Under the pieces are notes generated by a model that saw only the letters and a program-made list of their open reading frames with translations, searched no databases and had not been told where the DNA came from. The position numbers were made by a program, and so were the translations under genes. A stretch of DNA of 47,244 nucleotides from Rhodospirillales bacterium (GTDB taxonomy: Bacteria > Pseudomonadota > Alphaproteobacteria > SMXQ01). The stretch spans positions 1-47,244 of the forward strand of contig JABIXC010000012.1 in assembly GCA_018666775.1 (NCBI GenBank), in the 5' to 3' direction. How positions within the stretch are numbered: position 1 is the first letter of the stretch; each line of letters starts with the position of its first letter. Shown in pieces: positions 1 to 47,244 of this stretch.

Positions 1-48
1 GATCGCCTTGGCTGCACCCGTCTGTCTTGTCTGCGATTTCTGTTTCAT
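1..48 (-). CDS. N-terminal fragment of an unidentified leftward protein
   Basis: An open frame runs off the left edge of the window on the minus strand. It can start at an ATG at 48 or at an ATG at 54. The start at 48 is preferred because an AAGGGG ribosome binding site lies 7 bases upstream of it, whereas the start at 54 would almost touch that site. The visible N-terminus begins MKQKSQTRQTGAAKAI and is basic and polar. That is too little to assign a family. The gene would be divergent from rplU. The call rests only on the start codon, the ribosome binding site and the open frame. Confidence 0.35.
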   Translation of the reverse strand, partial: MKQKSQTRQTGAAKAI

Positions 49-67
49 CTTCATTCCCCTTCGGGTC

Positions 68-207
68 ATTACGATGTGCCAGAAACCCTCTCTTATGCAA
101 TGCCCCTAATCTGTCCCATAGGCGCTGACGTTAGACAATTACGATGTGCCAGAAACCCTCTCTTATGCAATGCCCCTAATCTGTCCCATAGGCGCTGACG
201 TTAGACA
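68..207. repeat. Exact 70-bp tandem duplication
   Basis: Bases 68-137 and 138-207 are identical, giving two head-to-tail copies of a 70-base unit with no spacer. The unit begins ATTACGATGTGCCAG and ends GACGTTAGACA. It contains no open reading frame of note and no obvious internal dyad. It lies between the leftward gene fragment and the rplU promoter, so the duplication lengthens a divergent intergenic region. A recent slippage or recombination event, the remnant of a mobile element end, or an assembly artefact are all possible. Confidence 0.9.
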
Positions 208-307
208 AAAACCGGCCTGGCGTTCAACAATTTAGACACCGCATCAAGCCCCACCCTCAATGCCCCCAAAAAACGCCCTGATACGCCCAGAAATACCCAA
301 AAACCAA

Positions 308-335
308 TTGACAGGGCGGGTTGGAACGTTATATT
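308..335 (+). promoter_or_regulatory. Sigma70-type promoter for rplU-rpmA
   Basis: A perfect -35 box TTGACA lies at 308-313. A 16-base spacer separates it from TATATT at 330-335, which matches the -10 consensus at five of six positions. Transcription would begin near 342, leaving a leader of about 50 bases before the rplU ATG at 392. This is the clearest promoter in the window and is what one expects for a strongly expressed ribosomal protein operon. Confidence 0.7.
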
Positions 336-391
336 CCGCAGCTTCCGGCGACATTTAGTCGCCTTTCAAGAATTTTAAGGTGAAAAGCGTT

Positions 392-883
392 ATGTACGCT
401 GTAATTCGCACGGGCGGAAAACAATATAAAGTCGCTGAAAACGACGTCCTCTTCATTGAAAAACTGGACGGCAAAGAAGGCGAAGAGCTGACTTTTTCTG
501 ACGTTTTGGCATTCCATGACGGCAAAGAACTCACGCTGGGCCAACCGCTGGTCAGTGGTGCAACAGTCACCGCCGATGTATTGGACCAGAAAAAGGGCGC
601 CAAAGTCATTGTCTTCAAGAAGAAGCGCCGCCAGAATTACCGTCGCAAGAAAGGCCATCGCCAGCTTACGACCGTAATCCGCATTACGGCCATTCTGCCC
701 GATGGCAAGAAAAAGGCTGCGGCGAAAAAGGCCGCACCGGCAAAGGCAGACGCACCTGCAAAGGCAGAAGCACCTGCAAAGGCAGACGCCCCCGCAAAAG
801 CAGCGCCCGCAAAGAAACCCGCAGCGAAGAAACCCGCTGCCAAAAAGCCCGCGGCTAAAAAAGCCCCGGCTGATAAGAAATAA
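392..883 (+). CDS. rplU: 50S ribosomal protein L21 with Ala/Lys/Pro-rich C-terminal extension
   Basis: L21 binds 23S rRNA in the large ribosomal subunit. The first ~103 residues match the family: the start [14 protein letters not shown], then the basic segment [16 protein letters not shown] near residues 73-88. The family is normally about 103 residues, but this protein has 163. The extra ~60 residues are a low-complexity tail made of A-P-A-K-A-(D/E) units followed by K-K-P-A-A units. The ATG at 392 was chosen because it gives the canonical N-terminus; a GTG at 380 is in frame but overlaps the AAGG that serves as ribosome binding site. rpmA follows 13 bases downstream. Basic C-terminal extensions of L21 are known in alphaproteobacteria. 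Confidence 0.97.
734..856 (+). repeat. In-frame minisatellite encoding the L21 tail
   Basis: Four 18-base units (734-751, 752-769, 770-787, 788-805) encode A-P-A-K-A followed by D, E, D and A in turn. After a short joint, three 15-base units (812-826, 827-841, 842-856) encode K-K-P-A-A. The first three 18-mers are nearly identical at the DNA level, so copy number could change by slippage without breaking the frame. Confidence 0.85.
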
Positions 884-896
884 GGAACTCTGAACG

Positions 897-1157
897 ATGG
901 CCCATAAAAAAGCAGGCGGTTCATCCCGTAACGGTCGCGATTCAGCCGGCAGACGTCTTGGCGTCAAAAAGTTCGGTGGCGAAGCCGTAATCATTGGCAA
1001 CATCATCGTGCGCCAACGGGGCACCAAATTTCATCCCGGCGATAACGTTGGCATGGGCAAGGATCACACCCTCTTTGCACTGACCGACGGCGAGGTAAAG
1101 TTCCGCAAGAGACGCGAAGGGCGTACCTTTGTGTCTGTGGAAGGGCCAGCGTCCTGA
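897..1157 (+). CDS. rpmA: 50S ribosomal protein L27
   Basis: L27 is a large-subunit protein whose N-terminus reaches the peptidyl transferase centre. The 86-residue product has the typical length and sequence, starting [16 protein letters not shown], with the conserved [17 protein letters not shown] core. The N-terminus begins directly at the mature A-H-K-K-A-G-G, with no cleavable extension of the Firmicutes type. AAGGA of the ribosome binding site overlaps the end of rplU. It is cotranscribed with rplU, and a hairpin lies just downstream before obgE. Confidence 0.98.
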
Positions 1158-1185
1158 ATTAATTTGGTCATTTCCGATAATTCAT

Positions 1186-1214
1186 AAAGGGGAATGGCTA
1201 ACATTCCCCTTTTC
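1186..1214 (+). terminator. Stem-loop between rpmA and obgE, possible partial terminator
   Basis: AAAGGGGAATG at 1186-1196 pairs perfectly with CATTCCCCTTT at 1202-1212, leaving a five-base loop. Only a short T-run, interrupted by C, follows the stem. As a terminator it would therefore be leaky. The position suggests it lowers transcription from the ribosomal protein genes into the obgE-proBA run rather than stopping it completely. Confidence 0.55.
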
Positions 1215-1237
1215 TGTATGCGCAAAGAGCCAAAGCC

Positions 1238-2287
1238 ATGCAATTCCTAGATGAAGCAAAAATATACACCCAAAGTGGCAGCGGCGGCCCTGGGTCTTTA
1301 AGTTTTCGCCGCGAAAAGAACCTCGAATTCGGCGGCCCCAACGGGGGTAACGGCGGACGCGGGGGCGATGTGATCGTGGTGACAACAGACGCGCTGAACA
1401 CCCTGATCGATTTCCGCTTTCAACAACATTTCAAGGCCAGAAACGGTCACCACGGCGAAGGCCAAAACCGCACCGGTGCAAATTCCGACGATGTCATCAT
1501 CACCGTCCCCGCAGGCACCACCATTTTGGCCGAAGATGGCGAAACCGTTCTGGCGGATATGGTCCGTGACGGACAACGGTTCGTCCTGTGCAAAGGGGGT
1601 GACGGTGGTTTCGGCAACACCCATTACAAGACATCCACCAATCAAGCCCCAAGAAAGGCCGGTTCCGGCCATCCGGGGGAAGAACGCTGTGTTTGGCTGC
1701 GGTTAAAGGTTTTGGCCGATGCCGGGTTGGTCGGCCTGCCCAATGCGGGCAAATCCACCCTTTTGGCGGCAGCTTCCCGGGCACGACCCAAAATTGCCGA
1801 TTATCCCTTCACCACCCTGACCCCCCAACTGGGCATGGTTTACGTGGATACAGAAGAATTTGTGCTGGCCGACATCCCCGGCCTGATAGAAGGCGCCCAT
1901 GAAGGGGCTGGCCTCGGGGCACGTTTTCTGGGCCATGTGGAACGCTGTGGGGTTTTGCTGCATATGGTAGATGGCACCGATGAAGCCATTGCCGAATCTT
2001 ATAAAACCGTGCGCGAAGAACTGATCCAATACGGGGCTGGGCTGGAAGAAAAGATTTCCATTCCCGTTCTGACAAAATGTGATGCCATTGCTGCGGATGA
2101 AATTGATGAACGGGTTAAAACCCTCGCCAAATCTGCGGGGTGTTCCCCTGACACGGTTCATGTCATCTCCGGGGTTACCGGGGCAGGGGTTGAAAAATTA
2201 ATGCGGGTTGCCCTGTCCCATATCCACAATGACCGGAAAGCCCGCCAGATCCGCGATGCAGAAAAGAGCGAAGGAATAGCCCCATGA
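1238..2287 (+). CDS. obgE: Obg family GTPase, ribosome assembly
   Basis: ObgE is an essential GTPase acting in 50S subunit maturation and growth control. The glycine-rich Obg fold occupies residues 1 to about 158 ([10 protein letters not shown], then [14 protein letters not shown]). The G domain follows, with G1 [10 protein letters not shown]3 [16 protein letters not shown] and G4 TKCD. Length 349 fits alphaproteobacterial Obg proteins, which often lack the long C-terminal domain of some Gram-positive members. It follows rpmA after 80 bases that contain a hairpin. Its TGA overlaps the proB ATG (ATGA at 2284-2287), implying translational coupling. Confidence 0.97.
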
Positions 2288-3423
2288 GCCAGAAATTGAT
2301 TGGCGCCAAGCGCATGGTGGTCAAGGTCGGCTCTGCCCTTCTTGCAGATGAAGCAAAGGGGGCCATCCGCACCCAATGGCTGTCAGCCCTTGCAAAAGAT
2401 ATCGCTGAATTTCGAGCAGCCGGCACAGAGGTTCTTCTGGTCTCGTCCGGAGCCGTGGCTGTGGGCTGTAGCCAGCTTGGCCTTGATCGTCCCCAACTGC
2501 GTTTGGAAGAAAAGCAGGCCGCCGCTGCAACCGGACAAATTCGCCTTGCCCATGCCTATCAAGAAGCGCTGGCGCATCACAAGATCGACACCGCCCAGAT
2601 TTTATTGACCCTGGACGATACCGAAGAACGGCGACGCTATCTTAATGCCCGCAACACCCTTGATACGCTGTTGCGCCTGGGCGCGGTGCCCGTCATCAAT
2701 GAAAATGACACCATCGCCACCAACGAAATTCGCTATGGCGATAATGACCGGCTGGCGGCGCGCGTGGCCACCATGATCAGCGCCGATACCCTTGTTTTGC
2801 TGTCCACCATTGACGGGCTTTACGATTCCGATCCCCTGAACAACAAGGATGCAAAATTGATCCCCGAAGTGCGTGAACTGACGCCTGACATTTGCGCCAT
2901 GGCCGGTGATGCACCGCCGGGCTATACGTCTGGCGGCATGGTAACGAAGCTGGAAGCGGCCCGCCTCGCCATGGGGGCTGGGTGCCGCATGGTGATTGCT
3001 GATGGCAGCGCCGATCATGCGCTTGGCAACATAGACAGCCACGACCGCCACACCTGGTTTATTGCCAAGGAAAATCCATTGGGCATGCGCAAGCACTGGA
3101 TCGCATCATCGCTGAAACCGGCCGGATCGCTGACGCTGGATTCTGGTGCCGTGAAAGCGCTCTATGATGGCAAAAGCCTGTTGCCTGCGGGGGTGTCCCA
3201 TGTTGAGGGCAATTTTGATCGGGGCGATGCGGTCATCGTCAAAACCGTTGATGGCACTGAGATTGCCCGGGGGCTTGTCGCCTATGCCGCCGATGATGCC
3301 CGCCGGATCGCCGGTCATAAAAGCCGTGAAATTGAAGAAATTCTGGGCTACCGTGGCCGCAGTGAAATGATCCATCGGGACGATCTTGTTGTCTCGGGTG
3401 AAGACCATGACCATAACGCATAA
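2284..3423 (+). CDS. proB: Glutamate 5-kinase
   Basis: ProB phosphorylates glutamate to gamma-glutamyl phosphate, the first step of proline synthesis. The amino-acid kinase domain covers about residues 8-265, with [10 protein letters not shown] at the start and the substrate/ATP segment [18 protein letters not shown] near residues 138-155. A C-terminal PUA domain follows, from about residue 285. Length 379 is normal. The gene is coupled to obgE by a four-base overlap and is followed by proA 24 bases later, the usual partner that uses its unstable product. Feedback inhibition by proline is known for the family but cannot be read from the sequence. Confidence 0.97.
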
Positions 3424-3447
3424 CGACATCGAGATAAGGGGGGTGTC

Positions 3448-4725
3448 ATGACTGCCGCCGATCTTAATCCCGATCTTCATGATGAAATGATCCGCATGGG
3501 TGAGGCTGCCCGGCTGGGCGCAAAAGCCCTTGCCAATGCGACTACCGATGCCAAGAACGCGGCCCTGAAAGGGGCGGCCGATGCCATCCGCGATCAAGCC
3601 ACCATCATTATGGATGCCAATACACGCGATGTTGCTACGGCCCGAAAAGCAGGCACAACGGGTGCCTTTATCGACCGGCTTTTGCTGGACCCAGACCGCA
3701 TAGAGGCCATGGCGAAGGGCCTTGAAAGCATCATTGATCTGGATGATCCCATTGGGAAAATTATTTTCGAAACCACGCGCCCCAACGGATTGCATATCAC
3801 CCGAGTTCGGGTGCCGCTTGGCGTGATTGGGGTCATCTATGAATCGCGCCCCAATGTCACGGCCGATGCTGCGGGGCTTTGCCTTAAATCTGGCAACGCG
3901 GTGATCCTGCGCGGCGGTTCCGAAAGCCAACATTCATCCCACGCCATTGCAAATGCAATCCATGACGGCCTGAAGGCTGCGGGCTTGCCCGCATCCTGTG
4001 TCCAACTGGTGCCCACCACAGACCGGGCTGCCGTGGGCGAAATGCTGACCATGGCCGGGCTGATCGACATCATCGTGCCCCGGGGTGGCAAATCCCTGAT
4101 TGAACGCGTTAGCCGCGAAAGCCGCATTCCGGTCATCAAGCATCTGGATGGCATTTGCCATGTCTATGTCGATGGCGGTGCCAATTTGGATATGGCCCGG
4201 GACGTGGCCGTCAATGCCAAGATGCGCAGGCCCGGTATTTGTGGTGCGGCGGAAACTCTTTTGGTCGACCGCGCCGTGGCTGCGAGCGATATCGCATCGA
4301 TTGTTGGTGCCCTGATTGATGCCGGTTGCGACGTGCGCGGCGATGAAGCCGTTATGGCGGCCGATGCCCGGGTAAAAGCCGCCGATGACGATGACTGGAA
4401 TACCGAATATCTGGACGCCATTATCTCTGCCAAAATCGTCGATGGCGTAGAAGGCGCAATCGCCCATATTGAAACCCACGGCTCTCATCATACCGAGACC
4501 ATCGTTACCGATGATGGGGACGCGGCGGCAAAATTTTTATCGCAAATCGATAGCGCCATTGTGCTTCATAATGCATCGACCCAGTTCGCCGATGGCGGCG
4601 AATTTGGCATGGGTGCCGAAATTGGCATTTCAACAGACAAACTGCACGCTCGCGGCCCGGTTGGCGTTGAACAGCTCACCAGTTATAAATATGTGGTCCA
4701 TGGGTCGGGCCAAATTCGCCCCTGA
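3448..4725 (+). CDS. proA: Gamma-glutamyl phosphate reductase
   Basis: ProA reduces gamma-glutamyl phosphate with NADPH to glutamate semialdehyde, the second step of proline synthesis. It belongs to the aldehyde dehydrogenase superfamily. The catalytic cysteine is C265 in [11 protein letters not shown]. Other family segments are the Rossmann part near [27 protein letters not shown], and a C-terminal stretch ending in the conserved [15 protein letters not shown]. Length 425 is typical. An AAGGGGGG ribosome binding site precedes the ATG. The enzyme probably acts as a complex with ProB encoded just upstream. Confidence 0.97.
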
Positions 4726-4844
4726 GATCGCACACCCACAATGAACCCCACACCACCACATTCTGGATCGACACCCTGAAACATCGCGCCGCCATTCCAG
4801 CCCATGCCAAGGGCCCCCGGATTTCAGGGGTAAATTCGGCCGGA

Positions 4845-5474
4845 TTGCGGATTGGCATTCTGGGGGGATCGTTCAATCCTGCCCATGAAGGCCATCTGCA
4901 TATCACGATGCTGGCGTTGAAACATCTGGAGCTGGATCAAGTCTGGTGGATGGTTTCCCCCCAGAACCCCTTGAAATCAGAAGAAGATATGGCCCCGCTG
5001 GCCGACCGCATGTCATCGGCAGAAACCATCGCCGGGAAAAACACCCGCATTCTGGTGACCGACATCGAAACCAGGCTGAATACCCGCTATACCTCATCGA
5101 CCCTGCGCGCCCTGCTGACGGCCTTTCCCTATACCCGGTTCATTTGGCTGATGGGGGCAGATAACCTTCAACAAATTCCACGATGGGAAAAATGGACCTT
5201 CATCTTCCGTATGGTCCCCATTGCGATTTTTGACCGCGCCACGTATTCTTTCAAGGCACTGGCAAGCAAAGCAGCGCACCGGTTTCAGCGATACCGGGTA
5301 CGGCCACGGAATGCTGCTAGCATTGTTGGGAAATCGCCCCCTGCGTGGGTCTATTTTCATTCTACCCTGCATCCGGCATCGGGCACCGAAATCCGTGCAT
5401 CGCGACATAAAAAATCTGGCGCTAAATCGAATAAGACATCTAATTCGAATAAGACATTGAGAGGTAAAAAATAG
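4845..5474 (+). CDS. nadD: Nicotinate-nucleotide adenylyltransferase
   Basis: NadD joins ATP and nicotinate mononucleotide to give deamido-NAD. The nucleotidyltransferase signature GGSFNPAHEGHLHI lies near the N-terminus. A C-terminal S-G-T-E-I-R stands where the family has S-S-T-x-I-R. The start is uncertain. No ATG or GTG exists in this frame back to the proA stop, so the TTG at 4845 is used; the frame stays open for 120 bases further upstream, with CTG at 4776 as another possible start. After the catalytic fold comes a Lys/Ser/Asn-rich tail (about residues 184-209) not typical of the family. The second NAD-synthesis gene, nadC, lies far away at 33590-34429. rsfS starts 3 bases after the stop. 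Confidence 0.93.
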   Translation: MRIGILGGSFNPAHEGHLHITMLALKHLELDQVWWMVSPQNPLKSEEDMAPLADRMSSAETIAGKNTRILVTDIETRLNTRYTSSTLRALLTAFPYTRFIWLMGADNLQQIPRWEKWTFIFRMVPIAIFDRATYSFKALASKAAHRFQRYRVRPRNAASIVGKSPPAWVYFHSTLHPASGTEIRASRHKKSGAKSNKTSNSNKTLRGKK

Positions 5475-5476
5475 GG

Positions 5477-5920
5477 ATGGTGAAAACCCCCTCGACCAAA
5501 AAGAAAGCACCCCGCGCGCGCAAAAGAACGCCGGGCGCTAATCCTCGGAAACTTCTGAAGCTTGTTCAGAAATGTCTGGATGATGATCAAGCCGATGACG
5601 TCACTGTCATCGACCTTTCGGGAAAAACTGCATTCGCTGATTTCATGATTGTCGCATCGGGTCGCAACACGCGCCATATCAGCGCCATGGCCAGCCACCT
5701 TAAGGCAAAGATCAAGACCGCCGGCGGGTTAACACCGCCCACGGAAGGATTGAATCAAAGCGAATGGGTCTTGATTGATGGCGGCGACGTTATCATTCAC
5801 CTTTTCCACCCGGAAATCCGCATGTCTTATAATCTCGAAAAAATGTGGGGGGGTGCCGCATGGCCGGAAGACTCGTCCGAAGACCATCTGGAAGAAAACC
5901 CAGACGGACCAAAAGCCTGA
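5477..5920 (+). CDS. rsfS: Ribosomal silencing factor RsfS
   Basis: RsfS binds L14 on the 50S subunit and blocks subunit joining when nutrients are scarce. The conserved domain runs from about residue 25 to 130, with the typical segments DVTVIDLSGKTAFADFMIVASG and EGLNQSEWVLIDGGDVIIHLF. The first ~24 residues are unusually basic (MVKTPSTKKKAPRARKRT), and the last ~15 are acidic. It sits between nadD and rlmH, its common neighbours in proteobacteria. A GAGG 12 bases upstream of the ATG overlaps the end of nadD and probably serves as ribosome binding site. Confidence 0.95.
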   Translation: MVKTPSTKKKAPRARKRTPGANPRKLLKLVQKCLDDDQADDVTVIDLSGKTAFADFMIVASGRNTRHISAMASHLKAKIKTAGGLTPPTEGLNQSEWVLIDGGDVIIHLFHPEIRMSYNLEKMWGGAAWPEDSSEDHLEENPDGPKA

Positions 5921-5939
5921 GCCACCCGACGGGTCCATC

Positions 5940-6440
5940 ATGCGTCTAACCATCATCGCCATTGGCAAAGCCCGCAAAGGGCCAGAAAACGATCTATTCA
6001 AGGTTTTTGCCGACCGGGTTTTGTGGCCCATAACGTTGATCGATGTCGAAGAACGCCGGCCATCAAGCCCCGCAGAGCGCGTCCAACGCGAAGGCCAATT
6101 GTTGCTATCGCGCATCCCCGATGGGGCCATGGTTGTTGCCCTAGATGGCGGGGGAAAGACACTCTCCAGCGAAGCCTTTGCCGCACGCTTGGGGCGCTAT
6201 AGAGATGACGGGATCAGCGATGTTGCCTTTATCATCGGCGGGGCCGACGGTCTGGACCCGGCCATTATAAACAAGGCTGATCTTGTGCTTTCCCTAGGTG
6301 CCATGACATGGCCCCATCAGATGGTCAGGGCCATGATTGGCGAACAAATCTATCGTGGGCAGGAAATTCTGGCAGGCCACCCCTATCACCGTGCCGGACC
6401 GCCACCTGTATCTGGAAAGAAGCCCGGGAAAACCCGTTAA
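5940..6440 (+). CDS. rlmH: 23S rRNA (pseudouridine1915-N3)-methyltransferase
   Basis: RlmH methylates pseudouridine 1915 in helix 69 of 23S rRNA on assembled ribosomes. It is a small SPOUT enzyme. The ATG at 5940 gives the canonical start MRLTIIAIGKARKGPE; longer readings of the frame would overlap rsfS deeply. The knot region includes VALDGGGKTLSSEAFA, FIIGGADGL and LSLGAMTWPHQMVRAMIGEQIYR. The family usually ends just after HPYHR; this protein carries about 15 extra residues, AGPPPVSGKKPGKTR. Length is 166 against about 155. The gap to rsfS is 19 bases. Confidence 0.96.
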   Translation: MRLTIIAIGKARKGPENDLFKVFADRVLWPITLIDVEERRPSSPAERVQREGQLLLSRIPDGAMVVALDGGGKTLSSEAFAARLGRYRDDGISDVAFIIGGADGLDPAIINKADLVLSLGAMTWPHQMVRAMIGEQIYRGQEILAGHPYHRAGPPPVSGKKPGKTR

Positions 6441-6519
6441 CGTCTTGAGAAGAAACCCTGTTCAGAGTAGGGTCCCGAGATAAGATTTCACCATTTCCAA
6501 AGACCAGAATGCAGGCCAT

Positions 6520-8136
6520 ATGCCAAATTCGACACAAAACAACCCGAACCTTCAGCCAACCAAAGTGCAACCCACCCCCAAACCGGTGGTGCTTTGCGTG
6601 CTTGATGGTTGGGGACATCGGGTTGCGGTTGAACACAATGCAATTGCCGCAGCCAAAACGCCAAATTGGGACCGGATCAGCACCCAATGCCCCCATGGGT
6701 TACTGGAAGCATCGGCACTGGATGTCGGCCTGCCGCCTGGACAGATGGGAAATTCAGAAGTCGGCCATATGAACATTGGCGCAGGACGCGTTGTCATGCA
6801 GGACATGCCCAGAATTGATGCCGCCATCATTGATGGCAGCCTGGCATTAAAACCTGAACTGGCAGCCTTTGTCGAAAAACTAAAAAGCACTAACGGCACC
6901 TGCCACCTGATGGGATTAATTTCCACCGGTGGCGTTCATTCCCATCAAGATGAAATCGCCGCACTGGCACGCATCCTTGATGCATGCGGTGTGCCCGTCG
7001 CTGTGCATGTGTTTCTGGATGGGCGCGACAGCCCCCCCCAAAGCGCCATCGGCTTCCTTCAAAAATTCGAAGCCGATTTAGGGCCAGGTCCAAAAATCGT
7101 TACTGTGACGGGGCGCTATTACGCCATGGACCGGGACACCAGATGGGAACGCATTGAACAAGCCTATGACGGGTTGGTATCGGCCAAAGGGGCCCCCCAT
7201 GCCACAGCGCAGGATGTGGTGAATGTGGCCTATGCCAATGATATCACTGATGAATTTATAACCCCCGCCATCATTGATGGCTATCAGGGCATGAAAGATG
7301 GCGATGGCATTGTCATGGGCAATTTCCGATCTGACCGGGCGCGTGAAATTCTGACCGCATTGGTTGACCCAAAATTTGATGGGTTTGAAAGAAGCCAAAC
7401 CATTGCCCTCGCTTGCGCCCTTGGGATGACCGAATATTCAACGGCGCTGAACACCCGAATGGAAGCCCTGTTCAAGGCACAAACCCTGAATAATATTCTG
7501 GGCGATGTATTATCGCGCGCTGACATGAGCCAATTGAGGATTGCGGAAACCGAAAAATATGCCCATGTCACCTTCTTCTTCAATGGCGGCGTGGAAGAAC
7601 CCATGAAGCATGAAGAACGGATTCTTGTGCCATCGCCAAAAGTTGCAACCTATGACCTGGAACCCGAAATGTCGGCCAAAGAAATCACCGATCATTTGGT
7701 AACGGCCATCGGTGAAGACCGGTTTGACTTCATCCTTGTGAATTACGCCAATGGCGACATGATCGGGCACACCGGAAATTTTGATGCTGCCGTCATCGCC
7801 GCCCAAACCGTTGATCAAAGCCTGGGCCGTCTTGAAAAGGCCGTGATTGATGCTGGCGGTGTCTTGATGGTCACGGCGGACCATGGCAATGCGGAACAGA
7901 TGTATGACGATGAAACCAAACAGCCCCATACGGCCCACACGATCAATCTGGTCCCCCTTATCCTTGTTAATGGGCCAGAACCGGTAACAGGGATTGCCGA
8001 TGGACGTCTGGCAGATATTGCCCCGACGGTTTTGGCACTGCTGGGCCTTACAAGGCCTACTGAAATGACTGGAAAATCACTTCTGGAACCAACCCATGGG
8101 GATGGTGCACGTGAACGGATACAGGCCACTGCCTGA
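6520..8136 (+). CDS. gpmI: 2,3-bisphosphoglycerate-independent phosphoglycerate mutase
   Basis: GpmI interconverts 3- and 2-phosphoglycerate in glycolysis and gluconeogenesis. It is a two-metal enzyme of the alkaline phosphatase superfamily. PVVLCVLDGWG carries a metal-binding aspartate. The phosphoserine nucleophile is S79 in GNSEVGHMNIGAG. Later metal sites include NYANGDMIGHTG and VTADHGNAEQM. Length 538 is slightly above the usual ~510 because of an 18-residue polar N-terminal extension. A 79-base gap separates it from rlmH and contains only a weak ACCCT/AGGGT dyad. The 3' end overlaps envC by about 40 bases. Confidence 0.97.
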   Translation: MPNSTQNNPNLQPTKVQPTPKPVVLCVLDGWGHRVAVEHNAIAAAKTPNWDRISTQCPHGLLEASALDVGLPPGQMGNSEVGHMNIGAGRVVMQDMPRIDAAIIDGSLALKPELAAFVEKLKSTNGTCHLMGLISTGGVHSHQDEIAALARILDACGVPVAVHVFLDGRDSPPQSAIGFLQKFEADLGPGPKIVTVTGRYYAMDRDTRWERIEQAYDGLVSAKGAPHATAQDVVNVAYANDITDEFITPAIIDGYQGMKDGDGIVMGNFRSDRAREILTALVDPKFDGFERSQTIALACALGMTEYSTALNTRMEALFKAQTLNNILGDVLSRADMSQLRIAETEKYAHVTFFFNGGVEEPMKHEERILVPSPKVATYDLEPEMSAKEITDHLVTAIGEDRFDFILVNYANGDMIGHTGNFDAAVIAAQTVDQSLGRLEKAVIDAGGVLMVTADHGNAEQMYDDETKQPHTAHTINLVPLILVNGPEPVTGIADGRLADIAPTVLALLGLTRPTEMTGKSLLEPTHGDGARERIQATA

Positions 8137-9406
8137 TCACACAACATGGTATTTTGCGCCCCCCCATAAATGCGGGCGTAAATCGCGTGCGCCGGGTTGG
8201 GTCTTTTTGTCCCTTGTCCTTGCCATCTTTATCCCGTTTCAGGGCATGGCGGCAGAGACCCCGGAAACCGATCTTAAATCTGTTGAGCGTGCCCTCAAAC
8301 AAAGTGAGGCCCGAAGCAAATCGCTTGCCTTGGATGCAAAACGCATTACCAAAGAACGGGCAAAAATTCGAAAAACCCTGATCCGTGCCGCTAGGGATAC
8401 CCAGATCCGGCAACGTGCCATAGATCGGCTAAAGAACCATGTGGCCCGTCTCAAGGCTCAGGAACGCGCCAAAACACAATCCCTTGATGCGCGACGCAAA
8501 AGCCTGACGGAACTCATCGCTGCCCTTCAGCGCATCGCACGCCACCCCCCCGAAGCGGTCATGGCGTATTCCGCGACCCCCCAAGACACCCTCAGGAGTG
8601 CCCTGTTGCTGCGCTCGGCCATTCCCGAAGTAGAATCCCGCGCACGGGAACTGAAAGAAACCCTTTCTGCCCTTACCCGTTTGCGCACCCTTGCAGGGAA
8701 GCGCGAAGCCAATCTGGCATCAAAAGTGACGTCCCTGAAACACAAGCGCCGCGAGCTTTATCAGCTTCTGAAAAAAAAGCGTGCCCTTGAGAAAAAGGCC
8801 TTATCCAAACACACCCGCAGCAAAAATGACGTGCTTCAACTGGCGGCAAAAGCCAAAGGCCTGCGCGACCTTTTAGAGAAGCTCAAACAACACAAAAAAC
8901 GTCTGCGCACGGCCAGATTGCTTCCCCCACCATCCCGACACCAACGCCGGACAAAAAGAAATTTGCCCAAGCACGGCGAGACACGGCCCTTTGTGGTGGC
9001 GCGCGCGCGCGGAAATTTTGCACCACCCGTCCTTGGCACCATCACTGCGCGCTATGGTTCAAAGGCCAATTTTGGACCTAAAAACAAGGGGTTGAGAATT
9101 TCAACCACCCCCCAAGCGCAGGTGATTGCACCCTTTGATGGCTTGGTCGTGTTTGCAGGACCCTTTCGGGGGTATGGGCGGCTCTTGATCATCGATCACG
9201 GCGGGGGATATCATACTTTGCTCTCTGGCCTTGAGCGTATTGACACGGACGTCAATCAGCGTTTATTGACCGGAGAGCCCATAGGAACCATGGGCCAGCC
9301 CTCAAAAGGCCGGCCTGAGCTTTACTTGGAATTACGAAGAAATGGCCAGCCCATTAACCCCCTGCCATGGCTGGCGGCACCACCAACCGATAAGGTAAGC
9401 GGATGA
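8096..9406 (+). CDS. envC: EnvC-like murein hydrolase activator with degenerate M23 domain
   Basis: EnvC proteins sit in the periplasm and activate cell-separation amidases. The N-terminus has a hydrophobic segment (about residues 33-52) ending in A-A, read as a signal peptide. A long charged coiled coil follows (about 60-270), then a LytM/M23 domain from about residue 310. Metal-binding histidines expected in an active M23 peptidase are missing: the segments read KGLRI and LYLELRR where active enzymes have G-x-D and H-x-H. It is thus probably an activator rather than an enzyme. ATGs at 8096 and 8102 and GTGs at 8105 and 8111 are alternative starts, all inside the gpmI end. The stop overlaps the ctpA ATG. 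Confidence 0.88.
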   Translation: MGMVHVNGYRPLPDHTTWYFAPPHKCGRKSRAPGWVFLSLVLAIFIPFQGMAAETPETDLKSVERALKQSEARSKSLALDAKRITKERAKIRKTLIRAARDTQIRQRAIDRLKNHVARLKAQERAKTQSLDARRKSLTELIAALQRIARHPPEAVMAYSATPQDTLRSALLLRSAIPEVESRARELKETLSALTRLRTLAGKREANLASKVTSLKHKRRELYQLLKKKRALEKKALSKHTRSKNDVLQLAAKAKGLRDLLEKLKQHKKRLRTARLLPPPSRHQRRTKRNLPKHGETRPFVVARARGNFAPPVLGTITARYGSKANFGPKNKGLRISTTPQAQVIAPFDGLVVFAGPFRGYGRLLIIDHGGGYHTLLSGLERIDTDVNQRLLTGEPIGTMGQPSKGRPELYLELRRNGQPINPLPWLAAPPTDKVSG

Positions 9407-10689
9407 AACGAATAGCGTTCCTGGTGATTTTCCTGACCTCTATGGCAGCGATCGCCCCCTCTCAATCTCTGGCACAAGACAAGGGCCGGGAAACCTATCG
9501 CCAACTGGAACTCTTTGGCACTGTTTTTGATCGCATCCGCAATGATTATGTCGAAACCACCAAAGATCAGGATCTGATTGAGACGGCCATCAACGGCATG
9601 CTTTCTGCCCTTGATCCCCATTCCAGTTACCTCAGTGAAAAAAGCTTTAAAGATATGCAGGTCCGGACCCGGGGCGAATTTGGCGGGCTTGGCATTGAGG
9701 TCACCATGACCGATGGCCTTGTAAAGGTTATGTCCCCCATCGACGATACCCCGGCCTTTCGCGCAGGCATCAAGGCCGGTGATATGGTTACCCATCTTGA
9801 CGGCGCCCCCATCCGTGGCCTGACCCTTCAACAAGCGGTAGAGAAAATGCGGGGCAAGGTCGGTGAAGATATCAAGCTGACCATTCAACGCGGCACAAAG
9901 CAGCCCTTTGATGTCACCATCACCCGGGCGCGCATCAAAATAACGCCCATCAAACACCGCCTTGAAGCCAATAACATTGGCTACATTCGTATTACATCCT
10001 TCAATGATCAAACCACCATTGATCTGAAAAAGGCCTACAAAAAATTGCAAAAGAAAGCCAAGAAAGGAATCTCCGGACTTGTTCTTGATCTTCGGAATAA
10101 TCCCGGCGGGCTTTTGAAAGAAGCCATCAGCGTTTCCGATGCCTTCCTTGATCGCGGTGAAATTGTTTCCACCCGTGGCCGGAAAAAAACGGAAAGCACG
10201 CGCTCGAATGCCCAAAAAGGTGACATCACCAATGGGCTGCCCATCGTGGTTTTAGTAAATGGTGGATCAGCTTCTGCATCAGAAATCGTTGCCGGTGCAT
10301 TGCAAGATCACCGAAGGGCGATCATCTTGGGAACGCGTTCATTTGGCAAAGGTTCGGTCCAGACCATTATGCCCCTGCCGGGACACGGGGCCATCCGCCT
10401 GACCACACAGCGTTACTACACGCCCTCAGGGCGTTCCATCCAGGGGAAGGGCATCGAGCCGGACATCATGATTACCCAGTTGGAAGTCAAAGAAATTTCT
10501 GATCTGAAGCAGCGCCGTGAAAAAGACTTACGCGGGGCCCTTAGCGGCGACAAAGTTACGGCCAAAGACAAAAAGAAGGCCAAAGATGAAAAAGATGCAA
10601 AAGCAGATAAAAAAATTAAGGATTACCAGTTAACCCGTGCCATGGGCGTGCTTCGGGGCATTGCCCTCTACCGCCAACAGAAAAACTAG
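9403..10689 (+). CDS. ctpA: C-terminal processing serine protease, S41 family
   Basis: CtpA-type proteases act in the periplasm and trim proteins or control murein hydrolases. A signal peptide covers residues 1-25 (MKRIAFLVIFLTSMAAIAPSQSLA). A PDZ domain follows (about 90-170), then the S41 catalytic domain. The Ser/Lys dyad is S291 in GGSASASE and K316 in RSFGKGSVQ, the usual 25-residue spacing. A very Lys/Asp-rich linker lies at about residues 385-408. The ATG overlaps the envC stop (ATGA at 9403-9406), so the two envelope proteins are translationally coupled, a common alphaproteobacterial arrangement. Length 428 is normal. Confidence 0.96.
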   Translation: MKRIAFLVIFLTSMAAIAPSQSLAQDKGRETYRQLELFGTVFDRIRNDYVETTKDQDLIETAINGMLSALDPHSSYLSEKSFKDMQVRTRGEFGGLGIEVTMTDGLVKVMSPIDDTPAFRAGIKAGDMVTHLDGAPIRGLTLQQAVEKMRGKVGEDIKLTIQRGTKQPFDVTITRARIKITPIKHRLEANNIGYIRITSFNDQTTIDLKKAYKKLQKKAKKGISGLVLDLRNNPGGLLKEAISVSDAFLDRGEIVSTRGRKKTESTRSNAQKGDITNGLPIVVLVNGGSASASEIVAGALQDHRRAIILGTRSFGKGSVQTIMPLPGHGAIRLTTQRYYTPSGRSIQGKGIEPDIMITQLEVKEISDLKQRREKDLRGALSGDKVTAKDKKKAKDEKDAKADKKIKDYQLTRAMGVLRGIALYRQQKN

Positions 10690-10707
10690 AAGGGTTTTCA
10701 TCGTCAA

Positions 10708-11970
10708 ATGAGTTCACCCCAAGGCACCCCCCAGACCCGCCCTCAAAAATGGCGGTTAAGTGCTCTGACGATAACCTCCCTGTCACTGGTTCTCTTGGTG
10801 ACAGGCGTTGTTACGTGGCTTGCCTTAACCGATGTCAGTGAAAAAAAACAAGCGCCCAAAAAAGCCCCGCCGTCGCCTGCCTTGTATCTTGAATCAATTA
10901 CAAGCCCTGTAACGGCACCAAAAAAATCGGCCAAGGCAAAGCCCCCGATACACCCTAAAACAAAACCCACAGGGAAAGACGTCGCAAAAACATCCCCTGT
11001 TGCAAAAAAGCCAGCAGAAGTGCCGCCCGTTGTAAAAACGCCGCCAACAATACCTGTGCCAAAACCTGCGGCAAAGGCACCGCCCGCGCCTGTTGTCCTG
11101 GCACCAGCGCCAAAACCGGCAAAGATCAGAACCCGATCAAGCCGCGCATCGCGCCGGGGATTGCGCCCGGCACCGGACCCGTCATTGGTGGAAAAAAGCC
11201 GGGCCGGCCCCCTGCCCCGCATCTCTACGGATGGCCGAAAGCCATGGAAAATTTATGCCCGTCCCTTTGATCATGGCACCCGGCTACCCAGAATAGGGAT
11301 CATTATTGAAAACCTTGGGCTGTCCGGTGCTGGCACCGAAGCAGCCATCCAGCGCCTGCCCGGCACCATCACCCTGTCCTTTGCACCCTATGCCAAGGGA
11401 TTAAAGCAATGGATCGCATTGGCCCGCACAGCAGGCCACGAAGTGATGTTGGGCCTGCCGATGGAGCCCCTTGATTTCCCAGCCAGCGATCCCGGCCCCC
11501 ACACCCTTCTGACCAGCCTGACCACGACCCAAAACATTGCCCGGTTGCATTGGCTTTTGGGTCGGGTCACGGGTTATGTCGGGGTTGTTAATCAAATGGG
11601 CTCACGGTTCACAATTTCAGAACCCCATCTTCGGCCCATCCTTGGCGAACTTAAAAAACGGGGCTTGTTGTTCGTTGATTCCCGATCCTCGCTCCGCTCC
11701 GTGGCCGCCGACGTGGCCATCAGATTGAATTTGCCCCGTGCGGTCAATAACAGGTTTATCGATGCAGAAGCATCGCGGGGGGCCATTGACAAGCGGCTCA
11801 GGGAATTGGAAAGAATAGCCAAAGTATCGGGTTTTGCAGTCGGTATCGGATCGCCCTTCCCTGTCACCCTGGACAGGCTGGCCCTTTGGTCCAGAACCCT
11901 GAAAAAGCGGGGGTTTGTTCTGGCGCCCATATCCGCCATGGTGAACAGCCAAGGCAACCAGCATCCATGA
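10708..11970 (+). CDS. Divergent polysaccharide deacetylase family protein (YibQ-like)
   Basis: The protein has one N-terminal transmembrane segment (about residues 18-41). A long Pro/Ala/Lys-rich linker (about 45-190) would span the periplasm. A C-terminal domain follows, starting at RIGIIIENLGLSG, with GHEVMLGLPMEP, GVVNQMGSRFT and GLLFVDSRSS. These are hallmarks of the divergent polysaccharide deacetylase family (PF04748). The family is widespread in proteobacteria next to envC-ctpA and has been thought to act on cell wall or other polysaccharide; its activity is not well established. It begins 18 bases after ctpA, and its TGA overlaps the rppH ATG, so it belongs to the same transcript. 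Confidence 0.9.
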   Translation: MSSPQGTPQTRPQKWRLSALTITSLSLVLLVTGVVTWLALTDVSEKKQAPKKAPPSPALYLESITSPVTAPKKSAKAKPPIHPKTKPTGKDVAKTSPVAKKPAEVPPVVKTPPTIPVPKPAAKAPPAPVVLAPAPKPAKIRTRSSRASRRGLRPAPDPSLVEKSRAGPLPRISTDGRKPWKIYARPFDHGTRLPRIGIIIENLGLSGAGTEAAIQRLPGTITLSFAPYAKGLKQWIALARTAGHEVMLGLPMEPLDFPASDPGPHTLLTSLTTTQNIARLHWLLGRVTGYVGVVNQMGSRFTISEPHLRPILGELKKRGLLFVDSRSSLRSVAADVAIRLNLPRAVNNRFIDAEASRGAIDKRLRELERIAKVSGFAVGIGSPFPVTLDRLALWSRTLKKRGFVLAPISAMVNSQGNQHP

Positions 11971-12467
11971 GTGATGCTATTAACCGCGACGCCCTTCCCT
12001 ATCGGCCCTGTGCGGGCATCATGCTGTTCAACCCGGATGGGCGGGTCTTTGTTGCCCGGCGCATTGATATGCCATCAGCGGCCTGGCAAATGCCCCAAGG
12101 TGGCATAGAAGAGGGCGAAATCCCTGTCACGGCTGCTTTTCGTGAATTGAAAGAAGAAATCGGCACCAACAACGCCGAACTGCTGGATGAACACGAAGAC
12201 TGGCTTAATTATGACCTGCCCGATGAATTGCTGGGACAAATCTGGGGGGGCAATTTTCGTGGCCAAACCCAGAAATGGTTCGCTATGCGGTATTTAGGCG
12301 ATGACGCCGACATCAACATCGAAACTGAGGTTCCGGAGTTCTCAGAATGGCAATGGGCCGACCCGGCCACCCTGCCCGACCTGATTGTGCCCTTTAAACG
12401 GGACCTGTATGCAGCCTTGGTCGAGCGTTTTGGCCATTGGGCCGAACACATCAAAAACAACGCCTGA
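11967..12467 (+). CDS. rppH: RNA pyrophosphohydrolase, Nudix family
   Basis: RppH removes pyrophosphate from the 5' end of RNA and so triggers decay. The Nudix box is complete: GGIEEGEIPVTAAFRELKEE, then IG. The N-terminal YRPCAGIMLFNPDGRVFVARR and the Trp-rich region WQMPQGG fit the RppH/IalA group of alphaproteobacteria. The ATG at 11967 overlaps the previous stop as ATGA. The product has 166 residues. The longer open frame reaching back to 11886 is only upstream sequence inside the deacetylase gene. The gene ends one base before the converging ferritin-like gene, with no terminator between. Confidence 0.95.
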   Translation: MSDAINRDALPYRPCAGIMLFNPDGRVFVARRIDMPSAAWQMPQGGIEEGEIPVTAAFRELKEEIGTNNAELLDEHEDWLNYDLPDELLGQIWGGNFRGQTQKWFAMRYLGDDADINIETEVPEFSEWQWADPATLPDLIVPFKRDLYAALVERFGHWAEHIKNNA

Positions 12468-12468
12468 C

Positions 12469-13302
12469 TCAACCGGCCAGAACGTCTTTCAAGTGCGCGC
12501 GATGGCGGTTTAATGCCCACCATGCAATTTTCCCCGATACCTTTGCCAAAGCACCATCGGGGCTGAACCCTGCCGCTTCAAGGGCCATGTTCGTGGCCCG
12601 GTGCACATTGGCGGGCTGATAAAACCCGCTCGCCCGTGAGCCATAGGCCGCGGAACATTTGCCCCGATCATATACCTCACCCTGATTATTCCCTGCAAAA
12701 TAGGCATAAGACAATTCATCATCATCGGCTTCGCCAATGCGCCCCAACACAATTCTAATGCGCGCCAAAATCCCCAGCCTGTCTTTGGGCAAATATCGTA
12801 AAAGATGCGCATGGAACAAGGCGTAATGGCGAAATTCATCAGCGGCGATGTGGCCACAAATCGCCTTTAAGACGGGTTCTTTTGTGAAATCGCGAAGGGC
12901 GGTGTAATACGAACTGGTGCCCGCCTCTACCACACAACGGGCCACCAGTTCTCCGGAACAACTGCCCCGGACAGACCGCGTTGCCCCTATGGGAATTTGA
13001 TAGCCTTTTTGAAAGACGTCAAAGCGCGCGGCAAAATCAAAATCCGGGTCCGCCATTTCTGCCCAGCACCCCAAAACATCGCCATGCTGAATTTCTTCGC
13101 CCGCCCATGCCTTTGCGACATTCTGAAATGCCTCATCACCGCAAAACACATTGCAAAGATACGTCGCATAATCGCCCGCATTCTTTTCCACCATGGCGGC
13201 GGCCTTAACCACATTGACCACATCGGGGGCTAAACCGGCTGGGTCAAATTCATCCCATGGAATATCTTGCAGTGTCCAATGCGCCACGCAGCGCTCCCCC
13301 AT
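12469..13302 (-). CDS. Diiron ferritin-like domain protein of unknown function
   Basis: The product (277 residues from the ATG at 13302) carries the full four-helix diiron ligand pattern: E39, E70-x-x-H73, E126 and E156-x-x-H159. This suggests an oxidase, oxygenase or desaturase-like active site, but I cannot name the substrate. The start at 13302 avoids overlap with atpC; an ATG at 13341 and a TTG at 13392 are also in frame. The ribosome binding site at 13302 is weak, and the ATG directly follows the T-run of the atp operon terminator. Cysteines are frequent in the first half (C5, C50, C54, C79, C115, C123). It converges with rppH. Confidence 0.75.
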   Translation of the reverse strand: MGERCVAHWTLQDIPWDEFDPAGLAPDVVNVVKAAAMVEKNAGDYATYLCNVFCGDEAFQNVAKAWAGEEIQHGDVLGCWAEMADPDFDFAARFDVFQKGYQIPIGATRSVRGSCSGELVARCVVEAGTSSYYTALRDFTKEPVLKAICGHIAADEFRHYALFHAHLLRYLPKDRLGILARIRIVLGRIGEADDDELSYAYFAGNNQGEVYDRGKCSAAYGSRASGFYQPANVHRATNMALEAAGFSPDGALAKVSGKIAWWALNRHRAHLKDVLAG

Positions 13303-13337
13303 AAAACAACCCGGCACCCGATGAGGGGGGGGCCGGG
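13303..13337 (-). terminator. Terminator of the F1 ATP synthase operon
   Basis: CCCGGC at 13310-13315 pairs with GCCGGG at 13332-13337, and an inner CCC/GGG pairing extends the stem. On the minus strand the stem is followed by TTGTTTT. It lies about 40 bases past the atpC stop. The T-run ends at the ATG of the downstream ferritin-like gene, so any read-through RNA would have its start codon right behind the hairpin. Confidence 0.6.
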
Positions 13338-13375
13338 CCATATTATAACGATAAATTTGAAAGTCTTGGAAAGTC

Positions 13376-13780
13376 TTAGCTGGCCGCTGCAATCATTGCC
13401 TCAGCAATGGCCACATTACGAATGGCCTGGCTGCGGGCACCGTCGGTTTCTGCACTTTCAACGGCGGCGCGCGCAGATGTCAGGCGTTCACCGGCGGCAT
13501 TGGTATCGATATCGGAAACAGGCACCGCTTCTTCCGCCAAAACAATGCATCGTTCCGGCGTTACTTCGGCAAAGCCACCAGCGACAAAAATATCGCCCTG
13601 GGCCGCATCTTCGGCACCATGGATGGCAATCACGCCCGGACGCACCTGAGAGATGAACGGCGCATGGTTGGGAAGCACGCCGAAATCACCTTCTGCACCC
13701 GGCACCACGACCATGTCGACAGCATCGGAGAACAATATTTTCTCTGGCGAAACCAGTTCAAATTCGACCTTATCGGCCAT
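13376..13780 (-). CDS. atpC: ATP synthase F1 epsilon subunit
   Basis: Epsilon is part of the central stalk and restrains ATP hydrolysis. The N-terminal beta sandwich is clear: MADKVEFELVSPEKILFS, VVPGAEGDFGVLPNHAPF and VAGGFAEVTPERCIVLAEEA. The C-terminal helical part (about residues 88-134) is Ala-rich and shorter than in E. coli, as in many alphaproteobacteria. It is the last gene of the F1 operon and lies 27 bases after atpD. A short direct repeat GAAAGTCTT occurs just past the stop, before the terminator. Confidence 0.96.
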   Translation of the reverse strand: MADKVEFELVSPEKILFSDAVDMVVVPGAEGDFGVLPNHAPFISQVRPGVIAIHGAEDAAQGDIFVAGGFAEVTPERCIVLAEEAVPVSDIDTNAAGERLTSARAAVESAETDGARSQAIRNVAIAEAMIAAAS

Positions 13781-13807
13781 AAAGAATGCTCCCTCTTACC
13801 CTGAGTT

Positions 13808-15238
<1,431 letters not shown>

Positions 15239-15259
15239 CTAGTGGAATCTTCGGTGGAC

Positions 15260-16150
15260 CTAAACGGCCTCTGCACCGGATACAATTTCAATCATTTCAG
15301 TTGTAATGGCGGCTTGGCGCTTACGGTTATAAGTCAGTTCCAGCCGGTCAATCATTTCACCTGCATTGCGCGTCGCGCTATCCATGGCGGCCATGCGTGC
15401 ACCCTGTTCGCCTGCATAGCTTTCCAAAAAGGCCCGGTAAACCTGAATGCCAAGATTACGTGGCAAAAGGTCCTGAAGGATGGTTTCTTCTTCGGGTTCA
15501 AATTCGTATATGGCCGATGGGCCAGCCGTTTCGGCATCTTCATCTGCTGCATCTTCAACCGGGAACGGGATCAATTGCTGGGCCGTAAATATCTGGGACA
15601 TAATTGATTTGAACTGGTTGTAGATCAACGTACAGACATCAAATTCCCCGGCATCAAACATTTCTGCAACCCGGGCCCCTGTATCGCGGGCATCTTCAAA
15701 TTGCACACCCTTGCGGGCCAGGTTTTCTAGGGTATCAACAATAATATCGTCAAAATCCCGCTTCAAACCATCACGGCCTTTGCGCCCAACACAGAGAATT
15801 TTGACGTCCTTGCCATCAGCGCGTAACCGGTTGATCTCAGCGCGAGCGCCCCGAACGATCTGGCCGTTAAAGCCGCCACACAAGCCACGGTCCGATGTCA
15901 CAACCACCAAAAGATGGGTCTGATCGGCACCGGATCCGCTGAGCAGTTTAGGCGCACCGGCATTGGCACCAATGGATGCCGCCAATGACCCCAGCATACG
16001 CTCCATACGCTCTGCATAGGGACGGGCTGATTCTGCCTGTTCCTGGGCACGTTTAAGCTTCGATGCCGCCACCATCTTCATGGCCGCAGTGATCTTCTGC
16101 GTGGATTTCACGCTGACGATCCTGTTGCGAAGGTCTTTTAGATTGGCCAT
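15260..16150 (-). CDS. atpG: ATP synthase F1 gamma subunit
   Basis: Gamma is the rotating shaft inside the alpha/beta hexamer. The two terminal coiled-coil helices are clear: [31 protein letters not shown] at the N-terminus (conserved stretch of about 30 residues) and [20 protein letters not shown] near the C-terminus. The central Rossmann-like part contains [17 protein letters not shown] short acidic insert, rich in E, D and A, lies at about residues 197-222 before [14 protein letters not shown]. Length 296 is normal for alphaproteobacteria. Confidence 0.98.
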
Positions 16151-16176
16151 TGTCTAAGACTGCTTTCAGCGATTAA

Positions 16177-17706
16177 TCAAGCAAAGGAACGGGCAAATTC
16201 ATCAAGGGCAGCTTTCAGCTTTTCTTCTGTCTCAGAAGAAATTTGGCCCTCGCTTCGAATGGTCGGCATGATGTCGGCATGTTTGGAACGTAGTTCCGCC
16301 AAAGCGCCTTCCTCAAATCGACCAACATCGGCCAGCGCAATCCCGTCAAGATAGCCACGCACACCGAGATAAAGAGAGCAAACCTCTTCTTCCACGCTCA
16401 TGGGCGAAAACTGGGCTTGTTTCAGCAATTCGGTCAATCGCGCACCACGGGCCAGCAAGCGCTGGGTGGAGGCATCAAGATCGGATGCAAACTGGGCGAA
16501 GGCTTCCATTTCACGATACTGGGCAAGTTCCAGCTTAATCGAACCCGCAACCTGTTTCATGGCCTTGATCTGGGCGGCAGAACCAACCCGGCTGACCGAC
16601 AGGCCCACGTTCACCGCAGGACGGATACCCTTATAGAACAGTTCTGTTTCTAAAAAGATCTGGCCATCGGTGATGGAAATCACGTTGGTGGGAATGTATG
16701 CCGAAACGTCACCGGCCTGGGTCTCAATCACCGGCAATGCGGTCAAAGAACCAGAACCACTGGCTTCACCCATTTTGGCAGAACGTTCAAGAAGCCGTGA
16801 ATGAAGATAGAAAACATCACCCGGGAATGCTTCACGCCCTGGTGGGCGACGCAGCAAAAGCGACATCTGGCGATAGGCCACAGCATGTTTTGACAGATCA
16901 TCATAAACGATGACCGCGTGCATGCCGTTATCACGGAAATATTCACCCATGGTACATGCCGCATAAGGCGCCAAGAACTGAAGCGGAGCGGGCTCTGATG
17001 CCGTCGCTGCCACAACGATGGAATATTCCATGGCGCCCTGTTCTTCCAGCGTCTTGACGATCTGGGCAACGGTGGAGCGCTTCTGGCCGATGGCCACGTA
17101 AACACAGTAAAGTTTTTTGCTTTCATCATCGCCTGCGTTCAGGCCCTTCTGATTGATGAAGGTATCAATGGCGATGGCTGTTTTACCGGTTTGCCGATCA
17201 CCAATGATCAGTTCGCGCTGGCCACGGCCAACGGGGATCAGGCTATCGATGGCTTTCAAACCCGTTTGCATGGGCTCGCTCACCGATTGGCGCGGGATAA
17301 TGCCCGGTGCCTTGACCTCAATCTGATTGCGGGTCGTGGCTTCAATGGGGCCTTTGCCATCAATGGGATTGCCAAGTGCGTCAACAACGCGGCCAAGAAG
17401 CCCCTTGCCCACGGGCACATCAACAATGTCGCCCGTACGCTTGACGGTGTCGCCTTCCTTGATGGTTCGGTCATCGCCGAAAATCACGATGCCCACATTG
17501 TCGGCCTCGAGGTTCAGCGCCATGCCTTTAATGCCGCCCGGAAATTCAACCATTTCACCGGCCTGCACTTTATCAAGCCCATGGACACGGGCGATGCCGT
17601 CCCCCACAGACAAGACTTGGCCAACCTCGGCCACTTCGGCCTCGGTGCCGAAATTGGAAATTTGTTCCTTAAGAATGGCGGAAATTTCTGCCGGCCGGAT
17701 GTCCAT
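16177..17706 (-). CDS. atpA: ATP synthase F1 alpha subunit
   Basis: Alpha forms the noncatalytic nucleotide sites of F1. The Walker A motif GDRQTGKTA lies near residues 169-177. [13 protein letters not shown]-like, [17 protein letters not shown] and [27 protein letters not shown] (seen as its conserved parts) are canonical. The ATG at 17706 is used; the codon before it is TTG, which only extends the frame by one residue. It overlaps the atpH stop as TGATG, so the two are translationally coupled. Length is 509. Confidence 0.98.
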
Positions 17707-18266
17707 CAACCGATCCCTTTCATGGAAAGCCTAAGTTTTTGAAGTTTCGTTGCAATCGAAGAATCGACCATTTTTGATCCCACTTGCACGATCATGCCGC
17801 CGATCAACGACGGGTCAATTTTGTGTTCCAATGTCACTTTGGAGCCAAGCGCATCAGAAAGAGCCTTGGTCACCGCAGCGATATTGGCAGGTTTCATTGT
17901 GCTGGCCGATGTCACTGCGGCCGTCACTTCGCCACGGTGCGCTGCCAGGGCCGAAAGAAAGGCCCCAACCACACGATCCAACGCCATGAGACGACGGTTG
18001 CGGGCCAACAAGCCAACAAATTTGACGGTAAGTTCATTAAATTCTGCCTTTTCCGCAATGGCGGTCATGGCGCGCACCTGAGCATCCCTGCCAACAACCG
18101 GAGAGGCGATCAGGCGGGCGAAATCAGCATTGGTCGCCTCAAGATCACGCAACGCCCGAAGGTCATCTGCTACCTGATCAAGGGCATTGGCGGAATCCGC
18201 CAATTCATAAAGGGCACTAGCGTAACGTCCAGCGACGCCGCCCATGTCTTTTGACTGGGATGGCAC
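17706..18266 (-). CDS. atpH: ATP synthase F1 delta subunit
   Basis: Delta (OSCP) joins F1 to the peripheral stalk. The 186-residue product contains [17 protein letters not shown] near the N-terminus, [11 protein letters not shown], and a C-terminal [12 protein letters not shown]-type segment ([20 protein letters not shown]). A GTG start at 18266 is chosen because GGGAG lies 9 bases upstream. The ATG at 18245 is too far from any such site, and the open frame further upstream (to 18392) does not look like delta. It is the first gene of an F1-only operon, the alphaproteobacterial arrangement in which F0 genes are elsewhere. Confidence 0.95.
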
Positions 18267-18477
18267 TCGGATTTTCTCCCAAAACTTTGAATAAGGCCCG
18301 GACCAACCGGGTCTTAGCCGAATGTCGGAGCAACGGCCCCAATGCCCCTTGCGAGGCGGGCTTTTGGTAACACACGGCGTGCGGTGTTGCAACCGGGGAA
18401 GGCACTAAAAAAGCGCATATAAAGCAGAATCGGAACAAGGGCTTAGCGCGCCCCCGAATTAAGCCCGAATTACCCTG
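18267..18477 (-). promoter_or_regulatory. Leader region of the F1 operon with an inverted repeat
   Basis: This 211-base stretch between priA and atpH must hold the promoter of the atp operon unless priA reads through. GGGCTTA at 18439-18445 is repeated in inverse as TAAGCCC at 18460-18466 with a 14-base spacer, and CCCGAATTA is repeated directly at 18453 and 18464. On the minus strand a TTTATAT stretch lies at about 18416-18423, but no -35 box at the right distance is convincing. The leader to the GTG at 18266 would be long. Confidence 0.4.
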
Positions 18478-18501
18478 AAAAAAGGCCGAAATTAGAGGCC
18501 T
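18478..18501 (-). terminator. Short intrinsic terminator after priA
   Basis: On the minus strand AGGCC (18501-18497) and GGCCT (18487-18483) form a five-base-pair stem overlapping the priA TAG stop, followed directly by a run of six T residues. The stem is short but the T-run is good, so a moderate terminator is likely. Confidence 0.5.
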
Positions 18502-20722
18502 AGAGGAAGCTCATGGGGTCAATGTCGACCTGAATGCGCACACCCTTTCCGGGTCGCACAGCGCCAATCCAGGCCTTTAATACCGCTTGCAACACGGTAT
18601 TGCGGCTGGCTTTGACCAAAAACCGGCGCCGATGTCGGCCGCGCAGCAGCGCCAAAGCCGCCGGGGCCGGGCCCAGAATCTCCACGCCATCTACCTTTGG
18701 GCGCCCTCTACCCAACGCCCGCGCCGTTCCATCCACCTCTTTTTCAATGGGGCCTGATATAATGACTGCCGCTAACCGGCCAAAGGGGGGCATATGGGCA
18801 TATTCGCGCTCGGCCTTTTCTGCTGCCAGAAAAGCCGCGCGATCACCTTCGACCAACGCCGCCATCACATCATGTTCGGGCATATGGGTCTGGATCAAGA
18901 CCCGCCCGGGCTTTGATCCCCGCCCGGCGCGACCTGCGACCTGGGTCAAAAGCTGATGGGTTCGCTCAGACGCCCGCAAATCACCGCCGCTTAACCCCAA
19001 ATCCGCATCCACCACGCCCACCAGGGTCAAGTGTGGAAAATGATGCCCTTTGGCAATCACCTGTGTGCCGATCAAAATATCTACCCCACCCGTTGTAATC
19101 AGGCTGATCATCTCATCCATGGCGGATGCCCCGGTCATGGTGTCGCTGGCCATGATTCGGTGCCTTGCCGTTGGGAAAAGATTGGCAACCTCTTCTGCGA
19201 TGCGTTCAACACCGGGGCCGCAGGCAACAAAGCTTTCTTCCGCTTCACACTTTGGGCAGATTTCAGGCAGCCTGGGCGCATGGCCACAATGGTGACAGCT
19301 TAGCCTTGCGTTTGAACGATGTTCCACCAGCCAGGCGGAACAATTGGGACATTGCACCCGGTACCCACAGGCCCGGCACAAGGTCAACGGGGCATACCCC
19401 CGGCGATTGAGGAACAACAACACCTGTTCCCCCGCCGCCACGGTTTCACCAATGGCTTCAACCAGAGCGGGGGCCAGAAAATGCCCCGATGCGGGACGGT
19501 CTTCACGAAGATCAATCAAGGCAACCTCTGGCAAGACGGCATCCCCGATGCGTTCTGGCAATGCCAAAACGTGATACCGATCGCGTTCCACATTGACCAC
19601 CGTTTCCAACGACGGCGTTGCCGATGCCAGCACCACCGGGATAGACCCAAGGTTGGCGCGCACCACGGCCATGTCCCGGGCGTTATAAAAAACACCGTCT
19701 TCTTGTTTGTAAGAACCGTCATGTTCTTCATCGACCACCACCAGCCCAAGATCGGGAAAGGGCAAAAACAAGGCAGACCGCGCACCCACCACAACCTTTG
19801 CCGTGCCCTCGGCCACGGCGCGCCAGGTCTTGCGCCGGGTGGCTGGCGACAATTCCGAATGCCACAGTGCAGGGGCCACGCCAAAGCGCGTCTCAAACCT
19901 ATCAAGCCATTGGTTTGAAAGGGAAATTTCAGGAAGCAACACCAGCGCCTGATGGCCTTGTTTCAAGGCCTGCCCAATGGCTTCAAAATAAACCTCGGTC
20001 TTGCCCGAACCGGTTACCCCATCAAGCAGGGTCACCGAAAAGGCATCCGCCAATACCCGTTCGCGCAACACCCCTGCGGCCTGTTCCTGATCCGAGCTGA
20101 GCTGAAGCCCAACCTGATCTGGATCGGGAAGCGCAAAGGGCGGGGGGGGCGGTAAATCTGCCGACACCACCGCACCGGCAATTGCCAACCCCTTTATCAC
20201 CTGGGCAGACGCCCCGGTCTCTGCACGAATATCGGCAAGGGTTCGGGGCGCGCCATCGGGACCATCAGACAATAAATTCAAAACACGCGTTCGCGCAGGC
20301 GTCAGGCGAAAGCCATCAGGCTGAGACCAGCCCATTGAGCGTGCATATGCAGTAACGCCCTTTTCAGGGGACAATGCTTTTGGGGCAGACATGGCCATGC
20401 GCAGAACCGCACCGGGGGCCGCCACAGAATAATTTGCCACCCAATCAATAAAACGGCGCATGACATCGGGCAGTGGCGGTGCATCCAGAATTTCGATCAC
20501 ATCTTTAAGCCGGGCCGCATTGATGGGCTTTGCATCCTTTTCTGGATCACCTTCTCTAGCATCCCAAACCACGCCAATGCGTTCGCGTTTGCCCAAAGGC
20601 ACGCGGACAAAACTGCCAGGTTTAGGGGTTTGCCCCATCACCCGGTAATCAAACGCACCGGGCAACGCCAGCGGCAGTAGCACTGGCACCGTTTCTGGGA
20701 CATCTGAATTATTCAAGGTCAT
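18500..20722 (-). CDS. priA: Primosomal replication protein N' (PriA helicase)
   Basis: PriA restarts stalled replication forks. The N-terminal DNA-binding part contains LPGAFDYRVMGQTPKPGSFVRVPLG (in shorter conserved blocks). The helicase domain has Walker A GVTGSGKTEVY (about residues 235-245), DEEH as Walker B, and the C-terminal motifs GTQVIAKGHHFP and QVAGRAGRG. Between them are the zinc-binding cysteines CRACGYRVQCPNC and CHHCGH...CPKC. The product of 740 residues ends in the family's typical DPMSFL. It is divergent from tal. A weak terminator overlaps its stop codon. Confidence 0.97.
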   Translation of the reverse strand: MTLNNSDVPETVPVLLPLALPGAFDYRVMGQTPKPGSFVRVPLGKRERIGVVWDAREGDPEKDAKPINAARLKDVIEILDAPPLPDVMRRFIDWVANYSVAAPGAVLRMAMSAPKALSPEKGVTAYARSMGWSQPDGFRLTPARTRVLNLLSDGPDGAPRTLADIRAETGASAQVIKGLAIAGAVVSADLPPPPPFALPDPDQVGLQLSSDQEQAAGVLRERVLADAFSVTLLDGVTGSGKTEVYFEAIGQALKQGHQALVLLPEISLSNQWLDRFETRFGVAPALWHSELSPATRRKTWRAVAEGTAKVVVGARSALFLPFPDLGLVVVDEEHDGSYKQEDGVFYNARDMAVVRANLGSIPVVLASATPSLETVVNVERDRYHVLALPERIGDAVLPEVALIDLREDRPASGHFLAPALVEAIGETVAAGEQVLLFLNRRGYAPLTLCRACGYRVQCPNCSAWLVEHRSNARLSCHHCGHAPRLPEICPKCEAEESFVACGPGVERIAEEVANLFPTARHRIMASDTMTGASAMDEMISLITTGGVDILIGTQVIAKGHHFPHLTLVGVVDADLGLSGGDLRASERTHQLLTQVAGRAGRGSKPGRVLIQTHMPEHDVMAALVEGDRAAFLAAEKAEREYAHMPPFGRLAAVIISGPIEKEVDGTARALGRGRPKVDGVEILGPAPAALALLRGRHRRRFLVKASRNTVLQAVLKAWIGAVRPGKGVRIQVDIDPMSFL

Positions 20723-20781
20723 TTCATGTCGATCTGATCTGGCATGGGGTCATTGCATCGGGTACACTTTAGTCATCCTGT

Positions 20782-20809
20782 CCCGGTCGTGCCAAGAGAA
20801 CCGACCGGG
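20782..20809 (+). other. Stem-loop in the leader of the transaldolase gene
   Basis: CCCGGTCG at 20782-20789 and CGACCGGG at 20802-20809 form a perfect eight-base-pair stem with a 12-base loop. No T-run follows on either strand, so it is not a standard terminator. It lies between the divergent priA and tal genes, 37 bases before the tal ATG, and could be an mRNA structure or a protein-binding dyad. Confidence 0.4.
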
Positions 20810-20846
20810 GCGTCAAAAAATCAATCACGATCAGGTTTAACCAGAC

Positions 20847-21506
20847 ATGAAATTTTTTATCGATACCGCTGACATCAATGAAATTCGCGATCTTGTCGCA
20901 ACCGGTTTGGTTGATGGGGCCACCACCAACCCGTCCCTGATCGCCAAGGCCGGTGGTGATTTCAAGGAAACCATCGCCGAGATTTGCGGCATTGTTGACG
21001 GCCCCGTTTCCGCAGAAGTGGCGGCACTGGATAGTAAAACCATGATCGCAGAAGGCCGGTTACTGGCCAAAATTGCATCCAACGTCACCGTCAAGGTACC
21101 CCTGACGCCTGATGGGTTGCTCGCCTGTAAAACGCTGAGCGATGAAGGCACCCCGGTCAATGTCACCCTTTGTTTTTCTGCGGGCCAAGCCATCCTTGCC
21201 GCCAAAGCCGGGGCCACCTTTGTTTCCCCCTTTGTCGGACGCCTTGATGATATCGGCCTTGATGGCATGGATTTAATTGATGAAATTTGCACCATTTATC
21301 AGGCCCAGCCCGCCTTCAAGACCGAAGTTTTGGTGGCATCCATCCGGTCTGTCGGACACATCATCGAAGCGGCCAAAATGGGCGCCGAGGTTGCCACCAT
21401 CCCGCCAGCCGTACTGCGCCAACTTTACAATCATCCCCTGACCGACAAGGGGTTGGCTGCTTTTATGGCAGACTGGGAAAAAACCGGGCAAAGCGTTCTA
21501 GATTAG
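20847..21506 (+). CDS. tal: Transaldolase (small TalC/FSA-type subunit)
   Basis: The enzyme moves a dihydroxyacetone unit between sugar phosphates in the nonoxidative pentose phosphate pathway. The Schiff-base lysine is K83 in [11 protein letters not shown]. The N-terminal [13 protein letters not shown] and GATTNPSLI fit the small (~215 residue) class that includes fructose-6-phosphate aldolase. The residue that distinguishes the two activities in E. coli enzymes is Phe in transaldolase B and Tyr in FSA; here it is F129 in SPFVGR, favouring transaldolase. An AGG lies 11 bases before the ATG. DUF484 and xerC follow on the same strand, a conserved alphaproteobacterial order. Confidence 0.93.
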
Positions 21507-21511
21507 AGATT

Positions 21512-22273
21512 ATGGATAAATCCACGACAAACCCTTCAGAAATTTCGGATAAACCGGACCCTAAAAAGGCCGAAACGCCCCAACAGCAGGCCACGCCCAG
21601 CTATGGCGACATCAAGGCGTTTCTCGGGGCCAACCCCGGTTATCTCGCCAAACATCCTAAAATCCTCGATGCCATTGCGCCCGAACGCCGCCACATCGAT
21701 GATGACAATATCGCGGATTTCCAAAGCATTCTCATCGATCGCTTGCGGGCAGAAAACGACCAGTTGGCATCTGAACATGCGACACTGATCGCCACATCGC
21801 GCGCCAATATGACCACCCAGTCCCGCATCCATGCAGGGGCATTGGCACTGTTGGAAGCGCGCAGCTTTAACGACCTGATTCAGGCCATCACCACAGACCT
21901 TGCCGTGAAGCTTGATGTCGATGTCGTCCGGTTGATGGTCGAAGATGAAAACGGCGTTGGCGGCAACAGCATCTCAGGCATCCACATGGTCATGCCGGGC
22001 GATATTGATGCCTTGATGCAGGATGACCGCGATATCGTATTGCGCCAAAACATTGAAGGCGAAAAATCTATTTATGGCAGCGCATCCGGTCTGGTGCGCT
22101 CCGAAGCCCTGCTCCGGCTTCATGCCAGCCCCGATTCCCCAACGGGCATGCTGGCAATCGGGTCGCGCCACAAGGACCGGTTTGACCCCGGTCAGGGCAC
22201 CGAGCTTTTGGGCTTCCTTGCCCGCACCCTTGAACTTTGTATTCGCACATGGCTGGGTCTGCCCCGCAAATAA
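21512..22273 (+). CDS. DUF484 family protein
   Basis: DUF484 proteins are GAF-like cytoplasmic proteins commonly encoded directly before xerC; their role is not established. The 253-residue product starts at the ATG at 21512, with GAGA just upstream. The first ~30 residues are polar and disordered-looking. The domain then contains DIKAFLGANPGYLAKHPKIL, the family's N-terminal hallmark, a short coiled coil (RLRAENDQLASEHATLIATS), and a GAF-like half ending LLGFLARTLELCIRTWL. The upstream open frame lies inside tal and is ignored. The stop lies inside xerC (25-base overlap). Confidence 0.9.
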   Translation: MDKSTTNPSEISDKPDPKKAETPQQQATPSYGDIKAFLGANPGYLAKHPKILDAIAPERRHIDDDNIADFQSILIDRLRAENDQLASEHATLIATSRANMTTQSRIHAGALALLEARSFNDLIQAITTDLAVKLDVDVVRLMVEDENGVGGNSISGIHMVMPGDIDALMQDDRDIVLRQNIEGEKSIYGSASGLVRSEALLRLHASPDSPTGMLAIGSRHKDRFDPGQGTELLGFLARTLELCIRTWLGLPRK

Positions 22274-23214
22274 CGCCGACCCAATTTTTGACCGCCGATC
22301 CAGAATTACGATCGGCCATTGGGTCTTGGTCTGCCTGGCTCGCCCATGAACGCCGCGCGTCCACCCATACCCTGTCCGCCTACAGCCATGATCTTTCTGA
22401 TTTTCTGGAATTTTTATTTGGCCATCTGGGCGATGGGCTGATCGGGCTTCAAACCCTGAACCTTATCAGCACCCGTGATTTCAGGGCATGGCTGGCGGCC
22501 CGGGCGGCACGCGGCATGGCAAAGGCGTCTACGGCACGGGCGTTGTCGACCCTTCGGGGATTTTTCCGTTGGCTGGAACGCAGTGATCTGGTTCACAATC
22601 AGGCGCTTAATACGCTCCGGACGCCAAAATTACCAAAAACAGTGCCCAAGGCACTTTCAGAAAACGAAGCCCTTCGCACCATTGTTGCCGCGCGTGAAAT
22701 GGCCAAAGAACCCTGGGTCGGCAAACGCGATATGGCACTTTTGATCCTGCTATATGGTGCCGGATTGCGCATTGGTGAAGCCCTGTCGCTTAACCACTCG
22801 GAAACCCCAAGAGGCCCCAGCATGCGCATCACCGGCAAGGGCGACAAAGAACGCGTGGTCCCGGTCCTGCCGGTGGTGGTAGACGCCATTGCGGATTATC
22901 TGGATGCGTGCCCCCATGAATTAGGCCCCGATGACCCCCTGTTTGTGGGCGTGCGCGGCAAACGCCTTCAGGCATCCCCCGTGCAGGCGTTGGTCCGAAA
23001 ACTACGCAATGCGTTGGGGTTGGCCCAAACCGCAACGCCCCATGCACTGCGCCATTCCTTTGCCACACATCTTTTGGCAGGTGGCGGCGATCTGCGCACC
23101 ATTCAGGAATTGCTGGGCCATGCGTCCCTGACCACAACCCAGCGCTACACCGCAGTCGACACGGCGCGATTGGCTGAGGTTTATCGCGATGCCCATCCAC
23201 GGGCACGGCGATAA
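22249..23214 (+). CDS. xerC: Tyrosine recombinase XerC
   Basis: XerC acts with XerD at dif to resolve chromosome dimers. The N-terminal SAM-like core-binding domain (about residues 20-110) is followed by the catalytic domain. All active-site residues are visible: R in GAGLRIGEAL, K in GKGDKERVVP, H-x-x-R in HALRHSFATH, H in LLGHASL, and the nucleophile Y300 in TTTQRYTAV. The ATG at 22249 is preferred; the TTG at 22237 would add four residues. The DUF484-xerC context and absence of other mobile-element genes make it the housekeeping enzyme. It converges with the following minus-strand gene after 4 bases. Confidence 0.93.
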   Translation: MAGSAPQITPTQFLTADPELRSAIGSWSAWLAHERRASTHTLSAYSHDLSDFLEFLFGHLGDGLIGLQTLNLISTRDFRAWLAARAARGMAKASTARALSTLRGFFRWLERSDLVHNQALNTLRTPKLPKTVPKALSENEALRTIVAAREMAKEPWVGKRDMALLILLYGAGLRIGEALSLNHSETPRGPSMRITGKGDKERVVPVLPVVVDAIADYLDACPHELGPDDPLFVGVRGKRLQASPVQALVRKLRNALGLAQTATPHALRHSFATHLLAGGGDLRTIQELLGHASLTTTQRYTAVDTARLAEVYRDAHPRARR

Positions 23215-23218
23215 GGCT

Positions 23219-23494
23219 TTATTTCTTTTTGCGGAATTTTTTAAACAGGCCGCCTTGTGCAAATTTTGCGGCACGGGCTTCGGCGCTATCAAACATGGCA
23301 CCGTATTTGGGATAGCGTTTCTTCAACCGTATTTTCAACAATCTGAAACGCGGGTGGGCTTTCGCCAGCAAGATCAGACCCACGCATAAAAACAAAATGC
23401 CCTGTAAGATGGGCAGAAACAGGCCAAGCACCCCCAGGACCAGGAACACACAGCCCCCGACCATGAACCAACGGCGTTTTGCAGCCAATGTCAT
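23219..23494 (-). CDS. Small two-helix membrane protein, PGPGW-like
   Basis: The 91-residue product has two hydrophobic segments (about residues 9-24 and 29-45) forming a hairpin: VFLVLGVLGLFLPILQGILF and the following FLCVGLILLAKAHPRFR. This resembles the putative transmembrane PGPGW family, whose function is unknown. The C-terminal part is basic and ends LFKKFRKKK. The ATG at 23494 is chosen because GAAGGG lies 9 bases upstream; a TTG at 23515 would add seven residues. It lies 39 bases after lpdA on the same strand and may be the last gene of the TCA operon. Confidence 0.75.
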   Translation of the reverse strand: MTLAAKRRWFMVGGCVFLVLGVLGLFLPILQGILFLCVGLILLAKAHPRFRLLKIRLKKRYPKYGAMFDSAEARAAKFAQGGLFKKFRKKK

Positions 23495-23533
23495 GACAAT
23501 GATCCCTTCAGGCAAGCATCAAATGAGGATAAT

Positions 23534-24958
23534 TTAGGCGTGAATCGCGCGTCCAGCAACCGCCATCGCCGCTTCTTTGACCGCTTCGTTCAGGCTGGGA
23601 TGGGCATGGCAGGTGCGCGCGATGTCTTCGGCCGATGCGCCAAATTCCATCGCCAACACCAATTCTGCAATCAAGGTGCCCGCATCCTCACCCACAATAT
23701 GGACCCCCAAAACCCGGTCCGTTTTGGCATCGGCCAGAATTTTAACAAATCCGTCTGAGGTGCCATTGGCCCGTGCCCGGGAATTGGCCATGAACGGAAA
23801 CTTGCCCGTGGTGTAAGCCACGGAGGCAGCCTTTAATTCTTCTTCTGATCTGCCAACGGATGCGGCTTCTGGTGCGGTGTAAACCACGCCCGGAATGGCA
23901 TCATAATTCACATGGGCGGTTTGACCGGCGATGATTTCCGCTGCCGCCATCCCTTCGTCTTCTGCCTTGTGCGCCAACATCGGCCCATCAATGACATCGC
24001 CAATGGCATAAATGCCGGCCACATTGGTGGCAAAATTTCCGGTTGTTTTAATGCGCCCGCGGTCATCCATTTCAACGCCCGCTTCTTTCAGGCCCAGCCC
24101 ATGGGTATAGGGCACGCGGCCAATGGCCACCAAAACCACATCGCAATTGATGTCTTCTTGATCCCCACCCTTGGCGGGTGACACTGTCAGGGTGACGCCC
24201 TTGCTGGTGCTTTTTGCAGCCATAACCTTGGTGCCAAGTTTGAAATCCATGCCTTGGGTGCCAAGAATTTTCTGCATGGATTTACCCACTTCTGCATCCA
24301 TGGTGGGCAGAATGGTGTCGAGAAATTCTATCACCGTAATTTTAGCGCCCAACCGGCCCCAGACCGATGCCATTTCAAGGCCGATAACACCGCCACCAAC
24401 CACCACCAGATGCTTCGGCACCTTTTTCAAGGCCAGCGCACCAGTGGAAGAAACGATTTTCTTTTCATCAATTTCCACACCGGGCAGGCGGGCCACATCG
24501 GAACCCGTTGCGATTAGAATATTTTTGGCGCCATATGTTTCGGGTTTGCCTTTATCAGGGCTGACTGTGACTGATCCCGGTGCGCTCACCGCACCTTTGC
24601 CTTTAAGCCAGGTCACCTTGTTTTTCTTGAACAGAAATTCGATGCCCTTGGTCAGGTCGACCACCACCTTGTCTTTATGCTTTTGCATGGCCCCAACATC
24701 AATGGCAACGCCACTGGCCTTGATGCCGTGGGGTGCCAGATCCGATTTGGTCTGGGCATAGAGTTCGGAAGAATGCAAAAGCGCCTTGGATGGGATACAG
24801 CCAACGTTCAGGCAGGTGCCGCCCAAGGTATCGCGGCGTTCAACACAGGCCGTCTTCAAGCCCAATTGCGCCGCACGGATGGCGGCAACATAGCCGCCCG
24901 GGCCGCCGCCAATAACAACAAGATCAAAAGCATCGGGAGTATCAGCCATATCAGACAT
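23534..24958 (-). CDS. lpdA: Dihydrolipoyl dehydrogenase (E3)
   Basis: E3 reoxidises the lipoyl group of the 2-oxoglutarate dehydrogenase complex, passing electrons to NAD via FAD. The FAD motif [13 protein letters not shown] lies near residues 14-26. The redox disulfide is C49/C54 in GGTCLNVGC. The NAD-binding [11 protein letters not shown] is central. The catalytic His/Glu pair is H453 and E458 in HAHPSLNEA near the C-terminus. Length 474 is normal. The ATG overlaps the sucB stop by eight bases; an ATG three codons later is an alternative. Location makes it the E3 of the OGDH complex, possibly shared with pyruvate dehydrogenase. Confidence 0.97.
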
Positions 24959-26201
24959 CCAACAAAATGCGTTCAGGCGCTTCGAGGCAATCTTTCACCC
25001 GGCAAAGGAAGGTAACGGCTTCGCGGCCATCGACCATGCGATGATCATAGGAAAGGGCCAAATTCATCATCGGGCGGATCACAACCTCATCATTAATGGC
25101 AATGGGCCGTTTGACGATGGAGTGCATGCCTAAAATTCCCGATTGCGGGGGGTTCAGAATGGGCGTCGATAAAAGTGATCCGTAAATGCCGCCATTGGTG
25201 ATGGTAAACGTGCCCCCGGTCAGGTCATCCATGCCAAGCTTGCCACCTCGGGCACGCACAGCAAGATCAATAATTTCAGCCTCAATTTCGCCAAAACTTT
25301 TGAGATCCGCATCGCGCAGCACAGGCACCATCAGGCCCTGTTCGGTGCCCACGGCAACGCCGATATCGTAATGGTTTTTGTAAACGATTTCGTCGCCATC
25401 AATTTGTGCATTCACTTCCGGAATTTCTTTCAAGGCAACCACGCACGCCTTCACAAAGAAAGACATGAAGCCAAGCTTTACCCCATGTTTCTTCGTGAAC
25501 GAATCCTGGACCTGAGAGCGGGTTTTCATAATCACGCTCATGTCTGCTTCGTTGAACGTGGTCAGCATGGCCGCCGTGTTCTGGGCCTCTTTCAGGCGCT
25601 CTGCGATGCGTTTGCGCAGACGGGTCATTTTTACCCGTTCTTCACGGGGGCCAGCAGAGGCGGCAACAGAGGCGACAGCTTCGCCTGATGGTGCGGGTGC
25701 GGGTGCGGGTACTGGTTCTGCACTCCCATCCATCGCCGCTAAAACATCGCCTTTGGTCAACCGTCCATCCTTGCCTGTGGCTGGGATGGTTGCGGGATCA
25801 AGGCCATTGTCATCCACCAGTTTGCGCACAGCTGGTGACAGCCCCATGTCTGCATTGGCAGATGCTGCTTTGGGCGCGGGGGCTGGTGCGGGGGCTGGTT
25901 CAGGTGCCTTTTCAGCTTTTGGTTCTTCTTTTGGTTCTGGTGCTGCTTTTTTGGCTGGCGCGCCGCCTTCTTCAATGCTGCCCAAAACAGCACCGACATC
26001 AACTTCGGCACCGGCTTCATGAATAATTTCCGATAACACCCCGGCACTTTTTGCATTCACTTCAACCGAAACCTTGTCGGTTTCCAGTTCCACCAGCGGT
26101 TCATCCACGGCAATCGCATCACCGGGTGCTTTGAACCATTTGGCAACGGTTGCCTCGGTCACGGATTCACCCAATGCAGGAACGACAATTTGCTGTGTCA
26201 T
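24951..26201 (-). CDS. sucB: 2-oxoglutarate dehydrogenase E2, dihydrolipoyl succinyltransferase
   Basis: E2 transfers the succinyl group to CoA and forms the core of the complex. The single lipoyl domain (residues 1-80) has its lipoylation site at K43 in [10 protein letters not shown] Pro/Ala/Glu-rich linker follows (about 80-115), then the E3-binding domain ([17 protein letters not shown]), a second flexible linker and the catalytic domain. The catalytic motif is H387 and D391 in DHRMVDG. Length 416 is normal. The ATG directly abuts the sucA stop, so translation is probably coupled. Confidence 0.98.
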
Positions 26202-29200
26202 TTATTTCACCTTTGCCTTTGCTTTTTTTCCCGCTTTTTTTCCCACTTTTTTTGGAGTCTTGCTGGCTGTTTTGGCCGAGCGAGCACGGGCACGCGTTTT
26301 TTCGGTGTTTTCCGGATGCCGTGCACCCGCACGGGCGGCACTGGCACCGGCATCGCCGGTAATGGTCAGGGCGCAATCGATCAAGGCCGCTTGTTCGGCC
26401 AGATGGCGTTTCATAAGCCCGGTCGCGGTCGATGCCGATTCAACCCGGCCCGCGTAACCCGGGCGAGTGGCTGTGACATCAAGGGTCGAGAGGATATCTT
26501 CGATGCGCCGATCAACAAATGTCCACGCCCCCATATTCCAGGGTTCTTCCTGACACCACACGACATCGGCATTGGGATAGCGCATAAATTCAACGGACAA
26601 GGTGCGCACGGGGAAGGGATAAATTTGTTCCACGCGAACAATGGCAATATCATCAATGCCCCGTTCCGCGCGTTCGGCCAGAATGTCGTAATAGATTTTG
26701 CCGGTACACAAAACAATGCGGCGCACTTTGTCATCGGCCACCAGTTTTTCCGTTTCACCCAACACCCGGTGGAACGTGGTTCCGGTTTCCATGTCGCTGA
26801 GATCAGAAACGCACAATTTATGACGCAGCAATGATTTCGGCGTCATGATAATCAGGGGTTTTCGGAAATTGCGGCGCACCTGGCGGCGCAAGACATGATA
26901 ATAATTGGCTGGCGTGGTGCAATTGACCACCTGCCAGTTGTCTTCGGCACAAAGTTGCAGATAACGCTCCAACCGCGCCGATGAATGTTCTGGGCCCTGG
27001 CCTTCATAGCCATGGGGCAACAGCATCACCAGCCCCGACATGCGCAGCCATTTGCTTTCGCCCGAACACAGGAACTGATCGATGATCACCTGTGCGCCGT
27101 TTGCAAAATCGCCAAACTGCGCTTCCCACAGAACAAGGGAATTGGGATCGGTAATGGAATAGCCATATTCAAACCCCAGAACCGATGCTTCAGAGAGTGG
27201 GCTATCGATGACTTCAAACGTGGCCTGATCTTCGTCCAGATTGGCCAGCGGAATAAAGCGTTCTTCGGTATTTTGGTCAACCAGAACGGAATGGCGTTGC
27301 GAAAAAGTGCCGCGCCCGGAATCCTGGCCCGAAAGACGCACCGATGTGCCTTCCAAAACCAGCGTCCCAAAGGCCAATGCCTCTGCCGTTGACCAATCAA
27401 CGCCCTTGCCGGTTTCAAACATTTTGGCCTTGGCCTTGAGCTGGCGCTCAATACGGGAATGAACCGCAAGGGTGCCCGGTACGCGCACCAGCCCTTTTGC
27501 GACCTTTTTCAGAAAGCTCGGCTGAACGGCGGTTTGACCACGGCGGTCTTCGCCCGATGCAATTTCGAATCCCGTCCATGCGCCTTCCAGCCAATCGGCC
27601 TTGTTTGGCTTGAACGAGGTAGATGCTTCAAAATCGACTTCCAGTTCTGCACGGAAAGCCGCAATTTCGGCACTGGATTCTTCTTTTGTCATAACCCCGC
27701 TTGCGGCAAGGTGCGCTGCATACAGTTCAACCACCGGGGGATGCTCGGCGATGCGCTGATACATCAAGGGCTGGGTAAAGGAAGGCTCATCCCCTTCGTT
27801 ATGGCCAAAACGGCGATAACAGAACATGTCGATGACCACGTCTTTTTTAAATTTTGCCCGGTATTCCGTAGCAATTCTGGCAACATGCACTACGGCTTCG
27901 GGATCATCGCCATTCACGTGCAGGGTTGGTGCCTGAATGGCCTTTGCCATGTCTGACGGGTAAGGCGAAGACCGGCTGTAATGGGGTGAGGTGGTAAATC
28001 CGATTTGATTGTTAACAATCAAATGCACCGTGCCCCCGGATCGATAGCCTTTAAGATCTGATAGCGTAAAGGTTTCGGCCACCGGGCCTTGGCCCGCAAA
28101 GGATGCATCGCCATGCATCAAAATTCCCATGACCTGTTCGCGTTCAACATCGCCGCGCTGGGCCTGCTTGGCTCGAACCTTCCCTACCACCACCGGGTCC
28201 ACTGCTTCTAAATGCGATGGGTTGGCGGCCAGAGACAAATGTAGCTTACGGCCATCAAATTCCCGGTCTGCAGACGTGCCAAGATGATATTTCACATCGC
28301 CTGATCCCTGCACATCATCGGGATTGGCAGCACTGCCCTGAAATTCGGAAAAGATCGCCCTAAAGGGTTTTCCCATGATATTCGCCAAAACGTTTAGCCG
28401 CCCGCGATGGGGCATGCCAAAGATAATTTCTTCCACACCCAGACGGGACGCCGAATGCATGATTTCCTCCAGGGCCGAAACCATGGCTTCGCCACCATCA
28501 ACGCCAAAGCGTTTGGTGCCGGTGTGTTTAACGTGAAGGAAATGCTCAAATTCCTGAGCCCGAACCAAATGACTGAAAATTTTACGCTTTTCATCGGCGC
28601 TGAAATCCGGCTGGTTTCGCGTACTTTCCACCCGTTCCTGAATCCAGGCTTTTTCATCGGGCGTTTGAATGTGCATGAATTCAACACCGACCTTGCCGCA
28701 ATACGTGGCCCGAACAATCGCCAAAATTTCACGCAAGGTCGCGGTTTCCAAACCCAACACATGATCAATAAATATATCGCGATCATAATCAGCTTCGCTA
28801 AACCCATAGGCTTCGGGGTCCAGTTCGGGATGGGTGCCGTTGTCTTCAATGCCCAAGGGATCAAGATCGGCCATTAAATGCCCGCGCACGCGATAGGCAC
28901 GGATCAGCATCAAGGCCCGAATGGTATCAAGGGTGGCGTGCCTTACGGCCTCTGCATCCAACGCCGGACCAGAACCAGATGACGGTGACTTTTCCAAAGG
29001 GGCCGACAACTGTTCATCGGGCACATCCCGTGTGGTGCGCGGCGCCCAGCTGGCACCTTCGATTTCTTTCAGGGCTTCGGTGGCGTTTTCTTCAAGGCCC
29101 GAAAAATAGGCCTGCCAATCGGGATCAACCGACGAAGAATCCTTCAGATATCGGGCGTAAAGGTTTTCAATGAAGGCCGTGTTAGGCCCTGACAGAAAGC

Positions 29201-29225
29201 TCTGCTGTTCTAGTTTCGATGCCAT
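26202..29225 (-). CDS. sucA: 2-oxoglutarate dehydrogenase E1 with Lys-rich tail
   Basis: E1 decarboxylates 2-oxoglutarate on thiamin diphosphate. The N-terminus (FLSGPNTAFIENLYARYL) is the peripheral-binding segment typical of E1o. Conserved blocks include KRFGVDGGEAMVSALEE, PHRGRLNVLANIMGKP, the ThDP region GDASFAGQGPVAET and LIVNNQIGFTT. The catalytic part ends normally near residue 960. After that come about 44 unusual residues rich in Ala, Arg and Lys, with 11 lysines in the last 23. Length 1007 compares with about 935-990 for relatives. It lies 82 bases after sucD and has a weak ribosome binding site. Confidence 0.98.
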   Translation of the reverse strand: MASKLEQQSFLSGPNTAFIENLYARYLKDSSSVDPDWQAYFSGLEENATEALKEIEGASWAPRTTRDVPDEQLSAPLEKSPSSGSGPALDAEAVRHATLDTIRALMLIRAYRVRGHLMADLDPLGIEDNGTHPELDPEAYGFSEADYDRDIFIDHVLGLETATLREILAIVRATYCGKVGVEFMHIQTPDEKAWIQERVESTRNQPDFSADEKRKIFSHLVRAQEFEHFLHVKHTGTKRFGVDGGEAMVSALEEIMHSASRLGVEEIIFGMPHRGRLNVLANIMGKPFRAIFSEFQGSAANPDDVQGSGDVKYHLGTSADREFDGRKLHLSLAANPSHLEAVDPVVVGKVRAKQAQRGDVEREQVMGILMHGDASFAGQGPVAETFTLSDLKGYRSGGTVHLIVNNQIGFTTSPHYSRSSPYPSDMAKAIQAPTLHVNGDDPEAVVHVARIATEYRAKFKKDVVIDMFCYRRFGHNEGDEPSFTQPLMYQRIAEHPPVVELYAAHLAASGVMTKEESSAEIAAFRAELEVDFEASTSFKPNKADWLEGAWTGFEIASGEDRRGQTAVQPSFLKKVAKGLVRVPGTLAVHSRIERQLKAKAKMFETGKGVDWSTAEALAFGTLVLEGTSVRLSGQDSGRGTFSQRHSVLVDQNTEERFIPLANLDEDQATFEVIDSPLSEASVLGFEYGYSITDPNSLVLWEAQFGDFANGAQVIIDQFLCSGESKWLRMSGLVMLLPHGYEGQGPEHSSARLERYLQLCAEDNWQVVNCTTPANYYHVLRRQVRRNFRKPLIIMTPKSLLRHKLCVSDLSDMETGTTFHRVLGETEKLVADDKVRRIVLCTGKIYYDILAERAERGIDDIAIVRVEQIYPFPVRTLSVEFMRYPNADVVWCQEEPWNMGAWTFVDRRIEDILSTLDVTATRPGYAGRVESASTATGLMKRHLAEQAALIDCALTITGDAGASAARAGARHPENTEKTRARARSAKTASKTPKKVGKKAGKKAKAKVK

Positions 29226-29307
29226 AACGAAGCGGGTTTTATCCGCCCTTATCTGGTTGTTAACCTAAATTTACAGTTAAAAATACCAGCGGAAGCCTAA
29301 CAAAACC

Positions 29308-30183
29308 TTATTTTTTAAAGGCTTGTGCCATTGTGCTGCCAAGGGCGGCGGGCGATTTTGCCACTTTGATCCCAGCCTTTTTCAAGGCTTCGATCTTGTC
29401 CTGAGCACCACCGGTACCACCGGAAATAATAGCCCCCGCATGGCCCATACGCCGACCCGGCGGGGCGGTTTGGCCCGCAATGAAGCCCACAACCGGCTTT
29501 TTCGTCTTTGATGACTTAATAAAGGCCGCTGCCTCTTCTTCTGCAGACCCACCAATTTCACCAATCATGATGATGCCTTTGGTTTCCTTATCTGCCACAA
29601 ACATTTCCAGACATTCGACAAAATCAGTGCCATTGACCGGATCACCACCAATACCAATACAGGTGGTTTGGCCAAGGCCCACTGCCGTCGTTTGCGCAAC
29701 CGCTTCATAAGTAAGGGTGCCAGAGCGTGAAACAATACCGATTTTACCACGGGAATGAATGTGGCCCGGCATGATGCCAATTTTGCATTCACCCGGCGTG
29801 ATAATCCCCGGACAATTGGGGCCGATCAATCGGGTAGGTGAACCTTCAAGGGCACGCTTTACCCGCACCATATCAAGAACAGGAATGCCTTCGGTGATGC
29901 AGATCACCAGAGGAATTTCTGAACCCACGGCTTCTAAAATGGCATCAGCGGCGAATGGCGGGGGCACATAGATAACAGATGCATTTGCACCGGTTTTTTC
30001 CACAGCCTCGGCAACTGTATTGTAAACCGGAAGATCAAGATGGCGCGTGCCACCCTTGCCCGGTGTTACCCCACCAACCATTTTGGTGCCGTACGCAATG
30101 GCTTGCTCGGAATGAAAGGTGCCTTGGGACCCTGTGAACCCCTGGCAAATAACTTTGGTATTTTTGTCGACCAGAACTGCCAT
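29308..30183 (-). CDS. sucD: Succinyl-CoA synthetase alpha subunit
   Basis: The alpha subunit binds CoA and carries the phosphohistidine. The CoA-binding Rossmann domain begins near residue 5, with [15 protein letters not shown]. The active-site histidine is H248 in [13 protein letters not shown]. Length 291 is normal. The ATG is directly at the sucC stop (one-base overlap), as usual for the pair. A weak six-base AAGCCT/AGGCTT dyad spans its stop, not a convincing terminator, so transcription probably continues to sucA. Confidence 0.98.
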
Positions 30184-31352
30184 TAGGCTGTCTCTTTTAC
30201 TTGGGCCACGATCTTCTTCGCAGCATCATCTAGGTTATCGGCGGAAACAATGGAGAGGCCAGATTCGTTCAGAATTTTCTTGCCCAATTCCACATTGGTC
30301 CCTTCAAGACGCACCACCAGGGGAACATGCAGGCTAACCTCGCGTGCGGCACTAACCACCCCTTCGGCGATGACGTCGCAGCGCATGATACCGCCAAAAA
30401 TATTGACCAGAATGCCCTCAACGTTGGGATCAGACAGGATCAGCTTAAATGCCGTGGTGACCCTTTCCCGTGTAGCGCCACCCCCAACATCCAGAAAGTT
30501 GGCCGGTGATCCACCGTAAAGTTTAATGATGTCCATGGTTGCCATGGCAAGGCCCGCACCATTGACCATGCAGCCAATATTGCCATCAAGCTTGATGTAA
30601 TTGAGATCATGCTTTGATGCTTCCAGCTCTGCTGGATCTTCTTCGGCCTCATCGCGCAATTCAGCGACGTTGCCATGGCGGAAGAGTGCGTTGTCATCGA
30701 AATTCATTTTTGCATCCAGCGCGATAACATCGCCCGAACCCGTCACCACCAGCGGGTTGATTTCCGCCAGCGAACAATCAAGCCCCATAAAGGCTTCATA
30801 AAGCGCCATCATAAATTTGACACCATTGCGAATTTGGTCACCTTCAAGGCCAAGCCCAAAGGCCAGCTCGCGCGCATGATAGGGCTGCATACCGGTGGCT
30901 GGATCAATGGCCACCTTGATAATTTTTTCAGGGGTTTTTGCGGCGACCTCTTCGATTTCCATGCCGCCTTCAGTGGACGCCATAACCGTCACCCGAGACG
31001 TGACCCGGTCGATCAAAACACCAAGATAAAGTTCGCGGGCAATGTCGCAGCCTTCTTCGACATAGATGCGTTTGACTTCTTTTCCTTCCGGCCCGGTCTG
31101 GGGGGTAACAAGCTGCATGCCGAGGATATCTTTGGCCGTCGATGCGACTTCCTTGATGGATTTAACCACCTTGACGCCACCGCCCTTGCCACGGCCACCG
31201 GCGTGAATTTGGGCTTTGACGACCCAAACAGACCCTTTGAGGTCGCGGGCGACTTTTTCCGCTTCTTTGACGGTATAGGCAACGCCTCCACGGGGGACTG
31301 CAACGCCGTATCCGGCCAGCAGGCCCTTGGCCTGATATTCATGGATGTTCAT
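30183..31352 (-). CDS. sucC: Succinyl-CoA synthetase beta subunit
   Basis: The beta subunit has an N-terminal ATP-grasp domain (start [22 protein letters not shown]; lysine-rich [15 protein letters not shown]) and a C-terminal phosphate/flavodoxin-like domain with [15 protein letters not shown]. Length 389 is normal. It converts succinyl-CoA to succinate with NDP phosphorylation. The region upstream to the mdh terminator is 123 bases and is AT-rich; the sucC promoter is probably there, with TTGCTT-N16-TAAGTT as the best but weak candidate. A GGAAG lies 13 bases before the ATG. Confidence 0.98.
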
Positions 31353-31475
31353 AACGTATTGCTACTTCCAAATATTTTGAAACAGGCAGCAAAATCACCA
31401 ACCTGGAAAGGATTTATGGTTAACTTAACACCCGAAACCCTTTAAGCAACCGTTAAACCGGGGCATTTTTGGTCC

Positions 31476-31512
31476 AAAAAAAGCCGCAAAACCCCTTTTC
31501 AAGCAAAGGGGT
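31476..31512 (-). terminator. Intrinsic terminator after mdh
   Basis: On the minus strand ACCCCTTT and AAAGGGGT (31505-31512 with 31491-31498) form a perfect eight-base-pair stem with a six-base loop. TTT follows at once, and a run of seven T residues lies slightly further (31476-31482). It begins 8 bases after the mdh stop and separates mdh from the sucCD-sucAB-lpdA transcript at least partly. Confidence 0.75.
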
Positions 31513-31519
31513 ATGCTAA

Positions 31520-32575
<1,056 letters not shown>

Positions 32576-32591
32576 TCAACAGGATCAAGGT

Positions 32592-33572
32592 TTACGGTAT
32601 TTCGACCACCATCTGGCCGGTGCCTGCCTGCGTTTCGGCCCCCTGATGGGCCAAGGCCAGATCATCAAGGGGATGAACCCCGGCGATGCGGTGGGTAAGC
32701 GCACCATCATTTGCGGCACGCATAATGTCATCACAAGCCGCGTTTTTGGCCGCATCGGACATGGTGTAGCAAAAGATAAAATGCATGGACATGTTCCGCG
32801 CCCGCCTGGGGCTGACGGTAATGGTGGCCTTGGGTTGGGACGCAGATGCATAGGACGCAATAATGCCCCCTTCGGCCAGAATTTTTTCATTGATGGCCAT
32901 GTTGCCACCGAATTCAATTTCTGTAACGCGGTCAACCCCGATGCCGTCGGTTGCCGCCAGCACCGCTTCGGCGACATCCTCGAACCGATCAATCACACAA
33001 TCAGCACCCAGTGCGCTCACGGCATCTCTTTTTTCTGCACTGGAAGCCGCACCGATCACGCGGGCACCGCCCCATTTGGCAAATTGCACACAATAGGCCC
33101 CCACCCGAGAGGCAGCCCCTGGCACATAAACCGTCTTGCCCGTAACGGGGCCATCCATGAACACCGCACGGTGGGCCGTCATGGCCGGAATGCCCAAACA
33201 AGCCCCGTCATTAAACGATGCGCTTTCGGGCAAAAGGCGCACCTGAAATTGCGGCAAGCTGATATATTCAGCCGCCGTCCCAAACGCGCGGCCATACTGG
33301 GCTTCGAACACCCAAACCCGGTCCCCGACCGTAAACCCGGATGTGCCCGCACCAAGCCCGGCAACCACGCCCGCCCCATCGGAATGGGGAATGATCCGGG
33401 AAAATCCCATGGGCGCCTTAACATTGCCCCGGCGTTTGTAATCCGATGGGCTGATGCCGGAACTGTGCAGGCGAATTAAAACCTCACCCGCACCCGGTTC
33501 CGGGGTTGGCATATCACCAACGTTAATGACGTCCTGTGCAGGGCCAGCGAGTTCATACCATCCAGCGCGCAT
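32592..33572 (-). CDS. Zinc-free MDR oxidoreductase, quinone-reductase-like
   Basis: Medium-chain dehydrogenase/reductase of the NADPH:quinone reductase group. The N-terminal GroES-like domain includes EVLIRLHSSGISPSDYKRRG and HSDGAGVVAGLG. The Rossmann domain has VYVPGAASRVGAYCVQFAKW in place of the usual G-A-A-G-x-V-G; note the Ser-Arg change. No structural or catalytic zinc cysteines are seen. Starting at the ATG at 33572 gives 326 residues; the preceding TTG adds only one. It lies 17 bases after nadC on the same strand. The substrate is unknown. Confidence 0.85.
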   Translation of the reverse strand: MRAGWYELAGPAQDVINVGDMPTPEPGAGEVLIRLHSSGISPSDYKRRGNVKAPMGFSRIIPHSDGAGVVAGLGAGTSGFTVGDRVWVFEAQYGRAFGTAAEYISLPQFQVRLLPESASFNDGACLGIPAMTAHRAVFMDGPVTGKTVYVPGAASRVGAYCVQFAKWGGARVIGAASSAEKRDAVSALGADCVIDRFEDVAEAVLAATDGIGVDRVTEIEFGGNMAINEKILAEGGIIASYASASQPKATITVSPRRARNMSMHFIFCYTMSDAAKNAACDDIMRAANDGALTHRIAGVHPLDDLALAHQGAETQAGTGQMVVEIP

Positions 33573-33589
33573 CAATTTTTCCCCTAATC

Positions 33590-34429
33590 CTAGTCTAGAA
33601 AATCAAGGCCGATATCCACTGCCGCCGACGACTGGGTCATGCGGCCCGATGAAATAAAATCGACCCCGGTTTCCGCTTTTTCACGAACCGTGTCCAGGCG
33701 CACGCCGCCGGAACATTCGATCCGGCAACGGCCTGCGACAATTTCCACGGCCTGTTTCATCATGGAGGCTTCCATGTTGTCCAACAAGATCATGTCGACC
33801 TTGGACGCAGCAGCTTCAGCCACTTGTTCCAGGGTATCGCATTCAACCTCGATCACCGTCAGCGCCGGAGTCGCGCGCTGGGCACGCTCAACCGTAGCCG
33901 TCAGGCTGCCAGCGGCGGCAATGTGGTTGTCCTTGATCAGCACGCCATCATCCAGACGGATGCGATGGTTGCGCGCGCCACCTGTGAAGCTTGCATATTT
34001 GGCAAGGTTACGAAGCGTCGGGATGGTCTTGCGGGTATCAATCATGGTGGCCGGTGTGCCTTCAACCGCCTCCACATATTTCCGGACTTCTGTCGAAATG
34101 CCAGAAAGATGCTGAAGAATGTTCAGCGCCGTCCGCTCGGCCGCCAAAATGGACCGGGCATTCCCGGAAACCGTGGCCAGGATCGTGCCCTTGGCAACCT
34201 TTGCGCCATCTTCGACCTTTTTCACACCTTCGAAATCATCCACCATCATTTCAAAGGTCTGCATGGCGATATCAATGCCACAGACGACAATTTCTTCGCG
34301 CGCCACCATAGACGCCTGAAAGACGGCGTCTGCGGGAATGGTGATATTGGTGGTGAGATCGCCGCGCCCGATGTCTTCTTCGAGTGCGCGATCGATGAAA
34401 TCTTCAATATCATCGGGATCAAGCTGCAT
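33590..34429 (-). CDS. nadC: Quinolinate phosphoribosyltransferase (decarboxylating)
   Basis: NadC converts quinolinate and PRPP to nicotinate mononucleotide, which NadD (4845-5474) then adenylates. The ATG at 34429 has AAGGA 7 bases upstream and gives a normal 279-residue protein; the open frame further upstream is discarded. Family segments are EEDIGRGDLTT, NILQHLSGI, TRKTIPTLRNLAKYA, RNHRIRLDDGVLIKDNH and the C-terminal SGRMTQSS. nadA and nadB are not in the window. zapE lies 37 bases upstream on the same strand. Confidence 0.96.
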   Translation of the reverse strand: MQLDPDDIEDFIDRALEEDIGRGDLTTNITIPADAVFQASMVAREEIVVCGIDIAMQTFEMMVDDFEGVKKVEDGAKVAKGTILATVSGNARSILAAERTALNILQHLSGISTEVRKYVEAVEGTPATMIDTRKTIPTLRNLAKYASFTGGARNHRIRLDDGVLIKDNHIAAAGSLTATVERAQRATPALTVIEVECDTLEQVAEAAASKVDMILLDNMEASMMKQAVEIVAGRCRIECSGGVRLDTVREKAETGVDFISSGRMTQSSAAVDIGLDFLD

Positions 34430-34466
34430 AAGATTATCCTTTGGTGCTGTGTTTGTGGCCGTGGCT

Positions 34467-35612
34467 TTAAGCCGTCGAATGAATGTGTTCGAGGGCTTTG
34501 TACTCCTTCGTCTGCATCTCAATCAACCGTGAAGCGGTGCGCTGAAATTCAAAGCTGCCATCCCCCGCAGGATAGAGCGCCACGGGCGCGCCTGCTGCCG
34601 AACAAATAAGTTTCACCCTATGCTCATAAAGTGCATCGATTAAAACCACAAAGCGCGCCGCCCGATCGCGGGTTTCTGGCCCCATAAGGGGGATATCGGA
34701 AATAATGACCGTATGAAATTCCTGGGCGATGGCCAGATAATCCCCGGCCCCCAACGGGCGCGCGCACAGGTCTTCAAAGCTGAACCGGGCCGTGCCACGG
34801 GCAGCCATGGGCACGGCGATTTCGCGCCCCTGTGCCGCCAAGGTAACCCCTTCACCTTCCGGCATTTCGCCGTCATCATCTTCAACCAGATTACAAAAGG
34901 CCTCATCCAGTTTGCCATTGCTGCCCTCATCAAGGGGCGAAAAATAAACATCCATATCGCGAAGCCGCATCAGACGATAATCGGTCTCTCCATCCATGTG
35001 CACGGTTTCAAACTGATCCTTCAAAAGGGCGATGAAGGGCAGAAACAATTCCCGTTGCAGACCATTTTCATAAAGCGCGTCCGGTGCCCGGTTCGACGTT
35101 GCAACCACCACCACGCCTTGGTCCAAAATGGCTGCGAACAATCGGGACAGGATCATGGCATCGGCAATATTGCTCACCTGAAATTCATCAAAACAAATCA
35201 ACAGGGATTCCCGGGCGATCTCTATGGCCAACGCTGGCAGGGGATCAGATTTTTCGGCCATCAACGGATCATTGCGCCATGCGTGCAGGCGGTCATGCAC
35301 CTCCAGCATAAAAGCATGGAAATGAACGCGGCGTTTGCGATCACCAACCACTAAAGCTGATTCAAAAAACATGTCCATCAATGCAGATTTGCCGCGCCCA
35401 ACGCCGCCATAGATGTAAATGCCCCGGGGTGCTGCCGCATCACGGCCAAAGGGCAGCCATTTTTTCCATCCCCGCCCATGGCGTGGATCAAACGCTGCCA
35501 GTTCGCTGCGCTTAGCCTCCAACACCGCAACCGTGCGTTCCTGAATTGGATCGGCGTTGAGGTCCCCGTTTTCAATCTGGGACTGGTATAGGGAAACAAG
35601 ATCATTGGTCAT
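34467..35612 (-). CDS. zapE: Cell division protein ZapE / AFG1-like ATPase
   Basis: ZapE is an AFG1-type P-loop ATPase linked to cell division under stress in E. coli and to mitochondrial protein quality control in eukaryotes. The Walker A motif GGVGRGKS lies at residues 69-76, and Walker B LLICFDEFQV near residues 158-168. Sensor-type VVVVATSNRAPDALYENGLQR and the C-terminal ARFVVLIDALYEHRVKL match the family. Length 381 is normal. In alphaproteobacteria zapE often sits beside mdh-suc genes, as here. It overlaps the DMT gene stop by one base (TAATG). Confidence 0.95.
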   Translation of the reverse strand: MTNDLVSLYQSQIENGDLNADPIQERTVAVLEAKRSELAAFDPRHGRGWKKWLPFGRDAAAPRGIYIYGGVGRGKSALMDMFFESALVVGDRKRRVHFHAFMLEVHDRLHAWRNDPLMAEKSDPLPALAIEIARESLLICFDEFQVSNIADAMILSRLFAAILDQGVVVVATSNRAPDALYENGLQRELFLPFIALLKDQFETVHMDGETDYRLMRLRDMDVYFSPLDEGSNGKLDEAFCNLVEDDDGEMPEGEGVTLAAQGREIAVPMAARGTARFSFEDLCARPLGAGDYLAIAQEFHTVIISDIPLMGPETRDRAARFVVLIDALYEHRVKLICSAAGAPVALYPAGDGSFEFQRTASRLIEMQTKEYKALEHIHSTA

Positions 35613-36544
35613 TATTTTTTCGGCGTGGGTTCCATCTTTGACGCGCGTGCCGCGCGTGACGCGCGATGCCCGATATACAAATTAGAGACAATGATGACCC
35701 CAGCCCCCAAAAACGTCCAGTAGCTTGGGAATTCATTAAACAAAAGAATGCCCCAGGCCACGGCAAAAATCAGGCGGACATATTCAAACGGTTCCACCAC
35801 CGTTGCTTCACCGGCACGCAATGAATAAACGATACATGTCTGCGCCGCCGCCCCCAATGCGCCCATCAATGCAAGCCATACCAATTGTTCCAAACTGGGA
35901 GTCACCCAGAAAAACAAGGCCGGGACAAACAAGACCACCGTCGATACCACAGAATAATAAATCAGGATGGTTGATGAATCCTCGGTCGTTGAGAGTTTTT
36001 TGATGCAAACATGGGACAGACAAAAGAACAGGGCCGAACCAACGGCCGCCGCTGCCCCCAGATCAAAGACGCCACCAAAGCCCGGGCGAACCATGACCAA
36101 AATGCCCAGAAAGCCCACCACCGTGGCAATTGATCGGCGCGGCTTGAATCCTTCGCCTAACAAGAACATGGCAACCATGATCATAAATAAGGGCCGGGTA
36201 AAAGAAAGTGCCGTGGCATCGGCAAGAGAGATGTGGGTGACCGCATAAAAGACGCAAAAGCTGGCCGTTGCCCCCAATATGCCCCGCAACAAATGCAGGC
36301 CCGGGCGTTTGCTTTTAATCCCCTTCAATCCCAAACGCAGTGCAAATGGCAAAACCGTCAGCGTGCCAAACAGGGAGCGAAAAAATGTCAGCTCAACCGC
36401 GTGAATTTCATCCCCAAGGGATTTGCCAATGACCTGCATGGAAATAAACACCACGGTCGATGCCATCATCCAGATGGCACCCCGTGTGTTCCCTGACAAC
36501 GCCTTCCAGCGGGTTTGAAATCCTGTTACTGATTTGGCGGTCAT
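35612..36544 (-). CDS. DMT superfamily transporter, EamA type
   Basis: The 310-residue product has about ten hydrophobic segments and the two EamA repeats typical of drug/metabolite exporters. Conserved features include the R-S-L-F segment after helix 2, DATALSFTRPLF in repeat 1 and AGEATVVEPFEYVRLIFA in repeat 2. The tail is basic (RASRAARASKMEPTPKK). The substrate cannot be read; family members export amino acids, nucleotides or drugs. It lies 14 bases after the ornithine-cyclodeaminase-like gene and directly before zapE. Confidence 0.88.
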   Translation of the reverse strand: MTAKSVTGFQTRWKALSGNTRGAIWMMASTVVFISMQVIGKSLGDEIHAVELTFFRSLFGTLTVLPFALRLGLKGIKSKRPGLHLLRGILGATASFCVFYAVTHISLADATALSFTRPLFMIMVAMFLLGEGFKPRRSIATVVGFLGILVMVRPGFGGVFDLGAAAAVGSALFFCLSHVCIKKLSTTEDSSTILIYYSVVSTVVLFVPALFFWVTPSLEQLVWLALMGALGAAAQTCIVYSLRAGEATVVEPFEYVRLIFAVAWGILLFNEFPSYWTFLGAGVIIVSNLYIGHRASRAARASKMEPTPKK

Positions 36545-36558
36545 AATTTCTGGATCAA

Positions 36559-37650
36559 TTACTGGGTGCCGGGAACGGGAATTTCAAGCTTTTGCCCGCG
36601 GCCCATGTCGGTGCATTTGTCATAGACCCATTTTGCAATGGCAAGGTCCGATGCGGCAGTGCCGTTGTTGTTGGCATGATAGGTGATTTCTTCATCCGAT
36701 GTGCGGCCCGGATGGGTGCCTGCAATGACTTCACCCAGTTCCACGATCTTGTCCCAAGTAATGACACCGGCCTCAATGGGCTCAATCAAGCCGGCTTGTT
36801 GATCCTGAACCACAGATTCGCGCCAATTGGTGACAATAAATGATGCCCGTTCACAGGTGCGGTCATCGTTTTCACGCCGCCCCGATTCCAGCCAGCCACC
36901 CTTGACCAGCGCATTGTTCGATCCCACCACGGTAACCACATGCTGGCCCGGTTCTAACCAGTCCCCATCAAAAACGGGCACGTTGGAATTGGTCGCACAA
37001 ATCACAATATCAGAATCCTTACAAACCAACTGGGGGTCTGACAGGTCTTCGAATTCCGCATCCACCAAGGGGCCCAGTTTTTCAATAAACGCCTTGCGGT
37101 TAGCTGGATCGCGGGAATAAATCTTAAAGCGCTTCACTTTTCTTTCTTCCGCTGCCGCCAGAACCTTGTGCAAGGCCTGGCCGCCCGTGCCATAGACCCC
37201 GACAATTTCGGAATCTTTGCGCGCCATATGGCGGATGCCCACCCCGGTGGTGGCCGCCGTGCGCAATGCCATGACAGAAGAAAAGCCCACCCGCTTGTCG
37301 GTAATTTCACCAACCATAATTGATTTCAGATGCGCCGTTTCCGCATCCCACAACAAATAGACCGGATGTTCGCGATAAGGATAAACCTGATTGTTCGGGT
37401 CATGCGAAACAGATTCCGCCCGGGTCAACGACCCGATCACGCCAAGGGAATCGATGCCGCCGGGAAAATTGGAAACACGCACCCCTTGGGGGGAATGCAC
37501 GCGCCTGCGCGGGGCATTGATAATGGGATATTTGGCCGCATCGGCGTAACCCTGATCGACCAAATCAATGGCATCTTTCATTGTGATGACATCTTTGACG
37601 TCACTGGGCCCTAAAAACAGGACAGAATTCATATTCGATGTATCACTCAT
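36559..37650 (-). CDS. Ornithine cyclodeaminase / mu-crystallin family protein
   Basis: Members of this family use NAD(P) to reduce or deaminate imines and amino acids; true ornithine cyclodeaminases make proline from ornithine. The NAD-binding motif GVYGTGGQA lies at residues 151-159, followed by an R in IYSRDP. The R-T-A-A motif is present at residues 130-133, but the substrate-binding Lys usually found in G-V-K before it reads G-V-I here, and extra residues lie between the usual L-T and R-T-A-A. A different substrate is therefore likely. AAGGGGAAG precedes the ATG. It probably forms a transcript with the DMT exporter and zapE. Confidence 0.8.
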   Translation of the reverse strand: MSDTSNMNSVLFLGPSDVKDVITMKDAIDLVDQGYADAAKYPIINAPRRRVHSPQGVRVSNFPGGIDSLGVIGSLTRAESVSHDPNNQVYPYREHPVYLLWDAETAHLKSIMVGEITDKRVGFSSVMALRTAATTGVGIRHMARKDSEIVGVYGTGGQALHKVLAAAEERKVKRFKIYSRDPANRKAFIEKLGPLVDAEFEDLSDPQLVCKDSDIVICATNSNVPVFDGDWLEPGQHVVTVVGSNNALVKGGWLESGRRENDDRTCERASFIVTNWRESVVQDQQAGLIEPIEAGVITWDKIVELGEVIAGTHPGRTSDEEITYHANNNGTAASDLAIAKWVYDKCTDMGRGQKLEIPVPGTQ

Positions 37651-37798
37651 AACAACTTCCCCTTAAACAACCTGACGTGAACCCCTTATGATCCATCTGT
37701 TTTAAGGATTTAGGGCACATTCCGCAAGCAAGCCAATATCGTGTTGTTGCCAGCCACCGGAGCGATTATCCTGAATATCAAAATTCAAGGGGGGAATT

Positions 37799-38596
37799 AT
37801 GCATAAATTCATCACCATGACGGCATTTTCGGGACTTCTCGTCTCAGCAATGTTGGCCACAACGCCCACACTTGCCCAATCATCGCGATCGGTGATCAAC
37901 CCCACCGCATTGCAGAAAAAAATCGCTGTCATCTTGAAAATGCCCCATCGCAGCGCCAAAAACCGGCGCCGTGATCGCAACCGTGACCCTGTCCGCGCCA
38001 TGGAATTTTGCCGCCTGAAAGACAATATGAAGGTCCTTGAATGGGGACCGGGCCGGGGCTGGTACACCGAAATTCTGGGCGTGCTTTTAAAAGACCGGGG
38101 GCAGCTTTATGCGTCCAACCGCGCCGTATCTTTAAAGCGCCTGAACAAATTGCTAAAATCGCCCTTGATGCGTGCCGTTAAAAAACTGCCCGTCAAAGTG
38201 ATCCGCCATCCCATCACCCATGACATCACCATTGATACGCTGGATTTTGGCATGCGCGATGCCGATATGGCGCTGAACATTCGTGAATATCACAATCTGG
38301 ATATGAAGACCGTCGATAAATTTAACGCAGCCACCTATCAGGCCCTAAAACCCGGCGGCTATTACTGCATCATTGACCACACCCGGCGTCATATGGGACC
38401 AGACACCAATGAAAATCGCCGCCGCATGGACCCGGTCAAGATCATCAAACAGGTGCAAGACGCCGGTTTCAAATTCGTGGACTACACCAACCTGTTCCTG
38501 CGCCTAGATGATGAATTGCGGTTCGAAGTGGGCCGCAAAACCGTGCGCGGCAACACCGACCGCTTCACCCTTTTATTTCAAAAACCACAAAGCTAA
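37799..38596 (+). CDS. Exported class I SAM-dependent methyltransferase-like protein
   Basis: Residues 1-27 form a clear signal peptide ending T-L-A-Q. The mature protein has an AdoMet-type motif EWGPGRGWYTEIL at residues 81-93, later DADMALNIREYHNL and ALKPGGYYCIIDHTRR, typical of class I methyltransferases of the COG4798 type. The ribosome binding site AAGGGGGG lies just before the ATG. A methyltransferase fold outside the cytoplasm is odd because S-adenosylmethionine is cytoplasmic. The linker region around residues 50-66 is rich in arginine. It is probably cotranscribed with the aldolase gene 22 bases downstream and divergent from the mu-crystallin gene; TTGTTG-N17-TATCCT at 37744-37772 is a weak promoter candidate. 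Confidence 0.8.
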   Translation: MHKFITMTAFSGLLVSAMLATTPTLAQSSRSVINPTALQKKIAVILKMPHRSAKNRRRDRNRDPVRAMEFCRLKDNMKVLEWGPGRGWYTEILGVLLKDRGQLYASNRAVSLKRLNKLLKSPLMRAVKKLPVKVIRHPITHDITIDTLDFGMRDADMALNIREYHNLDMKTVDKFNAATYQALKPGGYYCIIDHTRRHMGPDTNENRRRMDPVKIIKQVQDAGFKFVDYTNLFLRLDDELRFEVGRKTVRGNTDRFTLLFQKPQS

Positions 38597-38618
38597 TTCA
38601 CGGCGTTAAGGAAAAACC

Positions 38619-39428
38619 ATGGCAGATACAGACGACAGCAAGATCACCGGGCTTTTGGGCCGCGACTTTAAACGCAGTTTGGCGGCGGGAAATTTAAATC
38701 TGTGCATGACGGTGCGCTATTCCCGCACCATCGAAATCGCCCAGGTGACCCGATTGGCCGGTTATGATGCGTTGTATTGTGATCTTGAACACAGCGCGCT
38801 GACCATTGATCAGGTGTCGCAAATTTCTATGGCCGCCGCCATGAGCGGGATTGTGCCGCTGGTCCGGGTCCCCTGTCATGGGCATCATTATATCAGCCGG
38901 GTTCTGGACGGCGGTGCCCATGGGGTGGTTGTGCCCCATGTGGATACCGTCGATGAAGCCAAAGCCTGCGTTGATGCGTGCCGCTATCCGCCCATGGGCG
39001 GGCGGTCATTGACCGGGCTTGGCCCATTGGCCGGGCAATCGGTGGGCACCACCGATGCGTATCGGTTGATCAATGAAAACACCGTTTTAATTGTCATGCT
39101 GGAATCGCCAGAAGCGATCAAAAATGCCGATGCCATCGCCGCCGTAGAAGGTGTTGATATGTTGCTGATTGGCACCAATGATCTGTGCATGGAAATGGGC
39201 ATTCCCGGCCAGCTGGATTCTGATCAGGTGCGTGATGCCTACCAAACCACGGCGGATGCCTGCAAAAAACACGGTAAGGCTTTGGGCATTGGCGGCATTA
39301 AAGAAGGCCCGATGCTGGATGCCATTTACGCCATGGGTGGGCGGTTTATCATGGGCCGGGTCGATGGCGTGCTGATGTCCATGGCCGCCACCACAGAGGT
39401 CAAGACCCTGCGCAAGTTAGGGTCTTAG
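38619..39428 (+). CDS. HpcH/HpaI family aldolase
   Basis: Metal-dependent class II aldolases of this family cleave or form C-C bonds using pyruvate-like substrates. All key residues line up with E. coli HpaI at a constant offset of 13: H58 (H45), R83 (R70), E162 (E149) and D188 (D175), within DLEHS, LVRVP, MLESPEA and GTNDL. The protein is thus expected to be active. Length 269 is normal. TAAGGA lies before the ATG. The physiological substrate is unknown; the neighbours suggest a product of ring degradation. The stop codon overlaps that of the converging cupin gene. Confidence 0.9.
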   Translation: MADTDDSKITGLLGRDFKRSLAAGNLNLCMTVRYSRTIEIAQVTRLAGYDALYCDLEHSALTIDQVSQISMAAAMSGIVPLVRVPCHGHHYISRVLDGGAHGVVVPHVDTVDEAKACVDACRYPPMGGRSLTGLGPLAGQSVGTTDAYRLINENTVLIVMLESPEAIKNADAIAAVEGVDMLLIGTNDLCMEMGIPGQLDSDQVRDAYQTTADACKKHGKALGIGGIKEGPMLDAIYAMGGRFIMGRVDGVLMSMAATTEVKTLRKLGS

Positions 39429-39898
39429 CCTTTAAGTTTTTCGTGCTGGTGTTTTTCAGGTGCTTCGCCGCCCATCAAGACAAACGCCAACCGGCACGTG
39501 TCATCGCTGCGGTTTTCCCAGCCATGCCAGGTGGCGCGCTGCACCAAAATGTCGCCGGCACTTAGGGCCACTTCTTCATCATCGTCTAGATGCATGACGC
39601 AATTGCCCTCTAACACGATGCAATAATCCAGCGTGTCGGTGCGGTGCATGAAGGCATCCTTTTTGGGGGCCAGTTCCAGAATGCGCAAGATGGTCCCTCT
39701 GGGCTGGGGGGCCAGCCCCATTTCCTTCATGGCCGGATCATCATCGCCGGACACTGCGGCTGGGGAATCTTCGGTCGCCCACATGACGCAGCCCGAGTGT
39801 CCCGATGGCATCACTTTGACATTGCTCATCAACCCATCGCGTTCAACGATCGCCTTGCCGTCCTTATCATGGCCGGTCACAACCCTGCGGATATCCAT
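39425..39898 (-). CDS. Single-domain cupin protein
   Basis: The 157-residue protein has a cupin core from about residue 65 to 145: RILELAPKK, then MHRTDTLDYCIVLEGNCVMHL (motif 1 with one His), and GDILVQRATWHGWEN (motif 2 His). Similar cupins appear beside aromatic and dicarboxylate degradation genes but usually without a proven reaction. Only two histidines plus acidic residues are candidates for metal binding. AGGAGA lies 7 bases before the ATG. It is the last gene of the Mo-hydroxylase operon, 20 bases after the binding-protein gene, and its stop overlaps the converging aldolase stop (TTAG at 39425-39428). Confidence 0.85.
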   Translation of the reverse strand: MDIRRVVTGHDKDGKAIVERDGLMSNVKVMPSGHSGCVMWATEDSPAAVSGDDDPAMKEMGLAPQPRGTILRILELAPKKDAFMHRTDTLDYCIVLEGNCVMHLDDDEEVALSAGDILVQRATWHGWENRSDDTCRLAFVLMGGEAPEKHQHEKLKG

Positions 39899-39918
39899 GT
39901 CTTATTCTCCTGAAACGA

Positions 39919-40842
39919 TTATATGACTTGATTGTAATAGCTAAGATCAATGTAGCGGGCGTGATCGGTCAGTTTTGGCCCATCGCCATAGCGCGAGCGC
40001 AGATCCAGAACCGTATCAACGCCGTCTGGCAAAATGGCGCCCTTAGGCGTCAGGCCAGAACGCGGGTTTAAAAGGTTTTTCAAAACGCCACCGGCAACGG
40101 CTGGTTTGATGGCGGGCATGTTGCGCAGCAAAATCTCAATGGCTTCATCCTGATTTTCTGGATCAAACACCCAGTCCAGCCCATCAAGATAGCCCCGGAT
40201 GTAGCCCTTTACCGTATCGGCGTTATCTGCGGCCCATGCGCGGCTGGCGGCAAAAGACCCGCCTTGATAACAATCAAACAAATCGGTGCTGGTTTGAAGC
40301 ACGTTAAAGCCCTGGGATTGGGCCATGGCTGTGAAGGGCTGGATGGTCAGGGTGCCCGCGGTCTTGCCTTCGCGCACCGATTCCCATCGCTGTGGGGTGG
40401 CCCCAACGGTGACCATTTCATAATCATCTGATTTAAGCCCGGCGCGCGCCAGCATTTCATACAGCACAAAGGCGAACCCCGTAGACAACGCATCCAATGC
40501 CAAAGATTTACCCTTTAGATCATCAAAGGTTTTTACATCCGGTGCGGTGACCAGCGCCAATTGCACCTGTGATGCCCCCATAAAGGCAAACAGGTCGGGC
40601 GTGCTTTCAGGTTTATAGACCCCTGCATCTTCTTGATAGGCGACCACATTATCAAAGGCGGTGCCCGCAATCTGGAAGGTGCCGTTGATCAGGTTTTCAG
40701 CCTGATAGGCAGAATTTGGCGTGGTCGACAAATTGACAGCAACGCCTGCTTTTTCGAAGAAGCCTTTTTCCTGGGCAGCGAAAATGGGCAGGCTGGGGGC
40801 GCCCGGGAAACAGATCAACTCAATGGCTTTTGTTTCGCTCAC
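39919..40842 (-). CDS. NMT1/THI5-like solute-binding-fold protein without signal peptide
   Basis: The sequence resembles SsuA/NrtA/THI5-type binding proteins: PSLPIFAAQEKGFFEKAGVAVNL, FDDLKGKSLALDALSTGFAFVLYEML and a C-terminal helical part. It begins directly with MSETKAIELICFPG and has no hydrophobic signal segment. The GTG at 40842 has AAGGA 9 bases upstream inside the end of the preceding gene, so this start is well supported and no upstream signal exists. It is probably cytoplasmic. This fold is known in cytoplasmic enzymes such as fungal THI5 and 4,5-dihydroxyphthalate decarboxylase. It is tightly coupled to the molybdenum hydroxylase gene (6-base gap). No ABC permease or ATPase gene is nearby. 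Confidence 0.8.
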   Translation of the reverse strand: MSETKAIELICFPGAPSLPIFAAQEKGFFEKAGVAVNLSTTPNSAYQAENLINGTFQIAGTAFDNVVAYQEDAGVYKPESTPDLFAFMGASQVQLALVTAPDVKTFDDLKGKSLALDALSTGFAFVLYEMLARAGLKSDDYEMVTVGATPQRWESVREGKTAGTLTIQPFTAMAQSQGFNVLQTSTDLFDCYQGGSFAASRAWAADNADTVKGYIRGYLDGLDWVFDPENQDEAIEILLRNMPAIKPAVAGGVLKNLLNPRSGLTPKGAILPDGVDTVLDLRSRYGDGPKLTDHARYIDLSYYNQVI

Positions 40843-40848
40843 GTGAAA

Positions 40849-43233
40849 TTATCCTTGTTTGTGAATTGCGCGCCAAACCGATTGGGGTGTTGCGGGCATT
40901 TCCAGATGGTCAATGTTGTAATCATGAAGTGCGTCAACAATGGCGTTGATGATCACCGCCGGTGCCGGGGTGGTCCCGCCTTCGCCGCCGGCCTTGATGC
41001 CAAGCGGGTTGGTGGGCGAGAGCACTTCGACAATTTCTGTGTTTAAAAAGGGCAGGTTGTTGGATTTCGGCATGCCGTAATCCATGAACGACCCCATCAA
41101 GGGCTGTCCCGTTTGTGGGTCGATGTAACATTGTTCCCACATGGCCTGACCAACGCCCTGGGCAATGCCGCCATGGGTTTGGCCATGAACGATCAAGGGA
41201 TTGATACACCGCCCAACATCATCCACCGCCGAATAGCGCGTGATAACGGTGCCGCCGGTATCTGGGTCCACCTCTATTTCACAAACCGCACAGCCATTGG
41301 GAAACACCTGTTCGTGCATTTCATTGTCCATGACAACGGCCAAGCCATCGGAAAGTTCATCGGGCAATTCCAAAAGGGATGCTTCTTTCGCCAGTTCCAG
41401 AAAGCCAAGGGTCTTGTTGCTATCGGGTGCGCTGAACAGCCCGTCGTTAAAATCGATCTGGTCGGCCGGGACTTTAAACACCAAACCAGCAATAGCCTTG
41501 CCTTTGGTGATCAGTGCCTTACCCGCCATTGACATGACTGTTCCCGCATGGCGCATGGACCGGCCCGAATGGGACCCGCCGCCCAAAGTAACAATATCGG
41601 TATCGCCGATAATGATCTGGATCAAAGACACCGGGACATGCAACAGATCAGAGACCACCTGGGCAAAACTGGTTTCATGGCCCTGCCCGCTGGGCTGGGT
41701 GCCAATCACCACATCGACGCTGCCTTCTGGCTTGATCGTGATCTCTGTGCGTTCTTTTGGGGCGCCGGTGGATGATTCAACATAATTGGCAATGCCTTGA
41801 CCCAATAATTTGCCCCGGGCCTTTGCTTCGTCGCGCCGCGCCTCAAAGCCATCCCAATCGGCGATTTTCATGGCCAAATCCATGTTCACTTCATAGGTGC
41901 CACTGTCATAAAGGGTGTTCATCGGGTTCCGATAAGGGAACACATCCGGGGTCAGGAGGTTCTTGCGCCGTAGTTCAATTTTATCAATGCCCAAATCTTT
42001 GGAAATCAGCTCGATCATGCGTTCAATGACAAAATTAACCTCTGGCCGCCCCGATGACCGATAGGCCTGAGTCGGCATGGTGTTGGTAAACACCCCAAGG
42101 GCGCGCATGGTGGCCACGGGAATGTTGTAGCCCGCCGTGATCAGGGCAGAGCCCTTGGCCAAGGGGGACAACGACACACAGCGCGCGCCGACATTAGAAA
42201 TGTTTGTCGCCCGCATGGCCAAAAAGGTGCCGTCCTTTTTCAGGGCTAATTCAACCCGGCTGACCAGATCGCGGCCCTGATAATCGCTGAGGAAGGCTTC
42301 GGACCGGGTTGCCAGATATTTCACCGGGCGCTTTAATTTTTCAGATGCCCACAGCACCAGACCAAATTCCACATAGATCCGGTTGCGGGTGCCAAAATTG
42401 CCGCCCACGTCATAAGACAACACCCGGATTTTTTCCCGATCAACCCCCAACACCGCGGCCATTTCGCCTTTTTGGCGAACCGCACCACCGCTGCCCGCGT
42501 ACAAGGTATAGCGCCCGGTTTCACAATTATAATCCCCAAGGGCCGCGCGGGGCTCCATGGGCACGCCGGTGACGCGGCCAATGTTAAATTCGCGCTTAAA
42601 AACATGATCGGCGGCATCGAAAGCCAGATCGGTCGCGGCCACATCGCCAAAGGTTGTGTCGACCAGAATATTATCCGTCGCTTCATCCCAAACGCTGGGG
42701 GCACCCGCCTCAATGGCATCTTCGGAATGAAGGACCCATGGCAGTTCTTCGTAATCCACCTCTACCAATTCGGCAGCATCCATGGCCTGGGCCTTGGTTT
42801 CTGCCACCACCATAACCACGGCTTCGCCCACATGGCGGGCACGATCTGTGACCAACAACATATTGGGGCCATCAAAGACCTTCGCCCCACCGGGGCCGGT
42901 CAGCTTCATATCAAACTTTGTCGACGGCACCGGGGAATGGGGAATTGGAACCAACCCATCGGCCAGACAATCCGCACCGGTGTAAACCCCAAGCACCCCG
43001 GGCATGGCCAGTGCTGCATCTTTGTTCACACCCAAAATTTTAGCATGGGGATGGGGGCTGCGCACCATAATGGCATGAACCTGGCCTTCCAGGCTGAAAT
43101 CGTCAGAAAATGCGCCCGCACCGGTCAATAACCGGTGGTCTTCTTTGCGCCGGATCGGCTTGCCGATGGCCCTAAACCCGTCATCTCCAGGGGTTTCAAG
43201 CTCTGTTTCAAATGTGTCAAAATCACCAGACAT
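40849..43233 (-). CDS. Xanthine dehydrogenase family molybdenum-binding subunit
   Basis: Large catalytic subunit of a molybdenum hydroxylase (xanthine dehydrogenase/CoxL superfamily, 794 residues). The N-terminal domain starts IGKPIRRKEDHRLLTGAG. The Mo-cofactor segments include GGNFGTRNR, QPSGQGHETSFAQ and the catalytic glutamate E751 in KAGGEGGTTPA. The substrate-specificity loop reads AYRSSGRPE (about residues 390-398), neither the A-Y-x-C-S-F-R of form I CO dehydrogenase nor the usual A-Y-R-G-A-G-R of form II. The usual FAD and 2Fe-2S subunit genes are absent on both sides. It heads an operon with the binding-protein and cupin genes, divergent from ubiD-like. Confidence 0.92.
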   Translation of the reverse strand: MSGDFDTFETELETPGDDGFRAIGKPIRRKEDHRLLTGAGAFSDDFSLEGQVHAIMVRSPHPHAKILGVNKDAALAMPGVLGVYTGADCLADGLVPIPHSPVPSTKFDMKLTGPGGAKVFDGPNMLLVTDRARHVGEAVVMVVAETKAQAMDAAELVEVDYEELPWVLHSEDAIEAGAPSVWDEATDNILVDTTFGDVAATDLAFDAADHVFKREFNIGRVTGVPMEPRAALGDYNCETGRYTLYAGSGGAVRQKGEMAAVLGVDREKIRVLSYDVGGNFGTRNRIYVEFGLVLWASEKLKRPVKYLATRSEAFLSDYQGRDLVSRVELALKKDGTFLAMRATNISNVGARCVSLSPLAKGSALITAGYNIPVATMRALGVFTNTMPTQAYRSSGRPEVNFVIERMIELISKDLGIDKIELRRKNLLTPDVFPYRNPMNTLYDSGTYEVNMDLAMKIADWDGFEARRDEAKARGKLLGQGIANYVESSTGAPKERTEITIKPEGSVDVVIGTQPSGQGHETSFAQVVSDLLHVPVSLIQIIIGDTDIVTLGGGSHSGRSMRHAGTVMSMAGKALITKGKAIAGLVFKVPADQIDFNDGLFSAPDSNKTLGFLELAKEASLLELPDELSDGLAVVMDNEMHEQVFPNGCAVCEIEVDPDTGGTVITRYSAVDDVGRCINPLIVHGQTHGGIAQGVGQAMWEQCYIDPQTGQPLMGSFMDYGMPKSNNLPFLNTEIVEVLSPTNPLGIKAGGEGGTTPAPAVIINAIVDALHDYNIDHLEMPATPQSVWRAIHKQG

Positions 43234-43295
43234 GGGTATGGATCGCTCCCTATGGACTTCGCCGTCTTAAATACTTAATTTCAGGCACCGAATGA

Positions 43296-43313
43296 TGCGC
43301 AATATGTAGCGCA
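43296..43313. promoter_or_regulatory. Dyad between the divergent Mo-hydroxylase and UbiD genes
   Basis: TGCGC at 43296-43300 and GCGCA at 43309-43313 form an inverted repeat with an eight-base AT-rich centre (AATATGTA). It lies in the 147-base divergent gap, 62 bases from one gene and 67 from the other. The position suits an operator for a regulator controlling both units, but no regulator gene is visible in the window and short dyads arise by chance. Confidence 0.3.
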
Positions 43314-43380
43314 ATCGGGGGCAACTGGAAACCGGCCTGATTACAATTTTTGGGCAAAACAAAAATATATTGGAGAGACC

Positions 43381-45027
43381 ATGGCAAATGCCTTCCCCAA
43401 ACGGGGCTATCGCGACCTGCAAGAACACCTTAAGGCGCTCGATGAAGCCGGACTTTTGGTTACCATTGATGAACCCGTCAACAAGGACACAGAGCTGCAC
43501 CCGCTGGTGCGCTGGCAATATCGTGGCGGCATCCCCGATGCTGAGCGTAAGGCCTTTCTGTTTACCAATGTCACCGACGCGCGGGGGCGCAAATTTGACA
43601 TCCCCGTGGTGGTTGGCGCATTGGCGGGCAATCAGGAAATTTATCGCATTGGCATGAATGTCCCCCTCGAAGAGATTGGCCCAACCTGGGAACGCGCCAT
43701 GAATGCGCCCATTCCCCCCAACGTGGTTGAAGAAGCGCCTTGTCAGGAAACCGTCATCACCGGGGCAGACCTGATTGGCGAAAACAAGGGCCTCGATGCC
43801 CTGCCCGTACCCATTTCAACGCCCGGCTATGACGCCACGGCGTATTTTACGGCCACCAATGTTGTCACCCGCGACCCCGATACCGGGGTCCAGAACATGG
43901 GCACCTATCGCGCCGGCCTGAAGGCATCCAACCGTCTGGCCGTGCGCATGGCATCGCGCACCGGTGGGGCGGGCGGTTATTTGCATTGGGTCAAATATCA
44001 AAAACGCGGCGACAAAACCATGCCTTGCGCCATTGTTGTCGGTGCACCCCCGGCGGTGGCCTATCTTGGCCCGCAAAAATTAAGCCCCGATCGCGATGAA
44101 GCAGAGGTCGCCGGTGCCTTGATGGGCGCACCCATCAACATGGTAAAATGCAAAACCAATGACCTGATGGTGCCGGCCGAAGCCGAAATGGTGATTGAGG
44201 GATTGGTGGACACCGAATATCTGGAACCCGAAGCACCCTTTGGGGAATCCCACGGCCATATCGCGCTGGAAGATTACAACATGATCTTCGAAGTGACCGC
44301 CATCACCATGAAGAAAAAGCCGGTGCTGGTATCAATCATTTCCCAAGTCACCCCCAGCGAATCCAGTGTCATCAAACGGGTGGCCTATGAGCCCATGTTC
44401 CTGGCCCATTTGCGCGACAATCTTGGCATTCGCGGTATTAAACGCGTGTCTCTCCATGAACCGTTGACCAACATCCGCAAGGTGATTTTCATCGTCGTGG
44501 AAAAAGGCATCCCCGCAACAGAAGTCTGGCGGGCACTTTATGGGGCGGCCAGTTTGCGCGCTGATTGCGGAAAATATGTCATTGCGGTTAACGATGACAT
44601 TGACCCAGAAAACGGCGATTCCATCTTCTGGGCGCTGGCGTATCGCGCGAATGTCTTGTCAGACGTGGAAATCCTGCACCACCGGCCACGGGGACATGGC
44701 CCAAAAAGCGGCAATGTCACCCAGGATGGCAGCCTTTTGATCGATGCCACCTCTAAGGGTGATATGCCACCGCTGGCACTACCAAAACGCGAATTCATGG
44801 AAAATGCCAAGGTTCTCTGGGAAAAACTGGGCCTGCCCCCGATCAAGGAACAATCCCCCTGGCACGGATACGACATGGGGGACTGGTTCGAAGCATGGGA
44901 TGAAAATGCCAGAAGAGCGGTCGAGGGGGATTATGCAGAAAATGGCCGAAGAACGGCGCAACGCCGGGTCAAAGACGTCATTCCCGAAACCCCTGTTAGA
45001 ACAGTAGAAGGTGATCCGGAATTGTGA
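43381..45027 (+). CDS. UbiD family decarboxylase
   Basis: UbiD enzymes reversibly decarboxylate aromatic or unsaturated acids with prenylated FMN. The catalytic triad is present with family spacing: R177 in NMGTYRAGLK, E284 and E289 in EPEAPFGESHGH, matching R173, E277 and E282 of Fdc1. N172 is the expected metal/cofactor ligand. An insertion of about seven residues precedes the later His (H202). The C-terminal part is longer than in E. coli UbiD (548 against about 497). GGAGAG lies just before the ATG. Since ubiquinone genes are absent nearby and catabolic genes surround it, a degradative role is inferred. UbiX is not in the window. Confidence 0.92.
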   Translation: MANAFPKRGYRDLQEHLKALDEAGLLVTIDEPVNKDTELHPLVRWQYRGGIPDAERKAFLFTNVTDARGRKFDIPVVVGALAGNQEIYRIGMNVPLEEIGPTWERAMNAPIPPNVVEEAPCQETVITGADLIGENKGLDALPVPISTPGYDATAYFTATNVVTRDPDTGVQNMGTYRAGLKASNRLAVRMASRTGGAGGYLHWVKYQKRGDKTMPCAIVVGAPPAVAYLGPQKLSPDRDEAEVAGALMGAPINMVKCKTNDLMVPAEAEMVIEGLVDTEYLEPEAPFGESHGHIALEDYNMIFEVTAITMKKKPVLVSIISQVTPSESSVIKRVAYEPMFLAHLRDNLGIRGIKRVSLHEPLTNIRKVIFIVVEKGIPATEVWRALYGAASLRADCGKYVIAVNDDIDPENGDSIFWALAYRANVLSDVEILHHRPRGHGPKSGNVTQDGSLLIDATSKGDMPPLALPKREFMENAKVLWEKLGLPPIKEQSPWHGYDMGDWFEAWDENARRAVEGDYAENGRRTAQRRVKDVIPETPVRTVEGDPEL

Positions 45028-45141
45028 CAGTATCTGTCCGAATGCGAATTAAATGCGGGCCGGATACGGACAAAAGGCTATATAAACAGCCGAAATTCGG
45101 GCCGTTTCAGTAAATTGAATTGATAACTGGGAGACTATTTT

Positions 45142-46245
45142 ATGAAAAAACTTTCTATTTTAACCCGGATCGGGGTTGGCATGGCTGCAGGCGCAGCAAT
45201 GCTGGCTGCGACCATGACAGCCACACCTGCACGTGCAGATGCGGTTGCAGATTTCTATAAGGGCCGTGATGTCACCTTCATCGTCGGCTTTTCCGTCGGT
45301 GGATCTTATGGCGCCTATTCCCGTATGCTGGCCCGTCACATGGCCCAGTATATTCCCGGCAAGCCCAACATCCTGACCAAACATCGCCAAGGCGGCGGTG
45401 GCTCACGGGCTGCCAACTATCTCTATAATGTGGCTGCCAAAGACGGCACCATGCTCGGCTTTTTGTCCGATTCTTTAGCCCTTGGGCAGTTGATGTTCCC
45501 AAAAAAGGCCAAATATGACGCCCGCAACATGCGTTATATCGGTCGCCTGACCCCGGTTAACCCGGTCTTGGTGATCAATAAAAATCACAAGGTTAAGACC
45601 ATTGCCGATGCCAAAAAGCATCAAGTGGTCGTCTCTTGTTCTGGACGGTCTTCCCAGAGCTACTTGTATCCCAAGGCCACTTTGGAATTGCTGGGCTATA
45701 ACTTCAAGATGGTTTGCGGCTATGCGGGTTCTGCCCCACAGAGTCTGGCACAATCGCGTGGCGATATTGATGCCCAGTCCAGCGCCTGGATCAGCTGGAA
45801 AATTCGCAAATTTGACCAAATCCAAAACGGCAACCTGATTCCTATCCTCCAGTTTGGTCTGGTACGTGAATTGGATCTGCCCAATCTTCCCCTGCCACAA
45901 GACCTGACAAAAAGCGCCGAAAACAAGAAGATTTTCAAATTCTTGTTCTCTGGTGGTGCCATTGGCCGCACATTGATTGCAGCCCCTGGCGTACCTGCGG
46001 ACCGCGTCAAAGCCTTGCGGGTGGCCTTCAAAAAGACCATGAAGGACCCCAAATTCTTGGCCGAAGCCAAGAAACGCAATGCCCATATCCAGCCTGGTAC
46101 CGGCGAAGAAATGGATAAGATCACGGCAGTGGTTCTGTCCGCTGATAAAGCGCTGGTCAAAATGACCCGCAATGTCGTGAAGGGCTATAAGAAGAACTGT
46201 AAGAAAAATTGTAAGAAAAAGAAAAAGAAGAAAAAGAAAAAATAG
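45142..46245 (+). CDS. Tripartite tricarboxylate transporter (TctC/Bug) binding protein with poly-Lys tail
   Basis: TctC/Bug proteins are periplasmic binding proteins for carboxylates and related compounds. Residues 1-32 are a signal peptide ending A-R-A. The mature part follows family pattern: FYKGRDVTFIVGFSVGG, RMLARHMAQYIPGKPNI and GGGGSRAANYLYNVAAKDG. In the first ligand loop the usual G-Y-D reads S-Y-G, so the common aspartate is missing. The fold ends near residue 345. The last 21 residues contain two K-x-C-K-like blocks (KKNC KKNC) and then ten lysines. Length is 367 against about 325. GGGAG lies 8 bases before the ATG. No TctA or TctB gene is visible. Confidence 0.9.
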   Translation: MKKLSILTRIGVGMAAGAAMLAATMTATPARADAVADFYKGRDVTFIVGFSVGGSYGAYSRMLARHMAQYIPGKPNILTKHRQGGGGSRAANYLYNVAAKDGTMLGFLSDSLALGQLMFPKKAKYDARNMRYIGRLTPVNPVLVINKNHKVKTIADAKKHQVVVSCSGRSSQSYLYPKATLELLGYNFKMVCGYAGSAPQSLAQSRGDIDAQSSAWISWKIRKFDQIQNGNLIPILQFGLVRELDLPNLPLPQDLTKSAENKKIFKFLFSGGAIGRTLIAAPGVPADRVKALRVAFKKTMKDPKFLAEAKKRNAHIQPGTGEEMDKITAVVLSADKALVKMTRNVVKGYKKNCKKNCKKKKKKKKKK

Positions 46246-46273
46246 TCCTGACGTTCCAGGACTTGACGATTAG

Positions 46274-46310
46274 ACGCGCCTGCGGAATATTGCCGCAGGC
46301 GCGTTTTCTT
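46274..46310 (+). terminator. Strong intrinsic terminator after the TctC gene
   Basis: ACGCGCCTGCGG at 46274-46285 pairs perfectly with CCGCAGGCGCGT at 46293-46304 around a seven-base loop, followed by TTTCTTT. This is the best terminator in the window. A second hairpin just upstream (AGTCCTG at 46244-46250 with CAGGACT at 46257-46263) overlaps the stop codon. The class II aldolase gene begins 18 bases after the T-run, so it needs read-through or its own promoter. Confidence 0.9.
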
Positions 46311-46328
46311 TAGAGGGTATATAAAATC

Positions 46329-47117
46329 ATGAGCAACCATTACGACATCGACATCCCATCCATGAAGGACGCGGTCAGCGATGCTGAATGGGAAACCCGA
46401 CTTGATCTGGCAGCCCTTTACCGAGCCGCCGCCCATGCGGGGTTTCAAGATGTCACCCTCAACCATTTGACGGCCCGCGTGCCTGATGCACCGGATCACT
46501 TCCTGATCAAGCCAACAGAGTTGATGTTCGAAGAGGTCACGGCTTCAAGCCTTTTGTGTTTCGATCTGGATGACAGGCCGGTCTACGATCAGGCCCTGAA
46601 CAAAAGCCCCGCATCCTTTAATCTGCACGGCACCCTTTTGAAGGCGCGCACGGACGTGAATTGCATCATGCATCTTCATTCCGATGCAGGCGCTGCCGTA
46701 TCGGCACAGAAAAAAGGGTTTCTGTTTATTTCCCAGGATGCCATGCGGTTTTGGAACAAAATCGCCACCCACACCTATGAAGGGCTGGTGCACGGCGAAG
46801 GCCTGGAAGAATGCAAACAACTGATCGATGATATGGGCGATAAAACCGTCTTGATGCTACACAACCACGGCACATTGGTTGTCGGGCGCACCATCGGCGA
46901 GGCATTTCTGCTCAATCATTTTCTGGAACGCGCCATGACCATCCAAATCGGCGCATTGGCCGGGGGCGGGGAAATCATCCAGCCATCCGATGATGTCTGC
47001 GCCAAAATTGCCGAAGGCTGGATCGAAAATCGACCCAATCCCGGCATCGCGGGTGCGCGCGATTGGAACGCCATCCGTCGCCAGATGGACCGGCTATATC
47101 CAAATTACCGGACCTAA
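46329..47117 (+). CDS. Class II aldolase/adducin family protein
   Basis: The fold is that of zinc-dependent fuculose/ribulose phosphate aldolases. Zinc ligands H115 and H117 (MHLHS) and H180 (LHNHGT) are present. The catalytic glutamate of FucA (in P-S-S-E-W) has no equivalent; here the segment reads SPASFNLH, as in the adducin-like branch. An aldol reaction is therefore uncertain, and decarboxylation or another role is possible. Length 262 is normal. GAGGG lies 12 bases upstream of the ATG. It follows the TctC terminator and converges with a partial gene at the window end with no gap. Confidence 0.85.
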   Translation: MSNHYDIDIPSMKDAVSDAEWETRLDLAALYRAAAHAGFQDVTLNHLTARVPDAPDHFLIKPTELMFEEVTASSLLCFDLDDRPVYDQALNKSPASFNLHGTLLKARTDVNCIMHLHSDAGAAVSAQKKGFLFISQDAMRFWNKIATHTYEGLVHGEGLEECKQLIDDMGDKTVLMLHNHGTLVVGRTIGEAFLLNHFLERAMTIQIGALAGGGEIIQPSDDVCAKIAEGWIENRPNPGIAGARDWNAIRRQMDRLYPNYRT

Positions 47118-47244
47118 CTAAAACAGGTTGATCTCGCGGATAGACCGCAGAACCGGGAACCATGTGCCAATCAAGGCCTGTGGCCACAGGATGCGCAGCA
47201 ACATGTGAAACAGGCCATAGCAGAACAGCCACATGGGCAGCACC
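47118..47244 (-). CDS. C-terminal fragment of a hydrophobic, probably membrane, protein
   Basis: A minus-strand frame ends with TAG at 47118-47120, touching the stop of the plus-strand aldolase gene. The visible 41 residues are strongly hydrophobic (MWLFCYGLFHMLLRILW) and end VLRSIREINLF. This suggests a last transmembrane helix with a short cytoplasmic tail. The family cannot be named from this piece. The other long minus frame here (46975-47232) lies mainly within the aldolase gene and is less credible. Confidence 0.45.
   Translation of the reverse strand, partial: VLPMWLFCYGLFHMLLRILWPQALIGTWFPVLRSIREINLF

Follow-up and report, generated by a model that had tools for sequence, protein, structure and literature searches.

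A conserved gene cluster pairing a CoxL-like molybdenum hydroxylase with a UbiD-family decarboxylase, probably catabolic, in a Rhodospirillales bacterium and on rhizobial plasmids

Long-lived dissolved organic matter includes aromatic and heteroaromatic acids, and to our knowledge few genes have been tied to the breakdown of these acids. Among described systems, the closest precedent for the cluster reported here is the hmf cluster for 5-hydroxymethylfurfural and 2,5-furandicarboxylate, in which the UbiD-family enzyme HmfF takes a carboxyl group off furandicarboxylate and the molybdenum hydroxylase HmfABC oxidizes the ring in CoA-ester form (PMC12064950). In the lumichrome (riboflavin) pathway encoded by the lum cluster, the heterocycle is decarboxylated by a ThDP enzyme and hydroxylated by a xanthine oxidase, a 16-kDa cupin serves as dienedioate hydratase, and a retro-aldolase releases pyruvate (PMC12746152). 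The window, that is the whole 47,244-nucleotide stretch analysed, corresponds to contig C12 in full, from the 2.4 Mb genome (G000) of a marine-type alphaproteobacterium of the Rhodospirillales, and it carries a gene set that combines enzyme classes of hmf and lum without the CoA ligase of hmf.

The resemblance to hmf is that a UbiD and a molybdenum hydroxylase share a catabolic cluster and that the cofactor supply is of UbiX type. However, the window UbiD is only remotely similar to HmfF (Pelotomaculum; 6h6x/6h6v), its best-scoring solved match at only ~27% identity; neither HmfD (furoyl-CoA synthetase) nor HmfE (2-oxoglutaroyl-CoA hydrolase) is found among the genes at 36559-47117; and the window cluster has instead a cytosolic NMT1-like partner, a cupin, HpcH- and adducin-type aldolases and a TTT-type TctC protein. 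The lum cluster likewise unites a heterocycle decarboxylase, a xanthine-oxidase-type hydroxylase, a small cupin and an aldolase in one pathway, and by analogy suggests roles for the window cupin and aldolase; PMC12746152 makes no mention of a UbiD, and the P450, amidases, and Rieske and extradiol dioxygenases of lum are all absent from the window set. The first-pass annotation had not recognized the pathway. We found no paper in the open-access literature on UbiD together with a molybdenum hydroxylase, CoxL or a tripartite transporter, but the pairing of the two enzyme classes does have a precedent in hmf.

Eight ORFs, called by longest ORF plus tblastn, lie side by side at 37799-47117 in the order methyltransferase (+), HpcH (+), cupin (-), NMT1-like (-), CoxL (-), UbiD (+), TctC (+) and class II aldolase (+), all at the positions claimed earlier, and their family assignments hold. 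CoxL and UbiD diverge from a 147 bp promoter region (43234..43380); a palindromic operator common to the divergent promoters was looked for and not found. The gaps CoxL-NMT1 and NMT1-cupin measure 6 and 20 bp, so these three genes likely form one operon, and UbiD-TctC and TctC-aldolase are separated by 114 and 83 bp. The G+C content of the eight genes (51-57%) is near that of the window (54%) and thus gives no sign of recent foreign insertion. As the contig stops 127 bp past the last gene, the cluster may extend beyond 47244. Upstream, at 23534-32515, lies a central-metabolism block encoding dihydrolipoamide dehydrogenase, a 2-oxoacid dehydrogenase acyltransferase, succinyl-CoA ligase subunits and a malate dehydrogenase family protein.

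The exported methyltransferase (37799..38596, +), which ends 22 bp upstream of HpcH, has the Sec-type leader and SAM-fold-like sequence expected from its first description, with no confident Pfam match (best PCMT, 0.0017). Its membership of the cluster did not stand: because no homologue occurs in any fetched locus, we rejected it as a member and regard it as probably a neighbour outside the system. An ornithine-cyclodeaminase-like gene at 36559-37650 was also rejected, having only unrelated matches of 25-31% near other loci.

The HpcH/HpaI-type metal-dependent aldolase (38619..39428, +; PF03328, 5e-33) retains its catalytic residues H58, R83, E162 and D188 when aligned with E. coli YfaU, as had been claimed. 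The class II aldolase/adducin-family metal enzyme (46329..47117, +; PRK07044), described before as an adducin-like zinc protein, matches Aldolase_II (PF00596, 1e-37) and, above cut-off, NF005451, and its His metal triad H115/H117/H180 is intact in alignment with 3ocr. The cupin is small and single-domain (39425..39898, -; Cupin_2, 6.5e-10), with 3es1 as its closest solved structure (3.5e-29). Homologues of HpcH (68-73%) lie beside or near the cupin in the genomes G004, G008, G009 and G010; homologues of the cupin (68-78%) adjoin NMT1-CoxL in these four and in G007; and the class II aldolase recurs near UbiD in G001 (54%) and G017 (37%).

The CoxL-like molybdenum hydroxylase large subunit (40849..43233, -) contains the domains Ald_Xan_dh_C, MoCoBD_1 (PF02738) and MoCoBD_2 (PF20256), with E-values from 4e-24 to 2e-63, and the Mo-site glutamate E751 (GGEGG). 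It is the only molybdenum hydroxylase subunit in the window cluster, which holds no FeS or FAD partner. The window CoxL could use partner subunits from elsewhere in the genome, where ~14 CoxL-family matches and five CoxS-type genes are found: a CoxM-CoxS-CoxG-CoxL operon lies at C17:25.4-29.7 kb, and its CoxS, the closest of the five, is 63% identical to the rhizobial partner. As this CoxS/CoxM pair (25.4-26.7 kb) stands beside another CoxL and not at the window locus, partner exchange is an assumption.

Next to CoxL is an NMT1/SsuA-type binding-fold protein (39919..40842, -; PF09084 (NMT1), 2.4e-18). It starts without a signal peptide, as do nearly all its homologues, in keeping with the cytoplasmic location assigned to it. 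Its high-confidence predicted model (pLDDT 95) has a solute-binding fold; among solved structures it comes closest to ABC solute-binding proteins and Thi5 of the thiamin pathway, with the desulfinase DszB further down. A DszB- or Thi5-type enzyme was rejected despite the close fold, since no Cys or His is invariant across 20 homologues. Cytosolic enzymes of the solute-binding fold are known, and the NMT1-like protein may accordingly act either as an enzyme or by carrying substrate to CoxL. Wherever CoxL (57-61%) and NMT1 (48-51%) both occur in our class sample (G114, G219, G308 and G385), they adjoin.

The UbiD-family prFMN-dependent decarboxylase (43381..45027, +; PF01977, 8e-51) has the intact R/E/E triad noted earlier (R177/E284/E289), which alignment shows to be invariant in 8 homologues together with the metal/prFMN ligands N172, H202 and E269. 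Among its named relatives, alphaproteobacterial metagenome assemblies predominate, and Burkholderiales and others are more distant. The genome has a single UbiX (C17:471887-472447; 63% identity to rhizobial UbiX), which can supply prFMN; it adjoins genes for a ThDP enzyme, TctC, UbiD and TctA. This second UbiD locus (G000:C17:462000-481900) reads TctA, UbiX, ThDP, TctC, UbiD, TctC, and the UbiX-ThDP adjacency is retained in several family members.

The assignment of the next gene as a TctC-type periplasmic carboxylate-binding protein (45142..46245, +) is weak by Pfam (PF03401, 4e-5, under the cut-off), yet the protein is 49-77% identical to the TctC of relatives at the same locus. All family homologues of at least 49% identity adjoin this cluster's CoxL or UbiD, among 12-120 TctC genes per family genome. 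In gene order, TctC is thus the shared element to which CoxL and UbiD are attached as two enzymes; one subfamily beside either enzyme points to a single substrate class, and this sharing is the best available hint of one. Of a tripartite tricarboxylate transporter, the window holds TctC and no TctA or TctB permease up to the contig end; TctA adjoins the same TctC in G010, and also occurs elsewhere in G000. TctC binding proteins are strongly expanded in the family, with 45 matches in the 2.4 Mb of G000 and up to 120 in relatives. The C-terminus of the window protein (46185-46245) is a lysine run, KKNCKKNCKKKKKKKKKK, from an A-rich tract, either real or an assembly or frameshift artefact.

Searching the family with the window proteins as queries, we found that four sister genomes retain all or part of the order HpcH / cupin-NMT1-CoxL / divergent UbiD-TctC. 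G003 has NMT1-CoxL | UbiD-TctC; G007 has cupin-NMT1-CoxL | UbiD-TctC; G004 has HpcH | cupin-NMT1-CoxL | ThDP-UbiD; and G008 has HpcH | cupin-NMT1-CoxL, with UbiD-TctC 4 kb on and a CoxS gene behind. UbiD is common in the cluster and not obligatory: the otherwise conserved loci of G009 and G010 read cupin-NMT1-CoxL | TctC-TctC with HpcH nearby and lack UbiD. Conversely, G001 and G005 have UbiD-TctC-ThDP, with the class II aldolase added in G001, and no window-type CoxL beside it. Most of the compared genomes are metagenome assemblies whose contigs are short, so little weight attaches to absences close to contig ends.

A fuller version is carried on megaplasmids by Neorhizobium petrolearium (NZ_CP123001), Sinorhizobium fredii, S. 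meliloti LMB1 and Rhizobium jaguaris. In S. fredii NGR234 (plasmid NC_012586), UbiD occupies 198271-199890 and CoxL 200269-202566; N. petrolearium OS53 is another culturable carrier. The N. petrolearium plasmid cluster comprises modABC, CoxM, CoxS, CoxG, NMT1-like and CoxL, and divergent from CoxL follow UbiD, a second CoxL, GntR, UbiX, TctC, a ThDP enzyme and TctA; S. meliloti LMB1 and S. fredii have the same core and R. jaguaris part of it. Shared with the window are the divergent CoxL (63-65%) and UbiD (60-61%), a layout also retained in G003 and G007, the NMT1-like gene adjoining CoxL and, in most, TctC. The rhizobial cluster adds CoxM, CoxS, CoxG, the second CoxL (PYRGAGR), GntR, UbiX, the ThDP enzyme and TctA, and, unlike the window, has neither cupin nor HpcH. 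We found no functional description of it in the open-access literature. The conserved co-occurrence that the first-pass annotation had proposed to look for is therefore found both in sister genomes and on rhizobial plasmids.

In a sample of 80 named UbiD loci, 66 of them at least 8 kb long, a CoxL-family gene lies within 4 kb of UbiD in half of these 66 (33/66) and within 10 kb in 45. By chance, a CoxL within 4 kb would be expected at roughly 7% of loci from the CoxL density of G000, or 11% if 40 copies in 4 Mb are assumed. The loci are interrelated, so that the binomial significance is overstated; judged from gene positions, the linkage is nevertheless real and far above chance. UbiDs with the window-type CoxL belong to at least three separate UbiD lineages, and a quick-method UbiD tree requires four changes for this linkage, and well-supported branches force three of the four.

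The cluster is real and conserved and probably has a catabolic role, and its make-up fits the carboxylic-acid or aromatic catabolism suggested for it before. Because its genes, about six in number, stay linked both in relatives and on plasmids of rhizobia, the set probably degrades a carboxylated aromatic compound by an undescribed route. On balance, we favour a model in which the set acts on a carboxylated (hetero)aromatic acid, one that probably bears at least two carboxyl groups. A TTT-type carrier with the window TctC would bind the acid, UbiD with prFMN would take off a ring carboxyl group, and CoxL with borrowed FeS and FAD subunits would hydroxylate a ring carbon with water as the oxygen donor. 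The cytosolic binding-fold protein would serve CoxL, handing over the substrate or acting on its product, and hydration, retro-aldol cleavage or decarboxylation of the product, in its opened or 2-oxo-acid form, would fall to the cupin, HpcH and adducin-type enzyme. The window set contains no ring-cleaving oxygenase and no CoA ligase.

The absence of UbiD in G009 and G010 and of CoxL in G001 and G005 means that the fixed chain of hydroxylation, decarboxylation and C-C cleavage drawn up at first is not implied. It also bears on a rather unlikely alternative, that CoxL-NMT1-cupin-HpcH with TctC and UbiD-TctC-adducin-type aldolase are two independent modules with one uptake protein, acting on related acids by alternative routes and not sequentially on one compound. 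Each half does stand alone beside the same TctC subfamily in these genomes, and CoxL-NMT1 pairs stand alone in G308, G219, G385 and G114, but the divergent CoxL/UbiD pair is retained in rhizobia, a different bacterial order, and the recurrence of the window CoxL type with UbiDs of several lineages favours joint action.

It is improbable that UbiD works in the carboxylating direction, or that its substrate is a non-aromatic alpha,beta-unsaturated acid, for instance a tricarboxylate resembling aconitate, with the set degrading an aliphatic polycarboxylate. In favour of this reading are the known association of the TctC/TTT family with tricarboxylates, the 2-oxo-acid substrates of HpcH and ThDP enzymes, and the activity of UbiD family members on acrylic acids as well (PMC8379154); against it, molybdenum hydroxylases of this group typically hydroxylate (hetero)aromatic rings, and the best-scoring solved UbiD, weak match though it is, is a furandicarboxylate decarboxylase.

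Still less probable is an incidental neighbourhood of an aldehyde- or CO-oxidizing CoxL and a quinone-biosynthesis UbiD: CO dehydrogenase large chain is indeed the best solved match of CoxL, and glyceraldehyde and CO dehydrogenases its best NCBIfam matches, all below cut-off, but the linkage is far above chance, AYRSSGR replaces the CO dehydrogenase Cys motif, and G000 has ~11 UbiD-family matches, some ten besides that of the window, with its one UbiX beside a different UbiD, on which grounds a ubiquinone-type UbiD was rejected. The window CoxL shares its fold and Mo-site glutamate with aerobic CO dehydrogenase (CoxLMS); at residue 390, the place of the active-site Cys motif, it has neither the Cys of form I nor the AYRGAGR of form II, and CO dehydrogenase identity was rejected on this motif.

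Beyond the favoured model, the cluster ties UbiD enzymes in a concrete, testable way to CoxL-like genes lacking an assigned function. More tentatively, and with some doubt, we propose that coupled prFMN-dependent decarboxylation and molybdenum-dependent ring hydroxylation may constitute a widespread undescribed aerobic pathway, in which CoxL-type enzymes have a new, dedicated partner in the cytosolic protein of solute-binding fold; if true, this would explain many marine and soil CoxL-like genes annotated as CO dehydrogenase. Because culturable rhizobia hold the fuller version, the substrate and the order of steps are within reach of ordinary genetics.

Two further arrangements were seen among the UbiD loci. 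In one UbiD clade, a second CoxL type (SYRGAGR, form-II-like) directly adjoins UbiD, at loci L048, L049, L051, L052, L054, L057 and L087, and the opposite strand often bears another CoxL. In G001, three tandem UbiD genes (L027:5954-11055; 57, 57 and 72% to the window UbiD) are followed by TctC, ThDP and class II aldolase genes.

Follow-up and report, generated by a model that had tools for sequence, protein, structure and literature searches.

The window considered here, which is the whole stretch of 47,244 nucleotides analyzed (contig C12 of its assembly), carries three consecutive genes on the minus strand. They encode the large (molybdopterin-binding) subunit of a Mo hydroxylase (LSU; 40849–43233; 794 aa), a leaderless NMT1/THI5-like protein with a periplasmic-binding fold (hereafter NMT; 39919–40842; 307 aa, GTG start), and a cupin (39425–39898; 157 aa). 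Open reading frames and Pfam matches confirmed this trio, which a preliminary description had proposed, and the minus-strand coordinates agreed with its gene spacings of 6 and 20 bases. The ribosome binding sites it had noted were also found: AAGGA, within the last LSU codons, precedes the NMT start, and AGGAGA precedes the cupin start. From the gene spacing, we infer a single LSU–NMT–cupin transcript. An intergenic region of 147 bases (43234–43380), likely a control region common to both sides, separates the LSU operon from a divergent gene encoding a 548-aa UbiD-family decarboxylase (43381–45027, plus strand; PF01977, 8e-51). The cluster also includes a gene for a TctC-like solute-binding protein (45142–46245, plus strand; PF03401, 4.2e-05, below the cut-off) and, convergent with the cupin gene, one for an HpcH/HpaI aldolase (38619–39428, plus strand; PF03328). 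Genome-wide profile searches for the FAD subunit (M; PF00941) and the 2Fe-2S subunit (S; PF01799) found neither gene on this contig, and the window LSU indeed lacks local S and M genes.

LSU comprises an a/b hammerhead domain (PF01315) and two MoCo-binding domains (PF02738 and PF20256), all above the Pfam cut-offs, and its closest solved chain was CoxL (8uem, E = 1.1e-128). Large subunits of the xanthine oxidase family are defined by the cofactor motifs GGxFG and GQGH and an active-site Glu; the window LSU keeps the Mo-site motifs GGNFG, GQGH, and GEGGT. Among NMT-linked LSU rows, GQGH was found in 59 of 63 (GQGQ in the remaining four), and AYRSSGR, located at residue 390 of the window LSU, was found in all 63. 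The corresponding motifs are given as (A/S)YRCS(F/L)R for form I CoxL and AYRGAGR for form II in PMC13240472. Having AYRSSGR instead, LSU was ruled out as a form I CO dehydrogenase, and it likewise differs from form II CoxL. AYRSSGR had no occurrence in the 20 papers listed out of 69 matching ones, in a literature of incomplete coverage. As far as the alignment can tell, it is a new active-site motif proper to this LSU clade.

We confirmed 112 relatives and investigated gene pairing in the best 80 of them, a sample seeded with NMT and therefore leaving NMT-less LSU relatives outside. LSU adjoined NMT in 74 of these 80 loci (67 LSU–NMT and seven NMT–LSU), spanning alpha-, beta-, and gammaproteobacteria, and the order LSU–NMT–cupin was identical in five genomes of the same family, which indicates that the operon is not a chance arrangement. 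Within the 74 linked loci, S and M accompanied LSU in 21, S alone in eight, and neither in 45; for the 30 loci of the sample with 9 kb on both sides, the numbers were 11, four, and 15, respectively (two of the 15 orphans, L101 and L109, bear an Ior-type 2Fe-2S gene and were kept in the counts). An arrangement of UbiD next to LSU–NMT–CoxG–S–M occurs in Rhizobium, Devosia, and Thalassospira, and a cluster bearing S and M in Neorhizobium petrolearium is supported by annotation. Dedicated S and M genes for this LSU in every relative, which the preliminary description had named as speaking against its proposal, were thus half confirmed: they adjoin it in many relatives but not in all.

The LSU tree, which was built with a quick method and has long branches, contained 63 paired rows left after removal of short or truncated LSUs, three second LSUs, and eight LSUs from the window's own genome. 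S/M presence switched at least four times over 41 rows: 21 carried S/M, and the 20 lacking M comprised 14 of the 15 orphan loci with wide flanks, five S-only loci, and the window. Such switching is compatible with a degenerate or silent operon, its S and M having been lost by chance and its LSU being non-functional; however, LSU, NMT, and cupin are all intact and 66–78% identical across the family, and the Mo-site motifs of LSU are retained, which makes decay highly improbable.

In the window's own genome, we found eight Cox/XDH-type LSUs and two M genes, and six of the LSUs had no S or M inside 6 kb (LSU counts per genome include fragments where metagenome-assembled genomes are fragmented). 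Contig C17 carries an LSU–CoxG–S–M operon, the CoxG–S–M set of which is of the type used in NMT-related operons, and sets of this type were present in all six family genomes bearing the LSU–NMT–cupin operon (the window's own, G004, and G007–G010). Given eight LSUs to two M genes, with one CoxG–S–M set of the related-operon type, S and M for the window LSU probably come in trans from another gene set. Of the alternatives raised previously, the one that places the genes for the usual subunits elsewhere fits best. The C17 set is the most likely source given the scarcity of candidates; it has its own LSU, only 40% identical to the window LSU, so that its S and M may or may not suit the latter, and an additional S/M set may have escaped the assembly (19 contigs, approximately 98% complete). 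A single clade of NMT-type S/M was not rejected in the S+M tree (p-AU 0.54), which therefore gives no evidence that C17-type subunits descend from those of NMT operons. S and M were found somewhere in all 24 genomes examined, a result that agrees with sharing but tests it weakly, and two LSUs lie beside a single S/M set at four loci (L106, L117, L118, and L199). Sharing of S/M between LSUs was not noticed in the literature searched, again with incomplete coverage. Tentatively, one CoxS–CoxM(–CoxG) electron module may serve several interchangeable LSUs, some of them with their own leaderless NMT for intracellular substrate presentation; about seven cox-like heads would then depend on a single module in the window's genome.

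NMT matched PF09084 (2.4e-18) and PF13379, both above the cut-offs. We used an AlphaFold2 model from a 62-row alignment (pLDDT 95.4) and set aside one from a six-row alignment (pLDDT 41.8). Structure comparison of the model gave the NrtA/SsuA/Thi5 fold, with transport proteins as the highest-scoring matches (Z up to 31.8, for NrtA). The cytoplasmic location assigned to NMT previously holds: NMT has no signal peptide, and its start lies only 6 bases past the LSU stop. A hydrophobic leader was detected in none of the 78 scorable NMT relatives from the best 80 of 112, and the same detector was positive for five of eight control homologues. L198 and L201, which are NMT homologues without LSU, do carry a leader, and they have 20 of the 26 polar invariants of the NMT clade at 40–43% overall identity, suggesting that the NMT pocket has probably been kept largely as in leader-bearing homologues. 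Judging from these sequences, the fixed partner of LSU is a binding protein whose signal peptide was lost, which we regard as new; an NMT1-like protein as the partner of a Mo-hydroxylase large subunit was not noticed in the literature searched, as far as its incomplete coverage extends.

The fold of NMT is also that of the cytosolic enzymes Thi5 (Z 27.7), MqnD (22.2), DszB (19.1), and 4,5-dihydroxyphthalate decarboxylase (16.9). As a cytosolic protein encoded within a catabolic cluster, NMT might therefore process the LSU product as a lyase, decarboxylase, or hydrolase. Thi5 and DszB rely on catalytic H66 and C27, respectively, whereas no His or Cys was invariant in the 61 NMT clade rows when judged by column conservation alone: the best His (residue 161) reached 85%, with the window deviating, and the best Cys (residue 11) reached 39%. 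Together with the lead of transport proteins among the Z scores, this makes an enzymatic role rather improbable.

The PQQ-binding protein PqqT has the same fold (Z 27.4), which implies that the fold can hold a large cofactor. With S and M supplied in trans, NMT could thus be a dedicated maturation chaperone that binds the Mo cofactor, a precursor, or apo-LSU and serves assembly rather than the handling of substrate. In support of this, NMT tracks LSU rather than S/M, persisting without S/M in the aforementioned 45 of 74 loci (best 80 of 112), and the same genome encodes a second LSU/leaderless-NMT pair on contig C10, whose LSU has its own NMT in seven of seven genomes. Conversely, further LSUs of the genome lack an adjoining NMT, among them the two that are paired with S/M, and the polar invariants of NMT are common to periplasmic solute binders. 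We consider a chaperone possible but unlikely.

The cupin scored 39 bits for PF07883 (cut-off 27.2), and its family profile matched 3es1 at 1.8e-36. Its gene is a conserved third member of the operon in the five same-family genomes, but occurs in just eight of the 74 LSU-linked loci from the best 80 of 112. The preliminary description had placed NMT and cupin in the positions of S and M and suggested that they may handle electrons or substrate in a new way; an orphan LSU would then function without S and M. The adjacency of the three genes in the window and in those five genomes is compatible with this proposal, as is the absence of cox-type S/M from 15 of the 30 well-flanked loci (best 80 of 112). 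Replacement was nevertheless rejected on co-occurrence, since NMT coexists with S and M in 21 of the 74 loci (best 80 of 112) and cupin is rare, and neither protein has an electron-carrying domain (flavin, FeS, or haem) in the Pfam scan. In addition, the window LSU keeps 223 of the 232 columns invariant across the 21 S/M-linked rows; orphan LSUs keep 95.4% of such columns, and the reverse comparison gave 95.6%. By this measure, constraint on LSU is not released in orphans, and an S/M-independent enzyme is very unlikely.

The window UbiD contains PF01977, PF20695, and PF20696, and homologues with more than 50% identity were present in 44 of the 74 linked loci and 26 of the 30 with 9 kb flanks (best 80 of 112). 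Its best solved relatives are 6h6x/6h6v (5e-37), which we take to be the furandicarboxylate decarboxylase HmfF. We noticed no CoA ligase in these clusters. The HpcH/HpaI aldolase occurs in the same cluster of four same-family relatives (L037, L038, L040, and L041), and homologues of the TctC-like protein adjoin the operon in relatives. Across 59 neighbourhood stretches of 9 kb or more (the window and L199 included), we also observed an alpha/beta hydrolase in 22, a flavoprotein taken for UbiX in 11, and a TauD-type dioxygenase in 10; many other neighbour-gene clusters were artefacts that arose from antisense ORFs called mechanically.

The reading we prefer, which we hold at about even confidence, is a Mo hydroxylase head with a cytosolic NMT as substrate or product binder and with S and M made elsewhere. 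The operon would encode the catalytic head of a heterotrimeric Mo hydroxylase whose substrate is an organic acid of probably (hetero)aromatic type, acting together with the divergent UbiD decarboxylase and the HpcH aldolase. The substrate would be hydroxylated by LSU at its predicted Mo-cofactor site, and electrons would exit via S (2Fe-2S) and M (FAD), most likely those from the C17 LSU–CoxG–S–M operon. NMT, a putative ex-periplasmic solute-binding protein that is now cytosolic, may bind the substrate or product, holding it for LSU or delivering it to LSU, and cupin may serve this lineage as an accessory catabolic enzyme. As an enzyme, the Mo hydroxylase is ordinary; the partnership of LSU with a leaderless NMT is new.

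CoxL-like genes without known substrate are widespread in proteobacteria. Partial form I cox operons in metagenome-assembled genomes tend to be blamed on incomplete recovery, according to PMC13240472. Here, LSUs lacking S/M turn up repeatedly, both in a genome of 19 contigs that is 98% complete and in related, widely flanked loci. Should LSUs share one S/M module, counts of complete coxMSL operons would miss much catalytic repertoire. The binding fold, in turn, would have a new use if a cytosolic binding protein acts as a fixed partner of an enzyme. Both module sharing and the NMT partnership are testable in named isolates that carry the whole cluster (Rhizobium sp. BK313, Devosia enhydra, and Neorhizobium petrolearium).

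Compared with known systems, LSU resembles form I/II CoxL of CoxMSL in domain order, Mo-site motifs, and, in relatives, S, M, and CoxG partners, but it differs in having AYRSSGR and an NMT partner and in lacking local S/M; the same-cluster S and M of heterotrimeric CoxMSL are absent from the window but occur in 21 of the 74 linked loci (best 80 of 112). NMT shares fold and Pfam family with NitT/TauT binding proteins (SsuA, NrtA, and ThiY), and its NitT/TauT-type homologues, 41–44% identical, carry signal peptides and lie in catabolic clusters, whereas NMT has no signal peptide, is paired with an enzyme subunit, and is not directly flanked in the window by genes for a transporter permease or ATPase. 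It is similar in fold to Thi5, MqnD, DszB, and 4,5-dihydroxyphthalate decarboxylase, but without an invariant His or Cys of catalytic type. The C-terminal regulatory domain of CmpC/NrtC places an NMT-like fold on the cytosolic side of a transporter ATPase (9uai, Z 30.2), whereas NMT is a free protein beside a hydroxylase. In sphingomonad ring-hydroxylating oxygenases, many catalytic heads are served by one ferredoxin/reductase, and this sharing is established; the window's genome may follow the same logic of many heads and one module in another enzyme class, where sharing is so far inferred for LSU.

The molybdenum hydroxylase large subunit (LSU; 40849-43233, minus strand) carries all three domains of xanthine-oxidase-family molybdopterin-binding subunits, and among solved structures it matches a CoxL best (8uem, E 1.1e-128). 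On the same strand follow, after 6 bases, an NMT1/THI5-like protein (NMT; 39919-40842) and, after another 20, a cupin (39425-39898), preceded by the Shine-Dalgarno-like sequences AAGGA and AGGAGA, respectively, which confirms the three-gene arrangement of the preliminary description. A UbiD decarboxylase gene (from 43381) is divergent to this operon, and an HpcH/HpaI aldolase gene (from 38619) is convergent to it. The TctC-like protein at 45142-46245 has a lysine-rich C-terminal tail with ten consecutive lysines, a run that could be a frameshift or assembly artefact in an A-rich stretch.

The LSU-NMT-cupin operon is conserved within the family: of ten genomes from the same family, five (G004, G007, G008, G009, and G010) encode a close NMT (67-73% identity), always in this gene order, with UbiD in 3/5 and HpcH in 4/5 of the flanking stretches, where contig ends limit the view. 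The NMT alignment was next used to scan genomes of named species, and we consider the best 80 of the 112 relatives found. LSU directly adjoined NMT in 74 of these 80 loci (67 LSU-NMT, 7 NMT-LSU); the six loci without adjacent LSU were L073, L076, L077, L082, L116, and L121, of which L076, L077, L082, and L116 have <1 kb upstream. Among the 74 loci, 21 contained cox-type 2Fe-2S (S) and FAD (M) subunit genes, 8 contained S alone, and 45 neither, while a cupin was found in only 8; when only the 30 loci flanked by 9 kb or more on each side are counted, the S/M split is 11, 4, and 15, and UbiD is present in 26. This distribution indicates that NMT belongs with LSU, that S and M are variable (at least four changes in S+M presence on the LSU tree), and that the cupin, presumably an accessory catabolic enzyme, is a lineage-specific addition.

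An AlphaFold2 model of NMT from 62 sequences reached a pLDDT of 95.4, versus 41.8 with 6 sequences. The nearest structural matches were binding proteins such as NrtA, 3qsl, and CmpA (Z ~30), followed by the cytosolic enzymes Thi5 (27.7), MqnD (22.2), DszB (19.1), and dihydroxyphthalate decarboxylase (16.9). None of the 78 scorable NMT relatives among the best 80 of 112 had a hydrophobic leader according to a crude detector that was positive in 5/8 control homologues, and LSU-less homologues of 40-43% identity (Achromobacter plasmid pA81 and Rhizobium sp. AB2/73) have evident signal peptides. NMT is thus, by sequence and model, a binding-fold protein retained in the cell after leader loss. The signal-peptide homologues share 20 of the 26 polar invariants of the NMT clade, and the differing positions, including T149, W153, and T171, suggest a changed ligand. 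Catalysis of the Thi5 or DszB kind is opposed by the lack of any invariant His or Cys in the clade. On another contig of the same genome (C10), an LSU without local S/M is convergent and adjacent to a different leaderless NMT (L029:7917-11162; 26% identity to the window NMT). Its orthologues in six same-family genomes (76-80% identity) adjoin orthologous LSUs, all without local S/M (contigs C48, C10, C112, C179, C175, and C517), so that the pair is kept in 7/7 family genomes with a match of at least 76%, own genome included, and 0/7 of these NMTs have a leader in the upstream frame. No LSU was found in the short stretches around four more distant matches (47-63%); a fifth, fragment L214, was left out.

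The preliminary description noted that S and M are absent here and raised, as one possibility, that they are encoded elsewhere; neither lies within 6 kb of the window LSU. In relatives, they can share the cluster with LSU: this holds for 21 of the 74 loci, in all of which S and M matched the S_cox and M_cox references best. Typical layouts are UbiD, then LSU-NMT-CoxG-S-M (Rhizobium, Devosia, Thalassospira) and NMT-LSU-S-M-UbiD (e.g., Sphingomonas, Oxalobacteraceae); annotated Neorhizobium petrolearium combines UbiX, a second LSU, UbiD, and LSU-NMT-CoxG-S-M in one cluster, near which are modABC molybdate-uptake genes (L199:15883-18504). The LSU-NMT-UbiD clusters at L056 and L058-L062 (MAGs of Beijerinckiaceae and Rhizobiales) include a cox-type 2Fe-2S gene, with TctC directly behind it wherever visible, and no FAD subunit was found.

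The genome that contains the window, 98% complete with 2.41 Mb in 19 contigs, encodes eight Cox/XDH-type LSUs and four Ior-type ones (C16:49000-59000 and C17:284000-287000; 736-784 aa frames with 2Fe-2S partners), and twelve xanthine-oxidase-family large subunits are many for 2.4 Mb. A genome-wide profile search found only two M (PF00941) and five S (PF01799) genes; S and M lie within 6 kb of two of the eight, and six, including that of the window, lack both. G004 is similar (nine LSUs, two M; seven LSUs without S/M, two of them near contig starts). According to reference matches and trees, the LSU-CoxG-S-M operon on contig C17 is the only one of the two full sets with S and M of the NMT-operon type. 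It recurs in eight of nine relatives fetched (L189-L196; L197 differs, and G005 was left out) and in 5/5 family genomes with the NMT operon. The few M genes, the distribution of the C17 operon, and loci where two LSUs adjoin one S/M set (L106, L117, L118, and L199) favor supply of S and M to the window LSU in trans and, more broadly, sharing of S/M among LSUs. They fall short of proof: a concatenated S+M tree neither showed nor rejected separate clades for NMT-type and C17-type subunits, and S and M occurred somewhere in all 24 genomes examined via their loci. Alternatively, LSU may function alone, which the constraint test speaks against: the window LSU retains 223 of 232 columns invariant across 21 S/M-linked LSUs, and, in equal-sized samples, LSUs without local S/M retained such columns at 0.954 (reverse direction, 0.956; held-out rows of the same group, 0.975 and 0.976). 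This coarse test, in which the interface was not isolated, revealed no release from the constraints of S/M-linked relatives.

In our reading, this UbiD catabolic cluster would encode a molybdenum hydroxylase that is heterotrimeric and belongs to a separate clade, with S and M coming from other loci in this lineage. Its substrate would be an organic acid, probably (hetero)aromatic, and the cytosolic binding protein NMT may handle the substrate of LSU. At the position of the CoxL active-site loop, the window LSU and 63/63 NMT-linked rows have AYRSSGR (TN replaces the preceding TQ in one row), a signature motif of the clade. A paralogue on contig C16, sister to this clade in the tree, has YRSSGR; a leaderless SBP_bac_11 (ModA-like) protein is encoded ~4 kb away (L034:3402-4106 and 8308-10662). 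According to PMC13240472, the corresponding motif is (A/S)YRCS(F/L)R in form I CoxL and AYRGAGR in form II; by this motif test the window enzyme is not a CO dehydrogenase. The enzyme family is already known, whereas the LSU-NMT partnership and a trans-acting S/M module would be new.
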